Assembly (NCBI GenBank): GCA_012719545.1
Contig: JAAYAD010000012.1
Location: 1 to 64,000, forward strand
DNA: 64,000 bases
Direction: 5' to 3'
Source of the DNA: Clostridiaceae bacterium
GTDB taxonomy: Bacteria; Bacillota; Clostridia; DSM-8532
Under the pieces are notes generated by a model that was given only the letters and a program-made list of their open reading frames with translations, ran no database searches and was not told the origin of the DNA. Both the position numbers and the translations under genes were made by a program. Positions 1 to 64,000 of the stretch are shown here, in pieces. How positions within the stretch are numbered: the stretch's first letter is position 1; each line of letters begins with the position of its first letter.

Positions 1-2
1 AG

Positions 3-32
3 GACGGCAAGCAGGTCATAACTGTACCTTAA
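3..32 (+). CDS. possible 3' end of an upstream gene
   Basis: One forward frame gives nine residues (DGKQVITVP) and a stop, followed about 30 bases later by a hairpin that could end its transcript. This could be the C-terminus of a gene whose body lies left of the window. Nine residues are too few to name a family, and chance is a real alternative. Confidence 0.2.
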   Translation, partial: DGKQVITVP

Positions 33-60
33 TCGAGCCTCTTAGTATTTACTTGCGAAA

Positions 61-90
61 AACAGCCGACAACTTCCGCCATCGGCTGTT
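61..90. terminator. bidirectional hairpin terminator after prfB
   Basis: A 9-bp perfect stem, AACAGCCGA with TCGGCTGTT, has a 12-base loop. On the minus strand it is followed by a run of five T, so it can terminate prfB, whose stop lies about 85 bases upstream. On the plus strand it is followed by a weaker T-rich stretch that could serve a gene coming from the left. Confidence 0.6.
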
Positions 91-173
91 AACTTATTTT
101 AATTATTTCATTGTCCACTTGACGGGGAGCAGTTCATTGACAAAGAGCCTATTTTGCTATAAAGCAATCTATT

Positions 174-1281
174 TTACAGATTCATACTTAAATATGCCTG
201 AATAAACTCGTCAATTTCCCCGTCCATGACCTTCTGGACATTTCCTTCCTCATAATTGGTTCGGTGGTCCTTAACCAAAGTGTATGGACAGAATACATAG
301 GATCTTATCTGGCTTCCCCATGCTATATCCATTTGTTCGCCCTTAATCTGGTTCAGCTTTTCATTCTTCTCCTGCTCTTTCAGCTCAAGAAGCTTGGCTT
401 TCAGCATTTTCATAGCCATTTCCCTGTTCTGGAACTGGGAGCGTTCATTCTGACAGGCAACAATAATTCCGGTAGGAATATGGGTAAGCCTTACAGCCGA
501 GGATGTTTTGTTAACATGCTGTCCACCGGCGCCCGATGCACGGTAAACATCCATTTTAATGTCGTCCGGGTTAATTTCTATTTCCACTGTATCATCCAGC
601 TCAGGCATAACATCCATTGATGCAAAAGAGGTATGCCTTCTTCCGGAAGCATCAAAGGGAGATATTCTGACAAGGCGGTGGACACCTTTTTCAGACTTTA
701 AATAGCCGTAGGCATATTCACCGGTTATTGAAGCAGTAACGCTTTTTATACCGGCTTCATCACCTTCAAGAAGGTCAAGAACTCTAATCTCAAAGCCATT
801 TTTCTCCGCCCACCGGGAATACATGCGGAAGAGCATCTGCACCCAGTCCATTGCCTCGGTACCACCTGCACCGGCATGAAGCGTGATAATGGCATTATTT
901 TTGTCATACTCACCCTTCATAAGGGTTTCAAGGCGCATTTTTTCATAACGGCTTTTGATATCCTGAAAGCTTTGTCTTATTTCTTCAAGAACCGTCTCAT
1001 CGCCTTCCTCAAGGCCAAGCTCGGCAAGTGTTATTGTATCCTCGCAATCAGTCACCAGCTTGTTGTAATTATCTATCCTGCTTCTTAAGCTTTTTGACCT
1101 TTGCAGGACCTTCTGGGAATTTTCGATATCATTCCAGAAATCGGGCTCCCCGGCTTTAAGCTCTAATTCATCAAGCTCTTTTTGCATGCCGGGCAAGTCA
1201 AAGTGAATCCCCCAATTCTTTGATATCTTTTTCAAGACCTTTCAGCTCAAGTATTACCTGCTCAAGCTCTACAAGGCTCAT
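174..1281 (-). CDS. prfB: peptide chain release factor 2, expressed by programmed +1 frameshift
   Basis: RF2 recognises UAA and UGA stop codons in the ribosomal A site and triggers peptide release. The main frame carries the catalytic GGQ loop (GAGGQHVNK) and the class I release factor core. The true start is the ATG at 1281, preceded by AAAGGATG; it opens a 27-codon frame ending CTT TGA. Reading must slip +1 on CTT to continue as Asp-Leu-Pro-Gly-Met, giving about 368 residues, the usual RF2 length. A start inside the second frame would lack the N-terminal helix. The in-frame UGA makes synthesis depend on RF2 shortage, which is the well-known autoregulation of this gene. It is followed by a terminator. 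Confidence 0.97.
1197..1213 (-). promoter_or_regulatory. prfB programmed +1 frameshift site
   Basis: On the minus strand the sequence reads GGGGGATTCACTTTGAC. It has an internal Shine-Dalgarno-like G-run, a short spacer, the slippery codon CTT, the UGA stop at codon 28, and a following C, which is the poor-termination context. This is the canonical RF2 arrangement: low RF2 leaves the ribosome paused at UGA and it slips forward one base. Confidence 0.95.
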
Positions 1282-1515
1282 CTTTATCATCCTTTCATAA
1301 TGTAGTCAAGCTTAATTAATAGTAAGCCTTCTCTATTATACATGTGCTTATACGCTTTGTCACCTTATGTTTCCCTTAAATACACGTATCGGGCTTTAAA
1401 TGCCTGTGCTATAATAATCGGTGGCAATATTGCGACAAAGATTATAAATAGAATAATAAAGCAAAGTATATAAATGAATCAAATTAATTTTGCAGCAATG
1501 AAGGCGTGAATATTA

Positions 1516-2271
1516 ATGGAACAGGAAAAGATACTTGAAATAGCAGTTCGTGCCGGTTCCATTCTTCTTCAGAATGGAGCCGAAACCTACAGGGTTGAGG
1601 ATACAATAAAGAGAATATGCATGAGCTATGGTTTGGAGTGTGAGCCCTTTGCCCTTCCGACAGGCGTTTTTGTCAGCGTGGAGGGTCAAAAAGGATTTTC
1701 CACCATTTGCAAGAGGATTACTTCAAGAACCATTGATCTTACAAAAATAGCCCGGGTAAATGACCTCTCCCGGCGGATTGAGCGAAACAGGCCTGACTAT
1801 GATGAGGTATCCGCAGAACTTGAAAATATAAATAAGGATGATTTCTATTCAGCTACCGTTGTGACCATATCCTTTGCCCTTACATCTTTTGCCTATACCC
1901 TCCTTTTTGGCGGTGGGATGAACGACATTATTGCCGCTATTGCCATAGGTGCCTTTCTGGGTATACTGCGGTTTGTTTTTTCAAAGGGAAGCAGCTTTCC
2001 CTTCATTCAATACTTTATAAGCGGTTTTGCATCAAGCTTTTTAAGCTCTCTTGCGGCAAGCCTTGTGCCGGCAAATGCTTTTGTTATCACAATTGGCGCC
2101 ATAACCAACCTTGTTCCCGGTGTTGCTCTGGCCAACGGAATCCGGGATCTTTTGCACGGGGACAGCGTAAGCGGCCTTGCCCGTCTTGGTGAAGCATTTA
2201 TGGTTGTAGCCGTTATTGCGGCAGGAACAGGTATTGGAATTACATTGTGGCTTTGGGGAGGCTCATTATGA
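1516..2271 (+). CDS. threonine/serine exporter family protein, N-terminal half (ThrE/DUF1212)
   Basis: 251 residues. The first ~115 form a soluble domain with the family's GAETYRVEDTI and ALPTGVFVS motifs; the rest is about five hydrophobic segments. In actinobacterial ThrE the two halves are one protein that exports threonine and serine. Here the second half is a separate gene that overlaps this one by four bases (ATGA), so the two are translationally coupled and presumably form one membrane complex. The start ATG follows AAGGCGTG. Export of small amino acids is inferred from the family; the substrate has not been shown for most Firmicute members. Confidence 0.85.
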   Translation: MEQEKILEIAVRAGSILLQNGAETYRVEDTIKRICMSYGLECEPFALPTGVFVSVEGQKGFSTICKRITSRTIDLTKIARVNDLSRRIERNRPDYDEVSAELENINKDDFYSATVVTISFALTSFAYTLLFGGGMNDIIAAIAIGAFLGILRFVFSKGSSFPFIQYFISGFASSFLSSLAASLVPANAFVITIGAITNLVPGVALANGIRDLLHGDSVSGLARLGEAFMVVAVIAAGTGIGITLWLWGGSL

Positions 2272-2729
2272 TAATTCATTTTATAAAATATTTTGCACTT
2301 GCTTTTATAGGCAGCATAGCACCTGCCATTGCAATTAATATTGAAAAAAGACTGCTTCTTTGGGCAGGTCTGGGAGGAGCCCTGGGTTTCTGTGTGGCTC
2401 TTGCCTTTAACCCCTATTCCCTTTCCTTAAGCATAGGACAGATCTTTGTAGGAACAATGGTTGTGGGCATCTACAGTGAACTTATGGCCAAGTACCTTAA
2501 GGCTCCATCAACTGTATTCTGTGCTCCCGGCATATTCCCCTTTGTACCGGGCATAGCAGCCTACCAGACCATGCGAAGCCTTGTGGAGAACAATATTCAG
2601 GAGGCAGCAGTACATGCCCTTAATACCATTCTCAAAGCATTTACCATTGCATTTGGAATTATGATTGTAACTGCAGTATTCCGCTATATAAGAAAGATTA
2701 AATATTCGGAACAGCCAGCAAATAAATAA
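2268..2729 (+). CDS. threonine/serine exporter family protein, C-terminal half (ThrE_2/DUF3815)
   Basis: 153 residues, almost entirely hydrophobic with about five membrane segments; this is the second half of the ThrE-type exporter. The ATG at 2268 is preceded by GGGGAGG and overlaps the stop of the upstream gene as ATGA, so it is preferred over an in-frame GTG at 2247. It shows the family's glycine- and proline-rich stretch (APGIFPFVPGIAAYQT). It probably assembles with the preceding protein. A terminator hairpin follows directly. Confidence 0.85.
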   Translation: MIIHFIKYFALAFIGSIAPAIAINIEKRLLLWAGLGGALGFCVALAFNPYSLSLSIGQIFVGTMVVGIYSELMAKYLKAPSTVFCAPGIFPFVPGIAAYQTMRSLVENNIQEAAVHALNTILKAFTIAFGIMIVTAVFRYIRKIKYSEQPANK

Positions 2730-2734
2730 AAAAC

Positions 2735-2751
2735 GAGGGGTATGACCCCTC
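2735..2751. terminator. terminator between thrE-like pair and the small glycine-rich gene
   Basis: GAGGGGT and ACCCCTC form a 7-bp stem with a 3-base loop. A/T runs flank both sides, so it can end the forward thrE-like pair and also the minus-strand small gene at 2783-2926. Confidence 0.75.
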
Positions 2752-2782
2752 ATTATTAATATTATTCTGTTTTGATTCTGAT

Positions 2783-2926
2783 TCAGCAAGGATCACTGCA
2801 TCTTCCGCCAAAAAAGCCTGGGCACAGGCAAAGAATAAGAATAATCAGAATGATTATCCACCAGAAATTATCGCCGCCGAAAAATCCGCCGCCGTAACCA
2901 TAATCAGATTTACAACAATCACCCAT
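2783..2926 (-). CDS. small glycine-rich single-span membrane protein
   Basis: A 47-residue frame starts at ATG 2926, seven bases after a GAGGTG ribosome binding site. It begins MGDCCKSDYGYGGGFFGG, continues as a strongly hydrophobic helix of about 16 Ile/Leu residues, and ends in a Gly/Cys-rich tail. The layout (Gly/Tyr-rich head, one helix, short tail) resembles the tiny YjcZ-type proteins linked to spore formers, but the cysteines are unusual, so I do not assign a family. The gene lies in the glgA direction, 68 bases before glgA's stop, and has its own terminator. Confidence 0.55.
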   Translation of the reverse strand: MGDCCKSDYGYGGGFFGGDNFWWIIILIILILCLCPGFFGGRCSDPC

Positions 2927-2994
2927 AGTAACACCTCAAATCATTCTAGGTCTTATTCATCTTATGCAGGTATAAACTTTTGGGTGACTCACCG

Positions 2995-4446
2995 TCAGGC
3001 ATTAAACCTGTCAAGCATTGACTGATAAAGGTTTTTATACTCTCGTGCCGAGTTCTTCCAGGAGAAATCCTGGCTCATGCATCTTCTTATTAAGTTTTCC
3101 CACTCTTCTTTATTATTGTATATTTCAATGGCTCTTGCCACCGCGTCTTTCATTTCATGGGCATTGTAATTGGCAAAGGTAAAGCCCGTCCCCTCTTTTG
3201 TGTATACATTGTAAGGCTGTACGGTATCCTTAAGGCCTCCGGTTTCCCTTACAATGGGTACTGTTCCATAGCGCATGGAAAAGAGCTGTGATAACCCGCA
3301 TGGCTCATAGAGGGAAGGCATCAGGAACATATCGCTTGCCGCATAAATTCTCTGAGCAAGAACTCCGTCGTATTTGATGTTGGCTGAAACGCGTCCGGGA
3401 TACTTATTTTGAGCGTACCTGAACATATCCTCATATTTTCTGTCGCCCGTTCCCAGAACAACAAATTCAATATCCATCTCCATGAGCTCATCCATCATTC
3501 TTTCAATAAGGTCGAGGCCTTTCTGGTCTACAAGGCGCGAAATTAACGAAATTAATGGTATATCGCTTCTCACTTCAAGGCCTAAATCAGACTGAAGTCT
3601 TCTTTTATTCTCATATTTTCCGTTAAGGTTTTCCTTACTGTAATTTACATAAAGCCTTGGGTCGGTAGCAGGGTCGTTTCTGTCATAGTCAATACCGTTA
3701 ATAATGCCGTACATGTCCTGGGATCTTCTGCGAATTACATCCTGCATATTTTCCCCAAAGAAGTCGTACTTGATTTCATCCGCATAGGTACGGCTTACGG
3801 TGCTTAAGGTTGAAGAATAGCATAACCCTGCCTTCATGAAGTTTACATTGTCATAAAACTCAACACCATTGGGATGGAAATAGCTCCAGTCCAAATCAAG
3901 AAGGTCGGTGAGAACTTCTTTCGGGAAAATTCCCTGATACTTCAGATTGTGTATTGTATAGAGTGTATGTATGTTTTTATAGAAACCGCCATCCCTGTTG
4001 CGGTAATGAGCATCCAGAAGCACACTCACCATGCCTGTCTGCCAGTCATTGAGATGTATAATGTCGGGCTTAAAATCTATTAATGGCAGAACTTCAAGAA
4101 TTGCCTTGCAGAAAAAACTGAAGCGCTCGCCATCGTCATAAAGTCCATAGATACCATCTCTGAAGAAATAATACTCATTATCTATAAAATAGAAACTTAC
4201 GCCGTCATATTCCAAATGAAATACTCCGCAGTACTGCCGTCTCCAGGAAAGCTTTACTTCACAGCTGCCCAGAAATTTCATTTTTGAAACAAACTCAGGA
4301 GCAATCTGGCCGTACTTGGGCATTACAACACGGATATCCACATTCATTTCCTTAAGTGCTTTAGGAAGAGACCCTGCTACATCGGCAAGTCCTCCTGTTT
4401 TCATAAAAGGAGCAACTTCAGAGGATGCAAACCAAACTTTTATCAT
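2995..4446 (-). CDS. glgA: glycogen synthase (ADP-glucose type)
   Basis: 483 residues, the normal length for bacterial GlgA (GT5). It transfers glucose from ADP-glucose to the growing alpha-1,4-glucan in the cytoplasm. The N-terminal substrate-binding KTGGL motif (residues ~17-21) is present. So is the C-terminal GT-B nucleotide-sugar region (MPSLYEPCGLSQLFSMRYG, then a glycine-rich ETGGLKDTV). No other glycogen genes (glgC, glgB, glgP) are beside it. A CBM25-like protein lies upstream on the same strand, separated by one small opposing gene. Glycogen storage is common in spore-forming clostridia, often before sporulation. Confidence 0.95.
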   Translation of the reverse strand: MIKVWFASSEVAPFMKTGGLADVAGSLPKALKEMNVDIRVVMPKYGQIAPEFVSKMKFLGSCEVKLSWRRQYCGVFHLEYDGVSFYFIDNEYYFFRDGIYGLYDDGERFSFFCKAILEVLPLIDFKPDIIHLNDWQTGMVSVLLDAHYRNRDGGFYKNIHTLYTIHNLKYQGIFPKEVLTDLLDLDWSYFHPNGVEFYDNVNFMKAGLCYSSTLSTVSRTYADEIKYDFFGENMQDVIRRRSQDMYGIINGIDYDRNDPATDPRLYVNYSKENLNGKYENKRRLQSDLGLEVRSDIPLISLISRLVDQKGLDLIERMMDELMEMDIEFVVLGTGDRKYEDMFRYAQNKYPGRVSANIKYDGVLAQRIYAASDMFLMPSLYEPCGLSQLFSMRYGTVPIVRETGGLKDTVQPYNVYTKEGTGFTFANYNAHEMKDAVARAIEIYNNKEEWENLIRRCMSQDFSWKNSAREYKNLYQSMLDRFNA

Positions 4447-4738
4447 CGCAACTTTCCTTCCGTAAAAAAATCAACATTTTTTTAATGATATTATACCATT
4501 CGAAGAGGATTTAAAAACAAGAAAAGCCTTACACCGGAGGAAACGCAAAATATACTAATTCAGTATCCGGCTTATATTTTGTGAAATATTGCGCAAAATA
4601 ATTGCAAAACCTAAGGAAGTCAATTTCAGGATAAGTAATCTTCTCGTAAATGGATGCAGCTTACAAATATTAACGAAATTCTTAATGGCACTTTGAATAA
4701 ACTGTCATTACAAAATTTCTTTTAAAGAGGTGTTTAAT

Positions 4739-4903
4739 ATGGATGAAAAAAAGGTAGATTCCAAGCCCAAAAAGTTGAAAGCCTATTTAACAAACGCCGG
4801 AAGTGAAATATATAAAACTGAATCGGAAGCAAATTTGCCTCTTTCCTCGGATCATACCGTTGAAGAAGCCAGAGATTGGGTAAATAACGGAAGCAGGCTG
4901 TAA
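4739..4903 (+). CDS. small charged protein of unknown function (54 residues)
   Basis: The ATG at 4739 follows AGAGGTG with good spacing and the frame ends at a strong terminator. The product is lysine-rich at the N-terminus (MDEKKVDSKPKKLKAYLT) and ends with VEEARDWVNNGSRL. It has no signal peptide or membrane helix. The tail resembles those of some short clostridial spore-associated proteins, but I cannot assign a family. It points away from glgA and toward the CBM25-like gene, with which it shares a terminator. Confidence 0.6.
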   Translation: MDEKKVDSKPKKLKAYLTNAGSEIYKTESEANLPLSSDHTVEEARDWVNNGSRL

Positions 4904-4906
4904 ATT

Positions 4907-4927
4907 AGGGAGGCTCTTGGCCTCCCT
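4907..4927. terminator. shared terminator of two convergent genes
   Basis: AGGGAGGC and GCCTCCCT form an 8-bp GC-rich stem with a 5-base loop, followed by TATTCTTT on the plus strand. It lies between the stops of the 54-residue gene and the minus-strand CBM25-like gene. Confidence 0.8.
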
Positions 4928-4948
4928 TATTCTTTAAAGCTCAGTTAC

Positions 4949-5521
4949 TTAATTGACAAAGGTATAGTTCATGCCTGAGTTATTGTCCCAATTGTCTGCA
5001 GGGTCTTTAAATGCAATATTGATATTTTTGCCCTGTTCAATAGGTATTACTGCATTAAAGGAACCATCGGCCTCTCTTTTCAGTTCAGCCATTGATACAT
5101 TTTCCCACTTTTGGTTGCTTCCGAAACCATAAACACCTGTAATAGACTGGGCTCCGCTCTTTGCCAAAAGCCCGTCATATTTGATTTTAGCCTGGTTTTC
5201 GGAAAGCTTTTCAAAGGTTACACCTGCCTTGGAATAAGACTGTATTCCAAAGCGGGATACATCGCTTATTTCTTCTGCATACTCTTCCTTGAATTCATTG
5301 CTCTTAGATTTTCCGCTTGCTTTATCATTTAACAGAGTTCCGTTTGTATTGATACCGGCAAAATCATACAAAGGCTTCTCAGGGGGTGTTTCTTCTGCAA
5401 ACTCGAAAAGGTCGTTCCTGGCCGATTTCTGAACATTGCTTTTAATGTTCTTTTTATTAGTCTGCTTGCTATTAGTTTGCTTATTTTTTCCGCTATACAT
5501 CATATTGTCAAACAGGCTCAC
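4949..5521 (-). CDS. intracellular protein with C-terminal CBM25-like starch-binding module
   Basis: 190 residues from a GTG start preceded by GGAGGG. Residues 1-~100 are low-complexity and rich in Lys, Asn, Gln and Glu. Residues ~105-190 resemble a CBM25-type carbohydrate-binding fold: a VYGFGSNQKWENV strand region, an ADGSFNAVIPI segment, and the terminal WDNNSGMNYTF signature typical of CBM25. No signal peptide or membrane helix is visible, so the protein is cytoplasmic. Being ~500 bases from glgA, it plausibly binds glycogen granules and may tether or regulate glycogen enzymes. That role is inference; the module assignment is by motif only. Confidence 0.65.
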   Translation of the reverse strand: MSLFDNMMYSGKNKQTNSKQTNKKNIKSNVQKSARNDLFEFAEETPPEKPLYDFAGINTNGTLLNDKASGKSKSNEFKEEYAEEISDVSRFGIQSYSKAGVTFEKLSENQAKIKYDGLLAKSGAQSITGVYGFGSNQKWENVSMAELKREADGSFNAVIPIEQGKNINIAFKDPADNWDNNSGMNYTFVN

Positions 5522-5658
5522 GAATTTATCCCTCCTTTCTCAGATTTATTATTTGATTATTAACCTTGTATTATTTAAGATATATTTGTCAATTTATCTT
5601 GTTTTTTAGCATTTTTTATCGTAATATGATTTGATTTTTAAACTTTTTGTTAAAACTT

Positions 5659-5686
5659 AAAGAGCCCGGATTTAACCGGACTCTTT
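5659..5686 (-). terminator. terminator of the M42 peptidase operon
   Basis: AAAGAG/CTCTTT and an inner CCGG/CCGG pair form a stem with one mismatch. It sits ~70 bases past the last M42 stop, and the minus-strand side is T-rich. Confidence 0.6.
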
Positions 5687-5755
5687 AGTTTGCTTCCATA
5701 GAAGAAATTTAATCTGTGTTTATTTACCTTTGTCAGCATTCTTTTCTTTATTTCG

Positions 5756-6736
5756 TTATCCTTTGATAAATTCGCAAAGAAGCCTTACAGCATTTTCAAC
5801 ATCGTTCATATCAGCCATCTCAGACGCATCATGGATAAAACGGGTAGGAATTGAAATACCGCCTGAAGGAATACCACCTGCCGTGATATGTATGCTTCCG
5901 GCGTCAGTTCCACCATAAAGCGATACTTCAAGCTGATATGGGATATTCGCTTTTTCAGCAGCTCTTATAAGGCGATCCTTTACCTCGGGATGGGATATGA
6001 CACTTCTGTCCTTGATTTTAACGGTAGGACCCTTGCCCATCTTTACAGACATGGGCTTGCAGTTGGGAGTATCTCCTGTATCGCAGACGTCCAATGCCAG
6101 TGCCATATCGGGAACAATGCCAAAGGCTGCCGTTTTGGCGCCTCTTAAGCCTACTTCTTCCTGTGTTGTAAAGACATAATAAATTTCGTTATCTGTTTCT
6201 ACATTCCTAAGGGCTGTCTCTACCAGAATGGCACAGCCTAAGCGGTCATCAAGAGCCTTTGAAATGATTTTTCCGTTCTGCAGAACGGTTTCTCCCACAA
6301 ATATGCCCATATCGCCCACTTTAACCATCTTTTCGGCTTCTTCTCGTGATGATGCTCCTATATCAATGTACATTTTTTCTAGGGTGGCGTTCTTCATATT
6401 GTCAATGTTTTCCTCGTACCAGATAACTCCAACGGTTCCGTTTTCAAATCTGACCCTCTGTCCCATGATAATCAGTTGTGGGAGTCCTCCGACATTGCCA
6501 AACCTTAAGAAGCCATTTTCGTCAATATACGTTACTATAATGCCAATCTCGTCCATATGTGCTGCAAACATAATCTTTTTGCCGCTGCCTTTTTTAACAC
6601 AGATGAGATTGCCCATTGCATCGGTTCTGGTTTCATCCACTTTTCCTTTTAAAAGATTTTTTATTTTTTCAGCAACCTTCTTCTCATTTCCAGAAGGCCC
6701 GTAAGTTTGAGTCAGACTTTTTATAAGTTCAAACAT
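5756..6736 (-). CDS. M42 family metallopeptidase (third gene of the operon)
   Basis: 326 residues from the ATG at 6736, which sits eight bases after GGAGG; an upstream in-frame TTG at 6742 is less likely. M42 enzymes are cytoplasmic di-metal aminopeptidases that form tetrahedral dodecamers and trim short peptides. The metal ligand motifs are present: AHMDEIG, LDDRLGCA, QEEVGLRGA, ALDVCDTGD and the late His in RFIHDASEM. It is the last gene of three tandem paralogues and overlaps the preceding one by eight bases. Older annotations call such proteins endoglucanase M; there is no glycosidase signature here. Confidence 0.9.
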   Translation of the reverse strand: MFELIKSLTQTYGPSGNEKKVAEKIKNLLKGKVDETRTDAMGNLICVKKGSGKKIMFAAHMDEIGIIVTYIDENGFLRFGNVGGLPQLIIMGQRVRFENGTVGVIWYEENIDNMKNATLEKMYIDIGASSREEAEKMVKVGDMGIFVGETVLQNGKIISKALDDRLGCAILVETALRNVETDNEIYYVFTTQEEVGLRGAKTAAFGIVPDMALALDVCDTGDTPNCKPMSVKMGKGPTVKIKDRSVISHPEVKDRLIRAAEKANIPYQLEVSLYGGTDAGSIHITAGGIPSGGISIPTRFIHDASEMADMNDVENAVRLLCEFIKG

Positions 6737-7835
6737 GTTCAATTCCTCCTTGTTCCCGGTAAAGATTTATTGCCCGGTTTTCGTCCGAGTTTGAGAGTCT
6801 GCCCTCTTCCCATGCTTTAGGCAGCACCTCCAATACTTTCTTAGACAACCTAATCATATTCTCAAAATCGTTTTTGTCCATTACCGAAACCGGTGTGTGG
6901 ATGTACCTGCATGGCACTGCGATTGCCGCTACCTTTACACCCGTACCGTTTACCTGTATGCGCCCTGCATTGGTGCCGCCGGTTATTGTCTGCTTATATT
7001 GATATGGAATATTATTTGATTTTGCAATATCAACTATAAGGTTTAACAAGTCCCTGTCAACTATAACCGATCTGTCCATTACAGTCAGGGCAGGACCATT
7101 GCCGCATCTGGTACTCATGCTCTGTTCCTTTGTATCAGGAACATCATAGCAGGTTGTTCCCTCGAGAATCAAAGCTACATTGGGCATAACCCTGAAGGAT
7201 GCGGTTTTCGCGCCCTTAAGACCTATCTCTTCCTGAACGGTAAAGCAGCCGTAAACATCACATTCATAGCTTCCTTTGAGAAGCTCAATAAGTACGGCGC
7301 AACCAACCCTGTCATCAAGGGCTTTTGCCATGAGCTTATTATCGCCAAACTCTACCGGATCATATGCAAAGGCAACCGTATCACCGATTTCTACTTTGTC
7401 TTCGGCCTGCTGTCTGTCCTTAGCTCCGATATCTATGGTCAGCCTCTTTTTATCAACCGCTCCGGTCCGCTCATTTTTCTCCTGAAGATGAATAGGTTTA
7501 TAGCCAATTATGCCAGGAACGCCATTCTCTCCTACACGTACACGTTTTCCTACCAATACCCTGGACTCAATACCGCCAATGGTATGGAATTTCAAAAGTC
7601 CGTCGCAAGTAATCTGGGTAACCAAAAGGCCTACTTCGTCCATGTGGGCGTCAAGCATGATTTTTGGCCCCCTGCCCTTACCCTTTTTATAGGCAATAAG
7701 GTTTCCCATATTGTCCACAACTAAGTCATCCACATGATCCTTAATCTGTGACATTATAAAGTCCCGGACAGGACCTTCCTCTCCCGATACTCCATCCAGG
7801 GTGGTGAGTTTTTTCAAAATTTCATAAGCATCCAT
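6729..7835 (-). CDS. M42 family metallopeptidase (second gene of the operon)
   Basis: 368 residues from the ATG at 7835, whose A is the last base of the preceding stop (TGATG); an in-frame TTG lies one codon earlier. Metal-binding motifs are AHMDEVG, LDDRVGCA, QEEIGLKGA and RYIHTPVS. The usual Asp after the EE motif is ILEGTTCYDVPD, the Glu-containing form common in one M42 subgroup. It probably has a substrate preference different from its two neighbours. Tight overlaps on both sides imply co-translation, and mixed complexes are possible. Confidence 0.9.
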   Translation of the reverse strand: MDAYEILKKLTTLDGVSGEEGPVRDFIMSQIKDHVDDLVVDNMGNLIAYKKGKGRGPKIMLDAHMDEVGLLVTQITCDGLLKFHTIGGIESRVLVGKRVRVGENGVPGIIGYKPIHLQEKNERTGAVDKKRLTIDIGAKDRQQAEDKVEIGDTVAFAYDPVEFGDNKLMAKALDDRVGCAVLIELLKGSYECDVYGCFTVQEEIGLKGAKTASFRVMPNVALILEGTTCYDVPDTKEQSMSTRCGNGPALTVMDRSVIVDRDLLNLIVDIAKSNNIPYQYKQTITGGTNAGRIQVNGTGVKVAAIAVPCRYIHTPVSVMDKNDFENMIRLSKKVLEVLPKAWEEGRLSNSDENRAINLYREQGGIEHV

Positions 7836-8866
7836 CAATCCTTCGCCCTCCCTGCTATATAACGCGCCGCAAGCTTGCCGGTGGCAACAACATCGTCCAC
7901 CGATACCATTTCAACCGCCGTATGCATATATTTGGTGGGAACAGAGAGCAAGATGACCGGTATACCCTCACGGGCTACCGAATGAGCCGCGGCTTCGGTG
8001 CCTGTATCGCCGGCTTCCGGATCTATCTGATATGGAATGTTCTCACTCTTTGCAAGCTTGATAATTTCCTTTGTATGTTTGCGGCTAAGTATTGGGCCTA
8101 CGGCTATTGCCACTCCCTTTCCCAGAGGGAAAGTCTCATCACTTGGGCAATCTGGCATATCACCATGGCACGCATCAATTACAATGGCAAGATCAGCCTT
8201 TATATTATAGCTTGTGCTGAAAGCTCCAATAAGGCCCAGCTCTTCCTGAACCGTTGCTACTACATACACATCGTCCTCGTGATGGAGCTTTTTTAGCTCC
8301 TTTAATATCTCGATGAGTGCAGCGACTCCGCTTCTGTTATCCAGGCTCTTTCCTGCAATCCTGTTGTTAAGAAGCTTTTGAGGAACGGTTCTGAAAGACA
8401 CCATATCTCCTATGGATACAAGCTTTCTTGCCTCTTCGCCGTCAAGCCCGATATCTATTCTCATATCCTCCATTTTAACGGCTTTGCCGCTATCTTCCGG
8501 CGGTATAAGATGGGGTGGCTTTGCACCAATTACCCCAAAAAGATCCTTCTTGCCATGGACTGTAACTTCCATTGCGCCTATTGCCTTAGGATCCACTCCT
8601 CCTGCCGCATCAAAGCGCAGGAAACCTGTGTCCTCTATCCCTGTGACAATAAGGCCAATCTCATCATAATGGGCAGTGACAAGGATGCTTCGGGGATTTT
8701 TGCCGCATCCCTTTTTAAGACCAATAACATTATAAAAAGCATCGATGCGAACATCATCGCAGTACTCACGAAAAAGTCCGGCAATCTTCTCAGATGCCAT
8801 GTTTTCCCTGCCTGTAATCGCACTTATGCCGCTAAGCTCTTTTAAAAGCTCGCCGCATTCCATCAT
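7835..8866 (-). CDS. M42 family metallopeptidase (first gene of the operon)
   Basis: 343 residues; the start at 8866 follows GAGGTG. This paralogue has AHYDEIG instead of AHMDEIG, LDNRSGVA, QEELGLIGA, VIDACHGDMPD and KYMHTAVEM, so the di-metal site looks complete. It heads a three-gene operon transcribed away from the cysK cluster. Three adjacent M42 genes suggest specialised intracellular peptide breakdown with complementary specificities, as in archaea where several M42 TET complexes divide residue preference; that comparison is inference. Confidence 0.9.
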   Translation of the reverse strand: MMECGELLKELSGISAITGRENMASEKIAGLFREYCDDVRIDAFYNVIGLKKGCGKNPRSILVTAHYDEIGLIVTGIEDTGFLRFDAAGGVDPKAIGAMEVTVHGKKDLFGVIGAKPPHLIPPEDSGKAVKMEDMRIDIGLDGEEARKLVSIGDMVSFRTVPQKLLNNRIAGKSLDNRSGVAALIEILKELKKLHHEDDVYVVATVQEELGLIGAFSTSYNIKADLAIVIDACHGDMPDCPSDETFPLGKGVAIAVGPILSRKHTKEIIKLAKSENIPYQIDPEAGDTGTEAAAHSVAREGIPVILLSVPTKYMHTAVEMVSVDDVVATGKLAARYIAGRAKD

Positions 8867-9106
8867 ATAACACCTCTCAAAAAAAATTGTTCGGGTAAAT
8901 TGGAATAAAACCCCGATTGAATTATTATATCATTTTCTTTTAAAATCTTGCAGCAATTTATAAAGGTTCTGAAAATGTATCACTGTATTGCAACAGAAGA
9001 ACTGATTCCACAGATGATTCAACATAAAAAAATCCATATCTAAAAATTACCCAATATATGGTTACAGTATCCAAATTCAAAGGTCCAAACAGCCTGTCCA
9101 TTGTAT

Positions 9107-9136
9107 ATTATATAAAACCTATATGTTTTATATAAT
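9107..9136. promoter_or_regulatory. 12-bp perfect palindrome upstream of the cysK promoter
   Basis: ATTATATAAAAC and GTTTTATATAAT flank a 6-base centre and end seven bases before the -35 box. There is no GC stem or T-run after it, so it looks like a protein-binding operator rather than a terminator. The Rrf2-type protein encoded at the end of the cluster is the obvious candidate ligand; this is inference. Confidence 0.5.
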
Positions 9137-9142
9137 TTTTGT

Positions 9143-9172
9143 TTGACATATGGTCTTTCCCTTAATTATAAT
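9143..9172 (+). promoter_or_regulatory. sigma-A-type promoter of the cysK/nitrogenase-like cluster
   Basis: TTGACA at 9143-9148 and TATAAT at 9167-9172 are perfect consensus boxes separated by 18 bases, 61 bases before the cysK start. A further inverted pair, ATACAT (9188-9193) and ATGTAT (9201-9206), lies just downstream over the likely start of transcription and could be an operator. Confidence 0.7.
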
Positions 9173-9233
9173 TGTAACAACTTAAACATACATTTCATAT
9201 ATGTATAATATATTTTCGATTGGAGGCTGAACC

Positions 9234-10181
9234 ATGGCGCCCATTTATTCCAAGCTTACCGAACTTATTGGAAATACCCCGCTTCTTGAGCTTACCGACT
9301 ACAACAGGCAGAATGCAGTAAAAGCCAGGCTTATTGCAAAGCTTGAGTACTTTAATCCACTTGGGAGCGTCAAGGACAGAATTGCCCTTTCCATGATTGA
9401 GGACGCTGAAAAAAGAGGCATTATCACCAAGGACACCGTTATAATCGAACCAACAAGCGGAAACACAGGTATTGGCCTTGCATTTGTGGCCGCATCCAAA
9501 GGCTATCGTCTGATTCTTACCATGCCTGAAACCATGAGCCTTGAACGCAGAAGCATGCTTAAAGCCCTCAATGCCGAACTTGTGCTTACTCCGGGAAAAG
9601 AGGGCATGAAAGGTGCTGTCAGAAAGGCGGAAGAACTGGCTGCACAAATCCCCAATTCCTTCATCCCGCAGCAGTTCAACAACCCGGCAAACCCAAAGAT
9701 ACATAGAGAAACCACAGCAGAAGAAATCTGGAGGGACACAAAGGGCGAAATTGCTGCCTTTGTGGCAGGAGTGGGAACAGGAGGCACCATAACCGGAGTT
9801 GGCGAAGTGCTGAAAAGCAGAAATCCCAACATAAAAATTATTGCCGTTGAACCCTATGACTCGGCAGTTCTGTCAGGTTCAGCGCCCGGTCCCCATAAAA
9901 TTCAGGGAATTGGTGCAGGCTTCATTCCCTCTGTTCTTAACAGGGATGTTATTGATGAAATATACAAGGTAAGAACCGAAGAAGCATATGAAACATCCCA
10001 GGCACTTGCCCGCACCGAGGGACTTTTGGTTGGCATATCTTCAGGTGCTGCGGCTTTTGCAACAACTCAGATTGCGAAGCGTCCCGAATTTGAAGGAAAG
10101 ATTGTAGTTGTACTGCTTCCCGATACCGGTGAGCGATACCTCTCAACACCACTGTTTGAAAGCCTCGAACGACAAATTTAG
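9234..10181 (+). CDS. cysK: cysteine synthase A-type (O-acetylserine sulfhydrylase)
   Basis: 315 residues, normal for CysK. A PLP enzyme making cysteine from O-acetylserine and sulfide in the cytosol. The PLP lysine is in SVKDR; the TSGNTG substrate loop and the GTGGT phosphate-binding loop are intact. The ATG follows GGAGG. It is the first gene of the nitrogenase-like cluster, 12 bases ahead of the NifB-type gene, so the pathway product is probably sulfide or a thiol needing incorporation. In Bacillus subtilis CysK also acts as co-repressor partner of the Rrf2 protein CymR, and this cluster ends with an Rrf2 gene, so CysK may both assimilate and sense here. Use of another nucleophile such as methanethiol cannot be excluded. 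Confidence 0.93.
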
Positions 10182-10193
10182 GGAGGAATTTCT

Positions 10194-11087
10194 ATGGCAT
10201 CCGCTGCAATTCAATCCTCTCCAACTCTTGATAAAATATCAAACCTGCATCCATGTTTTAGCGGCAAAGCACATATGACAAGGGGACGAATCCATCTTCC
10301 AGTGAGCCCTTCCTGCAATATTGGCTGCAAATTCTGCAAAAGAAGCCTGACCAAAACGGAAATGCGGCCCGGAACGGCTATGGAGATAATTACCCCCGAG
10401 AAAGCCCTGGAGCTTTTGGATAAAGCACTTCAAATCTGTTCTGAAATAACCGTTGCAGGAATAGCAGGACCTGGTGATACATTGGCCACCCCCCATGCCC
10501 TTAAAACCTTCAGGCTTATTCATGAAAAATATCCTCATCTTATTTGCTGCCTAAGCACCAACGGGCTTTTGCTGGAGCGCTATGCCGAAAGCCTTGTGGA
10601 AGCGGGAGTCAGAACCATTACAGTCACTGTAAATGCAGTGGATCCAGATATACTTAAGGATATATGCTCCTACGTTGTTTTAAACGGGCAGCAGTATGTG
10701 GGTAAAGAAGGTGCAGCGCTTTTAATCGAAGCCCAGAAGCGCGGAATAAAAAAGATGGCTGAGCTGGGAGCCATAGTGAAAATAAATATCGTTCTGATAC
10801 CGGGAATCAACGATAACCATATAGGCGAAATTGCCCGGACAGTTAAAGATTTGGGTGCTTCAATTATTAACATTATTCCCCTCATACCCCAGCACCAGCT
10901 TTCCCACATTCCCGCTCCCACCTGTCAGGAGCTAGCCAAAGCCCGTATGGAAGCGGAAGAGTACCTGCCTGTTTTCAGGCATTGCAGGCACTGCCGGGCA
11001 GATGCCTGCGGAATACCCGGAAAGAAAGATTTGGCTGAACTTCTGTACGAAACCAGGGGTATTCAGGAAACATTTTCCCACGGCTAA
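10194..11087 (+). CDS. NifB-type radical SAM cofactor-assembly protein (core domain)
   Basis: 297 residues. NifB fuses two Fe4S4 clusters and inserts a carbide to make the Fe8S9C precursor (NifB-co) of nitrogenase cofactors. The NifB opening HPCF (residues 19-22) and AHMTRGRIHLPV precede the radical SAM motif CNIGCKFC (Cys41, Cys45, Cys48). The C-terminal CRHCRADACG (Cys264, Cys267, Cys272) matches the NifB tail that binds the auxiliary clusters. There is no fused NifX domain; a separate NifX-type gene lies later in the cluster. It is preceded by GGGAGGAATTTCT. Its presence implies that the reductase uses a NifB-derived carbide cluster rather than only Fe4S4 clusters. Confidence 0.9.
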   Translation: MASAAIQSSPTLDKISNLHPCFSGKAHMTRGRIHLPVSPSCNIGCKFCKRSLTKTEMRPGTAMEIITPEKALELLDKALQICSEITVAGIAGPGDTLATPHALKTFRLIHEKYPHLICCLSTNGLLLERYAESLVEAGVRTITVTVNAVDPDILKDICSYVVLNGQQYVGKEGAALLIEAQKRGIKKMAELGAIVKINIVLIPGINDNHIGEIARTVKDLGASIINIIPLIPQHQLSHIPAPTCQELAKARMEAEEYLPVFRHCRHCRADACGIPGKKDLAELLYETRGIQETFSHG

Positions 11088-11164
11088 ATCACTTTAAATT
11101 ATCCACTTATCTGAAAAGTCATTCTTATAAAGCCTTGCAATTCAATATAAACGGAGGGAAACCT

Positions 11165-12502
11165 ATGAGCAAGTTTGTTGACCGCCCGCGCTATACCTGT
11201 ACCCTGGGGGGAGCTCTGGCAACACTTCGCGCCATACCTCGGGCCATCCCCATTATCCATGCATCTGCGGGCTGCGGCCATAATCTTCACAACGCAATAA
11301 ATCCGGGAGGCGGATATTTGGGCGGAGGTTATTGCGGTGGATTAAGCCTTCCCAGCAGCAACGTTACTGAGCGAGACATTGTTTTTGGCGGAGAGAACCG
11401 TCTGAGAGAACAAATCAAAACCACTCTTGAGGTAATGGATGGAGATATTTATCTCGTTCTTACAGGCTGCATGGTTGAAATGATAGGTGACGATCTGGAC
11501 GCGGTTGTTTCAGAATTCTCAGACTACGACAAACCCGTTCTTCCCGTACATACGCCAAGTTTCAGGGGTAATTCCTTTACAGGCTATGAGCTGGTTTTAA
11601 GCTCATTAATACGAAAATATGTCAAAAAGCAAAGCAAAATCCCCGGTAATGTCAACATCCTTGGCATTGTCCCCGCCCAGGACCCTTTCTGGCAGGGAAA
11701 CTTAAAAGAAATAAAGAGGCTTCTTGAAAAGCTGGGGCTTAAGGTTAACACCCTCTTTGGAGAAGGAGAGGGTCTTGAAAGCATAAGAAATGCAGGAAGC
11801 GCCTCATTGAATATCGTGGTTTCCGACACTTACGGCATAACTGCTGCCAGAACCTTTGAAGAAGTGCATGGTATCCCCTATATTACAACTGGCCTTCCCA
11901 TTGGTGCCGAAGCAACGGGAAATTTCTTAAGGGCGGTATCAGACGCGCTCTCAATTGACAAAACTTTGACAGAGTTTGTCATAGCTCAGGAGGAATTAAT
12001 TTATTACAGCTATCTTGAAAGGCTTGCCGACATTTACAACGATATTGACCTTCAAAGGTATGCCGTAGTGGTAGCCGACGCCAACTACGCTCCTGCCCTT
12101 TCAAAATTTTTGTCAGATGAATTGGGCTGGCTTCCTGAGCTTGTAGTTATAACTGATTTACTGGAGGAATCACAAAAATACATATTGCTTGAACGCTTTA
12201 AAAACTATCAGTCGGGGCTTACTCCGGTCGTTAAATTCGACACCGACGCTTCGTCCATAAAAAAATATCTGGCGGAAATACGTCCACCAAACAGAAATCA
12301 GAGATATTATGACTCCTTCAGCCCAGCAGTGATATTGGGAAGTGTTTATGAAAGGGATATTGCCGGAGAATTTGGATTCCCCCTCTTAACCGTATCATTC
12401 CCCGTAACAAACCGGGTTGTTCTGAATCGTTCCTATGTAGGCACAAATGGCGCTTTAAGCCTAGCGGAGGATCTGCTTGGCTTACTGGTAGCAGGAAGAT
12501 AG
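11165..12502 (+). CDS. nitrogenase-like component 1 subunit, NifK-like
   Basis: 445 residues from the ATG at 11165, eight bases after GGAGGG; an upstream in-frame ATG at 11135 lacks such a site. Family features are the N-terminal Cys12 motif (CTLGGALA), Cys37 in SAGCGHN, Cys57 in GGGYCGG, the TERDIVFGGENRL stretch equivalent to NifK TEDAAVFGG, and Cys102 in TGCMVEMIGDDLDAV. Cys37, Cys57 and Cys102 are suitable P-cluster ligands. It is shorter than NifK (~520) because the long N-terminal extension is missing. It should pair with the NifD-like protein, twelve bases downstream. It is not BchB/BchZ-like or CfbD-like in layout. Closest functional analogy is the MarK class, by context only. Confidence 0.85.
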   Translation: MSKFVDRPRYTCTLGGALATLRAIPRAIPIIHASAGCGHNLHNAINPGGGYLGGGYCGGLSLPSSNVTERDIVFGGENRLREQIKTTLEVMDGDIYLVLTGCMVEMIGDDLDAVVSEFSDYDKPVLPVHTPSFRGNSFTGYELVLSSLIRKYVKKQSKIPGNVNILGIVPAQDPFWQGNLKEIKRLLEKLGLKVNTLFGEGEGLESIRNAGSASLNIVVSDTYGITAARTFEEVHGIPYITTGLPIGAEATGNFLRAVSDALSIDKTLTEFVIAQEELIYYSYLERLADIYNDIDLQRYAVVVADANYAPALSKFLSDELGWLPELVVITDLLEESQKYILLERFKNYQSGLTPVVKFDTDASSIKKYLAEIRPPNRNQRYYDSFSPAVILGSVYERDIAGEFGFPLLTVSFPVTNRVVLNRSYVGTNGALSLAEDLLGLLVAGR

Positions 12503-12514
12503 GAGGAATGAAAC

Positions 12515-14041
12515 ATGAATTATCTTGAAGCTATATCCGCACCTGCCCGTGAAAACAGATTAAGAGCCAATATAGCCTTTGGCGGAACCTGCGGCGATAT
12601 TAAGGGTTGTCTTAAAAAAGGCTGCTTTTCGGGAAACGGCTGTTTAAACCTTGCAGGAAGACGTTTTTCCCAAACCCAGGGCTGCCAGTTCACATTAAGC
12701 CTTGCAATTTTGAACACCCTGCGAAATGCCGTGGTAATAATGCATTCCCCCATTGGATGCGGCACCTGCACCATCTCAAATGTGGGTGTGAACAAAACCT
12801 TCAAGCAGCTTCGGGACCCTAACTCTGAAGGAATCATATGGCTTTCTACAAATCTGGATGAAGCCGACGTAATAAGCGGCGGCGAAAGAAAGCTGCGTGA
12901 GGCTGTGCTTTTTGCGGATAAGGAATTCCGCCCCGAGACAATCATTGTTGCCAATGGCTGCGTTCCTTCCCTCATTGGAGATGATATTGACAGTATTATT
13001 TCCGACCTTCAGAACCAGACTGCGGCAACCATTGTTCCCATTCACTGCGAGGGCTTTAAGACAAAGGTCATGGCTACAGCCTATGATGCAGTATATCACG
13101 GTATATTGAAAAAACTAGTCAAAAAGCCGGAAAGACAGCGCTATCTAGTCAATGATGACGTTGAGGCTTTAAAGGAATCTTACAAAATAGGAAGAAACGT
13201 AAATGTGTTTAATGTGGGCTCCATGAGCCGGGCCGATGAGCTTGAGCTAAAGAGGCTGTTAAATGCCCTGGGCCTTAATGTGACCTTCATCCCCTGCTAC
13301 GCTGAGCCCGAAGACTTTCAATATTCGCTGGAATCCTCATTAAACATTAGCATCTGCGGAACCCATGACGACTACTTTTTAGAGCACATTAAGGAAAAGT
13401 ATGATATCCCCTTTATCATAGATACCATGCCCATAGGAAGGAAAAATACCGACAGGTGGCTTTTGAAAATTGCCGCACATTTCGGCCTTGAGAATGAGGC
13501 AAGAAAGTTAATTGAGACGGAAAATGCAGAACTGGATAAATGCCTTGAATCCTTCCGCGAAACTCTTAAAGGAAAAAGAGCCTTTATTTCGGGAGGAGAA
13601 GTAAGAATCTTAGCCACTGCCGAAATACTGCAGGATTTGGGCATGAAGCTTGTGGGATTTAAGGCGCACCATTTTGACGAGTTTATAGAGCCTGTATTTG
13701 ATGCCCTTGAAAATGTTGATGATGTGGTGTTTGATGTAGCCACTAACCAACCCTTTGAACAGGCAAACCTTCTTAAAAGGATCAAGGCTGATATCTTAAT
13801 AACCCATACCGGAGGAAACAATATTCTGGCCAAGATTGGCCTTCCCATTCTTCCCCTGTTCGGCCCTGCCTACAACTACCTGGGCTATTCAGGTGTATTC
13901 GAAGTTGCAAGACGCCTTAACAGAGTCATAAGAAACGGACAGTTCAACAAACAGCTGTCACTGCACACCAAGCTTCCATATAAAGAGGAATGGTACAAAA
14001 AGGATCCCTTTACATACATCGTGGAGCAGGATGCTGTGTAA
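12515..14041 (+). CDS. nitrogenase-like component 1 subunit, NifD-like, with altered active site
   Basis: 508 residues, start preceded by AGGAGG. P-cluster cysteines equivalent to NifD 62, 88 and 154 are Cys57, Cys82 and Cys149 (NGCVPSLIGDD). The cofactor cysteine (NifD Cys275) is Cys281 in NISICGTHDDYFLEHI. By eye alignment to Azotobacter NifD, the pocket residues differ: Gln191 becomes Met186, His195 becomes Tyr190, and the cofactor ligand His442 becomes Phe449 (KIGLPILPLF). The N-terminus carries four extra cysteines (26, 32, 37, 43) that could hold another cluster. It therefore probably binds a NifB-derived cofactor but is unlikely to reduce N2. The neighbours suggest a sulfur compound as substrate, as in methylthio-alkane reductase; unproven. 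Confidence 0.87.
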   Translation: MNYLEAISAPARENRLRANIAFGGTCGDIKGCLKKGCFSGNGCLNLAGRRFSQTQGCQFTLSLAILNTLRNAVVIMHSPIGCGTCTISNVGVNKTFKQLRDPNSEGIIWLSTNLDEADVISGGERKLREAVLFADKEFRPETIIVANGCVPSLIGDDIDSIISDLQNQTAATIVPIHCEGFKTKVMATAYDAVYHGILKKLVKKPERQRYLVNDDVEALKESYKIGRNVNVFNVGSMSRADELELKRLLNALGLNVTFIPCYAEPEDFQYSLESSLNISICGTHDDYFLEHIKEKYDIPFIIDTMPIGRKNTDRWLLKIAAHFGLENEARKLIETENAELDKCLESFRETLKGKRAFISGGEVRILATAEILQDLGMKLVGFKAHHFDEFIEPVFDALENVDDVVFDVATNQPFEQANLLKRIKADILITHTGGNNILAKIGLPILPLFGPAYNYLGYSGVFEVARRLNRVIRNGQFNKQLSLHTKLPYKEEWYKKDPFTYIVEQDAV

Positions 14042-14059
14042 GGGATGGGAGGTAATGGT

Positions 14060-15022
14060 ATGAATCGCAGAATAAGCTTTGACATAAAGACACTTATTCC
14101 AAGCCTTAGCGCAGCCCTTGCCCTGATTTTGCACTTATCTATACCAAACAGCCGAAAGTATCTTCAAAAACCTCTCCCATATTTTACGACAGCCTTGATT
14201 ATAACTATTTTTGTCACCCTGGCATTGGCTGTTGTGTCACTATTTAATGACAGGCTACGAAAAAAGTACAGCTATAAATCCTGGTTCATTGGGGCATCCA
14301 TTCTGTTTTTGAACCTTTTGAACCTTGCAACCATAAAAATCATGCTCCTTCAATCCATTTACTTTCCTTCACCTGACCGCATACTCAAGGTTTTCGTGGA
14401 TGACTGGCAGTTCATGTTAAAATGCCTTGGCTATTCTATACGCCTCCTTTCAACCGGTTATGTCATAGGCGCGGTTGCGGGCATAACCACAGGGATATTG
14501 GTGGGATGGAGCAAAAAGTGGAGCTATTGGATAAATCCCCTGATAAAAATCATAGGACCCATTCCTCCTACCGCCTGGGTTCCAATTGCTCTGGTCTCCT
14601 TCCCCACCACATTTGCTTCAAGCGTGTTTCTGATAAGCCTTGCAGTATGGTTTCCCACAACTGTGCTTACCAGCTCGGGCATATCCAATGTGCAAAATTC
14701 ATATTTCGAAGTTTCCAGCACCCTTGGAGCCAATACCGTTCAAAAAATTTTCAAGGTTGCCCTGCCTGCTGCCATGCCCAGCATATTTATAGGTATTTTT
14801 AACGGAACCAGCGCATCCTTTATTACCTTGATGACGGCAGAAATGCTGGGTGTAAAATTCGGCATAGGCTGGTACATCAACTGGCAAAGAGAAATGCTTT
14901 CCTATGCCAATGTCTATGCGGGCCTTATCATTATCGCCATTACCTTTTCCCTCATTATTACGCTTATGTTCAGAATAAGGGACTGGGTATTAAGCTGGCA
15001 GAAAGGGGTTATCAAATGGTAG
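14060..15022 (+). CDS. ABC transporter permease, SsuC/TauC (nitrate/sulfonate/taurine) type
   Basis: 320 residues from ATG 14060, seven bases after GGGAGG; an upstream in-frame ATG at 14045 overlaps the ribosome binding site. Residues ~15-100 hold about three extra hydrophobic segments, then the standard SsuC-type permease core follows, with the EAA-loop region ISNVQNSYFEVSSTLGANTVQKIF that contacts the ATPase. It lies 18 bases after the NifD-like gene and overlaps the ATPase gene by seven bases. Location in the middle of the reductase operon implies that the transporter brings in the reductase's substrate. Confidence 0.88.
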   Translation: MNRRISFDIKTLIPSLSAALALILHLSIPNSRKYLQKPLPYFTTALIITIFVTLALAVVSLFNDRLRKKYSYKSWFIGASILFLNLLNLATIKIMLLQSIYFPSPDRILKVFVDDWQFMLKCLGYSIRLLSTGYVIGAVAGITTGILVGWSKKWSYWINPLIKIIGPIPPTAWVPIALVSFPTTFASSVFLISLAVWFPTTVLTSSGISNVQNSYFEVSSTLGANTVQKIFKVALPAAMPSIFIGIFNGTSASFITLMTAEMLGVKFGIGWYINWQREMLSYANVYAGLIIIAITFSLIITLMFRIRDWVLSWQKGVIKW

Positions 15023-15807
15023 AAACAAAAACCGGAAAAATTACCGTATCCAATGTCAGGAAAACTTTTACCCAGCCTGACGGACAACAGGTGGTTGCCC
15101 TTGACCAGGTCAACGCCCACATTGAACCCGGAGAATTCATATGCCTTATTGGCCCCTCGGGCTGCGGAAAATCCACCTTCTTGAGGCTTCTTGCAGGCCT
15201 TATAAGCCCCGATGAAGGAGAACTTCTTCTGGACGGAAGCCCAATTGTTGGTGCAGGGTACGAGCGCGGCCTTGTGTTTCAGGACCCGACCCTGTTCCCA
15301 TGGCTTACGGTATACGAAAACGTGGCTTTTGGGCTTAAGGTAAGAAATACATACAAGGAGAAAAAGGATGAAGTTCCGGAGTTTATAAACCTTGTGGGCC
15401 TTAAGGGGTTCGAAAAAGCTTATCCCCACCAGCTTTCGGGCGGCATGGCTCAAAGGGCGGCTCTGGCAAGAGCACTGGTTAATCACCCTAAGGTGTTGCT
15501 TCTGGATGAACCTTTTGGTGCTCTGGACGCTTTTACCCGAATGAATATGCAGGATGAACTGATTAAAATCCTGCAGCAGCGCGGCACTACTGCCATTATG
15601 GTAACCCATGATGTGGATGAGGCAATTTACTTAAGCGACAGGATATTTGTCATGACTCCACGCCCAGCAAAAATTGAGTCCATTATACGGGTGGAAATAG
15701 GAAGACCCAGGGACAGGGATTTACCTGACTTTTTAAAGCTCAGGGCCAGAATTCTTCAGATACTGAATTTCGCCGGAAAACGCGAGGACATTCAATATTA
15801 TCTCTAA
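15016..15807 (+). CDS. ABC transporter ATPase, SsuB/TauB type
   Basis: 263 residues. Walker A GPSGCGKST, Q-loop in VFQDPTLFPW, signature LSGGMAQRAALARA, Walker B VLLLDEPFGALD and the switch His in MVTHDVDEA are all intact. The LFPWLTVYENVAFGL stretch is typical of the nitrate/sulfonate/taurine ATPase family. It powers import from the cytoplasmic face and is translationally coupled to the permease. Confidence 0.9.
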   Translation: MVETKTGKITVSNVRKTFTQPDGQQVVALDQVNAHIEPGEFICLIGPSGCGKSTFLRLLAGLISPDEGELLLDGSPIVGAGYERGLVFQDPTLFPWLTVYENVAFGLKVRNTYKEKKDEVPEFINLVGLKGFEKAYPHQLSGGMAQRAALARALVNHPKVLLLDEPFGALDAFTRMNMQDELIKILQQRGTTAIMVTHDVDEAIYLSDRIFVMTPRPAKIESIIRVEIGRPRDRDLPDFLKLRARILQILNFAGKREDIQYYL

Positions 15808-15842
15808 TTCAATAAATAAGATTTATGGAAAGGAGAATCTCT

Positions 15843-16940
15843 ATGAAAACTGGTTACATAAAAGGGCGCATTATTTATATTTTCATTGCCTTGGCGTTGA
15901 TTATATCCATGATTACAGCCTGCGGAAAGCCGGCATCTTCCAATAATCCTTCCAATACCGGAACTCCGTCTGACACACACGTCGCGGATAATACCTCCAA
16001 ACAGCCCGAATCCAAAAATTCAGGCGATGAAATTACATTGAGGATTGGCTATGGCGGAAGTCTCTGCGAAGCACCCCTTCACATGGCTGTTGAAAAGGGA
16101 TACTTTGAGGAAGAAGGTCTTAAGGTTGAACTTATAAAGCTTGCTCCAGGAACCTTGTTTGACGCGGTTACCTCAAACCAGATTGACGCAGGATTCTCCC
16201 TTTTGGCAAGTCTTATCCAGCCTTTGTCCAATGGTCTTCCCATAAAGATTACCACAGGTCTTCATACAGGATGTGACAAAGTATTGGTTAAGCCTGATTC
16301 AGGCATCACTTCCCCCAAAGATTTTATTGGCAAAAAAGTGGGAGTTCCCAGCTTTACCAGCAGCCCCATTATCTTTGCCAAGAGGGTTCTTGCCGATAAC
16401 GGCGTAAGCGTCCGCATTGAGGATGCCCAGGTAGAATTTGTGGTATTTAACACCACCGACCTTCCCCTTGCTCTTGAGAACGGTTCTGTTGATGCCATTG
16501 CCATGAATGACCCGACTGCCACAATAGCAGCCAACGAATACGGTTTTAAGGTAATTTTCGACTCTGCTCTGGATGAACCATATAAGGATCAGTATTGCTG
16601 CTCGGCCTTTGTACGTGAAAACATAGCGGAAGACTATCCTGAAATTGCCGCCAAATATACGCGTGCCATGCAAAAAGCCAGCGCATGGGTGCAGAGTAAC
16701 CAGGACGAGGTAGCAAGAATACAGGTAGAAAACAAATGGGTAGCAGGCGACGCTGCTGTTAATGCGGAGGTTCTTAAAACCTTCAATTACATACCTTCCG
16801 TAAGCGGCGCATATGAGATTTTCGGCATTACAGCAGATCAACTTCAGGAAGTGGGTATGCTTGAAGAAGATGTAGACACCAAAGCCTTGCAGGAAAACAG
16901 CTTTGTGTTCCTGGACGGAATACCTGAGGAGTTTAAATAA
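15843..16940 (+). CDS. substrate-binding lipoprotein, NMT1/SsuA/TauA-like
   Basis: 365 residues from ATG 15843, seven bases after GGAGAA; an upstream TTG/ATG reading is less likely. A lipoprotein signal with Cys ~27 (IISMITAC) is followed by a Ser/Asn/Thr-rich linker and then a periplasmic-binding fold of the NMT1 family (LRIGYGGSLCEAPLHMAVEK, then GYFEEEGLKVEL). Family ligands include sulfonates, taurine, nitrate and thiamine precursors. Binding-site residues cannot be read by eye. With cysK and the reductase genes around it, an organosulfur ligand is the best inference. After it comes a 393-base gap with strong inverted repeats. Confidence 0.87.
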   Translation: MKTGYIKGRIIYIFIALALIISMITACGKPASSNNPSNTGTPSDTHVADNTSKQPESKNSGDEITLRIGYGGSLCEAPLHMAVEKGYFEEEGLKVELIKLAPGTLFDAVTSNQIDAGFSLLASLIQPLSNGLPIKITTGLHTGCDKVLVKPDSGITSPKDFIGKKVGVPSFTSSPIIFAKRVLADNGVSVRIEDAQVEFVVFNTTDLPLALENGSVDAIAMNDPTATIAANEYGFKVIFDSALDEPYKDQYCCSAFVRENIAEDYPEIAAKYTRAMQKASAWVQSNQDEVARIQVENKWVAGDAAVNAEVLKTFNYIPSVSGAYEIFGITADQLQEVGMLEEDVDTKALQENSFVFLDGIPEEFK

Positions 16941-17333
16941 ATTAGCCCCCAACCATTGAAATCAAATTCACCGATTTATTGGCTATTGCCAGAAGCCATT
17001 TAGCGCTCCGTGAAAACATCCAGTTTTCAAGTCGCGCCCGCTACGCTGTCCATGCTTCGCTTTAAATGGCTTCTGGCACGCCGCTCCATATGATTCCAAT
17101 AAATATTGTATTCGAAGTAAAAGATCTGACAAGTTCAAATAAACTTATTGTTTGCGATAAGCGCCAGTAATTTAAACTTCTGCAGCCGAATGCGTTTAGA
17201 ACTCCGTAAAACATCCGCTTATAACGGAGAATCCGCTATATTAAGTCATTATCCTGCTTTAAATCTATGCATGCTTTGGCTGCTTGAATTGAGTGTGACT
17301 AATAAGTTTCGTACAGCTAGCGAGGTGAAGCAA
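16941..17333 (+). promoter_or_regulatory. structured 393-base spacer before nifX-nifH
   Basis: No credible gene is seen. A 16-bp perfect inverted repeat (TGCCAGAAGCCATTTA at 16987-17002 and its complement at 17063-17078) encloses a 60-base loop. The loop itself contains a 7-bp hairpin, TGAAAAC/GTTTTCA. The string CTCCGTGAAAACATCC (17006-17021) recurs as CTCCGTAAAACATCC (17202-17216), where CTCCGT now pairs with ACGGAG (17224-17229). No T-run follows the large stem, so it is more likely an mRNA processing or stability element, or a relic repeat, than a simple terminator. Confidence 0.55.
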
Positions 17334-17711
17334 ATGGGAATGGGATGGCGGATAGCAGTTGCTACTACCGATGGAAAGGTCATAAACGAACACTTTGGAA
17401 GAGCCAGGGCTTTTTATATTTTTGATATTAAACTGGACGGAACCCATGAGTTTCTCGAAAAGCGGACGGTGACACCATTATGCAGGGACTGGAACCATGA
17501 TGATAATGCTCTTCTGGATATAACAGAAAGGCTTAAGGACTGCTCTGCGGTATTGGTATCAAAAATAGGTCCGTCTGCCATGAGAATTCTTGAAATCAAC
17601 GGGATTGCGGTTTTCGAAGAGGCCAATTACATTGACGATGCTCTCGGCAAAATGGCCAGGTACTTTGTAAAAACAAATTATATCAGTCGGAGGAATGAAA
17701 ACTATGGCTAA
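17334..17711 (+). CDS. NifX/NifB-C-terminal-type cofactor carrier protein
   Basis: 125 residues from ATG 17334, preceded by GAGGTG; a longer upstream reading at 17148 runs through the structured spacer and lacks family similarity. It belongs to the dinitrogenase iron-molybdenum cofactor family: [19 protein letters not shown] at the N-terminus, a mid [18 protein letters not shown] segment and GIAVFE. Such proteins hold and pass NifB-co during cofactor assembly. Here it complements the NifB-type protein, which lacks this domain. Its stop overlaps the nifH-like start by eight bases, so the two are co-translated. Confidence 0.85.
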
Positions 17712-18582
17712 AAAGACGACTCAGATTGCAATATATGGCAAAGGCGGCATAGGCAAGTCCACTACAACCTCGAACCTTTCCGCTGCTTTGTCCAAACTTG
17801 GGTTTAAAGTAATGCAGTTTGGCTGCGACCCAAAAAGCGATTCCACAAACACATTAAGAAACGGCACATATATACCCACTGTACTTGATACCTTAAGGGA
17901 AAAGACTTCGGTAAATGCCCATGACGTTATTTATGAGGGCTTTAACGGCATATACTGCGTGGAGGCAGGAGGACCCGCACCAGGTGTGGGCTGCGCCGGC
18001 CGCGGAATTATTACGGCGGTGGAGCTTTTCAAGCAGCAGCGTGTCTTTGAAGAGCTTGATCTGGACTATGTAATTTATGATGTATTGGGTGATGTTGTGT
18101 GCGGCGGATTTGCCGTTCCCATCCGGGAAGGCATTGCAGAGCATGTCTTTACCGTATCATCGGCTGATTTTATGGCCATATATGCTGCCAACAACCTGTT
18201 CAAGGGCATAAAAAAATACTCCAATTCCGGCGGAGCACTTCTTGGCGGTATTATTGCCAACTCCATCAATGCCCCCTATGCCAGGGAGATCATTGATGAT
18301 TTTGCCCAAAAGACAAAAACCCAGGTAATAGAATACGTTCCCCGCTCAGTAACGGTAACCCAGTGCGAGCTTCAGGGAAAAACCACCATTGAAGGGGCGC
18401 CCGATTCTGCCCAGGCAAAGGTTTACATGAATCTAGCCGAAAAAATAGCCAATCATACCCAGTCCAAAACCCCTGAGCCCCTTGGCATTCAGGAACTTCG
18501 TGAATGGGCCGCCAAATGGGGAGATTACCTCCTAGCCCTGGAAACCGGAGTCATAAGGCCCGAGCTTGCCGGCAATTTGTAA
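17704..18582 (+). CDS. NifH-type reductase (component 2) of the nitrogenase-like system
   Basis: 292 residues from ATG 17704, ten bases after GGAGG; the ATG at 17695 is too close to that site. It is the homodimeric ATP-driven electron donor to the NifDK-like partner. The P-loop GKGGIGKST, the switch region GCDPKSDST, and the Fe4S4 ligands Cys97 (VGCAGRG, with Arg100) and Cys133 ([10 protein letters not shown]) are conserved. The C-terminus ([21 protein letters not shown]) differs from NifH of true nitrogenases. It overlaps the NifX-type gene and lies after a structured spacer, which could allow its level to differ from the DK subunits. No draT/draG is present. Confidence 0.9.
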
Positions 18583-18597
18583 GACCAACAATGGAAG

Positions 18598-18647
18598 TTG
18601 ACATAAGCCTTTATATTACATATGATTTTAATGCATACATAATGTAT
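18598..18647 (+). promoter_or_regulatory. promoter and candidate operator of the rrf2 gene
   Basis: TTGACA (18598-18603) and TATGAT (18621-18626) are 17 bases apart. Nine bases further the perfect palindrome ATACAT-A-ATGTAT (18635-18647) covers the likely transcription start. The same half-sites, ATACAT and ATGTAT, occur just after the cysK -10 box with a wider spacing. This suggests one regulator acting on both promoters, most simply the Rrf2 protein itself. Confidence 0.6.
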
Positions 18648-18666
18648 ATGAAAAGAGGCTTATGAT

Positions 18667-19113
18667 ATGAGAGTTTCCGCAAAGGCGCGCTATGCACTGG
18701 CTGCCCTTGTCACCATGGCGCAGCAGTGTCATACAGGAGAATACATTACCGTTATCAGTATCTCTGAAAAACTTGGAATATCAAAAATATACCTTGAGCA
18801 GGTTTTCTCCCTTTTAAAAAGGGGAGAAATCGTAACTTCCATTAAGGGAGCCCAGGGAGGATACCAGCTTACACGCTCCCCGGGCCAGATTACGGTTTAT
18901 GATGTATTATCCGCTATAGAAACATCTCTTTTTGAAAAGGCCGTGGACACAGTATCCCAAACCGAGCCAGCCATAGACTCGGCATTGCATTCGGTGGTTT
19001 TTGATACATTGGACGCTGCAATCAAAGATACTCTGGAAAAAATAACACTTGATGATATATTAAACGAAGCCGAGCGGCAGAAGAAGGATCAGGCTCTTAT
19101 GTTCTATATATAG
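18667..19113 (+). CDS. Rrf2-family transcriptional regulator, CymR-like
   Basis: 148 residues. An N-terminal winged helix begins MRVSAKARYALAALVTMA, and GISKIYLEQVFSLLKRGEIV and GAQGGYQLTR are classic Rrf2 features. IscR, NsrR and RirA bind Fe-S clusters through three clustered cysteines near residues 92-106; this protein has only Cys21, outside that region, so it is the cluster-free type like CymR. CymR represses cysteine and sulfur-uptake genes in Firmicutes and needs CysK as partner. The gene has its own promoter with a palindrome and ends the cluster; its last 17 bases overlap the convergent flavoprotein gene. Confidence 0.88.
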   Translation: MRVSAKARYALAALVTMAQQCHTGEYITVISISEKLGISKIYLEQVFSLLKRGEIVTSIKGAQGGYQLTRSPGQITVYDVLSAIETSLFEKAVDTVSQTEPAIDSALHSVVFDTLDAAIKDTLEKITLDDILNEAERQKKDQALMFYI

Positions 19114-20716
19114 GAGCATACTTTTCCATTATTTTTTCTGCCGCCTTTACCCCGTCAATGGCGGACGACATGATTCCGCCAGCATAGCCGGCCCCTTCTC
19201 CCACAGGATACAAACCTTTGATATTTGATTCAAAGTTATCATCCCTGTTTATCCTGACCGGGGAAGAGCTTCTTGTTTCAACCCCTGTCATAATGCCATC
19301 GGGCATGGCAAAGCCCTTTATTTTTGTGTCAAAATACAATATTGCCTCTTTCAATGTATTTATAACATAGTCAGGAAGGCACTCCTTTAATTGGGCAAAT
19401 ACGACTCCCGGTTTATAAGTTGGCCTCACTTTCCCCCACTCAGTACTTGGTTTGTCAGAAAGAAAATCGCCAATTAACTGTGCCGGAGCATGATAATTGC
19501 ACCCTCCGGCCTTGAAGGCAAGGCTTTCCCATTTTCTCTGAAATTCAATTCCTGCTAAGGGATGGTCGCTTAAAAAATCCCCGGGGGTAATTCCAACCAA
19601 TACCGCCGAATTGGCATTTTCCCCATCCCTCTTATGCTCGCTCATGCCGTTTGTGACAACCCCGTTTTTTTCCGACGCGGCTGCCACCACATATCCTCCG
19701 GGGCACATGCAGAAGGTATATGCTGACCTTCCGCTTTTGGAATGATATGAAAGCTTGTAATCGGCGGCGGGAAGGCTGAAAGTGTCGGCTGCATTCCCAA
19801 ATTGAGCCCTGTTGATAAGGCTTTGAGGATGCTCTATGCGAACCCCTATTGAAAAGGGCTTTTGGCTCATGAAAACACCTCTTTTATGCAATACCTCAAA
19901 GGTATCCCGGGCACTGTGGCCGGTGGCAAGGAAAACATGCCTGCAGGGAAGAGTATCCCCGTCATTTATTACTACTCCCTCTATCTGTCCGTTCTTAATG
20001 ACAAAATCCGTTACCTTTGCCCTGAATCTAACCTCACCGCCATGAGCAATTATTTGCTGCCTGATATTTTTTATGGTGGGCTTTAGCATATCAGTTCCGA
20101 TATGGGGCTTACTCCAGTACAATATCTCATAAGGAGCACCGTTATTAACAAACTCCTCCAAAACATAGCGGCATCTTATGTCATTTATAAGTGTTGTGAG
20201 CTTTCCGTCGGAAAAGGTCCCTGCACCGCCTTCACCAAACTGTACATTACACTCGGTATCAAGTATGGATTCGGACCAGAACCTGTTGATTTTTTCAGTT
20301 CTTGTATCCACATCATCCCCTCTTTCAAGGATAATGGGCCTATAACCGTTTCTGGCAAGAACAAGACCGGCAAAGAGGCCGGCAGGGCCGCTTCCTATTA
20401 TTACAGGGCGTTCCTCAATCTTTCTGGTCCCCTTTGCAACAGGCTTATAGGATATGTCAGGTGAAGGGCTTATTCCCTTGACTTTTTTATTTTCAAGAAT
20501 TCGCTTTTCGTTTGTAACTTCAACATCTACGTTATATACATAAAATATCTCGTTCTTTTTTCTTGCATCGATGGACTTTTTGAAAATTCTGATTTCCTTT
20601 AAGTCCTTTTCGCTTATTCCAAGCCTTGACAATACTTTTTTACGCAAGGCTTCATTTTCCGTTTTTAAATCCTTTACTTCTCTTATATCTATCTTGACTT
20701 CCGATAACCGTATCAT
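19097..20716 (-). CDS. NAD(P)/FAD-dependent oxidoreductase (COG2509 type)
   Basis: 539 residues. An N-terminal domain of ~95 residues precedes a Rossmann FAD-binding motif, GSGPAGLFAG (residues 108-117). A second conserved region, GLYPVGEGAGYAGGIMSSA, lies at the C-terminus, where FAD is closed in. The family is widespread in clostridia and annotated only as FAD-dependent dehydrogenase; substrate unknown. It is convergent with rrf2 and overlaps its 3' end. It lies 58 bases after the end of the flavoprotein gene upstream. A role in the nitrogenase-like system is possible only by proximity and is not supported by strand. Confidence 0.85.
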   Translation of the reverse strand: MIRLSEVKIDIREVKDLKTENEALRKKVLSRLGISEKDLKEIRIFKKSIDARKKNEIFYVYNVDVEVTNEKRILENKKVKGISPSPDISYKPVAKGTRKIEERPVIIGSGPAGLFAGLVLARNGYRPIILERGDDVDTRTEKINRFWSESILDTECNVQFGEGGAGTFSDGKLTTLINDIRCRYVLEEFVNNGAPYEILYWSKPHIGTDMLKPTIKNIRQQIIAHGGEVRFRAKVTDFVIKNGQIEGVVINDGDTLPCRHVFLATGHSARDTFEVLHKRGVFMSQKPFSIGVRIEHPQSLINRAQFGNAADTFSLPAADYKLSYHSKSGRSAYTFCMCPGGYVVAAASEKNGVVTNGMSEHKRDGENANSAVLVGITPGDFLSDHPLAGIEFQRKWESLAFKAGGCNYHAPAQLIGDFLSDKPSTEWGKVRPTYKPGVVFAQLKECLPDYVINTLKEAILYFDTKIKGFAMPDGIMTGVETRSSSPVRINRDDNFESNIKGLYPVGEGAGYAGGIMSSAIDGVKAAEKIMEKYAPIYRT

Positions 20717-20774
20717 AAAAACTCCTTAATAAACTTTCCTTCCACAGTATGAACTAAATCATATAAATAGCAGC

Positions 20775-22007
20775 CTATAAAGCGGCGTTTACTCCTGCGG
20801 TGTACCCGCTGGACCATGCCCATTGCAGGTTAAAGCCTCCGCACTGACCGTCTATGTCCATAATTTCCCCGGCAAAGAATAAACCCTTTACCAGCTTGGA
20901 CTCCATGGTATTTTCATCAATTTCACCTGTATCCACGCCGCCTGCGGTTACCTGAGCGCTCTGCCAGCCCTTTGTTCCGCGGATTTTAAACATCCAGCCG
21001 TTTATTAGCCGTGCAATTCTTTCACGCTCATTTTTGGTTACATTTCCGGCAGGCTTTTTTAAATCCTGTATTCCCGCCTCTTTAAGCACCACGGGTATAA
21101 GTCTTTTGTTTATAAGGCCAACAAGAGAGAAATCCAGAGGCTTATTGGCCCCTGTCATAAAACGCCTTTCGAGAATGCTGTTTAACTCGTCCAGCGTAAA
21201 TCTGTCCAAAAGATTAATTTTTAAATATGCGTCCTTACCTTCATTTAATAGCTTTCCTGCAGGCCTGCTAAGCTGAAATATAGGGGGCCCGGATACGCCA
21301 TAATTTGCAAAAAGGATATCTCCTTTGTCCCTCGCAATGGTCTTATTGTTGAATATAAGCTCTGCAGTACCTTCAAGCTTGACTCCGTCAATCTGTTTAA
21401 AAAAGGAGCCTTCAAGCATGATTTGAACTAAGGCCGGAAAAATATCCGTCACTTTATGACCCAGCTTCTGAGCCAGAGGATAGCCGTTTCCGTCTGAACC
21501 GCTGGAGGGCATTGCCTTCCCTCCGGTAGCAATAATAACCCTGTCCCCTTCATAAGTTCTGCCATTTTCAAGGGTAATTTTGAATATGCCCTTTTTATTT
21601 GCTATATTTGTAACATTAGCATCACAAATAATTTCTATGCCCAGTTGGTTAAGCTCATATAAAAGGACATCCAGAATACTTGATGCCTGGTCGGACATGG
21701 GAAAGACCTTCCCCCCGTCCTCAACCTTATGTTCAATTCCAAGTTCCTCAAAAAAGCGTATGGTGTCGCTGACGGAGAAATTGCCCAATGCCCCTTTGAC
21801 AAATTCAGGGTTCTTACCGTAGTAATTGGCAACATCGGTATAGATATTGGTATAGTTGCATCGTCCGTTTCCGGTAGCCAGGATTTTCTTTCCTACCCGA
21901 GGATTCTTCTCTAATATTGCAACCTCTGCACCCTTCCTCCGGGCCCATATGGCTGCCATCATTCCGGAAGCTCCTCCGCCGACTATAAGCACACGCTTCC
22001 CCGCCAT
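20775..22007 (-). CDS. HI0933-type flavoprotein (NAD(P)/FAD-dependent oxidoreductase)
   Basis: 410 residues from ATG 22007, preceded by AGAGGAG; a longer upstream frame adds 29 unlikely residues. FAD-binding VLIVGGGASGMMAA is at the very N-terminus, followed by the family signature ATGNGRCNYTN and the C-terminal GLFFAGEIMDIDGQCGG. The HI0933/YhiN family has a known structure but no agreed substrate. It is upstream of, and on the same strand as, the other flavoprotein, so the two are probably co-transcribed. Confidence 0.9.
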   Translation of the reverse strand: MAGKRVLIVGGGASGMMAAIWARRKGAEVAILEKNPRVGKKILATGNGRCNYTNIYTDVANYYGKNPEFVKGALGNFSVSDTIRFFEELGIEHKVEDGGKVFPMSDQASSILDVLLYELNQLGIEIICDANVTNIANKKGIFKITLENGRTYEGDRVIIATGGKAMPSSGSDGNGYPLAQKLGHKVTDIFPALVQIMLEGSFFKQIDGVKLEGTAELIFNNKTIARDKGDILFANYGVSGPPIFQLSRPAGKLLNEGKDAYLKINLLDRFTLDELNSILERRFMTGANKPLDFSLVGLINKRLIPVVLKEAGIQDLKKPAGNVTKNERERIARLINGWMFKIRGTKGWQSAQVTAGGVDTGEIDENTMESKLVKGLFFAGEIMDIDGQCGGFNLQWAWSSGYTAGVNAAL

Positions 22008-22200
22008 TTTTATTCTCCTCTGTATATTACCTTTTATTATTTTCAAATTATTCGCAAAAGAACTTAAAGCTTGCATGTTCCTTGCCAGGTTCAATTATAT
22101 ATAACAGTCTGTCAAATAAAAAGCCTTAATTTATAGTTGAGCTCAAAATGCAATTTGATTAATTGCCTATGTGCAGCCAAATTATCCTTACATAAATTAT

Positions 22201-22229
22201 GGGCGGCTTTGATATAACCAAAACCGCCC
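22201..22229 (-). terminator. terminator of the amt-glnK operon
   Basis: GGGCGG at 22201 pairs with CCGCCC at 22224-22229, with extra TTT/AAA pairing inside, 14 bases after the glnK stop. The minus-strand side is followed by ATAATTTATG rather than a clean T-run. Confidence 0.65.
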
Positions 22230-22242
22230 ATTTTAAAGCATT

Positions 22243-22581
22243 TTACAGTGCAGCGTCGCCGGTCTCACCGGTTCTTATTCTCACTGCGTCATCCACAGTA
22301 TAGATAAAGAGTTTGCCGTCTCCTGCCTCACCTATTCTTGCTGCTTCAATGATTGCCTTCTTTATTGTTTCTACTTGATCGTCCCTTACAACAAGGTCCA
22401 CCATTATCTTAGGTATCAGTTCCAGACGGTATTTTTCACCCCTCCATTGATGAACAATACCCTTCTGAATTCCGTGGCCTTCAATCTCCGTTATCATAAT
22501 TCCGTTATAGCCCGTGTTATCCAGTGCCCTTAAAATGTCCTGGAGTTTTTCGGGTCTTACTACCGCCTTTATTTGCTTCAT
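22243..22581 (-). CDS. glnK: PII nitrogen regulatory protein
   Basis: 112 residues, standard PII length. It senses 2-oxoglutarate and ATP/ADP and blocks its paired ammonium channel when nitrogen is ample. The T-loop (GHGIQKGIVHQWRGEKY) keeps Tyr51 but has Trp at position 46. The B-loop/C-terminal signature GDGKLFIYTVDDAVRIRTGE is intact. It overlaps the amt stop as ATGA, so it is translationally coupled to its target. The operon lies about 5 kb from the nitrogenase-like cluster but on the opposite strand. Confidence 0.93.
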   Translation of the reverse strand: MKQIKAVVRPEKLQDILRALDNTGYNGIMITEIEGHGIQKGIVHQWRGEKYRLELIPKIMVDLVVRDDQVETIKKAIIEAARIGEAGDGKLFIYTVDDAVRIRTGETGDAAL

Positions 22582-23921
22582 GCCGCACCATCCTCCTTAT
22601 CGGATTTCAACAAGCTTATTGAATATATGGGTTTATGGGTTATAAATTCAGGATATGCTGTATTGCCATGCTCGAAAAGGTCCAGACCGATAATTTCTTC
22701 GTTTAAGGATACCCTTAAGCCCATTGTCTTCTTGATTAAGAACCAGCACAGCAAGGATGCAGGGAATACGAATGCACCGGCAGCAATCACTCCTATAAGC
22801 TGCTTTAAGAGAAGTGAGAATCCGCCGCCAAAGAACAGGCCGTTTTCTGTTGCTATGCCTGCAATACCGTCCTGGGCAAACAGGCCAATTGCCAGAGTAC
22901 CAAATATGCCGTTTACAAGGTGAACAGCAATGGCACCAACCGGATCATCAATCTTAACCTTGTCAAAGAAGATAACCGCAACAACTACAAGGAATCCTGA
23001 AATTGCTCCAATTATAACTGAGCTTCCAACACTTACAAATGCGCAACCTCCTGTAATTGCCACAAGACCTGCAAGGCAGCCGTTAATGCTCATGCCAAGA
23101 TCAGGCTTGCCAATAATTAACCAGGATGTGACAGTGGATGCCAAAAGTCCCGTAACAGCTGCGGTATTGGTTGTTACAAGAATATGGGATATTGCAACAG
23201 GGTCTGCAGCCATGGTTGAGCCAGGATTGAATCCGAACCAGCCAAGCCAGAGAACAAATACGCCTATGGTTGCAAGTCCCAGGCTGTGACCGGGTATTGG
23301 ATGAATTTCTCCGTTCTTTCCGTACTTTCCGTAGCGGGGTCCAAGCACCAGAGCACCTGCCAGCGCTGCCCATCCGCCAATTGAATGAACCACAGTATCT
23401 CCCGCAAAATCAAGGAAACCAAGCTGGCTTAACCAGCCGCCGCCCCAGATCCAGTGTCCTACTACGGGGTATATAAACATGGTAAGTAAGAATGAGAATA
23501 CAATAAAAGATAAGTACTTAATTCTTTCTGCAACTGCTCCCGAAACAATGGTTGCAGCAGTACCGCAGAATACAAGCTGGAAGAAGAACTTTGTCCAAAG
23601 GGGAACTCCTGCCCAGCTTATTGCGCTGTATACTCCCTGATAAGCTTCTCCCACTGACGGGGAGTTGTCGGGACCCGCTGCAAAAAACAGTCCTTTAAGG
23701 CCCACAAAGGCATTTCCGTCACCAAACATCAGTCCCCAGCCTATGGTAAGGAACCCCAGGGAAGATATGGCGAAAACAATAAAGTTTTTTGATAAAATGT
23801 TGACTGTGTTTTTGGATCTTGCAAAACCACTTTCAACCAGAGCAAAGCCCAGGTTCATGAAGAATACCAGTATTGCTGCGAGAACAACCCATAAGGTGTC
23901 CAGTACGACTTTCGTTTCCAT
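22578..23921 (-). CDS. amt: ammonium transporter
   Basis: 447 residues with about eleven membrane segments and no cleaved signal. Family motifs are clear: FFQLVFCGTAATIVSGAVAE, VVGHWIWGGGWL, DFAGDTVVHSIGG (with the conserved pore His) and LWLGWFGFNPGS. It conducts ammonium across the cytoplasmic membrane. The start follows GGAGGG. Its leader, 23922-24060, holds two strong hairpins, so expression is probably controlled after initiation. The C-terminal tail extends past the last helix into a segment likely to contact GlnK. Confidence 0.93.
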   Translation of the reverse strand: METKVVLDTLWVVLAAILVFFMNLGFALVESGFARSKNTVNILSKNFIVFAISSLGFLTIGWGLMFGDGNAFVGLKGLFFAAGPDNSPSVGEAYQGVYSAISWAGVPLWTKFFFQLVFCGTAATIVSGAVAERIKYLSFIVFSFLLTMFIYPVVGHWIWGGGWLSQLGFLDFAGDTVVHSIGGWAALAGALVLGPRYGKYGKNGEIHPIPGHSLGLATIGVFVLWLGWFGFNPGSTMAADPVAISHILVTTNTAAVTGLLASTVTSWLIIGKPDLGMSINGCLAGLVAITGGCAFVSVGSSVIIGAISGFLVVVAVIFFDKVKIDDPVGAIAVHLVNGIFGTLAIGLFAQDGIAGIATENGLFFGGGFSLLLKQLIGVIAAGAFVFPASLLCWFLIKKTMGLRVSLNEEIIGLDLFEHGNTAYPEFITHKPIYSISLLKSDKEDGAA

Positions 23922-23957
23922 ATTTGTCCCTCCTGCAAAAATTATTCATATAAATGA

Positions 23958-24002
23958 CAAAGGCGCTAATTAAGCAAGTTTTATGCATAATTAGCGCCTT
24001 TG
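23958..24002 (-). promoter_or_regulatory. amt leader, start-proximal hairpin
   Basis: A 15-bp perfect stem, CAAAGGCGCTAATTA with TAATTAGCGCCTTTG, has a 15-base loop and lies 36 bases before the amt start codon on the minus strand. There is no T-run after it, so it could be an anti-terminator, a stability stem or a target that sets ribosome access. Confidence 0.6.
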
Positions 24003-24010
24003 CCTATTAT

Positions 24011-24056
24011 GAAAAAAGGTGTCGTCCGCAAAGTTTTTTTGCGTAACAACACCTTT
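24011..24056 (-). terminator. amt leader, distal hairpin with T-run (possible attenuator)
   Basis: Read on the minus strand, AAAGGTGT pairs with ACACCTTT and encloses an inner CGCAAA/TTTGCG stem; the outer stem is followed directly by a T-run (ACCTTTTTTC). It is upstream of amt with no other gene before it on this strand, so it looks like an intrinsic terminator inside the leader, i.e. an attenuator. I do not see the hexaloop A1/G4 signature of ANTAR targets. Confidence 0.5.
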
Positions 24057-24285
24057 GTTATGCATTTTATATTAACAGCAAATAAAACTAAAAACAAGTG
24101 GGTAAAATAAAATTTTGCAATTTCATAATTTATAACTTGCAAAATCCTTGTCCATTGTGCAATCTTACCTTGAAGCAAGACATGCAATGTCGTCATTGAC
24201 CTTTTATGGCAGGGTAAAGTACACTAGGATAAGAGCGAACAAACTTTCTATTTATAATTGACTACTCGTTGCACGGAGGGCTGAA

Positions 24286-26730
24286 TTGGCCGAAGATATA
24301 AAAGTACATGACACATATGTTGAAAATTTAAATACTGCTGAGGCTCCCAGGTTCAGGGTTTCGGTAAGAAGCCTTGTTGCTTTTTCAATACCTAATGATG
24401 AGACCTGGGGCTTTTCGTCATACCGAATGGCCCAGGAAGGCACCCGTGCACATTCAAAGCTTCAGGCAATAAATAAAAAGGATGGCTCCTTCGAGGCTGA
24501 GGTTTTTCTTTCCCATGCTTTTGATGTTAAGGATTGCATCTTGGAGGTGACAGGCCGAGCCGACGGCATATGGAGGGAAAATGGAACTGTAATTGTTGAA
24601 GAAATAAAGACAACTGCAACTCCACTTTCAGAAATCCATGAGAATTTCAGCGAATCCCACTGGGCTCAGGGAAAATGCTATGCTTACCTATTAGCAGTGG
24701 CCGAGAATCTGGATAGAATTACTGTCCGGCTTACATATTACGATTCATCTACTGAGGCACTTAAATCCTTTGACAGGTCTTTTACCACAAAAAAGCTCAA
24801 AAGTTTTATTGACAAGCTTATACACCCATATGTAAGCTGGGCTCTGGCCCAGGAAGAATGGAAAAAGGTCAGAAATCTTTCGATACAGACACTAACCTTC
24901 CCCTATCCCTCATACAGAAAAGGCCAGAAGCTTTTATCCTACAACGTATACAAATGTATTGAGGATGAAAAGCGCTTATTCGCCCAGGCTCCCACAGGCA
25001 CAGGAAAGACAATGGGTGTATTGTATCCTGCAATAAAAGCCCTGGGTGAAGGAAAATTAGACCGAATTTTTTACGTTACTGCCAAAACCACAACACGGGG
25101 CATTGCTGAAAAAGCATATAAGATTCTTGAACAGCAGGGACTTCGCCTTAAGGTACTCTCACTTACCGCAAAGGACAAGCTATGCCTAAATGATATAAAA
25201 AACTGCACCCCGGAAAACTGCCCCTTTATTGAAGGTTTTCAATACCGCTCCAAAAGAGTTGTAAAAAACCTTCTTAAAAAACATGATTTTTTCTCCAGAG
25301 AGAGAATAACAGAAACAGCCCTGCGCTATAATCTCTGTCCTTTTGAGCTGAGCCTTGTGCTTGCCTTAAGCTGCGACCTCATTATCGGTGATTACAACTA
25401 TGTATTTGATCCCAGGGTGTACCTAAAAAGCTTTTTCCAGCAAAAAGGCTATGAAGAGTACCTTATACTGGTGGATGAGGCACACAACCTGTTTGACAGG
25501 ACCCGGGAGATGTATTCGGCATCAATTGAAATAAAAGTCCTTTCCGAAATAATGAAGGAAATCAAAAAGGATCTTCCGGATATATATAAGGCCTTGAAGG
25601 AGATGAAAAAAGCCCTGTCCTCTATTGAAAAGGAGACAGGCGATTATCTTTATGAAGCGGGAGGCCAGCGCTATTATGTTTCCACAGAGCCGCCGGAAAT
25701 TCTCAAAAAGCCCCTGGAAAATTTCATATTGCAGACTGAGAACTGGCTTTTGGTAAAGAGCGAGGAAAAACCCTATGGGGAGAGGCTTACCACGCTATTC
25801 TTTGATCTTCTTCATTTTAAGAATATCCTGGGCTTGTTTTCAAGCCAGTACAGAACATATATGACCGGGCAGAAATCCGCATTTAAATTGACCCTTTTAT
25901 GTTTGGATCCTTCCCCAATGCTTAACAAGACCATGAAAACCGCCAGAAGCGCAGTGCTCTTTTCTGCTACCCTTTCCCCTCTCTGGTATTTTAAAAGCAT
26001 TTTAGGCGGGAGAAGTGAAGATGTTACCTTAAGGCTTCCTTCGCCTTTTCCCAGAGAAAACCTATTGCTTATTAACGAGGACAGGATCGAGACCCGGTAC
26101 CAGTACAGGGCACAATATCTTCATGCCACCGCAAAAGCAATCTATGACTGGTCCATGGCAAGGAAAGGGAATATCATGGTTTTCTTTCCCTCGTATAAAT
26201 ATCTACTTGACGTATTGAATATCTTCAAAGAATTCGAAGGGGATTACGAAATACTCTGCCAGGACAGGGATATGGACGAGCCTTCAAGAGATGCTTTTTT
26301 ATCCGAATTTGAAAAGCATGGTGATACTGTACGGATAGCTTTCTGCGTAATGGGAGGAGTGTTTGGAGAAGGCATTGACCTTACCGGCAACAGACTTACC
26401 GGCGTAATTATAATAGGTGTGGGTCTTCCACAGGTGTGCCCTGAACAGGAAATTATGAGAGCCTATTATGATAATTTGGGCAAGAGCGGGTTTACCTTTG
26501 CCTATACTTATCCCGGAATCAATAAGGTGCTGCAGGCTGCAGGACGGCTGATAAGAACCGAAACTGACAAAGGCGCACTTCTTTTGATTGACTCCCGCTT
26601 TGCAACTCCCGAATACCTAAGGCTGCTGCCAGAAGAATGGCTTCCCATTCCCCGCACGTCAGAAGGCTTCTCACTTAAAGATGCGGTAAAGGAGTTTTGG
26701 GGTAAATGGGATGAAAATGTACAGCAATAA
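24286..26730 (+). CDS. DinG/XPD-type DNA helicase fused to an N-terminal PD-(D/E)XK-like nuclease domain
   Basis: 814 residues from a TTG start five bases after GGAGGG; no upstream ATG fits. Residues ~20-180 resemble a RecB/Cas4-type nuclease core: His56, Asp93 in GRADGIW and Glu106-Ile-Lys108. The helicase follows: Walker A APTGTGKT (~235-242), four cysteines (300, 307, 312, 351) placed like the XPD/DinG Fe4S4 site, DEAH (397-400), and late motifs GEGIDLTGNRL and QAAGRLIRTE. XPD-type enzymes unwind DNA 5' to 3'. This architecture recurs in clostridia and suggests DNA repair or replication-fork processing. It stands alone; no defence genes surround it. Confidence 0.87.
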   Translation: MAEDIKVHDTYVENLNTAEAPRFRVSVRSLVAFSIPNDETWGFSSYRMAQEGTRAHSKLQAINKKDGSFEAEVFLSHAFDVKDCILEVTGRADGIWRENGTVIVEEIKTTATPLSEIHENFSESHWAQGKCYAYLLAVAENLDRITVRLTYYDSSTEALKSFDRSFTTKKLKSFIDKLIHPYVSWALAQEEWKKVRNLSIQTLTFPYPSYRKGQKLLSYNVYKCIEDEKRLFAQAPTGTGKTMGVLYPAIKALGEGKLDRIFYVTAKTTTRGIAEKAYKILEQQGLRLKVLSLTAKDKLCLNDIKNCTPENCPFIEGFQYRSKRVVKNLLKKHDFFSRERITETALRYNLCPFELSLVLALSCDLIIGDYNYVFDPRVYLKSFFQQKGYEEYLILVDEAHNLFDRTREMYSASIEIKVLSEIMKEIKKDLPDIYKALKEMKKALSSIEKETGDYLYEAGGQRYYVSTEPPEILKKPLENFILQTENWLLVKSEEKPYGERLTTLFFDLLHFKNILGLFSSQYRTYMTGQKSAFKLTLLCLDPSPMLNKTMKTARSAVLFSATLSPLWYFKSILGGRSEDVTLRLPSPFPRENLLLINEDRIETRYQYRAQYLHATAKAIYDWSMARKGNIMVFFPSYKYLLDVLNIFKEFEGDYEILCQDRDMDEPSRDAFLSEFEKHGDTVRIAFCVMGGVFGEGIDLTGNRLTGVIIIGVGLPQVCPEQEIMRAYYDNLGKSGFTFAYTYPGINKVLQAAGRLIRTETDKGALLLIDSRFATPEYLRLLPEEWLPIPRTSEGFSLKDAVKEFWGKWDENVQQ

Positions 26731-26796
26731 GACAGTGACTTATAATATGTCCTGTAAAGCAATTAAAGTTATTTAATCTGAGTATTAAACTATGTC

Positions 26797-28029
26797 TTAA
26801 AATATTCCCAGAAATTTATGGCTGACCTTTACGTTCACGCGAATTATTCCGCCGGATGTAACTATGTATGCCAAATCGTTACTGGCAAGACATACATCCA
26901 GAACATCAGTCTTTGAAGTGAAGGTATCCATTATATCGCCGTCGTCATTTACAAACAGCACTTCAGACCCCGCAAGGACTGCGGCTGTTCTCCCTTTTGT
27001 CACAATGCCGGTGACAAAGTCGTCTATCACAAGTTTATGTCTTTCGCTTGAATCCTCGTTAAGTATTTTAAGATATGTTTCGCTCCGGTTCTCCCTTGAA
27101 TAAGCCTCCATGTTCAGCTCTGCAATTATCGGATGCTTTCCGTCTATTACATTAACCGAGGTCAGCCTTGATTCTGTGAACTTCTTTTCCCAGATTGTCT
27201 TAAGCTGCCTGTCCACTAAAATGAGACTCTTTTCACCATACAATAAAAGGTTGTTTTTCAGGGAAGCTCCTTTTACCAATATCTCCTGGTCACCTTTTAT
27301 GCTTCCTTTCTGACTCATGGCAGGATCAAGGAATTCAAAAAAGCCGTTTACTTCAAGGCCGGAGGCGTCTATGCCGCTTGCCACAAAGGTAGCATTGTCA
27401 AATTGGGGATAATGGTGTACTGCAAAAGGATAATAGTTGGAAATGTTTCTTATGGAAACCTCCTGGCCGTCTCTTGACCAGGCTCTTATGGAACGCTTAT
27501 AACCTGATTCTTTGCTTTTGGTTATAAGAAGAACCCAGTTTTCCGAAAGACCTGCATAAACAATCTCTTCCTCAAAGTTCTTCTCCCAAAGCATCATTCC
27601 TTCATTTATAACCCCTATGTAGTTACCGTCCAAATCAGCTATGAGAACATCTTTTTTATATGACTGGACATAGGGCTTTTTAAGGTTAACGGCAAAATAA
27701 GCCTTCTCCCGCCCGTCCATATCAAAGACCCTGACAGAGCTTTTGTCAGCTACAACCAGATCTCCTGATACGGCGGCTACGGATAAAGGCTCGTTATCAG
27801 CATAAGAAAGGATTAATTTTTCCTTTTCGGTAAGCTCCTGTGTTCCTTTCTCAACAGCACGGTTATATACCGTATTAAACCCCTGGATAAATACATCGGC
27901 TGGATTAATATCTAAAAAAGCATAAAGGGAAACGCCAAGAACAATAGCTACAATAAGCAGAAACAAAGCCAGCTTGGCAAAGCCCCTACCTTTTTTCTTT
28001 TCCATTTCCCTTTCCTCTGTCATTGGCAT
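26797..28029 (-). CDS. membrane-anchored beta-propeller-like protein (DUF5711-like)
   Basis: 410 residues. A Lys-rich N-terminus is followed by one membrane helix (~18-41, KLALFLLIVAIVLGVSLYAF). A long extracytoplasmic region then repeats short strand units such as SVRVFDMDGREKAYF, LIADLDGNYIGVINEG and AWSRDGQEV, as in PQQ-like propellers. Clostridial proteins of this layout are grouped as DUF5711, of unknown function. It is the last gene of a four-gene envelope operon. The start could be the ATG at 28029 or the one at 28023; the GGAG lies rather far upstream. Confidence 0.7.
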   Translation of the reverse strand: MPMTEEREMEKKKGRGFAKLALFLLIVAIVLGVSLYAFLDINPADVFIQGFNTVYNRAVEKGTQELTEKEKLILSYADNEPLSVAAVSGDLVVADKSSVRVFDMDGREKAYFAVNLKKPYVQSYKKDVLIADLDGNYIGVINEGMMLWEKNFEEEIVYAGLSENWVLLITKSKESGYKRSIRAWSRDGQEVSIRNISNYYPFAVHHYPQFDNATFVASGIDASGLEVNGFFEFLDPAMSQKGSIKGDQEILVKGASLKNNLLLYGEKSLILVDRQLKTIWEKKFTESRLTSVNVIDGKHPIIAELNMEAYSRENRSETYLKILNEDSSERHKLVIDDFVTGIVTKGRTAAVLAGSEVLFVNDDGDIMDTFTSKTDVLDVCLASNDLAYIVTSGGIIRVNVKVSHKFLGIF

Positions 28030-28066
28030 TTATATATGCGAATCTCCTTATCCCTGATTTATGGCA

Positions 28067-29542
28067 TCAGTCCCTGAACAACCCCAGAAGCTCAACAGCT
28101 TTTGAATACTGCAGGTCGTTCTCTCTTCTAAGTTTTAAAATGGCATTATTAAGGCTTTCCCTGGTTTTATCATCAACCTTTCCCGTTGCAGCAAGCTTAT
28201 TGTCCTTCTGATATTTTAAAAGTGCTTCATATGTATCAGATTCAAACTTCCTGTCGGGAGTGGATGAAAAGTATCCAAGTGCCTTTAGGACCCTTTCTGT
28301 ATTATACACATCATTGCCGTAAGATGAAATACCTAAAGGAGTATTACTTGATATATAACCAACCTGAGATATATCAATGCCGTTGGGATAAGTGGGATTT
28401 TTGATTTCAAACGCAGGCTTAAGTCCTGTTCCGTGAATCATCCTTCCCTTTGGCGTAAGATAATAGCCGGTGGTAAGCTTGACCATACCCAATATATCCT
28501 CAGCTTCAGGGAAAACGCCATAATGGCTTAGCAATTGAGTTTCTGTCACATATGGGGAGTCATACAGCTCCTTGTATTTGTTATAGGCTTCAGGGGTAAG
28601 AATTGTCAACATATTTTGGAATATACCCTTGCCAAATGTATTCTGTCCTATGAGAAATCCGTTTCCTGCATCCTCCAGCGCTCCTGCCACAATCTCCGAT
28701 GCGCTTGCAGTATGCTCATCAACCAGGACAGCTACGATATAATCGGGATGATTTCCATTGGCGTAATATACCACATCACTAAACTCATCGGATTTAAATA
28801 CAAGGGTGGTGATGATGCCTTCGGGCATGAGCTTTTTGGCAATATCCACCGCCACGTCCACATATCCACCTGTATTCCCTCTGAGGTCAAGGATAATTTT
28901 GCTGATATTATGTTTATTGACCTGATTTATGGCCTCATTAAATTCTCTTGCCGTGCTGCTGCTGAAAGAATCTATTTTTATATAGGCCAGTTTGATTTCT
29001 GTTCTATATTGAACGGTTTTTATGGTTACCTTGCCTCTTTTTATGGTAAACTCTCTTGTAAGGTTGTCACGCTTTACAGTGAGCCTTACATATGTACCGT
29101 CCTCTCCCCTGATTATGGCAGCGACAGACTCGGCATCCATATTCTTTATGGACTTTCCGTCCACAGATATAATAATATCTCCTTCCAATAGCCCTGCATT
29201 CTCCGCAGGAGAGGCTTCATATATCTTTGTTATTTTTATACCCTCTTCTATTTTTTCAAGTGCCGCACCTATTCCTGAGTAATTGCTGCTGAGATTGTTT
29301 TTAAGAACCTCCATCTCATTGACATCGTAATAGTCGGAATATTGGTCGAGGCTTTGAAAAAGGCCTTTTAAAGCTGCTTTCAGGCCTTCTTCAGGGGTAA
29401 TGCCTTTGTAATATGTTTCATCAATAAATTTAAGCATTGAGTCAAAATACGAGCCATACTCTTCTGCCGAAACCCCAATGCTTCCCACAATAATGGTTAT
29501 AATAACGAATACGGTAAATAACAGCCTCTTAGTCCTTTTCAT
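28067..29542 (-). CDS. S41-family C-terminal processing protease with PDZ and peptidoglycan-binding domains
   Basis: 491 residues from ATG 29542, seven bases after AAGGGG. A signal peptide/anchor lies at ~5-25. The PDZ domain spans ~85-165 (SGIGAALEK, AGLLEGDIIISVDG). The S41 catalytic core has the Ser280/Lys305 dyad in HTASASEIVAG and NTFGKG. A C-terminal peptidoglycan-binding-type repeat covers ~410-470 (VLKALGYF, ALLKYQKDNKLAATG). CtpA-type proteases cleave C-terminal tails of exported proteins and affect cell wall or sporulation signalling. Ten bases separate its start region from the SLH gene, so the two are co-expressed. Confidence 0.92.
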   Translation of the reverse strand: MKRTKRLLFTVFVIITIIVGSIGVSAEEYGSYFDSMLKFIDETYYKGITPEEGLKAALKGLFQSLDQYSDYYDVNEMEVLKNNLSSNYSGIGAALEKIEEGIKITKIYEASPAENAGLLEGDIIISVDGKSIKNMDAESVAAIIRGEDGTYVRLTVKRDNLTREFTIKRGKVTIKTVQYRTEIKLAYIKIDSFSSSTAREFNEAINQVNKHNISKIILDLRGNTGGYVDVAVDIAKKLMPEGIITTLVFKSDEFSDVVYYANGNHPDYIVAVLVDEHTASASEIVAGALEDAGNGFLIGQNTFGKGIFQNMLTILTPEAYNKYKELYDSPYVTETQLLSHYGVFPEAEDILGMVKLTTGYYLTPKGRMIHGTGLKPAFEIKNPTYPNGIDISQVGYISSNTPLGISSYGNDVYNTERVLKALGYFSSTPDRKFESDTYEALLKYQKDNKLAATGKVDDKTRESLNNAILKLRRENDLQYSKAVELLGLFRD

Positions 29543-29558
29543 GAGCATTCCCCTTCTG

Positions 29559-31094
29559 TCAGAATTCTATCATGCGATCACGGTAATCCTTAATAAGCTC
29601 ATCACCCATGTAAGAGATAAGGTCATACAATAATTTTGCCGTATACTCGCTGGTCATGTTTGAATTGGGATTAAACCTTCCTAATTCGTCAGGCATAATC
29701 AATCCCAGGTTTGCCGCAACCGCCGCCGCGTTGCGGGCATAAGAAGGAATCTGATCGTTATCGGTAAATGGTGTAGATGTGTAAGGATAGGGAGCAAGGT
29801 TTTCAAGCCCTAAGGCGGATATAATCATTTTTACAGCCTCTGTCTTGGTAATTAAAGTATTTGGGCTGAATCGGCCGTTGCCCGAACCCCTGGTAATGCC
29901 CTTCTGGTAAGCCTTCTTGATTTGCTCATAATAGGGATGATTAACGCTTACGTCATTAAAGGGTGATACTTCGGGTGTTTTGGAATTGGTCTTTTTAACC
30001 CCTATGGTGGAAACCTTGAGATTGGGATCCTCCGGTATATCCTTTAATGCGTTTATGAGCATTGCCACAAATTCTGCACGGGTTACATATTTTCCTATTT
30101 TAAAATTTGCTCCGTTTCCGGGTATTACCTCAAGAGCATAAAGTATGCTTATGGGCTCCTCCGCCCAGAATCCGCCTATATGCTTTAAGTCAGGCACCAT
30201 AAGCCTTTCATATTCCACGGAAGTATTCAGGCTGTGGGTGTCACTGTATGTCTTTATAACATCGGTAGGTCTTCCCTGGCTGTCAAACTCGGGGAAGTTG
30301 GCTACATAATTCAATACCGATTCGTCCCAGCTCTTTTTGACATATCCTCCCTCAAAACTTATAAGGTTAGGCTCGTTGCGGGAATACATAAACTGGTTCC
30401 TGGCAGCGCTTGAAACTATAATTTCGGCAGTACCTCCCCATTTTACGTTGGCTCCGTTTACCTGGCTTTCGGATTCCACAATAACATTGATTTTTTGGGT
30501 CTGGGTACTGCTCCAGTTCTGGTCATAGGCATACAGCTTTCCTGAAAGCTCAACAGTTACCCTGTTGGAGTTGTTTGCCCCGGTTCCTACTGTGTATACC
30601 TTCTTTTCGGTAAATTCACCGGCATGATAATTGATGCCCGGCTTGGGGTCGGTAAGTATGGAGCGGCTGAAGTCGCCTTCAGTTAAGCGGTATGTTACAC
30701 CATTTATATTGTATACTTCGGTAGGCATACGGCTAAGCTTGGTAACTTCGGTAATCTGACCGTTAGGCTTAGTCTCCTTGGTGGTGGTGTAAAGCACTAC
30801 TCTGTTTAAAACAATGTTGTAATCTTCATTTTCAAGCCTGTATGTGTAGGTTGCATTAATAGTACCGTTTTTGTCAGTCTTCTTTATAGTCAGCGTTCCT
30901 GTAAGGAGTATGGGCTTTCCTGTAAGAAAGCACATTTCACTGTACTGGTATTCGTCCTTTTTGGTTTTGACCATGATTGAAATGCCGCCCTCGTATCCCA
31001 TGTTGCCCTCAACAGCAAGAGCTTCAAAGGGAAGAGAAGCAATGAACGCAAATATAAGTACCAGAGCTGTTATCTTTTTTAAACTATTCTTCAT
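29559..31094 (-). CDS. secreted surface protein with three C-terminal SLH domains
   Basis: 511 residues with a clear signal peptide (cleavage near ALAVEG, ~28). Residues ~30-300 form an unrecognised beta-rich region. Three S-layer homology units follow: around 300-365, ~385-440 (FNDVSVNHPYYEQIKKAYQ) and ~448-505 (FTDNDQIPSYARNAAAV). SLH domains bind pyruvylated secondary cell-wall polymer and keep the protein on the cell surface. The start follows AAGGAGAG. Operon partners are a secreted beta protein upstream and the S41 protease downstream, which might process it. Confidence 0.9.
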   Translation of the reverse strand: MKNSLKKITALVLIFAFIASLPFEALAVEGNMGYEGGISIMVKTKKDEYQYSEMCFLTGKPILLTGTLTIKKTDKNGTINATYTYRLENEDYNIVLNRVVLYTTTKETKPNGQITEVTKLSRMPTEVYNINGVTYRLTEGDFSRSILTDPKPGINYHAGEFTEKKVYTVGTGANNSNRVTVELSGKLYAYDQNWSSTQTQKINVIVESESQVNGANVKWGGTAEIIVSSAARNQFMYSRNEPNLISFEGGYVKKSWDESVLNYVANFPEFDSQGRPTDVIKTYSDTHSLNTSVEYERLMVPDLKHIGGFWAEEPISILYALEVIPGNGANFKIGKYVTRAEFVAMLINALKDIPEDPNLKVSTIGVKKTNSKTPEVSPFNDVSVNHPYYEQIKKAYQKGITRGSGNGRFSPNTLITKTEAVKMIISALGLENLAPYPYTSTPFTDNDQIPSYARNAAAVAANLGLIMPDELGRFNPNSNMTSEYTAKLLYDLISYMGDELIKDYRDRMIEF

Positions 31095-31113
31095 GTCATA
31101 CTCTCCTTCATGC

Positions 31114-32748
31114 TCAGTTGCATATAATCAGTATACCGTTGTTATTCTGAGAATGACGGATAACCCTTATTTCGTCACCCGGCTTCAACAATGATGTTGA
31201 ACCAACCTGGCCATTCTTAAGAACTATACCGTTCACAGGAATATCAATTTCCATATCCTTATCCTGAACCCATTTATGGGTTGATGTCTGGTAAACAAGA
31301 ACCTCAGTAAGTTTTACTCCGGTAGGATCCGAAACGGGCCTTCCCAGACTGTCAAATGAACCTCCTATAAGGCTTTCAATTCTTCCGGTCACAGGGCTTT
31401 CGGCATAGGGAGCGGTGCTAATAAGCTTAATACGGGTTCCCTCGGCCACAATATATACCGTTTGTCCCTCGTAATCCTTTCCAAAGGTTCGCATGTTTCC
31501 TACACCATTATCAAGGACAAGACGGGTTGCAGAAAGGTCAATGTCAAAAGTCTTAGGTGTATTTACAAATTCCCATGCCACACCATTTAACATTACAAAG
31601 GACTCAACAGTGATGTTCTTTAAGGGGGTTACTTCCTTTATGCGTCCCCTGTAAACGGTGTATCCGCCTGCTACGGTATTGTCGCATACAATCACGTTGG
31701 CATAATATTTACCCAATGTGCTTTCGACAGATACCTTCACGGAATCAAGGGCATTAATGGCGCTTATATCAACGAGTTTGCCGTCCTTAACGGCAATGAC
31801 ATCCCCGTTGAATCTGATAATGTCCGAAGTATTCTCAAGCTCAAGCCAGCCACCGTCGGCAACATGGAGCAAATTATCCTTAATAACGGTTTCATACAGG
31901 TTATCCTGCCTGTATGCTGCTGAAATAATTCTCTGAGTACCATCAGCTTCCGCTTTTGTTACAAAATATGCCTTGCCGGAAATTCTTCCTGTGGGTCTTT
32001 TCTTGTAGGAACTGCTATACTTAAAGCTTTGAATTCCTATATACGAGGTATTTTCCCACCTGCCGTTGACGAATTCCTGGACATTGGATACCAGGAGGCT
32101 GTCCTTCATGGAATCATAAAATTCAATCCTGCCTCTGAAAATACCTGAAATGGCATTTGAAGTTTTAACAAGTTCTATGGCTGCAATATGGATATTCTCT
32201 CCGTCTGTCTGAACCAGCAATTTTACTCTTTCTCCGGGAGTCAAATCTGAGATTTTTCCCGGCTTTCCGTTTTTATATATGGGAGTTGCTGCCGATACGG
32301 GGTAATACACAAAAGAACCCAAATCAGTCTTTAAAGCAATACCTGCAGCGTACTTTGCATGTATTGTTCCATATACGGGCCTATAAAAGCTTTTGGCGCT
32401 TATTTGCGAAATATATCCGTCTCTGTCAAGCTTTATAAATACCTGATCTCCCGGCTGAATGCTTTCAGCTTCAACCTCTATCCCATCTCTTAAAGCATAA
32501 ACGTCATACCCGTAGGTAAAGCTTCTTAACGAGACCAGTCTTTCAAAGTTCTGAGGACTGGTTCCTGAACCGTCCTCAAAATACAAAGTAATATATCCTA
32601 AGGAAGGGTTGTTTTCCTTTACAACACCTTTAATAATTCCTGTTTCCTCCGCACCTGATGCGGCAAAAGTCATACTGCTGCTGCACACAGCCAGAAAAGT
32701 TATGGAAAATATAAGAACAACAGTAAGAATCGCTTTAAAAAACCGCAA
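31114..32748 (-). CDS. secreted protein of unknown function made of repeated small beta domains
   Basis: 544 residues from a TTG start at 32748, eight bases after GGAGG; this start gives an ideal signal peptide (MRFFKAILTVVLIFSITFL, cleaved near FAASG). The rest is strand-rich, with recurring units of the form GxIxxxxxxxGYITLYFEDG and LTPGERVKLLVQTDGENI. These resemble repeated OB-like/DUF5666-like barrels, but I cannot name a family. It is the first gene of the envelope operon and is followed after 19 bases by the SLH protein. It is probably a surface or matrix component. Confidence 0.65.
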   Translation of the reverse strand: MRFFKAILTVVLIFSITFLAVCSSSMTFAASGAEETGIIKGVVKENNPSLGYITLYFEDGSGTSPQNFERLVSLRSFTYGYDVYALRDGIEVEAESIQPGDQVFIKLDRDGYISQISAKSFYRPVYGTIHAKYAAGIALKTDLGSFVYYPVSAATPIYKNGKPGKISDLTPGERVKLLVQTDGENIHIAAIELVKTSNAISGIFRGRIEFYDSMKDSLLVSNVQEFVNGRWENTSYIGIQSFKYSSSYKKRPTGRISGKAYFVTKAEADGTQRIISAAYRQDNLYETVIKDNLLHVADGGWLELENTSDIIRFNGDVIAVKDGKLVDISAINALDSVKVSVESTLGKYYANVIVCDNTVAGGYTVYRGRIKEVTPLKNITVESFVMLNGVAWEFVNTPKTFDIDLSATRLVLDNGVGNMRTFGKDYEGQTVYIVAEGTRIKLISTAPYAESPVTGRIESLIGGSFDSLGRPVSDPTGVKLTEVLVYQTSTHKWVQDKDMEIDIPVNGIVLKNGQVGSTSLLKPGDEIRVIRHSQNNNGILIICN

Positions 32749-32845
32749 ATCGCATGCCTCCAATCATTAGACTCTAAAAGGATTATCGGCATTGTAAGTA
32801 CCATAATAAACCATTAAATCATTACGCTTTTATGACAAAAAATTA

Positions 32846-32871
32846 AGCGGAAAGCTTTTTTGCTTTCCGCT
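32846..32871 (-). terminator. terminator of cvpA-like gene
   Basis: AGCGGAAAGC and GCTTTCCGCT form a 10-bp stem with a 6-base loop; on the minus strand it is followed by TAATTTTTTG. It lies ~80 bases after the CvpA-like stop. Confidence 0.85.
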
Positions 32872-32948
32872 CATATCTTGAATTACTGGCTGTCCCAAAT
32901 ACACCATAAGTGTTTAGGAGATCGCCATATATTTTTAAGTGCAATTCC

Positions 32949-33773
32949 CTATGCCTTTAAGGATTTTAAAAAATCGCCGAACCATATCAATACCTTGGAC
33001 TGGGCATATGCTTCAGGTATTTTTATGATGTTAATTGAACCAAGCATGGGAATAATCAGCATGAATGCTACATAGCACACCAAAAGACCTGTTCCAAGGC
33101 CGATTATCATTCCTCCGGTCCTGTTGGCTGTTCCCAGTGTGGCACTTGTTCCCATGAAAGAAGTCAAAAGTCTTCCTATAATGACAACTATCAGCTTGAC
33201 TACGACAAACAATACGAAAAGAGCAATGATTTTCAGCACTGAATATACAATTACATCATTTAGGGTCTGGATATTGTTTGCATACAGTGCATTGGTATCC
33301 GCAGCCATGGATGTAATGGATATTATCTGCCTGTAATTAGGATTTTCAGTCAATGCGCCATAAAGCTCAGGGGTATTTTGTATATAATCCAGCGCATTTT
33401 GTGTATTGTTTATTTTTACGGCACTTATGGTTGACAGCGCAGGAATAAAATCATTGATTCTGTCTCCCATAATCTTGCCCAGGGTTGTTTTTTCCATTGC
33501 CAGCAGAGCAAGTTTCGGAGAGAAAATGAGTGCGCATACAAGACCTATTATATAGCCGCCCAAGCTGAAGACTGTGTTTACAAGTCCTTTTAAATAGCCC
33601 TTGAATCCAAAGAGAGCTATAACTGTAACCAATACATAATCAACCCAATTAAATCCGAGTTTCATGATAAGATCCGCGGCAATAAACAATAATACTGCCA
33701 AAAACAGAAGTACCGCCGGCGTGCGGCTTACTGCGGTTGCAGCAGGTCTTGGTCTTCCATAACCGTAATTCAC
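32949..33773 (-). CDS. CvpA-family membrane protein
   Basis: 274 residues from a GTG start preceded by AGGGGTG. It has a short polar Gly/Pro/Arg-rich N-terminus, then about five hydrophobic segments separated by a polar loop (~115-180). The opening membrane region ending in LFGFKGYLKGLVNTVFSLGG is the CvpA family hallmark. In Escherichia coli CvpA is linked to colicin V production and envelope stress; in Firmicutes the role is undefined. It is monocistronic, with its own terminator. Confidence 0.8.
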   Translation of the reverse strand: MNYGYGRPRPAATAVSRTPAVLLFLAVLLFIAADLIMKLGFNWVDYVLVTVIALFGFKGYLKGLVNTVFSLGGYIIGLVCALIFSPKLALLAMEKTTLGKIMGDRINDFIPALSTISAVKINNTQNALDYIQNTPELYGALTENPNYRQIISITSMAADTNALYANNIQTLNDVIVYSVLKIIALFVLFVVVKLIVVIIGRLLTSFMGTSATLGTANRTGGMIIGLGTGLLVCYVAFMLIIPMLGSINIIKIPEAYAQSKVLIWFGDFLKSLKA

Positions 33774-33865
33774 GATAACACCCCTGATTATTTTTTTACT
33801 TTTAATTGTTCTATTGTTAATATTTTGACGGCAATTCAGTCAATCATATATTTTATCGGGAAATA

Positions 33866-33958
33866 TTACCTAAAAGTAAATGCCAAATTAATAAGCAGGA
33901 ATAAAAGAATTGAAATAACAAGAATACTGACTTTTAGCTTATTATTACTAAAAGACAT
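33866..33958 (-). CDS. 30-residue hydrophobic membrane peptide
   Basis: The ATG at 33958 lies eight bases after AAAGGAG. The product is a polar head, MSFSNNKLKV, followed by a continuous hydrophobic helix (SILVISILLFLLINLAF) and a terminal Thr-Phe-Arg. It lies alone in the gap between the cvpA-like gene and rqcH. The composition fits a single-span regulatory or toxin-like peptide; there is no family match and an AT-rich chance ORF is possible. Confidence 0.45.
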   Translation of the reverse strand: MSFSNNKLKVSILVISILLFLLINLAFTFR

Positions 33959-34114
33959 AGAATATTCTCCTTTCTTGTACCATTTAAAAACGACGGCCTT
34001 AAAAGGTTAAGTGTAATTATATCATTTGGTGCAGAATTTGTAAAATAATTTTAAGATTTCTGAAATAATTTCTCTGATAGAATGTTTCTATTACGGATAA
34101 TATGAGGTGATTCT

Positions 34115-35866
34115 ATGCCATTTGACGGCATATTTGCAAAATATATTGCCAAAGAACTTGATTCAATACTTAAAGGAGGCCGCATAAGCAAAATCCATCA
34201 GCTTGACAAAGAAGCCGTTGTTATTCAGGTAAGAGCCAATGGTGAAAATCACAGGCTATTTCTTACCAGCAACGCGGCATCATCAAGAATACACCTGACG
34301 GAAAAACAGTTTGAAAACCCGGATACCCCGCCTGTTTTTTGCATGCTGTTAAGAAAGCATCTTATGGGAGGAATTATCAAGGGCTTCTATACGAACGGCC
34401 TTGAAAGGATAATAACCATGGAAGCCGAAGTCATGGATGAATTGGGGGATCTTTCTTCAAAAAAACTTGTTATTGAAGTAATGGGCCGCCACAGCAATAT
34501 AATTCTTTTGAACAGCAGCGATAAAATCATCGATTCCATAAAGCATGTGGGCTTTGAAGTGAACCGGGTAAGGGAAGTGCTTCCGGCGAGAACATATATT
34601 TTGCCCCCTGCCCAGGAAAAGCTTGATCCAACCGATAGCAGAACCTTTGATGCACTTAGAAGAGAAGCGCCTTCCTGCGGAAGAAAAACAGAATCCTTTC
34701 TTCTGGACAGGCTTAAGGGATTTTCTCCTACCCTATGCAGAGAATTAGTGTACAGGGTCGGAATTGACGATACAAAGCCTGCAAGTGAACTGACAGTTCA
34801 GGAAACCGAAAGGTTAATAAATGAAATAGAAAAAATGATGGTAAGCCTTGAAACCAACGGTCCGACTCCTGTTATTGTTTATGAGGAAGGTACCAATAAA
34901 CCCGTTGACTATCACTGCGTGACCCTAAAGCAATACAATTCAGCCGAAAGCTTCACGCTTTTAAGCCAGGCCATTGACTCCTTCTTCAGCCAGAAGTATT
35001 CTCGGGAATTTAACAATCAGCGTGCCCGGGACCTTAAAAGCCTTGTTGAAAAGCATCTTGAGAAGTGCGAAAAAAGGCTTGATATAAATCTCAATACCTA
35101 TGAGGAGAGCAAGGATTACGAAAAATACAGGCTCTTTGGAGAGCTCATCACCGCAAACATCTATGCCTTATCAAAAGGTATGGAAAAGGCTTTGGTTGTA
35201 AATTACTATGACCCGGACGGGCAATCCATTGAAATCCCCCTTGATAAAAACAAGAGCCCTCAGGAAAACGCTAAAAATTATTTTAAGAAATACAATAAAG
35301 CCAAAACAGCCTTTGTTTATTCAGGAAAGGAGATAGAGGCATTAAAGCAGGAAATTGCCTATCTTGAAAGCGTTCTTTATGCCATAGAAAACGCTGAGAA
35401 TACCACGCAGCTCAATGAAATCAGGCTTGAGCTTTATGAACAGGGTTATGCAAAGCAGCCCATGACAAAGGGAAAAAAGGTTGCCCCTTCCCCTGTCGCG
35501 CCTTTAAAGATCGTATCATCCGACGGATTTGAAATACTCATTGGCAGAAGCAATAAGGAAAATGACAAGCTGACATTGAAAATGGCTCGTCATGAGGATA
35601 TATGGCTTCATACCAAAAATGTTCCCGGCTCCCATGTGGTTATAAGAACCGAAGGAAAAGAGGTTCCGCCAAATACCTTGCTTGAAGCCGCCCAATATGC
35701 CGCCTGGTTCAGCAAGGCACGCAATACAAGCAAAATTGAGGTTGACTACACTTTTGTCAGGAATGTAAAGAAGCCCTCGGGTGCAAAGCCTGGTATGGTT
35801 ATTTATACAAATTACAATACCATTGTTGCTTCCCCGAAGGCTCCAGAATCAGAAATATCTGATTAA
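34115..35866 (+). CDS. rqcH: NFACT-family ribosome rescue factor RqcH
   Basis: 583 residues, normal length. RqcH binds stalled 50S subunits carrying nascent peptide and recruits tRNA-Ala to add C-terminal alanine tails for degradation. The NFACT-N domain starts MPFDGIFAKYIAKEL with LRKHLMGG and EVMGRHSNIILL. A long coiled-coil region follows at ~280-430 (SLVEKHLEKCEKRLDINL). NFACT-R at the C-terminus contains HEDIWLHTKNVPGSHVVI. Older annotations call it fibronectin-binding protein. The start follows GAGGTG. Its stop overlaps that of the convergent amidohydrolase. Confidence 0.93.
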   Translation: MPFDGIFAKYIAKELDSILKGGRISKIHQLDKEAVVIQVRANGENHRLFLTSNAASSRIHLTEKQFENPDTPPVFCMLLRKHLMGGIIKGFYTNGLERIITMEAEVMDELGDLSSKKLVIEVMGRHSNIILLNSSDKIIDSIKHVGFEVNRVREVLPARTYILPPAQEKLDPTDSRTFDALRREAPSCGRKTESFLLDRLKGFSPTLCRELVYRVGIDDTKPASELTVQETERLINEIEKMMVSLETNGPTPVIVYEEGTNKPVDYHCVTLKQYNSAESFTLLSQAIDSFFSQKYSREFNNQRARDLKSLVEKHLEKCEKRLDINLNTYEESKDYEKYRLFGELITANIYALSKGMEKALVVNYYDPDGQSIEIPLDKNKSPQENAKNYFKKYNKAKTAFVYSGKEIEALKQEIAYLESVLYAIENAENTTQLNEIRLELYEQGYAKQPMTKGKKVAPSPVAPLKIVSSDGFEILIGRSNKENDKLTLKMARHEDIWLHTKNVPGSHVVIRTEGKEVPPNTLLEAAQYAAWFSKARNTSKIEVDYTFVRNVKKPSGAKPGMVIYTNYNTIVASPKAPESEISD

Positions 35867-37158
35867 AATATCCTGTCACATATCTTTTCTATGTTATAAA
35901 GCACCTTTTCCTTGTCAATGGTTTTAAATTCACCATTTTCATAGAGTATCCTGCCGTCAACCATGGCAAGGCAGACATCGGACCCTTTTATGGAATAGGC
36001 AAGAGCTGAGACCGGGTTGTGGAGTGGTTTTGAGTGTACCTTATCAACGTCAATGAGAATAAGGTCTGCCTTGAAGCCCTCCTTAATTACTCCAAGGTCT
36101 TCCCTTCCAAGAGCCTTGCCTCCGTTGACCGTAGCCATTTTCAATGCTTCTCCTGCGTTTATTAACAGTGGATCCAGATTTGCGCCCTTATGAATAAGAG
36201 ATGCCAGGTTTATTTCCTCAAACATGTCCAGATTATTATTGCTTGATGCTCCATCTGTACCCAGGATTATGTTGATGCCGGAATCCATAACCTTGGGTAT
36301 GGGGGCTATTCCGCTTGCAAGCTTTAAATTGCTTCCCGGGTTATGGGCTATTGTTACGTCCTTTTCCTTTAGAAGCTCAATATCCTCATCATCTATCCAT
36401 ACGCAATGTGCCGCAATGGTCTTAAGGTCAAAAACGCCAAGGTCATAAAGATGCTTTGCCGGAGTTTTTCCGAAATTCTTAAGGGAATCCTGGTGTTCAA
36501 CCCTTGTTTCATCTAGGTGAATATGGATTGGCGCTCCGTATTTTTCTGCCGCATCACGGATGGCTCTGATATATTCAGGAGAACAAGTGTATATCGCATG
36601 AGGAGCAAATGCGCCCATAATTCTGCCATCTGCCGCACCATTCCATTTAAGGTAGAAGTCTATGCATTCATTCAGGCTCTTATTCTGGGAAAAATCAGGC
36701 CCTTTTTCATTGGAAGTCATTCCTCTTGAAAGCTGGGCTCTGATGCCTGAATCTTCCACAGCTTTTGCCATGTGGTCCATATAAAAATACATATCTATAA
36801 AACAAGTGGTTCCTGTTGCCAGCATTTCCATAATGCCCAGCATGGTTCCCCAATAAACATCTTCGCCTGTCAATTTGTCCTCAGCGGGGAAAATATAGTC
36901 GAACAGCCAGGTCTGAAGGTTCATGTCATCAGCGTAGTTTCTTAAAAGTGTCATGGGTACATGGGTGTGTCCATTTATAAGGCCGGGCATAAGTATTTTT
37001 TTTGTACAATCTATCTCGACAGCATTTTCGCATTCTTCAGGCTTTATGGAGCCAAGAGCTTTTATTCTGTCGTTTTCAACAAGCACATCAATATTTTTTA
37101 GAACCTTCATTTCCTGATCCATTGTAACTGTCAGCGCATTTTTAAATAAATACTTCAT
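35863..37158 (-). CDS. amidohydrolase of the MTA/SAH deaminase type
   Basis: 431 residues from ATG 37158, just after GGAGGAGC; an ATG four codons earlier overlaps that site. Zinc-site motifs are LINGHTHVPM near the start, HIHLDETRVEH, the AHCVWID His and LGTDGASSNNNLDMFEE with the catalytic Asp. This subgroup of COG0402 deaminates 5'-methylthioadenosine or S-adenosylhomocysteine, feeding methionine salvage. Related clades act on other purine-type substrates, so exact specificity is uncertain. It is convergent with rqcH (overlapping stops). Confidence 0.82.
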   Translation of the reverse strand: MKYLFKNALTVTMDQEMKVLKNIDVLVENDRIKALGSIKPEECENAVEIDCTKKILMPGLINGHTHVPMTLLRNYADDMNLQTWLFDYIFPAEDKLTGEDVYWGTMLGIMEMLATGTTCFIDMYFYMDHMAKAVEDSGIRAQLSRGMTSNEKGPDFSQNKSLNECIDFYLKWNGAADGRIMGAFAPHAIYTCSPEYIRAIRDAAEKYGAPIHIHLDETRVEHQDSLKNFGKTPAKHLYDLGVFDLKTIAAHCVWIDDEDIELLKEKDVTIAHNPGSNLKLASGIAPIPKVMDSGINIILGTDGASSNNNLDMFEEINLASLIHKGANLDPLLINAGEALKMATVNGGKALGREDLGVIKEGFKADLILIDVDKVHSKPLHNPVSALAYSIKGSDVCLAMVDGRILYENGEFKTIDKEKVLYNIEKICDRIF

Positions 37159-37255
37159 ATGCTCCTCCATATGCCAAAAGGTATATATTGCACCTTTGGC
37201 TTAATACTGGAAATTATTTATAATTTTATCACAGTGCTGGCTTCTGGGGTACCTA

Positions 37256-38053
37256 TTAATTATTCGCCGACACAAAATAGCTGAATACATCCTCTCCCTT
37301 ATATCCCAAGACAGTAATTTCAGGGAAATTATTTTCAAGAAGTGTAGTCATTTGGTCTACAAAATGCTTCTCTGTGCCGTAATGACCCGCATCAATTGTA
37401 AAAATATTATTGACCGAAAGCATTTGAGCATCATGGTATTTTAAATCCCCGGTTATAAATGCGTCGGGCTTAATTTTTACAAGCTCTGAAAGTATGTCAC
37501 CATCATACGCTCCATTAAATACCGCAACCTTTGATACCCATTGCGGCATTTGTCCCACGAGCCTGAGAGCCTTAAGTTCAAGCCTCTTTACCAATAAATC
37601 CAGAAATTCCTCTCCCTTAAGCCTTGGTATTGTTCCATACCTGCCATGCCCGGATGCATCAGGCATGGATGTACTTTTCAGAACCCTGTAGTCCTGCAAT
37701 CCTAACATTTCACACAGAGAATCTGTAAGACCGCCCAAAGCCGAATCAAAATTTGTATGGGCGCTGTAAATAGCTATGTTGTGCCTGATTGCCTTTGTTA
37801 TAAGCCTTGCTTCGCGAATTTCACCGGTGAACACCTTTATGGCTCTGAATACTGCCGGATGATGGGACAAAATAAGCTGGCAATTATTTTGAATGGCATA
37901 TTCCAAAGCCCCTTCATCCGCATCAAGGCATACCAAGACTTTTGATATTTCGTCCGCAGGGCTTCCCAGAATTAAGCCGCTGTTGTCATATGCTTCCTGT
38001 AGATTTAACGGTGCCTTTTTCTCTATAAATGAAATTATATCCCCTAATTTCAT
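37256..38053 (-). CDS. Nif3-like dinuclear metal centre protein
   Basis: 265 residues. Family signatures are AYDNSGLILG near the N-terminus, the metal-binding LILSHHPAVF, YSAHTNFD, and the late DAGHYGTEKHFV, which together bind two metal ions in a hexameric ring. In Firmicutes the gene habitually follows trmK, as here, with a four-base overlap. It has been proposed as a GTP cyclohydrolase I-type metal-dependent hydrolase, but the biological role is unsettled. The name Nif3 is historical and gives no link to the nitrogenase-like cluster. Confidence 0.92.
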   Translation of the reverse strand: MKLGDIISFIEKKAPLNLQEAYDNSGLILGSPADEISKVLVCLDADEGALEYAIQNNCQLILSHHPAVFRAIKVFTGEIREARLITKAIRHNIAIYSAHTNFDSALGGLTDSLCEMLGLQDYRVLKSTSMPDASGHGRYGTIPRLKGEEFLDLLVKRLELKALRLVGQMPQWVSKVAVFNGAYDGDILSELVKIKPDAFITGDLKYHDAQMLSVNNIFTIDAGHYGTEKHFVDQMTTLLENNFPEITVLGYKGEDVFSYFVSANN

Positions 38054-38754
38054 GGTTCCTCCCTGTTCTCAAGTTCTTTTAGCATAAGTTCCATTTCTTT
38101 AAGAAGTTCACTTTCTTTTTCTAAAGATTTATCAGGCTCTTTTGCAGACATAAGCCCTTTAACTACATTGGCCTGTCTGTTTCTGTGCTCTCTGACCCAG
38201 TCCAAAACAAGGGGATTATTTTTCTTAACAAGAATTTCACCTATGACCTCATTGATATGGCTCCAGTTTTCCCGAACCACTCCCGTATAGCGTATCCTTA
38301 ATGCCTGATAAATTTTATTGTCCTCCCTGACCAAGTCCTCATCCAGTATTTCAAATCCATGCCTCCATAAAAAAGGCCTCACTATTTCCTGCTTGGTCAT
38401 GGGCTGAATTATGATATTCTTTGCGCGCTTTGCAACATTTAAGGAATCCAGGAGAATCTCGGTTATAAGATGTCCTCCCATGCCTGCAATTACTATGCAA
38501 TCAGCCTCATCCTCCGATATGGGTTTAAGCCCGTTTCCCAGCCTTAGCTCCATGCTGTTCTCAAGGCCGAATTGCATTAGTGTGCGCTGAGCTCTTTCCA
38601 ACGGCCCTTTATTAATGTCACTTGCAATGGCTTTTTTGCATTTTCCCGTCATCAGTGCGTAAGCGGGAAGCAGTGCGTGGTCGGTACCTATATCTGAAAG
38701 GATATGGCAGGGCGGAATCATATCATATAAAAGTTTTAGCCTTCCTTTGAGCAT
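38050..38754 (-). CDS. trmK: tRNA (adenine-N1)-methyltransferase TrmK
   Basis: 234 residues from ATG 38754, preceded by GGAGATGACAAT; a longer upstream frame adds an unlikely hydrophobic stretch. It methylates N1 of adenine 22 in tRNA. The SAM site ILSDIGTDHALLPAYA and the IVIAGMGGHLI segment are typical, and a C-terminal coiled-coil domain (~170-234) matches the family. It is followed by the Nif3-like gene in the usual pairing and preceded by two tRNA genes. Confidence 0.93.
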   Translation of the reverse strand: MLKGRLKLLYDMIPPCHILSDIGTDHALLPAYALMTGKCKKAIASDINKGPLERAQRTLMQFGLENSMELRLGNGLKPISEDEADCIVIAGMGGHLITEILLDSLNVAKRAKNIIIQPMTKQEIVRPFLWRHGFEILDEDLVREDNKIYQALRIRYTGVVRENWSHINEVIGEILVKKNNPLVLDWVREHRNRQANVVKGLMSAKEPDKSLEKESELLKEMELMLKELENREEP

Positions 38755-38871
38755 ATTGTCATCTCCGTTAAAAAAGACCCTGCATTCAGAATCCATGATT
38801 CTATTGTTAGTATGGTTATGGAAATTATAAAAAAAGATGATTGACAATGCAATCATCTTTTATTTTTTATA

Positions 38872-38948
38872 TGGTGGGCCTTCAGGGACTCGAACCCCGG
38901 ACCAACCGGTTATGAGCCGGTTGCTCTAACCAACTGAGCTAAAGGCCC
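38872..38948 (-). tRNA. tRNA with CAT anticodon (Met, or Ile2 after lysidine modification)
   Basis: 77 bases including an encoded CCA. Acceptor GGGCCTT pairs with AAGGCCC. The D-arm has TTAGCTCAGTTGGTTAGAGC, the anticodon loop is CTCATAA within the CCGG/CCGG stem, and the T-loop is GTTCGAGTC. CAT alone cannot separate elongator Met from Ile2. The GG(G)CCTTTAGCTC start and CGGCTCATAACCG stem look like Firmicute Ile2 or elongator Met, not initiator. Confidence 0.93.
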
Positions 38949-38954
38949 TTAATA

Positions 38955-39030
38955 TGGCTCCTCAAGTTGGACTCGAACCAACGACCCTGCGGTTAACAGC
39001 CGCATGCTCTACCGACTGAGCTATTGAGGA
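38955..39030 (-). tRNA. tRNA-Asn (GTT)
   Basis: 76 bases with encoded CCA. Acceptor TCCTCAA pairs with TTGAGGA. The D-arm is TAGCTCAGTCGGTAGAGCA, the anticodon loop CTGTTAA gives GTT, the T-loop is GTTCGAGTC, and the discriminator is G. It is six bases from the next tRNA on the same strand, so the two are co-transcribed. Confidence 0.96.
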
Positions 39031-39124
39031 ACGTATCGCTTTCTGAAACGCATAATCTATTATACTGATAAAGCCATTCCTGGTCAAGATATTTTTTTAT
39101 AACCTTTTGGATGTTTTTTTAAGG

Positions 39125-39158
39125 GATTGGGGATAAGGTAAAAAACATATCCCCAATC
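39125..39158 (-). terminator. hairpin after tyrS
   Basis: GATTGGGGATA and TATCCCCAATC form an 11-bp perfect stem with a 12-base loop, 13 bases after the tyrS stop on the minus strand. No clear T-run follows, so it may be a weak terminator or an mRNA 3' stability stem. Confidence 0.5.
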
Positions 39159-39170
39159 ATCCAATATCCA

Positions 39171-40403
39171 TTATTCCTCAATTACTATTCTGTGATAGGA
39201 TTTTTTGCCCCTGCGGATAATCATCTCACCGTCTTTAAAGTCGGCCTTTGTTATTACCCTGTCTATGGACTCAACTTTTTCATTGTTTACTGTGAGTCCG
39301 CCCTGATGTATGAGGCGCTTTCCTTCGCTCTTTGAAGGAAGAATTCCGGTACCGGCAAGCAGTTCCAGAACATGAATGCCATTTTCCACTTCTGAAGCTT
39401 TTATTTTGGCAGTGGGCATATTCTCTGTTGAACCGCCTCCGCCAAAGAGAGCTTCTGACGCACTCTTTGCTTTTTCTGCCTCTTCCTCGCCATGAACAAG
39501 CTTTGTAACTTCATAGGCAAGGATTTTTTTAGCCTCATTTATGCGTGCATCCTTCCAGGTGGCCATTTCCTCTATCTGGCTTAAGGGGAGGAATGTCAGC
39601 AATTTTAAGCACTTAATAACATCTGCGTCATCTATGTTTCTCCAATACTGGTAGAAGTCATACGGAGTTGTTTTGTTGGGATCAAGCCATACTGCGCCTT
39701 TTTCAGTCTTGCCCATTTTCTTGCCTTCGCTGGTTGTAAGAAGTGTAAAGGTCATTCCATAAGCCTCGGCACCTTCTACACGGCGGATAAGATCAATACC
39801 ACCAAGAATATTGCTCCACTGGTCGTCGCCGCCCAGCTCCAGTTTGCAGCCATAATCCTTATAAAGCTTTAAAAAGTCATAGCTCTGCATCAGCATGTAG
39901 TTGAATTCAATAAATGAAAGGCCCTTTTCCATTCTGCTCTTGAAGCATTCCGCAGCAAGCATCCTATTTACGGTAAAGTGTACTCCTATATCCCTCAGGA
40001 AGGATACATAGTTGAGCTCCAAAAGCCAGTCCCCATTGTCAACCATTATGGCTTTTCCATCACTAAAGTCTACAAGCCTTTTCATCTGCTCACGGAAACG
40101 GGAACCGTTGTAGGCTATTTCTTCCCTGGTAAGCATTTTTCTCATATCGGTACGGCCCGAAGGATCCCCAACCATTGCCGTACCTCCGCCGATAAGGGCT
40201 ATAGGTTTATGCCCCGCCTTTTGCATATGGCTCATTACAATGAGCTGAAGCATATGTCCAACATGGAGACTGTCAGCAGTAGGGTCAAAGCCTATATAGA
40301 AGGTTACTTTCTCTTTTCCAAGAAGCTCTCTGACCTTATCCTCGTGGGTAACCTGGGCAATAAAACCCCTTTCTTTCAAGGTGTCAAAAACATTGGTACT
40401 CAT
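39171..40403 (-). CDS. tyrS: tyrosyl-tRNA synthetase
   Basis: 410 residues from ATG 40403, preceded by AAGGAAG; an upstream ATG adds ten poorly supported residues. Class I synthetase charging tRNA-Tyr. The HIGH motif is HVGHM in [12 protein letters not shown], the KMSKS-type motif is GKKMGKT, and the substrate region YMLMQSYDF and GGDDQWSNI is intact. The C-terminal S4-type RNA-binding domain (~345-410, ending [16 protein letters not shown]) is present. Unlike many Firmicute tyrS genes, I see no T-box leader upstream. Confidence 0.96.
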
Positions 40404-40861
40404 GCTTTTCTTCCTTTCGCTTACCGTTATCATTATAATTAAAGTTTGTTATACCAGGCTTATTATACCAGTATAAATTATAAATTAATGAAATATAAAT
40501 TACTCAAATATATTAACATAAAATAGCACTCTTAAGCCAGAATGTCAACCGACCCAGGCAGCGCATTTATTTAGCCGGAACTATATTTATCCATTGTTGA
40601 AGCAAATAATATTAAATACAAAGGCAATACAGCAAATAAGCATATTTAACCGCACATTTATTATATTAATTGAATTGAAATAAATTGCCGCTTTGACACT
40701 GAAATAATTTCAGCTTATATGTTCAGCTTAATACGGTAAGAATACTTTTTTGTGGTTGCTAAAAAGCCTCTGCCCTATATCTTTAGTTACAAAGGCATTT
40801 ATTGATATAAGCAAGGTTTATGCAGGGTTTCAGGGAAAAAATATTAAGTATTTATGTTTTG
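40404..40861. other. AT-rich gap between tyrS and the PBP gene
   Basis: About 460 bases with no plausible gene. I searched by eye for the T-box core (GGTGG-ACCGCG type) on the tyrS strand and did not find it. A short direct repeat, TTATACCAG, occurs twice within 40448-40471. Nothing else stands out. Confidence 0.6.
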
Positions 40862-40870
40862 TGCTATAAT
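40862..40870 (+). promoter_or_regulatory. extended -10 promoter element upstream of the PBP gene
   Basis: TGCTATAAT is a perfect extended -10 box (TGn plus TATAAT), 114 bases before the PBP start codon. No good -35 box is seen at the usual distance, which extended -10 promoters tolerate. Confidence 0.45.
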
Positions 40871-40983
40871 AAAATGTATGCTTCATATTTTGCGCATTGT
40901 CCGGTTATTAGTGGTATGGGCATTTTACAAGTAATTTTCAACGAAATATGCGTGGGAGCAATTGATTAATTGGGAGGTACTTT

Positions 40984-43608
40984 ATGAGTGATATAACCGG
41001 AAGAAGCAAAAGTCATAATAAGTCTAATGCATCTTCTATGAAAAAAGACAGAAATAAAGACACAACCAAAGACATTAATCCTGTGAGGATTATACTTAAA
41101 TCTTTACTTCTGGTAGTGATACTTGCCTTTGTATTTCTTTTCATTGCAGGCAGCGCGCTGGCTGGCCTTGCAAGCGGCGGCGTCTACGGTATTGTAAAAA
41201 CTACTCCCATGCTGGATCCAAAGCTTTTCAAAAGCATGGGCTTCAATTCCTATGTTTATGATATCGAAGGCAACGTCATTGCTGAGCTTAAAAAGGAAGA
41301 AAACAGGGTTTGGATTAATTATGATGAAATTCCCAAAATGCTGATTAACGCCTATATCGCTGTTGAGGACAAGCGCTTTTTTGAGCACGAAGGCGTCGAT
41401 TTTATGAGAATAAGCAGCGCTGTATTCAACTATGTTAAAAAATTGTTGGGAGCCGATGTCGATATTCACGGCGGAAGTACAATAACCCAGCAGCTTATTA
41501 AAAACCTGACAAAAAAGGATCAGGTAACTGTAACACGAAAGCTCCAGGAGCAGTGGCAGGCAATGGAGTTGGAAAAGGTTCTTACCAAGAAAGAAATACT
41601 TACCTATTACCTCAATAATGTACCCATGGGCGGCACCTTCTACGGAATTGAGACAGCGGCCAAGGGTTACTACGGAAAGGACGTAAGAGACCTTTCACTG
41701 GCCGAATGCGCAAGCCTTGCCGGAATAACCAACTGGCCCAACAAGTATATGCCCATAGATGACGAAAAAATAGAAGCAAACCTTAACAGAACAAAAATGA
41801 TTCTGGGTCTTATGCTGGAACAGGGCATGATATCCCAGAGCGAATACGAAGAAGCTGTAAACGAGGAAATTAACTTTAAATATAACCCTGAAGCCGGAAA
41901 AGTTATGCAGACCAGCAATCAGTCATATTTCGTCGATGAAGCCATTAAAAGCGTAAAAGAGCAGTTAATGAAGACCTACGGCTATACCGAAGTGGCTGCG
42001 CTGGATATTATCTACAATTCGGGACTCCATATTTATACCACCATGGATCCCAAGGTTCAGGATGCACTTACTGCTGTATTTAATGATCCTCAATATTTTG
42101 ACTTCAAAAATAAATACGCTGATGAAGAACCCCAGGCTGCAATGGCAGTGGTGGATTATGCCGGAAATGTCCGCGGAATTTACGGCGGACGCGGCGAAAA
42201 GAAAGGAAGCGTATTTAACCGCGCAACTCAGGCAAGACGTTCCCCTGGTTCGTCCATTAAGCCGCTCCTGGTATACGGTCCTGGAATTGATTCCAGAAAA
42301 ATTACCGCCGCAACTGTTGTTGACGACGTAAAGCAGTATCTTTTGAATGACAAACCTGAGCAGGAATGGCCCAAAAATGTTGAAAACCAGAACTATGGAC
42401 TTACAGGTGTGAGAGAGGGTCTTTACCGCTCCAGAAACGTTGTTGCCACATTGCTTTTAAAGGATTATGTAGGTATAGATAATGGCCTTAATTATCTTAA
42501 AAAGCTTGGTTTGGACAGAACCAACGAAAAATATCTGTCTATTGCAATGGGCGGTTTCAATGAGGGTATGACTCCTCTTGAAATGGCGAGCGCATATACT
42601 GTCTTTGCCAATAAAGGTGTATATTCGAAGCCTATATTCTTTACCGAGGTAAAGGATAATGACGGAAATGTTATTCTTTCAACCAAGCCCGAAAGAACAC
42701 AGGTATTCTCAGAACAGACAGTATTTATAATGAACAGTATGATGGAGGACGTTGTAAAAAGAGGAACCGCATCGGGCTACGGTACTATAAAGTATAAGAA
42801 TGCTGACGGCAAAACTATCACAATACCATCGGCAGGTAAAACCGGAACATCCGACAAGAACAAAGACAAGTGGTTTGCAGGCTTTACTCCATATTATATT
42901 GGTGTGAGCTGGTATGGCTATGATAAGAACGTTACCCTCATGTCCGAAGAATACAATGTTGCCCTAAAGATTTGGAATGATGTAATGACAAGAATTCATG
43001 AGGGACTTGAGCCAGTTCCCTTCTTTGAAACCACTCCGCCCAATATAGTAAAGCGCAATATCTGCATTGACTCAGGCAAAGTTGCAACTGACTTATGCAA
43101 GCATGACCCACGAGGAAGCAGAGTTCGTGAAGAGTATTTTATTGAAGGAACAGAGCCTGCATACAGCGATACCTGCAAGGTTCACGTATCTGCTCAGGTA
43201 TGTACCGCAAGCAAAGACGCTCACGGAAGATACTTGCTTGCAACCGAATACTGTCCTGGCAGCACCGTTAAGGAAATAGTAGGAATAAAAAGGCCTGTTC
43301 AGTATACGCCCAAGTTCCCCAACTCGGGTTATCCTTTGGATTTTGTGTATGAAATTCCTGAAGGAGAATATTGTACCGTCCATAACGCAGGAACTTTAAT
43401 TCCGCCTATATATCAGGACTTTTTCTCAAGTTTCCCCCAGATAGGCAACTCGCAGACAGGTAATTCTGATGTTCCTGATCCCTTTGCCACCCAGAGTCCC
43501 TATGGCGGAATACTGAACAATCCCTTAAATGAGGATATAGGTGACCCAATTTCCGAACAGAACTGGGACAACGTTGACTGGGGCAACGACCCTAATAGCT
43601 GGGATTAA
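40984..43608 (+). CDS. class A penicillin-binding protein (PBP1A type)
   Basis: 874 residues; start after GGGAGG. A bifunctional peptidoglycan synthase with a Lys-rich cytoplasmic tail and one membrane helix (~36-62). The GT51 glycosyltransferase has EDKRFFEHEGVD and GGSTITQQL; the transpeptidase has Ser423-Ser-Ile-Lys426, SRN and Lys619-Thr-Gly. After the transpeptidase there is a cysteine-bearing region (~680-800) with repeated CxxS/C-type motifs and a Pro/Asn/Asp-rich acidic tail ending WGNDPNSWD. Similar tails occur in clostridial PBPs, but the cysteine pattern is notable for an extracellular domain. It is monocistronic with a strong terminator. Confidence 0.93.
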   Translation: MSDITGRSKSHNKSNASSMKKDRNKDTTKDINPVRIILKSLLLVVILAFVFLFIAGSALAGLASGGVYGIVKTTPMLDPKLFKSMGFNSYVYDIEGNVIAELKKEENRVWINYDEIPKMLINAYIAVEDKRFFEHEGVDFMRISSAVFNYVKKLLGADVDIHGGSTITQQLIKNLTKKDQVTVTRKLQEQWQAMELEKVLTKKEILTYYLNNVPMGGTFYGIETAAKGYYGKDVRDLSLAECASLAGITNWPNKYMPIDDEKIEANLNRTKMILGLMLEQGMISQSEYEEAVNEEINFKYNPEAGKVMQTSNQSYFVDEAIKSVKEQLMKTYGYTEVAALDIIYNSGLHIYTTMDPKVQDALTAVFNDPQYFDFKNKYADEEPQAAMAVVDYAGNVRGIYGGRGEKKGSVFNRATQARRSPGSSIKPLLVYGPGIDSRKITAATVVDDVKQYLLNDKPEQEWPKNVENQNYGLTGVREGLYRSRNVVATLLLKDYVGIDNGLNYLKKLGLDRTNEKYLSIAMGGFNEGMTPLEMASAYTVFANKGVYSKPIFFTEVKDNDGNVILSTKPERTQVFSEQTVFIMNSMMEDVVKRGTASGYGTIKYKNADGKTITIPSAGKTGTSDKNKDKWFAGFTPYYIGVSWYGYDKNVTLMSEEYNVALKIWNDVMTRIHEGLEPVPFFETTPPNIVKRNICIDSGKVATDLCKHDPRGSRVREEYFIEGTEPAYSDTCKVHVSAQVCTASKDAHGRYLLATEYCPGSTVKEIVGIKRPVQYTPKFPNSGYPLDFVYEIPEGEYCTVHNAGTLIPPIYQDFFSSFPQIGNSQTGNSDVPDPFATQSPYGGILNNPLNEDIGDPISEQNWDNVDWGNDPNSWD

Positions 43609-43702
43609 TTGAGCCTATAAGCCAATAAGTTTGAGCTAAAAGTTAGTGATATTTATAAATTGGAGCAATTAATTAAAAAGTCTAAGATATTTAGTTAAAA
43701 AG

Positions 43703-43737
43703 TTGAGGGAAGATAATTTCAAATTATCTTCCCTCAA
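43703..43737. terminator. strong 17-bp palindromic terminator after the PBP gene
   Basis: TTGAGGGAAGATAATTT and its exact complement are separated by a single base, so the hairpin has almost no loop. An A/T-rich stretch with TTTT follows. It lies between the PBP stop and the convergent methyltransferase stop and could serve both. Confidence 0.75.
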
Positions 43738-43841
43738 ATATTTTGAAGTGTTTTACTCAACCAATTATCAGAATACAGCCTGAAAATCCATTGAGTTAAT
43801 CCGTAGAGTGTAGAATAAAGCCGGATACATGTTTATCTTAA

Positions 43842-44999
43842 TTAGGATTTATCAAGTTTTATTTCTTCTTTAGGCGGCTTTGGCCCAAAATACTGATAAA
43901 GGTAGCATAAAAGCCCGCCATTGAACAATTTTCTGTTTTTATCTGCTTTCCGGCCAAAATGTTTTTCAAATTCCGGGTCAGCATTTATGATGTAATATGA
44001 CCAGGTGGAAAGTTTTGAAAATACCTTTCCCATATCTTGATAAAGCCTTGCATTTTCTCTTTTTTCCCCTATTCTTTGACCATAGGGCGGATTTGTCACA
44101 ATAAAACCATATTTGGCTTTGGATGATAAATCTCTTACATCCCTTGTCTGCAGGTGCAGGCAATTTGCAACTCCTGCTTGCTTTGCATGATAATTGGCCA
44201 TACTGATAGCCTCAGGGTTAATGTCGTAACCATGTATATATATGTCATTTACAGGCTTTATAAGGTCCCTTGCCTCATTTAATGCCCTGTACCATACTTC
44301 CTTGGGTATATTGGGCCATTCCATGCAGTCAAAATCCCTGTCAAGCCCCGGCGCCTTATTCATTGCCATAAGAGCAGCCTCAATGGGTATGGTGCCTGAG
44401 CCGCAGAATGGGTCAATCAGATGCCTTCCAGGTGTCCACCTGCTTATCATAAGTATGGCGCTTGCCAATGTCTCTTTTATCGGTGCGGCATACCCAAGGC
44501 TTCTGTATCCCCGTTTGTGAAGACCTGAGCCTGAGCTGTCAATGGAAATGGTGACATGATCCTTTAAGATATTAAAATCTATACGGTATTTAGGACCTGT
44601 TTCAGGAAAGACTTCAAGCTTGTATACCTTTTTAAGTCTTTCAACAATAGCCTTCTTTATTATGGACTGACAATCAGAAACACTCATCAGGGTGGATTTG
44701 ACACATCCACCCGTTACCGGAAATTCCGCATCCTTAGGAAGCCAATCCTCCCAGGGAAGGGCTTTGGTTCCCTCAAAAAGCTCGTCAAATGTAACGGCAT
44801 CAAATTCGCCTATCAGTACAAAAACTCTTTCTGCGCATCTTAGCCAAAGGTTTGCACGGCAAAGGGCCTCAAAATCGCCGTTAAAGTAGACCCGTCCATT
44901 ATCGGTATGTGTATCTTCGTATCCTAAATGTTTTATTTCTCTTGCAACCACGGATTCTACCCCGAAAGTAGCCGTGGCAAATATTCTTAAGTCCTTCAT
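43842..44999 (-). CDS. THUMP-domain RNA methyltransferase (RlmL/YpsC type)
   Basis: 385 residues from ATG 44999, preceded by CGAGGTG. The N-terminal ~65 residues are a ferredoxin-like domain, then a THUMP RNA-binding domain (~70-160), then a Rossmann methyltransferase with DPFCGSGTIPIEAA and the base-binding NPPYGQR motif. Homologues methylate N2 of a guanosine in 23S rRNA. Only the RlmL half of the E. coli RlmKL fusion is present, as is normal in Firmicutes. Confidence 0.9.
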   Translation of the reverse strand: MKDLRIFATATFGVESVVAREIKHLGYEDTHTDNGRVYFNGDFEALCRANLWLRCAERVFVLIGEFDAVTFDELFEGTKALPWEDWLPKDAEFPVTGGCVKSTLMSVSDCQSIIKKAIVERLKKVYKLEVFPETGPKYRIDFNILKDHVTISIDSSGSGLHKRGYRSLGYAAPIKETLASAILMISRWTPGRHLIDPFCGSGTIPIEAALMAMNKAPGLDRDFDCMEWPNIPKEVWYRALNEARDLIKPVNDIYIHGYDINPEAISMANYHAKQAGVANCLHLQTRDVRDLSSKAKYGFIVTNPPYGQRIGEKRENARLYQDMGKVFSKLSTWSYYIINADPEFEKHFGRKADKNRKLFNGGLLCYLYQYFGPKPPKEEIKLDKS

Positions 45000-45044
45000 A
45001 CTGCACCTCGGTGTCAATTCATAAGTCCGTCATCTTAAGTATTC

Positions 45045-46703
45045 TTAGTGTTCAAATACAGATCCGCCGATAAACTCTCTTAATATTGAATTGAAGGGAA
45101 CCATATCACTGGGCGCTGTAAGGAAATAGCCTAAAAATTCTATAAGCCTTCGGGCTTCCGCATACTGGGGCATATCCTGGGTTATTTCCTTTAACAGTGG
45201 CATTGCCAGAGGCTTTATCATGGCAAGTTCGTAAATGAGAGAGGAGTTAAACATTACGTCAGCTTCCTCCTGGAAGGGGAAGATATTGCGCTCCTCGCCC
45301 TTTCTTACACTTGGCCACATATCAATGGTTCTGGGTGCCGAGGTTCCGCGGTACTGATGATCCCTTACAATTCTTCTTAAGAGTCTTAGATCCGTAGTAG
45401 GTATGCGGTTATGCATATCAATGCGCATTGAGGTAATTGCGCTTATATATATCTTGAATTTGTTTTCTGCCTTAACCTCTGAGGTAAGCCGCGGATTCAG
45501 TGCATGAATGCCTTCTATGAGAAGTACATGGCCCTCTTTCAGCCTTATTTTCTTTCCGCTCCTCTCCCTCATTCCTGTTATGAAGTTAAATTTGGGAAGC
45601 TCCACTTCACCGCCTTCAATAAGGGTATTCAAGTCCTTGTTAAAGAGCTCCAGATCAACAGTTTCCAAAGCTTCATAATCGGGCTTTCCTTCCTCGTCCA
45701 GTGGGGTTCTTGTTTTATCAACAAAATAATCATCAACAGATATTGTCATTGGAATAAGCCCGTTAACCCGAAGCTGGACAGAAAGCCTTTGGGCAAAGGT
45801 GGTTTTGCCAGAGGAAGAAGGTCCGGCAATTAATATAACCTTTTTTTCAGGCTGGCTGTTTTTTATCATATCGGCAATGCTGGCAATCTTTTTCTCGTGA
45901 AGAGCTTCGGCAACAAGCACAAGCTCACCTATCCTGCCTGATTTCACCACATCATTGAGTTTGCCCACGTCCTCTACACCGAGTATATTAAGCCAGTCGC
46001 TGTACTCGCTGAATATACCAAAAAGCTTTTCCGGAACAGGCACGTCTGCCAGTACATTTGGATTTTCCTTTTTGGGCGACATCAGGACAATACCTCCGTT
46101 GTGAGCTTCAAGTCTGAACAATGTGAGATATCCTGAACTGGGTACCATATAGCCATAGAAATAATCCATATAATCATCCAATTTATACAGGGTAACATAG
46201 TCCTTTTCCCTATGTTCTATGGCACGGATTCTGTCCTCTCTTCCCTGTTTCAGGAATATATCCTTTGCTTCTTCCATGGGAACAATTACTTTTATGAATT
46301 TCTTATCTTCTTTAACCAGTTCCCTCATTCTTTTATCAATTTTTTCAATCTCAGAATCGGTTACCTTATAATCCAGAACCTCAAAAAACAGGCCCCGGCT
46401 TACCGAATGCCGTATCTGAACCTCTTTATCCGGGTACAGGTCATTTATGGCCTTAAATAAGATGAACATTAAGCTTCTTTGGTAAATTCTGATTCCATCT
46501 TCGCTTGTCATATCCACAAAGCTTACGGAGCATTCGTTGGTTATAGGGAAGGTTAACTCCTTCAATTCATTGTTTACAAGTGCGCCCACAATTAAAGAAT
46601 CCTTTTTTCCCCTTTTCCCCTTTACAAGTTCTTCTATGGTGGTTCCCTGCTGTACTTTTATATCCTGTCCATTTAAGTTAACTGAAACTATTCTGTCATT
46701 CAT
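45045..46703 (-). CDS. TGS-domain nucleoside (uridine kinase-like) kinase
   Basis: 552 residues. An N-terminal TGS domain (~1-65) and a threonyl-tRNA-synthetase-like second domain (~66-200, with the HSVSRGLFFEVLDY segment) precede a P-loop kinase of the uridine kinase/phosphoribulokinase family (GPSSSGKTTFAQRL at ~296-309, SVDDYFVD). Clostridia commonly carry this fusion, annotated as nucleoside kinase; phosphorylation of uridine or cytidine is the expected activity, and the TGS part may bind a regulatory ligand. It is upstream of, and on the same strand as, the methyltransferase (gap 45 bases). Confidence 0.87.
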   Translation of the reverse strand: MNDRIVSVNLNGQDIKVQQGTTIEELVKGKRGKKDSLIVGALVNNELKELTFPITNECSVSFVDMTSEDGIRIYQRSLMFILFKAINDLYPDKEVQIRHSVSRGLFFEVLDYKVTDSEIEKIDKRMRELVKEDKKFIKVIVPMEEAKDIFLKQGREDRIRAIEHREKDYVTLYKLDDYMDYFYGYMVPSSGYLTLFRLEAHNGGIVLMSPKKENPNVLADVPVPEKLFGIFSEYSDWLNILGVEDVGKLNDVVKSGRIGELVLVAEALHEKKIASIADMIKNSQPEKKVILIAGPSSSGKTTFAQRLSVQLRVNGLIPMTISVDDYFVDKTRTPLDEEGKPDYEALETVDLELFNKDLNTLIEGGEVELPKFNFITGMRERSGKKIRLKEGHVLLIEGIHALNPRLTSEVKAENKFKIYISAITSMRIDMHNRIPTTDLRLLRRIVRDHQYRGTSAPRTIDMWPSVRKGEERNIFPFQEEADVMFNSSLIYELAMIKPLAMPLLKEITQDMPQYAEARRLIEFLGYFLTAPSDMVPFNSILREFIGGSVFEH

Positions 46704-46940
46704 AGTTCTTCTTAGCTCCTTACCTTTGTTTTATCTATATTATCCTATAAAACCCACCTATTTGCCAACGTTTGGGATCCATTTTTTGCATCAGCATGTC
46801 TTGTTGGTCTTTTATACATGTGCAAATTCTCATATACACATAAATTTATAGGTATAATATTATGAAAGAACTTGTATTTGTGTTCATTATTTTATTCTGT
46901 CCCTCCAAATTAAAATCTATTGACTTTCAGGCACAAAAAA

Positions 46941-46963
46941 AGAGGCTGCCAAAAGCAGCCTCT
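46941..46963 (-). terminator. terminator of the GH35/GH94-like operon
   Basis: AGAGGCTGC and GCAGCCTCT form a 9-bp stem with a 5-base loop. On the minus strand it is followed directly by TTTTTTTGTG, a textbook intrinsic terminator 17 bases after the GH35 stop. Confidence 0.92.
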
Positions 46964-46980
46964 CTCTAATTAACTCAGAA

Positions 46981-49779
46981 TTATAAAATCTGTCCTTTAA
47001 CTTCCTTAGAAACATAAATTTGCGCTATTTCGGGGTCAATCATATAGCCTCTTCTGAATCCACTCTGAAGCTCGTCATAGAAGGCTGGGCACTCAAGAAT
47101 TATGGAAATAACATTGTCTTCTCCCGGCTTTAAGTAGGATTCAGGAATGTAAAACTCCTTCTGGGGTCCAAGTATATCATAGCGAGCGACGGGTTTTCCG
47201 TTGACATACACTGTAAGTCGCTGATCAGCCTCCTGGATTTTTAAATGAATTGGAGCGCTGATTTTATCCCCAATATCATATCTGAAGCGTCTTCTGAACC
47301 ATACAATGTGTCCCATTTCAGGAGCTGCCACAATTTTTCTGGCGGCAGGTACTGAATGCCATGCCGAATCATCATACTCCCATGTGTGATAACCCTGGTT
47401 GATACCCTTAAGCCCCTGTTTTACATAGAAGGTGCCAATTGTAAGCTTCATCTTCCCGTTGTCCTTATATGTGCCGTAAAGCTCAAAGGGATTCATAATA
47501 CCGCTGAATTTAACAATATCGCCCTCATGGGGATGGGATTTGTTGTGGAATTCATTGGCGTAAAGAATGGCCATTGTATTTGTTCCCTTTTTAAGAGCAG
47601 CTGTTATATCCTTCTGTTTTATCTTTCTGTTATGGCTCTTATAGATGAGCTTACCATTGATGTAAATAAACATTCTGTCGGTATCATTGTGCTTGTAGTC
47701 CATGAATATCATACCGGGCTCTTTTTCAAGCTCGAACGTTGTTCTGTACCAATAATAGCCATGTTCAATAAATCCGGCCTCTTCAAGGGAAATGGGCCTT
47801 TCAAGCTTAGTCCAACCGGAATGGTCGAAGCTTTCAGAAACTTCTTCAGAATCCGATGAATACTTCCAGTCAGACACCCACTTAAAGTACGGCCTGTCTT
47901 TGACCGTTCCTTCTTTAAACTCTGCTTCATAGAGTCCGGTGCTGCTACATGAAAATTCCACAACTTTATCGTCCACAACAAGACGGGAGGGTTTAAAAGC
48001 ATTTGTCATCGGGAATACCCTGAACTTATTGTTGCTGTCTTCTTTAATCTGCATATTAAGATGGATTTCCCCATTCTTTTCTTCAATACCTTCAATATAG
48101 TAGGAAGAATGAATCAAAAGACCCGAATTCAGTTCTTCAACCCTTCCTATAAGATGGTTTTCTATAATGAATAAATACACGTCCTTAACCTTAACTATTG
48201 CAACATCGGAGTGCTCATATTTAATAAGGCTTCCCCATTCATGGCCATATACCTCAACCTGGCCCTTTATGACTTTTATATCCTTAAAATCTGCATTGAT
48301 AGTAACTTCTCCTGCTATTTCCTTTTTGCCCGCAAGGACAAAGGCAGTACCTCTCTCATACTTATGGGACAATAAAACTTCCGATGTGGAATAACCCAGA
48401 ACAAGATCTGTGCCAGTTATTTTGAAGTTTATGGGCAGCATCCTCGTTTCATTGGAGAGAACCTTTGTTTTAAATACAAGCTCTTTTCCGGCAATGGCAC
48501 TGGATACGCTTATAGTAAGGTCTTTATCATCATCTTCAAGGTTTCTGATAAAGAAGAACCTGCCTTCTTCATTGCCCTGCTCATAAACATCAAAATTCTC
48601 ATCCGATTTATCCAGGGTATGGTCAAGGAATGCGCCGTTGGTGCCTATAACGGCAATATCCTCTCCTCCTGAAGTTAGGCGTACATAGGATTTGTCATCG
48701 CCGTTGAGAATTATATGTGAAAACTCCTTTGCAAATCTTATGAAGCCCTTAATCCAGTAATACTTATCCTTATGGAGTTCTCCCCATTCTCTTATGGGAG
48801 CGCCGCCAAAATCATAGCTGGTTATATTTCCGAGGCCTCCTAAGAAAACTATGTCCCCTCTTGCTCCCATAAAGGGGAAGGTAGTTCCTCCCACCATCAT
48901 GTAGTAATTCAGTATGGAAGCTCCGTGAATAAGTACGCTCTTGGAAACCCCTTCAACCACCTTTAAATCAGGCTCATATATGGGCACGCCAATCTGGGCA
49001 AACCATCCTGCCTGAAGTTCAAGTATCATTACGGGGCAAGTGGACTGGCTTCTTCTGGATTCAATGATTTTGCCTTCAAAGAGGTCATATTCATTCATCC
49101 ACAGTCCCGGGATATTGGGATAATATGTACGGGTATCTATGATATCCCTTCCCCTTAAAAAGGCAGCTTCATTGGCGAATTTGGGAATATCGATTCCCAG
49201 CTCTTCCATGGCTTCTTTAAGGAAGAGGAAATAGTTTATGGCATCTTCTTTTGTAATGGTTTCTTCGCCATATTCAATGAGATGGTCATATTCATTTTCA
49301 ATTTGAATAGCAATAATCCGGCCCCCGTTGGTAATAAGGTGGGGTTTTATTATCTCATTGACCATACTGTACCAGCGTTTGCAAAGCTTTAAGTAGCCTT
49401 CATCCAGCATTCTTAACCGAATTTCCTTTTTGGCAATCTTGCCTATAAGCCAGTCGGGATGTCCTCCGAAATCAAGCTCTGCACATACATAGGGGCCTGG
49501 CTTTATAAGGACATATAATTCATACTTTTCACAAAGGGAAAGAAATCTGTCAAGGTCATAATCTCCTGACCATCTGACCTCTCCTTCACGTGGCTCATGC
49601 ATGCTCCAGGGAACATAGACCGAAATGAGATTTGCCCCAAGGCTTTTCATTTTCTTAAGCCTATCTTCCCAAAGGGCTGAAGGTACTCTGAAATAATGAA
49701 ATTCTCCGCCTATTAAGAATTCTCTCTTACCGTTGATTATGAAACCATTTCTGTCATAGGAGATAATTTTACTGCTCAT
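46981..49779 (-). CDS. GH35-family glycosidase or glycosyltransferase (beta-galactosidase-like)
   Basis: 932 residues without a signal peptide, so cytoplasmic. The TIM-barrel opens with GEFHYFRVP and carries the GH35 acid/base Glu163 in IQIENEY and nucleophile Glu254 in ILELQAGWF. C-terminal beta domains (jelly-roll, ~600-920) have WYRTTFELEK and VWFRRRFRYD. Classical GH35 enzymes release beta-galactose, but GH35 also contains a beta-1,2-oligoglucan-active transglycosylase. Here it pairs, 29 bases apart, with a ~1100-residue GH94-like protein, so a beta-1,2-glucan or other intracellular oligosaccharide is a reasonable alternative substrate. Specificity cannot be read from the sequence. Confidence 0.87.
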   Translation of the reverse strand: MSSKIISYDRNGFIINGKREFLIGGEFHYFRVPSALWEDRLKKMKSLGANLISVYVPWSMHEPREGEVRWSGDYDLDRFLSLCEKYELYVLIKPGPYVCAELDFGGHPDWLIGKIAKKEIRLRMLDEGYLKLCKRWYSMVNEIIKPHLITNGGRIIAIQIENEYDHLIEYGEETITKEDAINYFLFLKEAMEELGIDIPKFANEAAFLRGRDIIDTRTYYPNIPGLWMNEYDLFEGKIIESRRSQSTCPVMILELQAGWFAQIGVPIYEPDLKVVEGVSKSVLIHGASILNYYMMVGGTTFPFMGARGDIVFLGGLGNITSYDFGGAPIREWGELHKDKYYWIKGFIRFAKEFSHIILNGDDKSYVRLTSGGEDIAVIGTNGAFLDHTLDKSDENFDVYEQGNEEGRFFFIRNLEDDDKDLTISVSSAIAGKELVFKTKVLSNETRMLPINFKITGTDLVLGYSTSEVLLSHKYERGTAFVLAGKKEIAGEVTINADFKDIKVIKGQVEVYGHEWGSLIKYEHSDVAIVKVKDVYLFIIENHLIGRVEELNSGLLIHSSYYIEGIEEKNGEIHLNMQIKEDSNNKFRVFPMTNAFKPSRLVVDDKVVEFSCSSTGLYEAEFKEGTVKDRPYFKWVSDWKYSSDSEEVSESFDHSGWTKLERPISLEEAGFIEHGYYWYRTTFELEKEPGMIFMDYKHNDTDRMFIYINGKLIYKSHNRKIKQKDITAALKKGTNTMAILYANEFHNKSHPHEGDIVKFSGIMNPFELYGTYKDNGKMKLTIGTFYVKQGLKGINQGYHTWEYDDSAWHSVPAARKIVAAPEMGHIVWFRRRFRYDIGDKISAPIHLKIQEADQRLTVYVNGKPVARYDILGPQKEFYIPESYLKPGEDNVISIILECPAFYDELQSGFRRGYMIDPEIAQIYVSKEVKGQIL

Positions 49780-49808
49780 GATCCCATTACTCCTTTGCGT
49801 CCATTGTC

Positions 49809-52800
49809 TCAGGCAAGGTGGATATCAAGTCTTTCCACAAGCCCTTCCCTTATCCTCTCTGCGTATGGCATTGGTACTATATTGCCGTTTATTGTTGTCA
49901 CTTTGCCCTTCTCATGGATTTCAATGCGCTGAATTTCTGCCCTTCCTTCTCCATAAGTGTTCTTCCTTTCGGGGTTATGGTAAACAGTTAGGATGCTTCC
50001 CAGGAAGTTAAAGGCAAAGGTATTGGCAGGAAGCTCAATATCATATGTCTTCATGTCACGGTAAATTGTCGTTCCGGATGGCTCTTTGGTAAATAACCAT
50101 TCAGGGATGACGGGTGAAAGCTTTATGCATAATTCCCCGCTTTCATTCAGAATGAAAGGCTCTTTTCCGCAGGTCATAATAAGCCACATATTGAGGAATT
50201 CTGCTGATGCCCCCGTAAGCCTTGAAACAAAGCCCGTGCCATGAATTTTACTGTCGGGATGTACCGTACTTGCAATAAATGAGGAATTCTCAAGAATGCT
50301 TCTTCCGTAAACTTCTGCATCCAGGAACGGAATCAGGGCTTCTTTGATGCACTGGAAAAATTCATCATACAACCCGCTTCTTAAAAGCTCCAAAAAGTAC
50401 TTATATTCCATGTGCAGGAATACTGCCTCATTTTCAAGCCATCCTCTTGGGAAGATGTTTTGCCGGCCAATTTCCTTAGTCTCATCCATGATATTGTCAT
50501 TTACCTTGTACATTTTAAGCTTTTCATCATAAAGGCCGGTTTTCTTTATGGCCTCATAAAGGCTGCGGGCCTTATTGATATCCTTTTCCATCCTGAGGAC
50601 GTGAACTGGTCCCTCCAGGAAGTATGGTATGGGTCTTTGCCTGAATTTTAGTGCCTTCACAAAGGTATATCCGTATTTATCCTTTAATTCATTGCCCTTT
50701 TCGTCCTTAAGAAGCTCATACTCGGTTACTTCATTGATAAAATACGTGTAATAGACTCCATCCAGCTTATTTAATGCCTTTTCAAGCCCTTTGTCCACCT
50801 TTTTCACAACATTGTCCAAAAAGCTTAACACTGTATTGATGTCTAGTTCGCCTTCATTACCTGAAATACCGAATAAGGTCTCTTCCCTATAGGCTTCCTT
50901 GGCTGTATAGCTTTTGTCCCAGTACTCAAAGGGCTCAACATCAGAAGATAAAAGCCTGTTAACTTCATTGAAAAACCTCAGTGCCTCTTCAGGAAGCTTA
51001 ACTTTTGCATCAATTCGGTTCTTCACGATGGTGTCCTTAACAAGCAACGCAAGCCTTTTTACAGCAGCGCTTTCATTGATTGATGAGCCAAGAATTCCGG
51101 GAAGGCCATTTAAAGCATCACACCATCCGGGCTTATTGGCCTCCATTTCAATGCCCACACCCTCGGGGTCAAGAGAAGCAATTTTATTAAGAATCAGTAC
51201 AACAATTTTGGAAAGAAGGTTGCAGTTGTACACCTCTCCCTTGCCCTTTTGGGTTCTTACCTTGAAAGGATGTAAAGTACGCTCCTTAATCAGCCTTTCT
51301 TTTTCCTCAACTTTTGTAACTGCATGGAACTGCCTTACGCCGTTTTCGGTAAGCACATATTTCTTGTGCCTTGGAGCCACAACTTCATAGTTGTCATAAT
51401 ATGTGTAGCTGGAATCCTTTATAAGGATGTCCTCTGCTTTATCGGGATAGACAGAAAGATATCTTTCCAGTAAATCAGTGTTGTAAAGCCAGTGGTCTAC
51501 CCAGTATCCTTCCTGGAAATCTGCAAGGTCTTCCTTTACGCTGATGCTAAGGATTTCATCCAGCAGCTCATCATTATTGCCTTTTTTCAGGACCACCTTC
51601 TTATATTCCAGATACTCAAGGAATGCTCCGGGAGTAAAGGCTTTGCTCAAATAGTCCTTGATATCATCTTGGTATTGAGGCTCAACATATTCATCAAGAA
51701 TAGAATTAAGAGCATTTGAATCATCAATTAAGAATCGGGAGCCCTTAAGAACAAGAGGATTAAATCCGTCAAGCTGGATCAGGTTAAAGAATGTCTTGAT
51801 ATTTGCATCCCCTATGGACGGGAAGAAGCAAACATCGTTTCTTCTGTTCTGGTTTACATCTCTGAAATTTGAATTGCCCTGTGAATAGTATGTAGAGTCA
51901 ACCTGGAAGAAGTTATACTCTCTTTCAAGGTCGCCATGCTTTCTGGAGTAAACATAGAAGGTATGTTTATTTTTTCCTACCTTAACCGGATATCCGCCTC
52001 TTAAGAAATTGTCCAGGAAACTCTGACCGGCATACAGGTCAAATTCTTTTGAGCCGCTCCGGGTAAATACGGGATTTTTAAGGCTTTCAATCAAGAGCTT
52101 ATTTTCTTCAATTTTTGAAAGGATGTATGTTTCATTGAGCTTTGCGGCAAAATCCGTCAGCTTTTCGTAACTTCCTGCGCTTCCAACAAAGGTATATGAG
52201 GTATGGGCCTTATTCTTGCCAAGGGTTATCTTGCGGTAGCCGAAACCGCAGGGTGTTGTGCCCACTGTTACCTGTTCATCTGGAACTTTGAAATTATCTT
52301 TAATGAACTCAGCAGGATATGCGAAATCATTTTTGAATCCAAACAGCACCTGGGGCTCAACTATGTATCTGGCATGATTTACGGTATCGTTTTCGAAACT
52401 GACATTAATAAAGAAATTGCCGCCTTCAATAAACAGAGTTTCAGGAGTGTCATAAGGAATTACCGGTATCCTGTAGAAGGGAATGGTTTTGTAATTCTCA
52501 ACACTCATCCACGCCTGGCGAAGATTACTCATTTCTTTAATGTCAATATTGGTAAGATAATATGGTATAACAGCCGGAAGACCGTCGGCAATTTCAATTT
52601 CAAGATCCTTGTCTGTAAGGTTTGTAACTTTTAAGCTTCTTACAAGGCTCGCAAGCTTTTCTCCCGGTAGGGTGCAGAACATTACCTCAGCTTTGATTCC
52701 AAGGGCATGGTTTATTTCTTCCAGCTTAACATCGTAGGAGGTTATGTACATCTTCTGGGTAATGTTTTTGTCCTTATCATGCAAATTGTCTTGGAAAGGT

Positions 52801-53090
52801 TCATGGAACGATACTTTTCCTGTTTCGGGATCTTTTACTTTCAAGAATGTTCTGAAGCCCTGAAGAGCAGTCTGGCGATAGGCCTTGTTAGCCGGCTGGA
52901 ACTCCATTATCGAGTAGTCCTTATTGTTAATACCAAATGTTGCAATGCATTGTCCCCGGTTAACATAGTACAGCCACAAGGGTTTGCCGTTCAGTCCAGC
53001 GATGGCAGGTAAAAAACTTGAGAATGGTTTGGCCTGGTTGTAATCCTCAATGACAAATTGGTTTTGTTCATTCAGATAATATCGACTCAT
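49809..53090 (-). CDS. very large GH94-like glycoside phosphorylase
   Basis: 1093 residues from ATG 53090, after GGAGGTAAGC; no signal peptide. GH94 phosphorylases split beta-glucosides with phosphate. The region KPGWCDALNGLPGILGSS places Asp658 where GH94 enzymes have their general acid (usually a WND-type motif). N-terminal beta-sandwich-like regions (~1-330) precede a helical barrel (~480-1000). The length suits 1,2-beta-oligoglucan phosphorylase (~1100) better than cellobiose phosphorylase (~810). The His/Thr phosphate-binding residues were not located with certainty. Operon partner is the GH35 gene. Reaction and linkage are inference. Confidence 0.72.
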   Translation of the reverse strand: MSRYYLNEQNQFVIEDYNQAKPFSSFLPAIAGLNGKPLWLYYVNRGQCIATFGINNKDYSIMEFQPANKAYRQTALQGFRTFLKVKDPETGKVSFHEPFQDNLHDKDKNITQKMYITSYDVKLEEINHALGIKAEVMFCTLPGEKLASLVRSLKVTNLTDKDLEIEIADGLPAVIPYYLTNIDIKEMSNLRQAWMSVENYKTIPFYRIPVIPYDTPETLFIEGGNFFINVSFENDTVNHARYIVEPQVLFGFKNDFAYPAEFIKDNFKVPDEQVTVGTTPCGFGYRKITLGKNKAHTSYTFVGSAGSYEKLTDFAAKLNETYILSKIEENKLLIESLKNPVFTRSGSKEFDLYAGQSFLDNFLRGGYPVKVGKNKHTFYVYSRKHGDLEREYNFFQVDSTYYSQGNSNFRDVNQNRRNDVCFFPSIGDANIKTFFNLIQLDGFNPLVLKGSRFLIDDSNALNSILDEYVEPQYQDDIKDYLSKAFTPGAFLEYLEYKKVVLKKGNNDELLDEILSISVKEDLADFQEGYWVDHWLYNTDLLERYLSVYPDKAEDILIKDSSYTYYDNYEVVAPRHKKYVLTENGVRQFHAVTKVEEKERLIKERTLHPFKVRTQKGKGEVYNCNLLSKIVVLILNKIASLDPEGVGIEMEANKPGWCDALNGLPGILGSSINESAAVKRLALLVKDTIVKNRIDAKVKLPEEALRFFNEVNRLLSSDVEPFEYWDKSYTAKEAYREETLFGISGNEGELDINTVLSFLDNVVKKVDKGLEKALNKLDGVYYTYFINEVTEYELLKDEKGNELKDKYGYTFVKALKFRQRPIPYFLEGPVHVLRMEKDINKARSLYEAIKKTGLYDEKLKMYKVNDNIMDETKEIGRQNIFPRGWLENEAVFLHMEYKYFLELLRSGLYDEFFQCIKEALIPFLDAEVYGRSILENSSFIASTVHPDSKIHGTGFVSRLTGASAEFLNMWLIMTCGKEPFILNESGELCIKLSPVIPEWLFTKEPSGTTIYRDMKTYDIELPANTFAFNFLGSILTVYHNPERKNTYGEGRAEIQRIEIHEKGKVTTINGNIVPMPYAERIREGLVERLDIHLA

Positions 53091-53714
53091 GCTTACCTCC
53101 AAAAAAGATATTTAGGGGTATGTTTTTATGAGAGAAAAGCCATTAAGTACAAAATATTACACCTTACCGTAAGTAATCATATTCCAGCCGGCCATAGATG
53201 TAAATGTACATATTTGATACATTTATTATCAAAATCAAATATACCTAAGGGAAAAATTAAAAACAACCAAATATCTTTTAATTTGCTCTACGATTTTAAG
53301 TTATTGCATTTAAATAATAAATTTAAATTGCCTTTAATTTTTTATCCCTTTGCTTCCATTATAATCTAAAGCTCATGCCCTATCCATACGGGCAAAAGTA
53401 CTGGATTAAAAGAGGACAAAAAGTTATATAAAAATCTTCTAAGACTAGAGGTAAGCCATTTTCATAGGCCGATATGCGGGCAATTTATTCCCTGTACAAA
53501 TCACTTTTATATAAAAATAGTAAAATTATTGACTAAAAAAGTAAAATTTTTAATGTTTCATCAAGAAAAATTTGGTATATATTATGATTGTACCTCTATC
53601 GCTGCTGGGCAACTTTTATTATTCTTCAAGGCTACGCTTCTTAGGCAACCATGCTTACGGGGCTATCCGGAGTAAATAAAGTTCTGCCAAATGCAGTAAA
53701 AAGGAGGTAAAAGC
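53091..53714 (+). promoter_or_regulatory. leader region of the GH16 gene, with a GC-rich structured stretch
   Basis: The first ~480 bases are AT-rich and hold nothing I can name beyond promoters for the flanking genes. Bases ~53600-53675 are distinctly more GC-rich (GCTGCTGGGCAAC, GGCTACGCTTCTTAGGCAACC, TTACGGGGCTATCCGGAG) and look like a folded RNA. They do not match the cyclic-di-GMP-I or SAM-I cores. The 15-mer TTACGGGGCTATCCG (53655-53669) recurs inverted after the gene. The ribosome binding site AAGGAGG follows. Confidence 0.45.
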
Positions 53715-54923
53715 ATGTTAAAGAAATCTTTTGCTATCGTTCTCATCCTGGCACTTGTTTTATCCACCAACGCTGTTCCTGCATCAGCTGAACCTATTTC
53801 GGGCTATTCCAGCATACTGGCATTGGCTAACAACATGTATGTATGTGCTGAGAACTACGGCAACGATCCTTTGGTTGCCAATCGTTCCACGGCAAGTGAT
53901 TGGGAAGCCTTCAAAATCATTTATAACTCAGACGGCACAGTTTCTTTCCTCTCACAGATAAGCAATAAATACGTCAGTGCTGACCTTAACATTGGCGGGC
54001 AATTAATTGCTAACAGGACAGCAATTGATACCTGGGAAAAATTCAGATTAATTGACCTGGGTGACGGTAAATTTGCCATACTGGCACTGGCAAACAATAT
54101 GTATGTTTGTGCAGACCTCAACCAAGGTGCTGTGCTGTATGCAAACAGGTCATCCATAGATACATGGGAAACTTTCAGGATTAGTCAATTTGGAGGTTCC
54201 GCTCCTTCTTCCGGCTATACAAGACTTGTATGGTCCGACGAGTTTAATGGCACAAGCCTGGATACTTCAAACTGGACCTATGAAATCGGTACCGGTTCCA
54301 ATGGCTGGGGCAATAATGAACTTCAGTACTATACAAGCCGTCCTGAAAATATCCGCGTATCCGGAGGAAATCTCATAATTACAGCTCGCAGGGAGTCCTA
54401 CGGAGGTATGAATTACACATCCGCCCGCATCAAGACCCAGGATAAGAGGACCTTTACCTACGGAAGAGTTGAAGCAAGAATCAAGATCCCGACAGGAAAA
54501 GGACTCTGGCCTGCATTCTGGATGCTTGGCAATAACATCTCCCAGGTATCCTGGCCATATTGCGGCGAGATTGACATTATGGAACATGTAAATAATGAAG
54601 GGGTAACCCACGGTACCATCCACTGGTCCGATCACAACGGCAATTATGCCTATTACGGTGGTCCTACCCCCTGGAACCTTGACTTCAGCCAGTACCATGT
54701 CTACGCCATTGAATGGAGTCCGACATCCATCAAGTGGTTTGTAGACGGCAATCAATTCTGGGAAGCTAATATAGCTAACAGTATCAACGGTACGGATGAA
54801 TTCCACAAGCCTTTCTTTATACTCCTTAACCTTGCGGTAGGCGGTAACTGGCCAGGATCACCCGACGGCAGCACCCCCTTCCCGGCAGAAATGCTTGTAG
54901 ATTATGTGAGAGTCTATCAATAA
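53715..54923 (+). CDS. secreted GH16 endo-beta-glucanase (laminarinase/lichenase type) with fascin-like beta-trefoil
   Basis: 402 residues. A signal peptide is cleaved near ASAEP (~25). Residues ~28-160 contain three similar repeats (ALANNMYVCAENYG, ISNKYVSADLNIGG, ALANNMYVCADLNQG, each followed by a W-E-x-F unit), a fascin-like beta-trefoil probably binding carbohydrate. The GH16 catalytic domain fills ~168-402, with Glu285-Ile-Asp-Ile-Met-Glu290 as catalytic core and family motifs LVWSDEFNG and GLWPAFWMLG. It hydrolyses beta-1,3- or mixed beta-1,3/1,4-glucans outside the cell. No dockerin or SLH is present, so it is freely secreted. It is monocistronic, with a structured leader and a terminator. 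Confidence 0.93.
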   Translation: MLKKSFAIVLILALVLSTNAVPASAEPISGYSSILALANNMYVCAENYGNDPLVANRSTASDWEAFKIIYNSDGTVSFLSQISNKYVSADLNIGGQLIANRTAIDTWEKFRLIDLGDGKFAILALANNMYVCADLNQGAVLYANRSSIDTWETFRISQFGGSAPSSGYTRLVWSDEFNGTSLDTSNWTYEIGTGSNGWGNNELQYYTSRPENIRVSGGNLIITARRESYGGMNYTSARIKTQDKRTFTYGRVEARIKIPTGKGLWPAFWMLGNNISQVSWPYCGEIDIMEHVNNEGVTHGTIHWSDHNGNYAYYGGPTPWNLDFSQYHVYAIEWSPTSIKWFVDGNQFWEANIANSINGTDEFHKPFFILLNLAVGGNWPGSPDGSTPFPAEMLVDYVRVYQ

Positions 54924-54974
54924 TCAAAACATCTCAATTATCCGGTTAAGTTCAATATAATATGAATTAACTTT

Positions 54975-54989
54975 CGGATAGCCCCGTAA
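54975..54989. repeat. inverted copy of the GH16 leader 15-mer
   Basis: CGGATAGCCCCGTAA is the exact reverse complement of 53655-53669 upstream of the gene. Flanking bases do not extend the match. It abuts the terminator stem. It could be the edge of a mobile cassette or a site for 5'-3' mRNA pairing. Confidence 0.6.
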
Positions 54990-55024
54990 TCTCCCGGCCG
55001 ACACTTCCCCCCAGCCGGGAGATT
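54988..55024 (+). terminator. terminator of the GH16 gene
   Basis: AATCTCCCGGC and GCCGGGAGATT form an 11-bp stem with a 15-base loop, followed by TATTATATTG. It is the only strong terminator between the GH16 and cooS-like genes and can also serve the convergent cooS-like gene. Confidence 0.85.
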
Positions 55025-55127
55025 TATTATATTGAAAAGCTGAAACTTTTGGTCAAAGTGGATTTGATAGATTAATTCGCCAGGGAAACTGCCGTATTAA
55101 TCTACTATGCAGACGAGATGATTTTCT

Positions 55128-57041
55128 TTATTTAAGCCCCATTTTATCTCTCTTCTTAATTATATGAGCTTCAATATCATTTGCAGCTTGTACAGGGTCA
55201 TCTCCCAAGGCTATCTTGCCTCCGGTAATGTTTTCGACATCCTCGGTGAGGAGTTTAACAAGGTTTGGAGCACCGGTAATGAAAGGAGTGGGTGAAAGAT
55301 GTGTATAAGCCCCGTAAGCGACACCAAATATACCGTCTATGGTCGCCTTTTGCTCCATCCATTCAGGAGCGGTAATGGCAATGGGCAAATCGGATATATC
55401 CACATCCAGATAATCTGCCAAGGCTGTTACCAGCATTGATATCCTTCCCGTATCGGTACATGTGCCGAAGCTCAGAACCGGTGGAATACCAAGGGCTGTA
55501 CATACTTCCTTAAGCCCCTCCCCGGCAAACTGTATTGCATCAAGATTGCACAACCCTGCCACTTCCAGGCCATGGTTTCCGCAACCGCCTGCGACAATCA
55601 GAATATCTCTTTTAATGAGCTCTTTTGCAAGATTTACAGTGTTCCAGTCATGAGGACCGTTTCTTAAAGTAGAACAGTTGGCGAGTGCAACCACACCTTT
55701 AATCTTTCCCTGGGCTATAACATCAACAAGTTTGCCTATATCGTTTTCCACCGCATTTAACACAGCCTCGGTAGAAAATCCCGCAATAGCTTTAGTTTTA
55801 TGTTTGGGAACCACGGGTTTGATTTTGCCATGTCTTTTCTTGAAATTCTCTATAGCAATATTAATGCATTTATCGGCCATCTCATCCGCTTTTGCGGGAT
55901 AGTAGGGCATTTCATGCTGCACTCCGGGAACACCTATTATTGTGCTTACACTTATAAGGGCAACCTGGTACTTTTCTGCGTACTGGTCGATTGCAGGCGG
56001 GGAGCAGTTTTCCTCCATTACAAGGGCATCGACAGTACCAGTAGCCAAAAAGGGTTCAATCGCAAGCCAGTTTCCCATCAAACCCACAAATACATCATCA
56101 GTTGTGAATCTCTGCAAAAGTTCCTGGCCTGTCTCTATGGAGCCCACTACCCTTAATCCCTTGGCGCCGGCTTTTCTGGCCATTTCCTGATATTTCTCCT
56201 CCCTTGCCTTCAAAAGAGTTGCCACACCTATCCAGGGCTGATGTCCATTGAAAGCAATATTTACGTAATCCGGATCCATAATTCCAAGATCCACTTCAAC
56301 CTCATGGGGCATGGGTGTACCAAAGAGAATATCCTGTGTCATTTCAAGACCTATCTGCGCAGTGTATATGGTAGCCAAACCCAGACGGAGAGCTTTTCTG
56401 GCAAGGGAGACATAATCCCCGTCCACATTGGTAAGGCAGCTTGCAATACTGTTTTCTATTTCATGCTGTACGCCCGAGGGATACAGACCGGTTTTCTTCC
56501 AAAGCTCAATACGCTTTCTGGGGGCAAAGGCCTCCACCATTTTATTGTCATAATCAGGCCCTTTTTTTAGTTCCTCATACAGGAGTTCGGCAAGTTGAAC
56601 TGCCATCTGATCCACTGACTGGTCTGTACTGATTCCGGTTTTTTCACACATCCATTTAAGTTTGTTATAGTCTACTATTTTAAAAGGCGTCTTGCCTTCT
56701 CCTGTGGCCTTAAGGGTTCTGAATGCCTCAAATGCGTGATGAGCATAGGTTGCAGCTCCCATTATGTTTCTCATGAGCATATTTCTCATAGCCATCGCAT
56801 CAGGGCCAATACCGCATACACCTTTGTCAGCCCCTGTGCGCATACTAATGCGACAGGGTCCCTGAGAACAAAGCTGGCAGCTCATACCCTCAAGACAGTA
56901 TTTGCATCTAATTTTCTCCTGGATATCCCATCTTGAAAACACGCTGGACAAACCGTCGTCTCTGATTCGTTTCAGCATTTCCTCCACAGAATCATGATAA
57001 CTTACACGGTCTTTCGGTTTTTCCATAATTATATCTGCCAT
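55128..57041 (-). CDS. CooS-fold (Ni-CODH-like) protein lacking a C-cluster cysteine
   Basis: 637 residues; start after GGAGG. B-cluster cysteines are Cys55, 58, 63 and 76. The D-cluster motif is the short C46-x2-C49 form associated with Fe2S2 rather than C-x7-C. C-cluster positions, by eye alignment to CODH-II: His267, Cys346, Cys456, Cys487, Cys528 and the proton-relay Lys565 are kept, but the GICCTGNE segment is GSIETGQE, putting Glu303 where Cys295 belongs. Deviant CooS-V of Carboxydothermus also lacks a canonical cysteine, holds an Fe/S/O hybrid cluster and does not oxidise CO. This protein is probably of that kind. No cooF, cooC or ACS genes are adjacent. Confidence 0.88.
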   Translation of the reverse strand: MADIIMEKPKDRVSYHDSVEEMLKRIRDDGLSSVFSRWDIQEKIRCKYCLEGMSCQLCSQGPCRISMRTGADKGVCGIGPDAMAMRNMLMRNIMGAATYAHHAFEAFRTLKATGEGKTPFKIVDYNKLKWMCEKTGISTDQSVDQMAVQLAELLYEELKKGPDYDNKMVEAFAPRKRIELWKKTGLYPSGVQHEIENSIASCLTNVDGDYVSLARKALRLGLATIYTAQIGLEMTQDILFGTPMPHEVEVDLGIMDPDYVNIAFNGHQPWIGVATLLKAREEKYQEMARKAGAKGLRVVGSIETGQELLQRFTTDDVFVGLMGNWLAIEPFLATGTVDALVMEENCSPPAIDQYAEKYQVALISVSTIIGVPGVQHEMPYYPAKADEMADKCINIAIENFKKRHGKIKPVVPKHKTKAIAGFSTEAVLNAVENDIGKLVDVIAQGKIKGVVALANCSTLRNGPHDWNTVNLAKELIKRDILIVAGGCGNHGLEVAGLCNLDAIQFAGEGLKEVCTALGIPPVLSFGTCTDTGRISMLVTALADYLDVDISDLPIAITAPEWMEQKATIDGIFGVAYGAYTHLSPTPFITGAPNLVKLLTEDVENITGGKIALGDDPVQAANDIEAHIIKKRDKMGLK

Positions 57042-57152
57042 TTAAAACCTCCGGATTATCTCAGTTGTCTTTTTCTCAGTATGTCCACAATATAGCAATA
57101 ATATATGCGGATACCAAAAACAGACGTAAGATTTCTTTCGCTCCACACCCAA

Positions 57153-57189
57153 GTGGTCTGGTTTTGAAATTTAATCGAAGCCAGACCAC
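57153..57189. promoter_or_regulatory. 9-bp palindrome upstream of the cooS-like gene
   Basis: GTGGTCTGG and CCAGACCAC are separated by 19 bases, 112 bases before the cooS-like start. It may be an operator or a leader hairpin. On the plus strand a T-run lies ~6 bases after it, but no plus-strand gene precedes it, so termination there is less likely. The rest of the 57042-57483 gap shows only AT-rich sequence. Confidence 0.4.
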
Positions 57190-57483
57190 GAAGCTTTTTT
57201 GTAACCTTTTCATATTTATAAAAGTGTTTCAACTGCTTTATTTAGTTCATCAAACGATTCAATTTTTAATCCGTTCTTCTGTGTTGTTTTGCGTCATTTT
57301 GTACAGATTTTATTTTTTCTCTTCTACTTTAGGGGAGCCTATCAAATATTATTTTGAGAAAGCCCCTTATTTTTGCTGCTGATATTTAAGTTGATGAATT
57401 AGGTCTTAAATCTTAGACAGGCTGTAACTACACAATAGGGTTGTACATAGTATGTAAAAGAGAACAAGCCATGGAGGTTTCAT

Positions 57484-57675
57484 ATGCACAATTTACAGCT
57501 TACACCTATCTATCCTGGTAATAATTGCACCGGTGAACCTATTATGATACCGGTCATGCCTGTAAGCCCCAGGCTCGCTGAAGCTTATGTTCCTTATCAG
57601 ATTTACAACAAGATATTTACTCCTCAAGAGGCATTAAAGAAAGGAACCGTATTTCCCGAGCTTGCAAGAACTTAA
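57484..57675 (+). CDS. cotJA: spore coat-associated protein CotJA
   Basis: 63 residues, start after GGAGG. It is a small Pro-rich protein with the family features: LAEAYVPYQIYNKIFTPQEAL and KKGTVFPELART at the C-terminus. CotJA is required for incorporating CotJC in the inner spore coat. It is the first gene of a cotJABC operon, 37 bases before cotJB. Expression would be expected late in the mother cell; I did not identify a sigma-E or sigma-K promoter with confidence. Confidence 0.93.
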   Translation: MHNLQLTPIYPGNNCTGEPIMIPVMPVSPRLAEAYVPYQIYNKIFTPQEALKKGTVFPELART

Positions 57676-57712
57676 AATCTGGCTAATTAAATAATTGGAG
57701 GTGTATTTTTGC

Positions 57713-57964
57713 ATGGACGAAAGGACCAATCTTTTAGAACAAATAATGGCCTATGATTTTGTTCTATATGATTTGCAGCTTTTTTTAGACACCCATCCTT
57801 CTGATGGAAACGCGCTACGAGATTATAAAATGGCCCTTGAACAGTCTGAAAATTTAAGACGTCAATATCAGGCCAAATATGGTCCGTTAACCACAAGATA
57901 TCTGCCAAATACAACATGCTGGCAATGGGTTAACGATCCGTGGCCATGGAATAAGGAGGCATAA
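57713..57964 (+). CDS. cotJB: spore coat protein CotJB
   Basis: 83 residues from ATG 57713, eight bases after GGAGGTG; the longer frame from a TTG at 57695 overlaps that site. The helical start LLEQIMAYDFVLYDLQLFLD and the aromatic C-terminus TTCWQWVNDPWPW are typical of CotJB. It lies three bases before cotJC and works with CotJA and CotJC in the spore coat. Confidence 0.93.
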   Translation: MDERTNLLEQIMAYDFVLYDLQLFLDTHPSDGNALRDYKMALEQSENLRRQYQAKYGPLTTRYLPNTTCWQWVNDPWPWNKEA

Positions 57965-57967
57965 AGT

Positions 57968-58540
57968 ATGTGGTATTATGAGAAAAAAACTCAGTATCCT
58001 GTCAGGATAAGAAAGCCTGACCCCAGAATGGCTATCAATATTCTTACACAGTACGGCGGGCCAAACGGTGAGCTTGCAGCTTCATTAAGGTATTTAAGCC
58101 AAAGATTTTCAATGCCAACCAAAGAAACAAAGGCGATTTTAAATGATATTGGTACAGAAGAGCTTGCGCATCTTGAAATGATAGGCTCCATGGTTCATCA
58201 GCTGATGGACAAGGTATCCCCTCAGGAGCTTGAGAAGCTTCATGTGGACACCATGTACGCTGTCCATGGGCGTGCTGTTTTTCCCTCCGATTCCAACGGT
58301 GTTCCCTTTACTGCGGCCTATATTGAATCCATGGAGGATCCCATTGCCAACCTGAATGAGGACTTGGCAGCAGAGCAGAAAGCCCGGGCAACCTATGAAT
58401 ATCTTCTTAAGATGACCGATGATCCCGATGTCATCGATCCCTTACGTTTCTTAAGAGAACGGGAAGTGGTACATTACCAGAGATTTGGTGAAGCCTTAAG
58501 AATTGTTCAAGAGACCATGGGCAAGAAAAAGTTCTATTAA
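57968..58540 (+). CDS. cotJC: spore coat manganese catalase-like protein CotJC
   Basis: 190 residues, start after AAGGAGG. It belongs to the ferritin-like di-manganese catalase family. Metal-binding Glu/His residues appear in IGTEELAHLEMIGS, NEDLAAEQKARATY and REREVVHYQRFGE. In spores it sits in the coat and may remove hydrogen peroxide. The operon ends with a terminator. A 5'-truncated paralogue lies 2 kb downstream. Confidence 0.94.
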   Translation: MWYYEKKTQYPVRIRKPDPRMAINILTQYGGPNGELAASLRYLSQRFSMPTKETKAILNDIGTEELAHLEMIGSMVHQLMDKVSPQELEKLHVDTMYAVHGRAVFPSDSNGVPFTAAYIESMEDPIANLNEDLAAEQKARATYEYLLKMTDDPDVIDPLRFLREREVVHYQRFGEALRIVQETMGKKKFY

Positions 58541-58624
58541 TTAATGTTTTTTAGCTCCTCCGGTAATTGCCTTCACAATTGCGTGTACTCCATAATACGC
58601 GATGCAGTTACCTTTTAACATCAT
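58541..58624 (-). CDS. possible 27-residue basic peptide
   Basis: The frame opens with ATG ATG at 58624, six bases after GAGG. It gives MMLKGNCIAYYGVHAIVKA then Ile-Thr-Gly-Gly and a basic tail, AKKH. It is antisense to the region right after the cotJC stop. The peptide is hydrophobic with a Lys/His tail, as in some small secreted or membrane-active peptides. No processing or transport gene is adjacent, and a chance ORF is possible. Confidence 0.35.
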   Translation of the reverse strand: MMLKGNCIAYYGVHAIVKAITGGAKKH

Positions 58625-58655
58625 ACATAACCTCATTCAACCCACCTCAAAGAAG

Positions 58656-58697
58656 AAGCTTGGATCACCCATCAGCCCAGGGTTGTCCAAGCTTTTT
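58656..58697 (+). terminator. terminator of the cotJABC operon
   Basis: AAGCTTGGA and TCCAAGCTT form a 9-bp stem with a ~21-base loop, and the second arm runs into TTTTT. Confidence 0.8.
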
Positions 58698-58732
58698 GCT
58701 ATACACAGGTTTTTGCCCCCTGCAATTAGCAA

Positions 58733-59719
58733 TCAATACATTCTCTCAGCCAACGAAGATATTACCATATCAACTATTTCTTTAATCCGATGAGCATCTA
58801 CTTTTTCAAGTGTATCCTCTTCGCTATTGATTATTTTCGAAAGGTTTGTGTCTGTTGGCTTATCTATCATCAACACTGCCGGAATGCCTTCCTCGGCAAA
58901 AGAAGTGTGATCGCTTTTATAATCCTTACTTTCAGTAATCTCAATGTCAGACCATGCCTTTGATGCAGTAAGCAGATCCACCGCTTTGCTTCCGGTATGG
59001 TCCCAAATATATAGATTTAACTTAGCGGAGCCATTATATCCAATGGTATCCATATTGATATTGGCGATGATCCTGGACTTTTCTTCATCGCTAAGATCCT
59101 TCACATAATTCTGTGAACCTCTAAGAAACCACTCTTCGGCACCAAAGAAGACAAACCTGATCTCATAATTACCGCTATAAGTTATTAACCTCGAGAGTTC
59201 CAGTAAAGCAGCCGTACCGCTGGCATTGTCTAGAGCACCAACCCCCATGAAGCTATCGTAGTGAGCTGATAAAATAATAATGGGTGCCTTATTACCATTA
59301 CTAGCAGTACGAACAGCACATACATTTTGTGTTTTTATATCGTACGATTCAGTAGGCTCCACTCTTATATAAGCCAGGCTCATAACTCCACTTTCATCTT
59401 TTTCTTCTTTACTTTCGAAATAATACTCTTGCATAACTGGTGCATAGCCCGCAGCCTCTAATTGCTTCATTATATACAAAGCGGCATTGCGTTCCTCTTC
59501 ACTCCCAGCAGAACGACACACTTTCGCAATCTCCAAGATATCTGTTTTTATTCTCTCAGTATCAGCTCGCTCAAACTCGATCAATTGAGTGGATGGAGAA
59601 GCAAGAAACTCCTGCGATACCTCGGGAGATGCTGATATATCAGTCAGATTTATATTATCTTTTTTGCATCCAGAAAGTAGCAAAATAAGTGTTAGAACAA
59701 TCACTATAATCTTTCTCAT
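58733..59719 (-). CDS. M28-family metallopeptidase lipoprotein
   Basis: 328 residues if ATG 59719 is the start (no strong ribosome binding site; TTGs lie two and four codons earlier). A lipoprotein signal ends LLLSGC (Cys18). The di-zinc aminopeptidase fold shows His153 (SAHYDS), Asp164 (GALDNASG), catalytic and ligand Glu195-Glu196 (GAEEW) and Asp224 (NMDTIGY). The last ligand, usually a His in an HTxxDT-type motif, appears as Asn298 in INSEEDTLEKV, so one metal may bind weakly. It is tethered outside the membrane and probably trims peptides. It is downstream of, and on the same strand as, the SH3b gene. Confidence 0.87.
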   Translation of the reverse strand: MRKIIVIVLTLILLLSGCKKDNINLTDISASPEVSQEFLASPSTQLIEFERADTERIKTDILEIAKVCRSAGSEEERNAALYIMKQLEAAGYAPVMQEYYFESKEEKDESGVMSLAYIRVEPTESYDIKTQNVCAVRTASNGNKAPIIILSAHYDSFMGVGALDNASGTAALLELSRLITYSGNYEIRFVFFGAEEWFLRGSQNYVKDLSDEEKSRIIANINMDTIGYNGSAKLNLYIWDHTGSKAVDLLTASKAWSDIEITESKDYKSDHTSFAEEGIPAVLMIDKPTDTNLSKIINSEEDTLEKVDAHRIKEIVDMVISSLAERMY

Positions 59720-59786
59720 AATCAATACCAATGAATTATTTTAATGACTAAATAGCGCTCACAGCCCCGATATAGGCAATTATCAC

Positions 59787-59811
59787 AGTAGCAGTAAATA
59801 AAACTGCTACT
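59787..59811. other. hairpin between the M28 and SH3b genes
   Basis: AGTAGCAGT and ACTGCTACT form a 9-bp stem with a 7-base loop. There is no clear T-run on either side, so it may only partly separate the two genes' transcripts. Confidence 0.45.
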
Positions 59812-59829
59812 CTGAATTACATATATCAT

Positions 59830-60198
59830 TTATGGTAGGTCAACACCTTCAACATATTGACCATATACCCATCCTTCTTTACCTGCATATGTTCCATCGT
59901 CGACATGTACTTTAAACCATGTTGTATCCCATGTTTTTGGAGTAACAGGAATCGGTGTAAAATCAAGTATAGTTAACATTGTACCCTTAGATAGTGTACA
60001 TATTACTGAGTAGTTAGTTCCAGGGCCTGATCTGAGATTAAGAGCAGATGCTGTCACTCTAAGTGTTCCACTAATGAGCTGTATTTTAATCTGACCATTT
60101 GGATCTTGTAAATCCTGATTTGAAGCGGCATAAGCATAAGTTCCTGTAGATACGAGAAGCACTATGGCACATAAGATTGCAAAACACTTTTTCAACAT
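59830..60198 (-). CDS. small secreted SH3b-domain protein
   Basis: 122 residues with a signal peptide cleaved near AYAAS (~24), preceded by GAGGGAG. Residues ~48-118 form a bacterial SH3 domain (ALNLRSGPGTNYSVICTL, then GWVYGQYVEGV), which usually binds peptidoglycan. There is no catalytic domain, so it is likely a cell-wall-binding accessory or solitary binding module. Confidence 0.88.
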   Translation of the reverse strand: MLKKCFAILCAIVLLVSTGTYAYAASNQDLQDPNGQIKIQLISGTLRVTASALNLRSGPGTNYSVICTLSKGTMLTILDFTPIPVTPKTWDTTWFKVHVDDGTYAGKEGWVYGQYVEGVDLP

Positions 60199-60597
60199 AC
60201 TTTCTCCCTCGCTTTTTTAAAATTTTAACGAATCAATGTTAGGTAAATAAAGTAAACGACAAGTACTCTGCGCTGTTTTTACATTCTTAATTCATAATCC
60301 TCACCCCCATCAACATTGCACCGCCATTTTTCCTTTTTTTGTAACATTATACCATACATTTTAAAATAGTGATTTGTTTTGTAATAAGTGCGGTTTTTAA
60401 TGTAATAACTGCGGACATTTATATAAAATATTAATACAAAGCGCTCTTATCCAGTTAAAGTAGCTTAGAATCTCATGTTAATACAGATATTTGCTTTAAG
60501 TATATAACCAGTATTTAGGAATCCATATAAACTGTCAGTGGCCGGTGGCACATCTCCGTGGCTTCCAAAGTAGGTTACTTATCACTGAAAACATCAT
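60199..60597. other. gene-free stretch before the cotJC remnant
   Basis: AT-rich sequence carrying the upstream region of the SH3b gene and, toward the right end, more GC-rich DNA (60535-60597) with no recognisable reading frame. It does not restore the missing first ~60 codons of the cotJC paralogue. Confidence 0.5.
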
Positions 60598-60987
60598 GGT
60601 ACTGAAGAACTCGCTCACCTTGAGATTATAGGCTCGATGATACACCAGCTTACAGACGGTGTTCCTCCCAAGGAATTGGAGAAGCTCCATGTTGACACAT
60701 TCTATGCTATTCACGGCTCGGGTGTTTATCCTTCCGATTCAAACGGCGTTCCTTTCACAGCGGCTTATATAGAATCTATGAGCGATCCTATTGCAAACTT
60801 GAATGAAGACCTCGCCGCTGAAGAAAAAGCAAGGGCTACATATGATTATCTGCTGCGTCTGGCTGACGACCCAGATGTTATTGACCCCTTACGCTTCTTG
60901 AGGGAACGCGAGGTTGTGCATTACCAGCGTTTTGGTGAAGCACTCAGAATAGTACAGGAAATGAAGGACCGCAAGAAATTCTATTAA
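60598..60987 (+). pseudogene. 5'-truncated cotJC paralogue
   Basis: The frame from 60598 encodes GTEELAHLEIIGSMIHQL and continues to the family C-terminus. It matches residues ~62-190 of the intact CotJC at roughly 84% identity by hand count. The first ~60 residues are missing and the similarity starts abruptly. An ATG at 60637 could give a 116-residue product, but it lacks a ribosome binding site and the first metal-binding Glu/His pair. The rest is without stops, so decay is recent or the fragment is retained. Confidence 0.8.
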
Positions 60988-61024
60988 TATTTTTTTGATG
61001 ACAGTTTTGATTCCAATTAGATAG

Positions 61025-61048
61025 TCGGCTACCCATAGGGGTAGCCGA
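61025..61048. other. 10-bp hairpin after the cotJC remnant
   Basis: TCGGCTACCC and GGGTAGCCGA pair perfectly around a 4-base loop; a second small hairpin, GTCGTT/AACGAC, follows ~12 bases later. There is no T-run, so this is structured 3' sequence rather than a classic terminator. Confidence 0.5.
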
Positions 61049-61107
61049 AATCCACACCGTCGTTCAAACGACCGGTATACGCGGTTTCAAAGTCCACACT
61101 TTATAAT

Positions 61108-61138
61108 GCCAGTTAATTAGTCACTGGCTTTTTCTTTT
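61108..61138 (+). terminator. plus-strand terminator facing the ABC operon
   Basis: GCCAGT and ACTGGC form a 6-bp stem followed by TTTTTCTTTT. It can end any transcript of the cotJC remnant before it runs into the ABC genes. Confidence 0.65.
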
Positions 61139-61805
61139 ATCTTTCAACTATTTCACCATTTTTAAGGTATATAATCCTATTTAACTGACTTGCAATATGA
61201 TAATCATGTGTAACAATAACTACTGTTTTACCTTTTTCATTTAACTTTGCAAATATGTTCATAATTACTTTTTCGGTTTCTTCATCAAGAGCTCCTGTAG
61301 GTTCATCTGCAAGTATAATATCAGGATTGTTGACAATAGCACGAGCTATTGCTACCCTTTGGCATTCACCACCAGAAAGCTCTCCCGGAAATCGTTCTGC
61401 TAATTCTTCCATTCCGACTTGCTCCAAAATCTCCAAAACTTTTTCTTCTCTCTTTCTTTTCGATATTCCCGCATATCGTAGAGGGAGTTCTACATTTTCA
61501 AACACTGTTCTGTCAAAAAGAAGAGCGTAATTTTGTACAATAAAGCCAATATGACGATTTCTATAAAGGCTCATTTGTCTTTCGTTATTTTTTAATTCTA
61601 TGTTCTCATAATAATATCTTCCTGAATGAATACCAGTTAAGCCACCTAATACCTTTAGTAATGTAGATTTTCCCGAACCGCTCCTGCCCATAATGGCAAG
61701 AAATTCACCTTCTCTGATACCTAAAGTTACGTCTTTAAGAGCATGTACAATGTTTGGCTCCTTGCCATAAAACTTATTGATGCTTTCCAGCCTAATTTTA
61801 TACAT
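61137..61805 (-). CDS. ABC transporter ATPase (MacB/LolD/FtsE-like)
   Basis: 222 residues, the usual length. Walker A GRSGSGKST, signature LSGGECQRVAIARAI, Walker B IILADEPTGALD and switch VTHDYH are complete. This group serves transporters with FtsX/MacB-type permeases that export peptides or lipoproteins, or act as mechanotransmission machines. The start follows GGGGGATTTAT and overlaps the permease stop by eight bases. Confidence 0.92.
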   Translation of the reverse strand: MYKIRLESINKFYGKEPNIVHALKDVTLGIREGEFLAIMGRSGSGKSTLLKVLGGLTGIHSGRYYYENIELKNNERQMSLYRNRHIGFIVQNYALLFDRTVFENVELPLRYAGISKRKREEKVLEILEQVGMEELAERFPGELSGGECQRVAIARAIVNNPDIILADEPTGALDEETEKVIMNIFAKLNEKGKTVVIVTHDYHIASQLNRIIYLKNGEIVER

Positions 61806-63048
61806 ATAAATCCCCCTTTAAAAGAGAGTCAATATTTTGATTTGTCAATTTATAAATGGGAATAATACAAGCTCCGATACAGGCAATGACGCTTATTATT
61901 ATCCAAGTCAAACTATACGAGACTTGGACCGGGAATAGCTTTTTTGTTATAAAAAACGAAAAAATATGGGATATGAGAAAAATAGCGATCATCTCAGTTA
62001 CCAGATATGTAATTATTCTTCTTTTGGTAGCGCCGACTATTAGGTGCACCGCGTAATCGGGTATTTTTTTACTTAGTTTTACATATAAAACGCCCCCGAT
62101 GCTTATAATAGAAAAACCTAACAAAATCACTGCAAATATTGTCATAATATCAATGCTATCTTGAGATACAAGTTTTAAAAGGTTAAGGGTATTATTAGAG
62201 ATTTGAATTACCTCAAAATCATACAAATCATATTTTGCAATTAATCTGTCAATTTTCTCTCTTAGATTTCCGGCATTGTAATATTCGGATGCTACAATTG
62301 TTGGATTTAGTTTCATTTGATATATTATTCTCTGAAACAATCTTTCATTTTTGTCTTTCGGAGTATCCTCACAATTGACTAAAGGGGTTATGAACGAATT
62401 ATCAAGATACTCAAAATAAAAAGATGGATCTTCGCCCGCTTCAACAATATTATTTCTTATGAGGCGGCTGTTTTTCTCCAGTATACCAATAACTTCAAAA
62501 TTCATTTTTCTAAGAAAATAAGTTCCCTCAAAAACATCGCCAATCATATACCTGTCCCTAAGGTTATATCCCAATATAACTGGTATTGTTTTAGATGAGA
62601 AATCAATTGTCATTTCTTCTTCAGTAAATAATCTTCCTTCATAAACTTTAATCTGGAATTCATTCAAGCAGTTCAAATCCACGCTGTAATTATTGGCATA
62701 AACAAATCCTTCCTGTTCAGATTTAATAGTAATTTGTTGAGGTGCTATCTCGAGATACCTATAATCATCTGAGGTTTTCATGTCTTTATAAAAGTTTATG
62801 AGCCTTTGGTAAGAGTCCTCACTTTTAAAAAATAGCTTCTCCTTCTCGTTGTCATATATGTTCTCAACCATCCAAAAATATTTTTTTTGAGAATAAGCCT
62901 GATTGAATCTGTCTTGATCTTTTTTCATGGAGGTGATTGTATCTATTACTAAATTACAAACAATTGAAGTAACTACTAACTGAATGAAAATGAACGCGGA
63001 GAAGATTTTAAACTTCTCAATGCTTTTTACTATTTCATGGATAATCAT
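61798..63048 (-). CDS. FtsX/MacB-like ABC permease with large outer domain
   Basis: 416 residues. One membrane helix near the N-terminus (~15-37) and a large extracytoplasmic domain (~40-290). Three C-terminal helices follow: ~293-326 (IMTIFAVILLGFSIISIGG), ~345-367 and ~376-400. This 1+3 layout is the FtsX/MacB topology. No close family is recognised. It overlaps the next permease gene by four bases, and the two probably form a heterodimer with the ATPase. The substrate is unknown; peptide export or envelope-stress signalling are the usual roles. Confidence 0.8.
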   Translation of the reverse strand: MIIHEIVKSIEKFKIFSAFIFIQLVVTSIVCNLVIDTITSMKKDQDRFNQAYSQKKYFWMVENIYDNEKEKLFFKSEDSYQRLINFYKDMKTSDDYRYLEIAPQQITIKSEQEGFVYANNYSVDLNCLNEFQIKVYEGRLFTEEEMTIDFSSKTIPVILGYNLRDRYMIGDVFEGTYFLRKMNFEVIGILEKNSRLIRNNIVEAGEDPSFYFEYLDNSFITPLVNCEDTPKDKNERLFQRIIYQMKLNPTIVASEYYNAGNLREKIDRLIAKYDLYDFEVIQISNNTLNLLKLVSQDSIDIMTIFAVILLGFSIISIGGVLYVKLSKKIPDYAVHLIVGATKRRIITYLVTEMIAIFLISHIFSFFITKKLFPVQVSYSLTWIIISVIACIGACIIPIYKLTNQNIDSLLKGDLYV

Positions 63049-64000
63049 TGCTGATACCTACCTATAGAATTATTTGCCCACCTAAGGTTTAGAAATAATG
63101 CAGGTACTATACAACAAATCATTCCTGCAATAAAAAAGATAAATATATTAAACGAATTTAACTGATATGAAAACATATATCTTATGGAAAAATAAGCCAC
63201 GACAATGCCCACGACAAAGCTAGCAAATGCATACTTAAAATATTCTAAGCAAATTGCCAACAATATTTTGATACGACTTACGCCACATATTTTTAGAATA
63301 AGCATAAATTTTTGTTTTTGAATAACCCAAAAACTAGTACTTACAATAATAGTAATAAAAAACATAAGCCCGACATAAAAGAAAAGAGTATTAAAATTTG
63401 TTGCATTACTGCTGAAAATTCTTGCAATCCCCGATTCCTCAAGGTTATTTACTTTTACATGTGTATAATTAGCTTCAATAAGGTTGACATTCTCAATAAC
63501 CCGATCACCGTCTAAAATATATGGTTCTGTCCAAACCTGCCTTGTATCTTTCGTAATACTAATATAAACGCTGTCGTCCAGCCAGCTTTCTTTTTCTATC
63601 CCCATGATACCAATAATCTCAAGCTCACTGCCATTAAATTCATAATATTCTTTGCCATCTCTTACCTTAGTTTTGACATTCTTCCCCACTATAGCTTTTG
63701 GTTCTGAACAGTAAAAATCATCAGTTTCAAAAGTGCGTCCAGAAATTATAGGAATATGGAACTTACCCTTGTTAAGATAGATTCCATATATGTTATATCC
63801 TTTCTTTGAAAAGAGGAAGTTGCCTGGTAATAAGACTTCTGTAGCCTCGGAAAATTTTAATTCATATAAACAAACTGCTTTATCTGTAAAATAACTGTTA
63901 CTAATTCTTTGAACTAATTGAAATTCTCCGGTTGAATATCCTATAATGCTTAGGGCCAGAGATGCCAAAAAATAAATTATCAATAAAACAATATCTGCAG
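63045..64000 (-). CDS. FtsX/MacB-like ABC permease, cut by the window end
   Basis: At least 312 residues. The frame remains open to the right edge (codons continue upstream of the TTG at 63983), so the true start lies outside the window. The visible part begins inside the first membrane helix (IIYFLASLALSIIGY). It continues with an outer domain and three C-terminal helices (NTLFFYVGLMFFITIIVSTS, YAFASFVVGIVVAYFSI, IFIFFIAGMICCIVPALF). It has the same topology as its partner and is upstream of it in one operon. Confidence 0.78.
   Translation of the reverse strand, partial: ADIVLLIIYFLASLALSIIGYSTGEFQLVQRISNSYFTDKAVCLYELKFSEATEVLLPGNFLFSKKGYNIYGIYLNKGKFHIPIISGRTFETDDFYCSEPKAIVGKNVKTKVRDGKEYYEFNGSELEIIGIMGIEKESWLDDSVYISITKDTRQVWTEPYILDGDRVIENVNLIEANYTHVKVNNLEESGIARIFSSNATNFNTLFFYVGLMFFITIIVSTSFWVIQKQKFMLILKICGVSRIKILLAICLEYFKYAFASFVVGIVVAYFSIRYMFSYQLNSFNIFIFFIAGMICCIVPALFLNLRWANNSIGRYQQ

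Follow-up and report, generated by a model that had tools for sequence, protein, structure and literature searches.

The window analyzed here, a stretch of 64,000 nucleotides from a Clostridiaceae bacterium (GCA_012719545.1, contig JAAYAD010000012.1), contains an operon of nitrogenase-like genes in the order cysK-nflB-nflK-nflD-ssuCBA-nifX-nflH, all read in one direction and separated at most junctions by short gaps or overlaps. The same order occurs in a same-genus genome (L130) and in a same-family genome (L136). The operon and its control elements comprise:

9107–9136, plus strand: 30-bp palindrome ATTATATAAAACCTA/TATGTTTTATATAAT (15-nt arms, 93% complementary), candidate operator just upstream of the promoter
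9143–9172, plus strand: promoter-like TTGACA-18-TATAAT before cysK (consensus match 12/12)
9234–10181, plus strand: cysK, cysteine synthase, first gene of the operon (TIGR01139, 462.6 bits, above the cut-off of 350.95)
10194–11087, plus strand: nflB, stand-alone NifB-like radical SAM enzyme without a NifX domain, homologous to NifB 7jmb
11135–12502, plus strand: nflK, NifK/MarK-like subunit (best solved relative MarK, E=1e-85)
12515–14041, plus strand: nflD, NifD/MarD-like catalytic subunit, nearest solved relative MarD
14045–15022, plus strand: ssuC-like ABC permease (PF00528; top NCBIfam matches nitrate, SaoP and taurine permeases, all under cut-off)
15016–15807, plus strand: ssuB-like ABC ATPase (PF00005)
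15825–16940, plus strand: ssuA-like substrate-binding protein (TIGR01728 SsuA family, 113.6 bits, under the cut-off of 163.5)
17148–17711, plus strand: nifX-like cofactor carrier (PF02579, E=7e-19), true start probably internal
17695–18582, plus strand: nflH, MarH-like ATP-dependent reductase (MarH 493 bits, best NifH 282)
18598–18626, plus strand: promoter-like site of the Rrf2-family gene (consensus match 11/12)
18667–19113, plus strand: Rrf2-family regulator (PF02082; CymR and IscR models about 93 bits each, under their cut-offs)

The palindrome is a possible binding site of the Rrf2-type regulator of the operon. A search of window positions 4000–24000 with Rfam returned no riboswitch or T-box; an unrelated c-di-AMP riboswitch is present in another locus of the comparison set (L132). 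Divergent from the cysK operon, at 5756–8866 on the minus strand, lie three tandem genes, which we take to be M42-aminopeptidase-like. Downstream of the operon and on the opposite strand (22243–23921, minus), we recognized by eye from the translation a glnK- and amtB-like pair.

NflB aligns with the solved NifB 7jmb over residues 14–281, the radical SAM core (E=1.7e-84), including the HPC motif, the CxxxCxxC motif and C264/C267; against TIGR01290 it scores 266 bits over profile positions 7–287 of 441, under the cut-off of 343.65. The likely start of nflK is the ATG at 11165. Cysteine conservation identifies Cys22, Cys47, and Cys112 as the P-cluster cysteines of NflK, which has a further one, Cys67, within the loop GGGYCGG and 20 residues past Cys47. 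Apart from nflH (335.9 bits), no gene of the genome matches NifH strongly, with all other scores at 36 bits or less.

The open reading frame of nflD is intact and encodes 508 amino acids belonging to the nitrogenase component 1 family (PF00148, 242.8 bits). The top solved relative is MarD of the Rhodospirillum rubrum methylthio-alkane reductase (MAR; E=3e-69), with the next family at 5e-30, and the curated NifD model gives NflD 146 bits, far below its cut-off of 653.55. An AlphaFold2 model (mean pLDDT 84.9, pTM 0.86) superimposes on MarD 9fmg with a Z-score of 39.3 and 2.3 Å across 455 residues, and on NifD with a Z-score of about 31. The product of nflD is the catalytic subunit of a nitrogenase-related enzyme, which probably does not fix nitrogen.

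We mapped the residues by hhalign of an NflD family profile (64 sequences) against the NifD profile (probability 100%, E=1e-54); NifD residues are given in A. vinelandii numbering, from which the reference 9hbn is offset by +10. The codons of the residues concerned are:

12683–12685, plus strand: Cys57, P-cluster (NifD Cys62, MarD Cys66)
12758–12760, plus strand: Cys82, P-cluster (NifD Cys88, MarD Cys91)
12959–12961, plus strand: Cys149, P-cluster (NifD Cys154, MarD Cys158)
13070–13072, plus strand: Met186 (NifD Gln191, MarD Trp195)
13082–13084, plus strand: Tyr190 (NifD His195, MarD Phe199)
13355–13357, plus strand: Cys281, cofactor ligand (NifD Cys275, MarD Cys270)
13670–13672, plus strand: His386 (MarD His375)
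13805–13807, plus strand: His431, suggested here to be the other ligand of the cofactor (MarD Loop I His429, NifD Gly424)
13859–13861, plus strand: Phe449, opposite NifD His442

The four cysteines proposed by the initial annotation from an alignment by eye, Cys57, Cys82, and Cys149 for the P-cluster and Cys281 for the cofactor, were recovered with the same NifD counterparts. They are kept in every aligned clade member covering them, and this conservation is not due to chance. Other cysteines of NflD are less constant: Cys43, N-terminal to Cys57, is conserved in the two groups closest to NflD and, for the most part, in the sister group, but is not conserved in the clade of MarD-like proteins defined below (RH-type), and Cys26 and Cys32 are partially conserved.

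The losses described in the same annotation were likewise reproduced. NflDK shares with Mo-nitrogenase NifDK the fold, the P-cluster cysteines and the cofactor cysteine, whereas Val70, Arg96, Gln191, His195, Lys426, and His442 of NifD are not conserved. Val90 replaces Arg96, and Gly433 stands where NifD has Lys426, a homocitrate contact. The positions checked as marks of Nif, Vnf, and Anf nitrogenases, Gln191, His195, and His442, are Met186, Tyr190, and Phe449 in NflD; the residues of the N2-reducing pocket are lost. The suggestion of a more hydrophobic pocket holds for the side chains at the compared positions.

The same annotation had the cofactor held by one cysteine, as NifD His442 is Phe449 in NflD. 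This part does not stand. His431 of NflD falls on MarD His429 in HMMER, MAFFT, and hhalign alignments alike, and it is invariant in a 40-sequence alignment, in all clade members covering the site and also in the RH clade. In the cryo-EM structure of MarD, His429 binds Fe8 of the [Fe8S9C] cluster and belongs to an extended loop that nitrogenases lack (PMC12552129). MarD has no histidine at the NifD-442 position, which is why earlier sequence work overlooked its second ligand (PMC12552129); His431 was missed here because NifD was the sole comparison. Both sequence and profile alignment would therefore place a histidine near the cofactor, the very observation that the initial annotation had named as incompatible with its proposal. 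Because a conserved His431 aligns with the structurally proven ligand of MarD, two protein ligands are to be expected, as in MAR, and we propose His431 as the second cofactor ligand of NflD on a MarD-type loop. Binding by Cys281 alone, with the other end of the cluster lacking a protein ligand, is very improbable and was rejected in view of His431. His386, which corresponds to MarD His375, a residue close to the belt sulfide S2B (PMC12552129), is almost as conserved as His431. Two divergent relatives on long branches deviate in this region: the Loop I His segment is missing from the alignment in one (L008), and the other has Leu at the His386 position (L007).

The genome (2.95 Mb, estimated to be 99.99% complete) contains only two PF00148 genes. 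The nflDK pair is consequently its sole NifDK/EN-type pair, leaving no NifEN. Curated NifV was not found in the genome either, in line with the missing nifV of the initial annotation, and with it no homocitrate pathway: all matches lie below the cut-off (best 326.6 bits against 462.9), and such sub-threshold matches also turned up in every control genome. NifEN and NifV are expected of Nif, Vnf, and Anf nitrogenases for cofactor maturation. The bare [Fe8S9C] cluster derived from NifB that the initial annotation envisaged therefore remains the likely cofactor, given a NifB-type synthase gene, the presence of nifX and nflH in the operon, the absence of NifE, NifN, and curated NifV, and the retention of Cys281 and His431. 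At the level of sequence, the best reading is that these two residues of NflD hold the cluster.

A rival reading is N2 fixation with a simplified [Fe8S9C] cluster, as proposed for the Group IV nitrogenase of Endomicrobium proavitum, which is reported to take up 15N2 without NifEN (PMC9147875); NifEN and NifB carrying the L-cluster can also reduce N2 (PMC13245594), and the amtB-glnK pair is only about 3 kb away, downstream and on the opposite strand. Nevertheless, we consider this quite unlikely, since Gln191 and His195 are missing, N2 is not a substrate of MAR, whose cluster is alike (PMC12552129), and the genes are set among cysK and an ABC transporter. By analogy, the nifHDK-like genes of Paenibacillus sabinae, which are not nitrogen-regulated and do not complement nifH or nifD mutants (PMC4246453), may also speak against it.

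In a quick maximum-likelihood tree, NflD belongs to a 50-row clade (SH-aLRT 100) nested in a 67-row group (98) and separate from the MarD clade; the deep joins of the tree are tentative because long branches occur. The NflD clade has members in Bacillota, in Spirochaetota, with many Treponema MAGs, in Synergistota, and in other groups. A cultured relative, Sporobacter termitidis DSM 10068, has an NflD with 78% identity. We refer to proteins with an Arg preceding the Loop I His as RH-type (n=18, including the MarD orthologue L027). All non-RH sequences of the clade and of its sister group carry Tyr at position 190, where the 18 RH-type proteins without exception have Phe. At position 186, Met is invariant among the 47 closest relatives, and most of the 22 that follow have Gln or Met; Trp predominates here in the sister group and is invariant in the RH-type proteins. 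Cys67 of the K subunit is found in nearly all non-RH members of the clade and sister group; MarK has Gly, and the RH clade has other residues at this site except for one row, probably mispaired with the wrong D gene.

These signatures bear on whether the enzyme is a true MAR, which would reduce methylthio-alkanes such as dimethyl sulfide or methylthioethanol to a hydrocarbon and methanethiol, the latter for methionine synthesis. Among solved structures, NflD, NflK, and NflH come closest to MarD, MarK, and MarH, respectively, and MarBHDK of R. rubrum (PDB 9fmg, 9d9u; PMC12552129) has the same set of B, H, D, and K components. Both systems have six P-cluster cysteines (Cys57, Cys82, and Cys149 in NflD; Cys22, Cys47, and Cys112 in NflK) and a cofactor cysteine and Loop I histidine at equivalent positions (Cys270 and His429 in MarD; Cys281 and His431 in NflD), and NflD, like MarD, would do without homocitrate. 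However, the Arg428 next to His429, the proposed hallmark of MAR (PMC12552129), is Thr430 in NflD and T, A, G, V, or S in the close clade, never Arg. The pocket residues Trp195, Phe199, His194, and Cys73/Gln74 of MarD are Met186, Tyr190, Val185, and Ala64/Ile65. Judged by its separate clade with Tyr in place of MarD Phe199, the lack of Arg428 and the extra cysteine in the K subunit, NflD is in all likelihood not a MAR, and the gene neighborhoods also speak against this identity.

Among 68 clade D genes, 50 have cysK within 5.5 kb (27 of the 34 with full flanks) and none has metY, in loci that were picked by similarity to NflD and are not phylogenetically independent. Of the 18 RH-type D genes, four, including that of the MarD orthologue (L132), have metY nearby and four have cysK. 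The contrasts between clade and RH-type gave Fisher p=0.0002 for cysK and 0.001 for metY, with rows that are not independent. Arg428 alone does not serve as a predictor of metY: most RH-type loci lack metY within reach, and four have cysK. We therefore claim the cysK/metY contrast only for the subclade near MarD, in which the MarD orthologue and its nearest relatives have metY rather than cysK as a neighbor. In the sister clade (L094–L106), the order of D and K is reversed; most loci have a URO-D-type methyltransferase gene directly upstream and several have genes for a corrinoid protein and RACo nearby. Clusters of the URO-D/corrinoid/RACo type have been tied to methyl-sulfur metabolism (PMC10418091).

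Regarding function, NflDK and NflH would constitute a two-component, ATP-dependent reductase with the cofactor residing in NflD. NflH would hand electrons to the P-cluster at the NflD–NflK interface, from which they would reach an Fe-only [Fe8S9C] cluster built by NflB and seated in NflD on Cys281 and His431, free of homocitrate and Mo. The adjacent ABC transporter would import a small organosulfur compound whose C–S bond NflD would cleave, presumably releasing sulfur at the level of sulfide for CysK to fix into cysteine. As an operon partner, cysK suggests sulfide as the product. In the genome, we found no protein with a NIR_SIR domain (sulfite/nitrite reductase) and no convincing PAPS reductase, only one marginal 25-bit match; a sulfide-level product would thus be needed. 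The cysK linkage, the lack of a sulfite reductase domain and the methyl-sulfur-type genes of the sister clade lead us to favor a C–S reductase for cysteine. NflD probably breaks carbon–sulfur bonds with an iron–sulfur–carbide cluster, the sulfur entering cysteine, and we assign a probability of roughly 55% to the full reading, in which NflHDK is an ATP-driven C–S reductase with an [Fe8S9C] cofactor supplying sulfide-level sulfur for cysteine via CysK. Speaking against it, the SsuA-like binding protein points to no substrate; an attempt to deduce one was uninformative, as the top solved relatives are unspecific NMT1/THI5-like proteins and taurine binders. The linkage to cysK could also mean only co-regulation under sulfur starvation. 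The MAR product methanethiol goes to methionine (PMC12552129), and the absence of MAR pocket residues His194, Trp195, and Arg428 implies that the chemistry of NflD may differ from that of MAR.

The transporter genes recall another sulfur enzyme, IsrBHDK of Rhodobacter capsulatus, a Group IV-type enzyme likewise encoded in a sulfur operon, which works with an SsuCAB transporter (PMC11423573). A similar reduction of a sulfonate such as isethionate, with release of sulfite, appears improbable here. IsrD lacks the counterparts of NifD Cys62, Cys154, and Cys275, two P-cluster cysteines and the cofactor cysteine, and IsrB is not NifB-like (PMC11423573), whereas NflD, set apart from IsrD by this published description, has all three and NflB is NifB-like. 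The lack of a sulfite/nitrite reductase domain in the genome also argues against a sulfite-releasing reaction. We therefore rejected an Isr identity.

Group IV nitrogenase-like genes are already known, as is one operon combining nifDK and cysteine synthase. Group IV-A proteins (PMC9147875, PMC10418091) include NfaDK and those of type I MGC clusters; the sister clade of NflD has the URO-D methyltransferase, corrinoid, and RACo genes of such clusters, but the NflD clade differs in being mostly cysK-linked. In the termite spirochete Pillotina corrugata, group-IV nifD and nifK share an operon with a cysteine synthase gene, for which the authors suggest a role in sulfur metabolism; the passages concerned contain no ligand, clade or product analysis (PMC13067680), and the cysK linkage of Nfl spans several phyla. 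Within the literature examined, three things are new: a second ligand provided by the Loop I His in a clade other than MAR, the signatures in the pocket and at K Cys67, and the cysK/metY contrast. It is conceivable, at slightly less than even odds, that the clade represents a distinct and widespread anaerobic class of [Fe8S9C] reductases that desulfurize an organic sulfur compound and pass the resulting sulfide directly into cysteine synthesis. Such a class would have a pocket of its own (Tyr190; Met, Gln or Trp186; Arg428 missing) and, near the P-cluster ligands in sequence, K Cys67 as a seventh conserved cysteine.

By published account, no nitrogenase-like enzyme other than MAR has been shown to contain clusters of the nitrogenase type while not fixing N2 (PMC12552129). 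That a multi-phylum clade has the MAR-type second ligand but not the MAR pocket suggests a branch-wide arrangement in which the Loop I His binds [Fe8S9C] and the pocket is tuned to each substrate. The partner gene would then predict the product, sulfide for cysK and methanethiol for metY. Both kinds are found in one genome of the same genus (G004), which has the cysK operon (L130) together with an nflDK-metY-ssuACB-nflH cluster (L128, G004:C89:1-12000).
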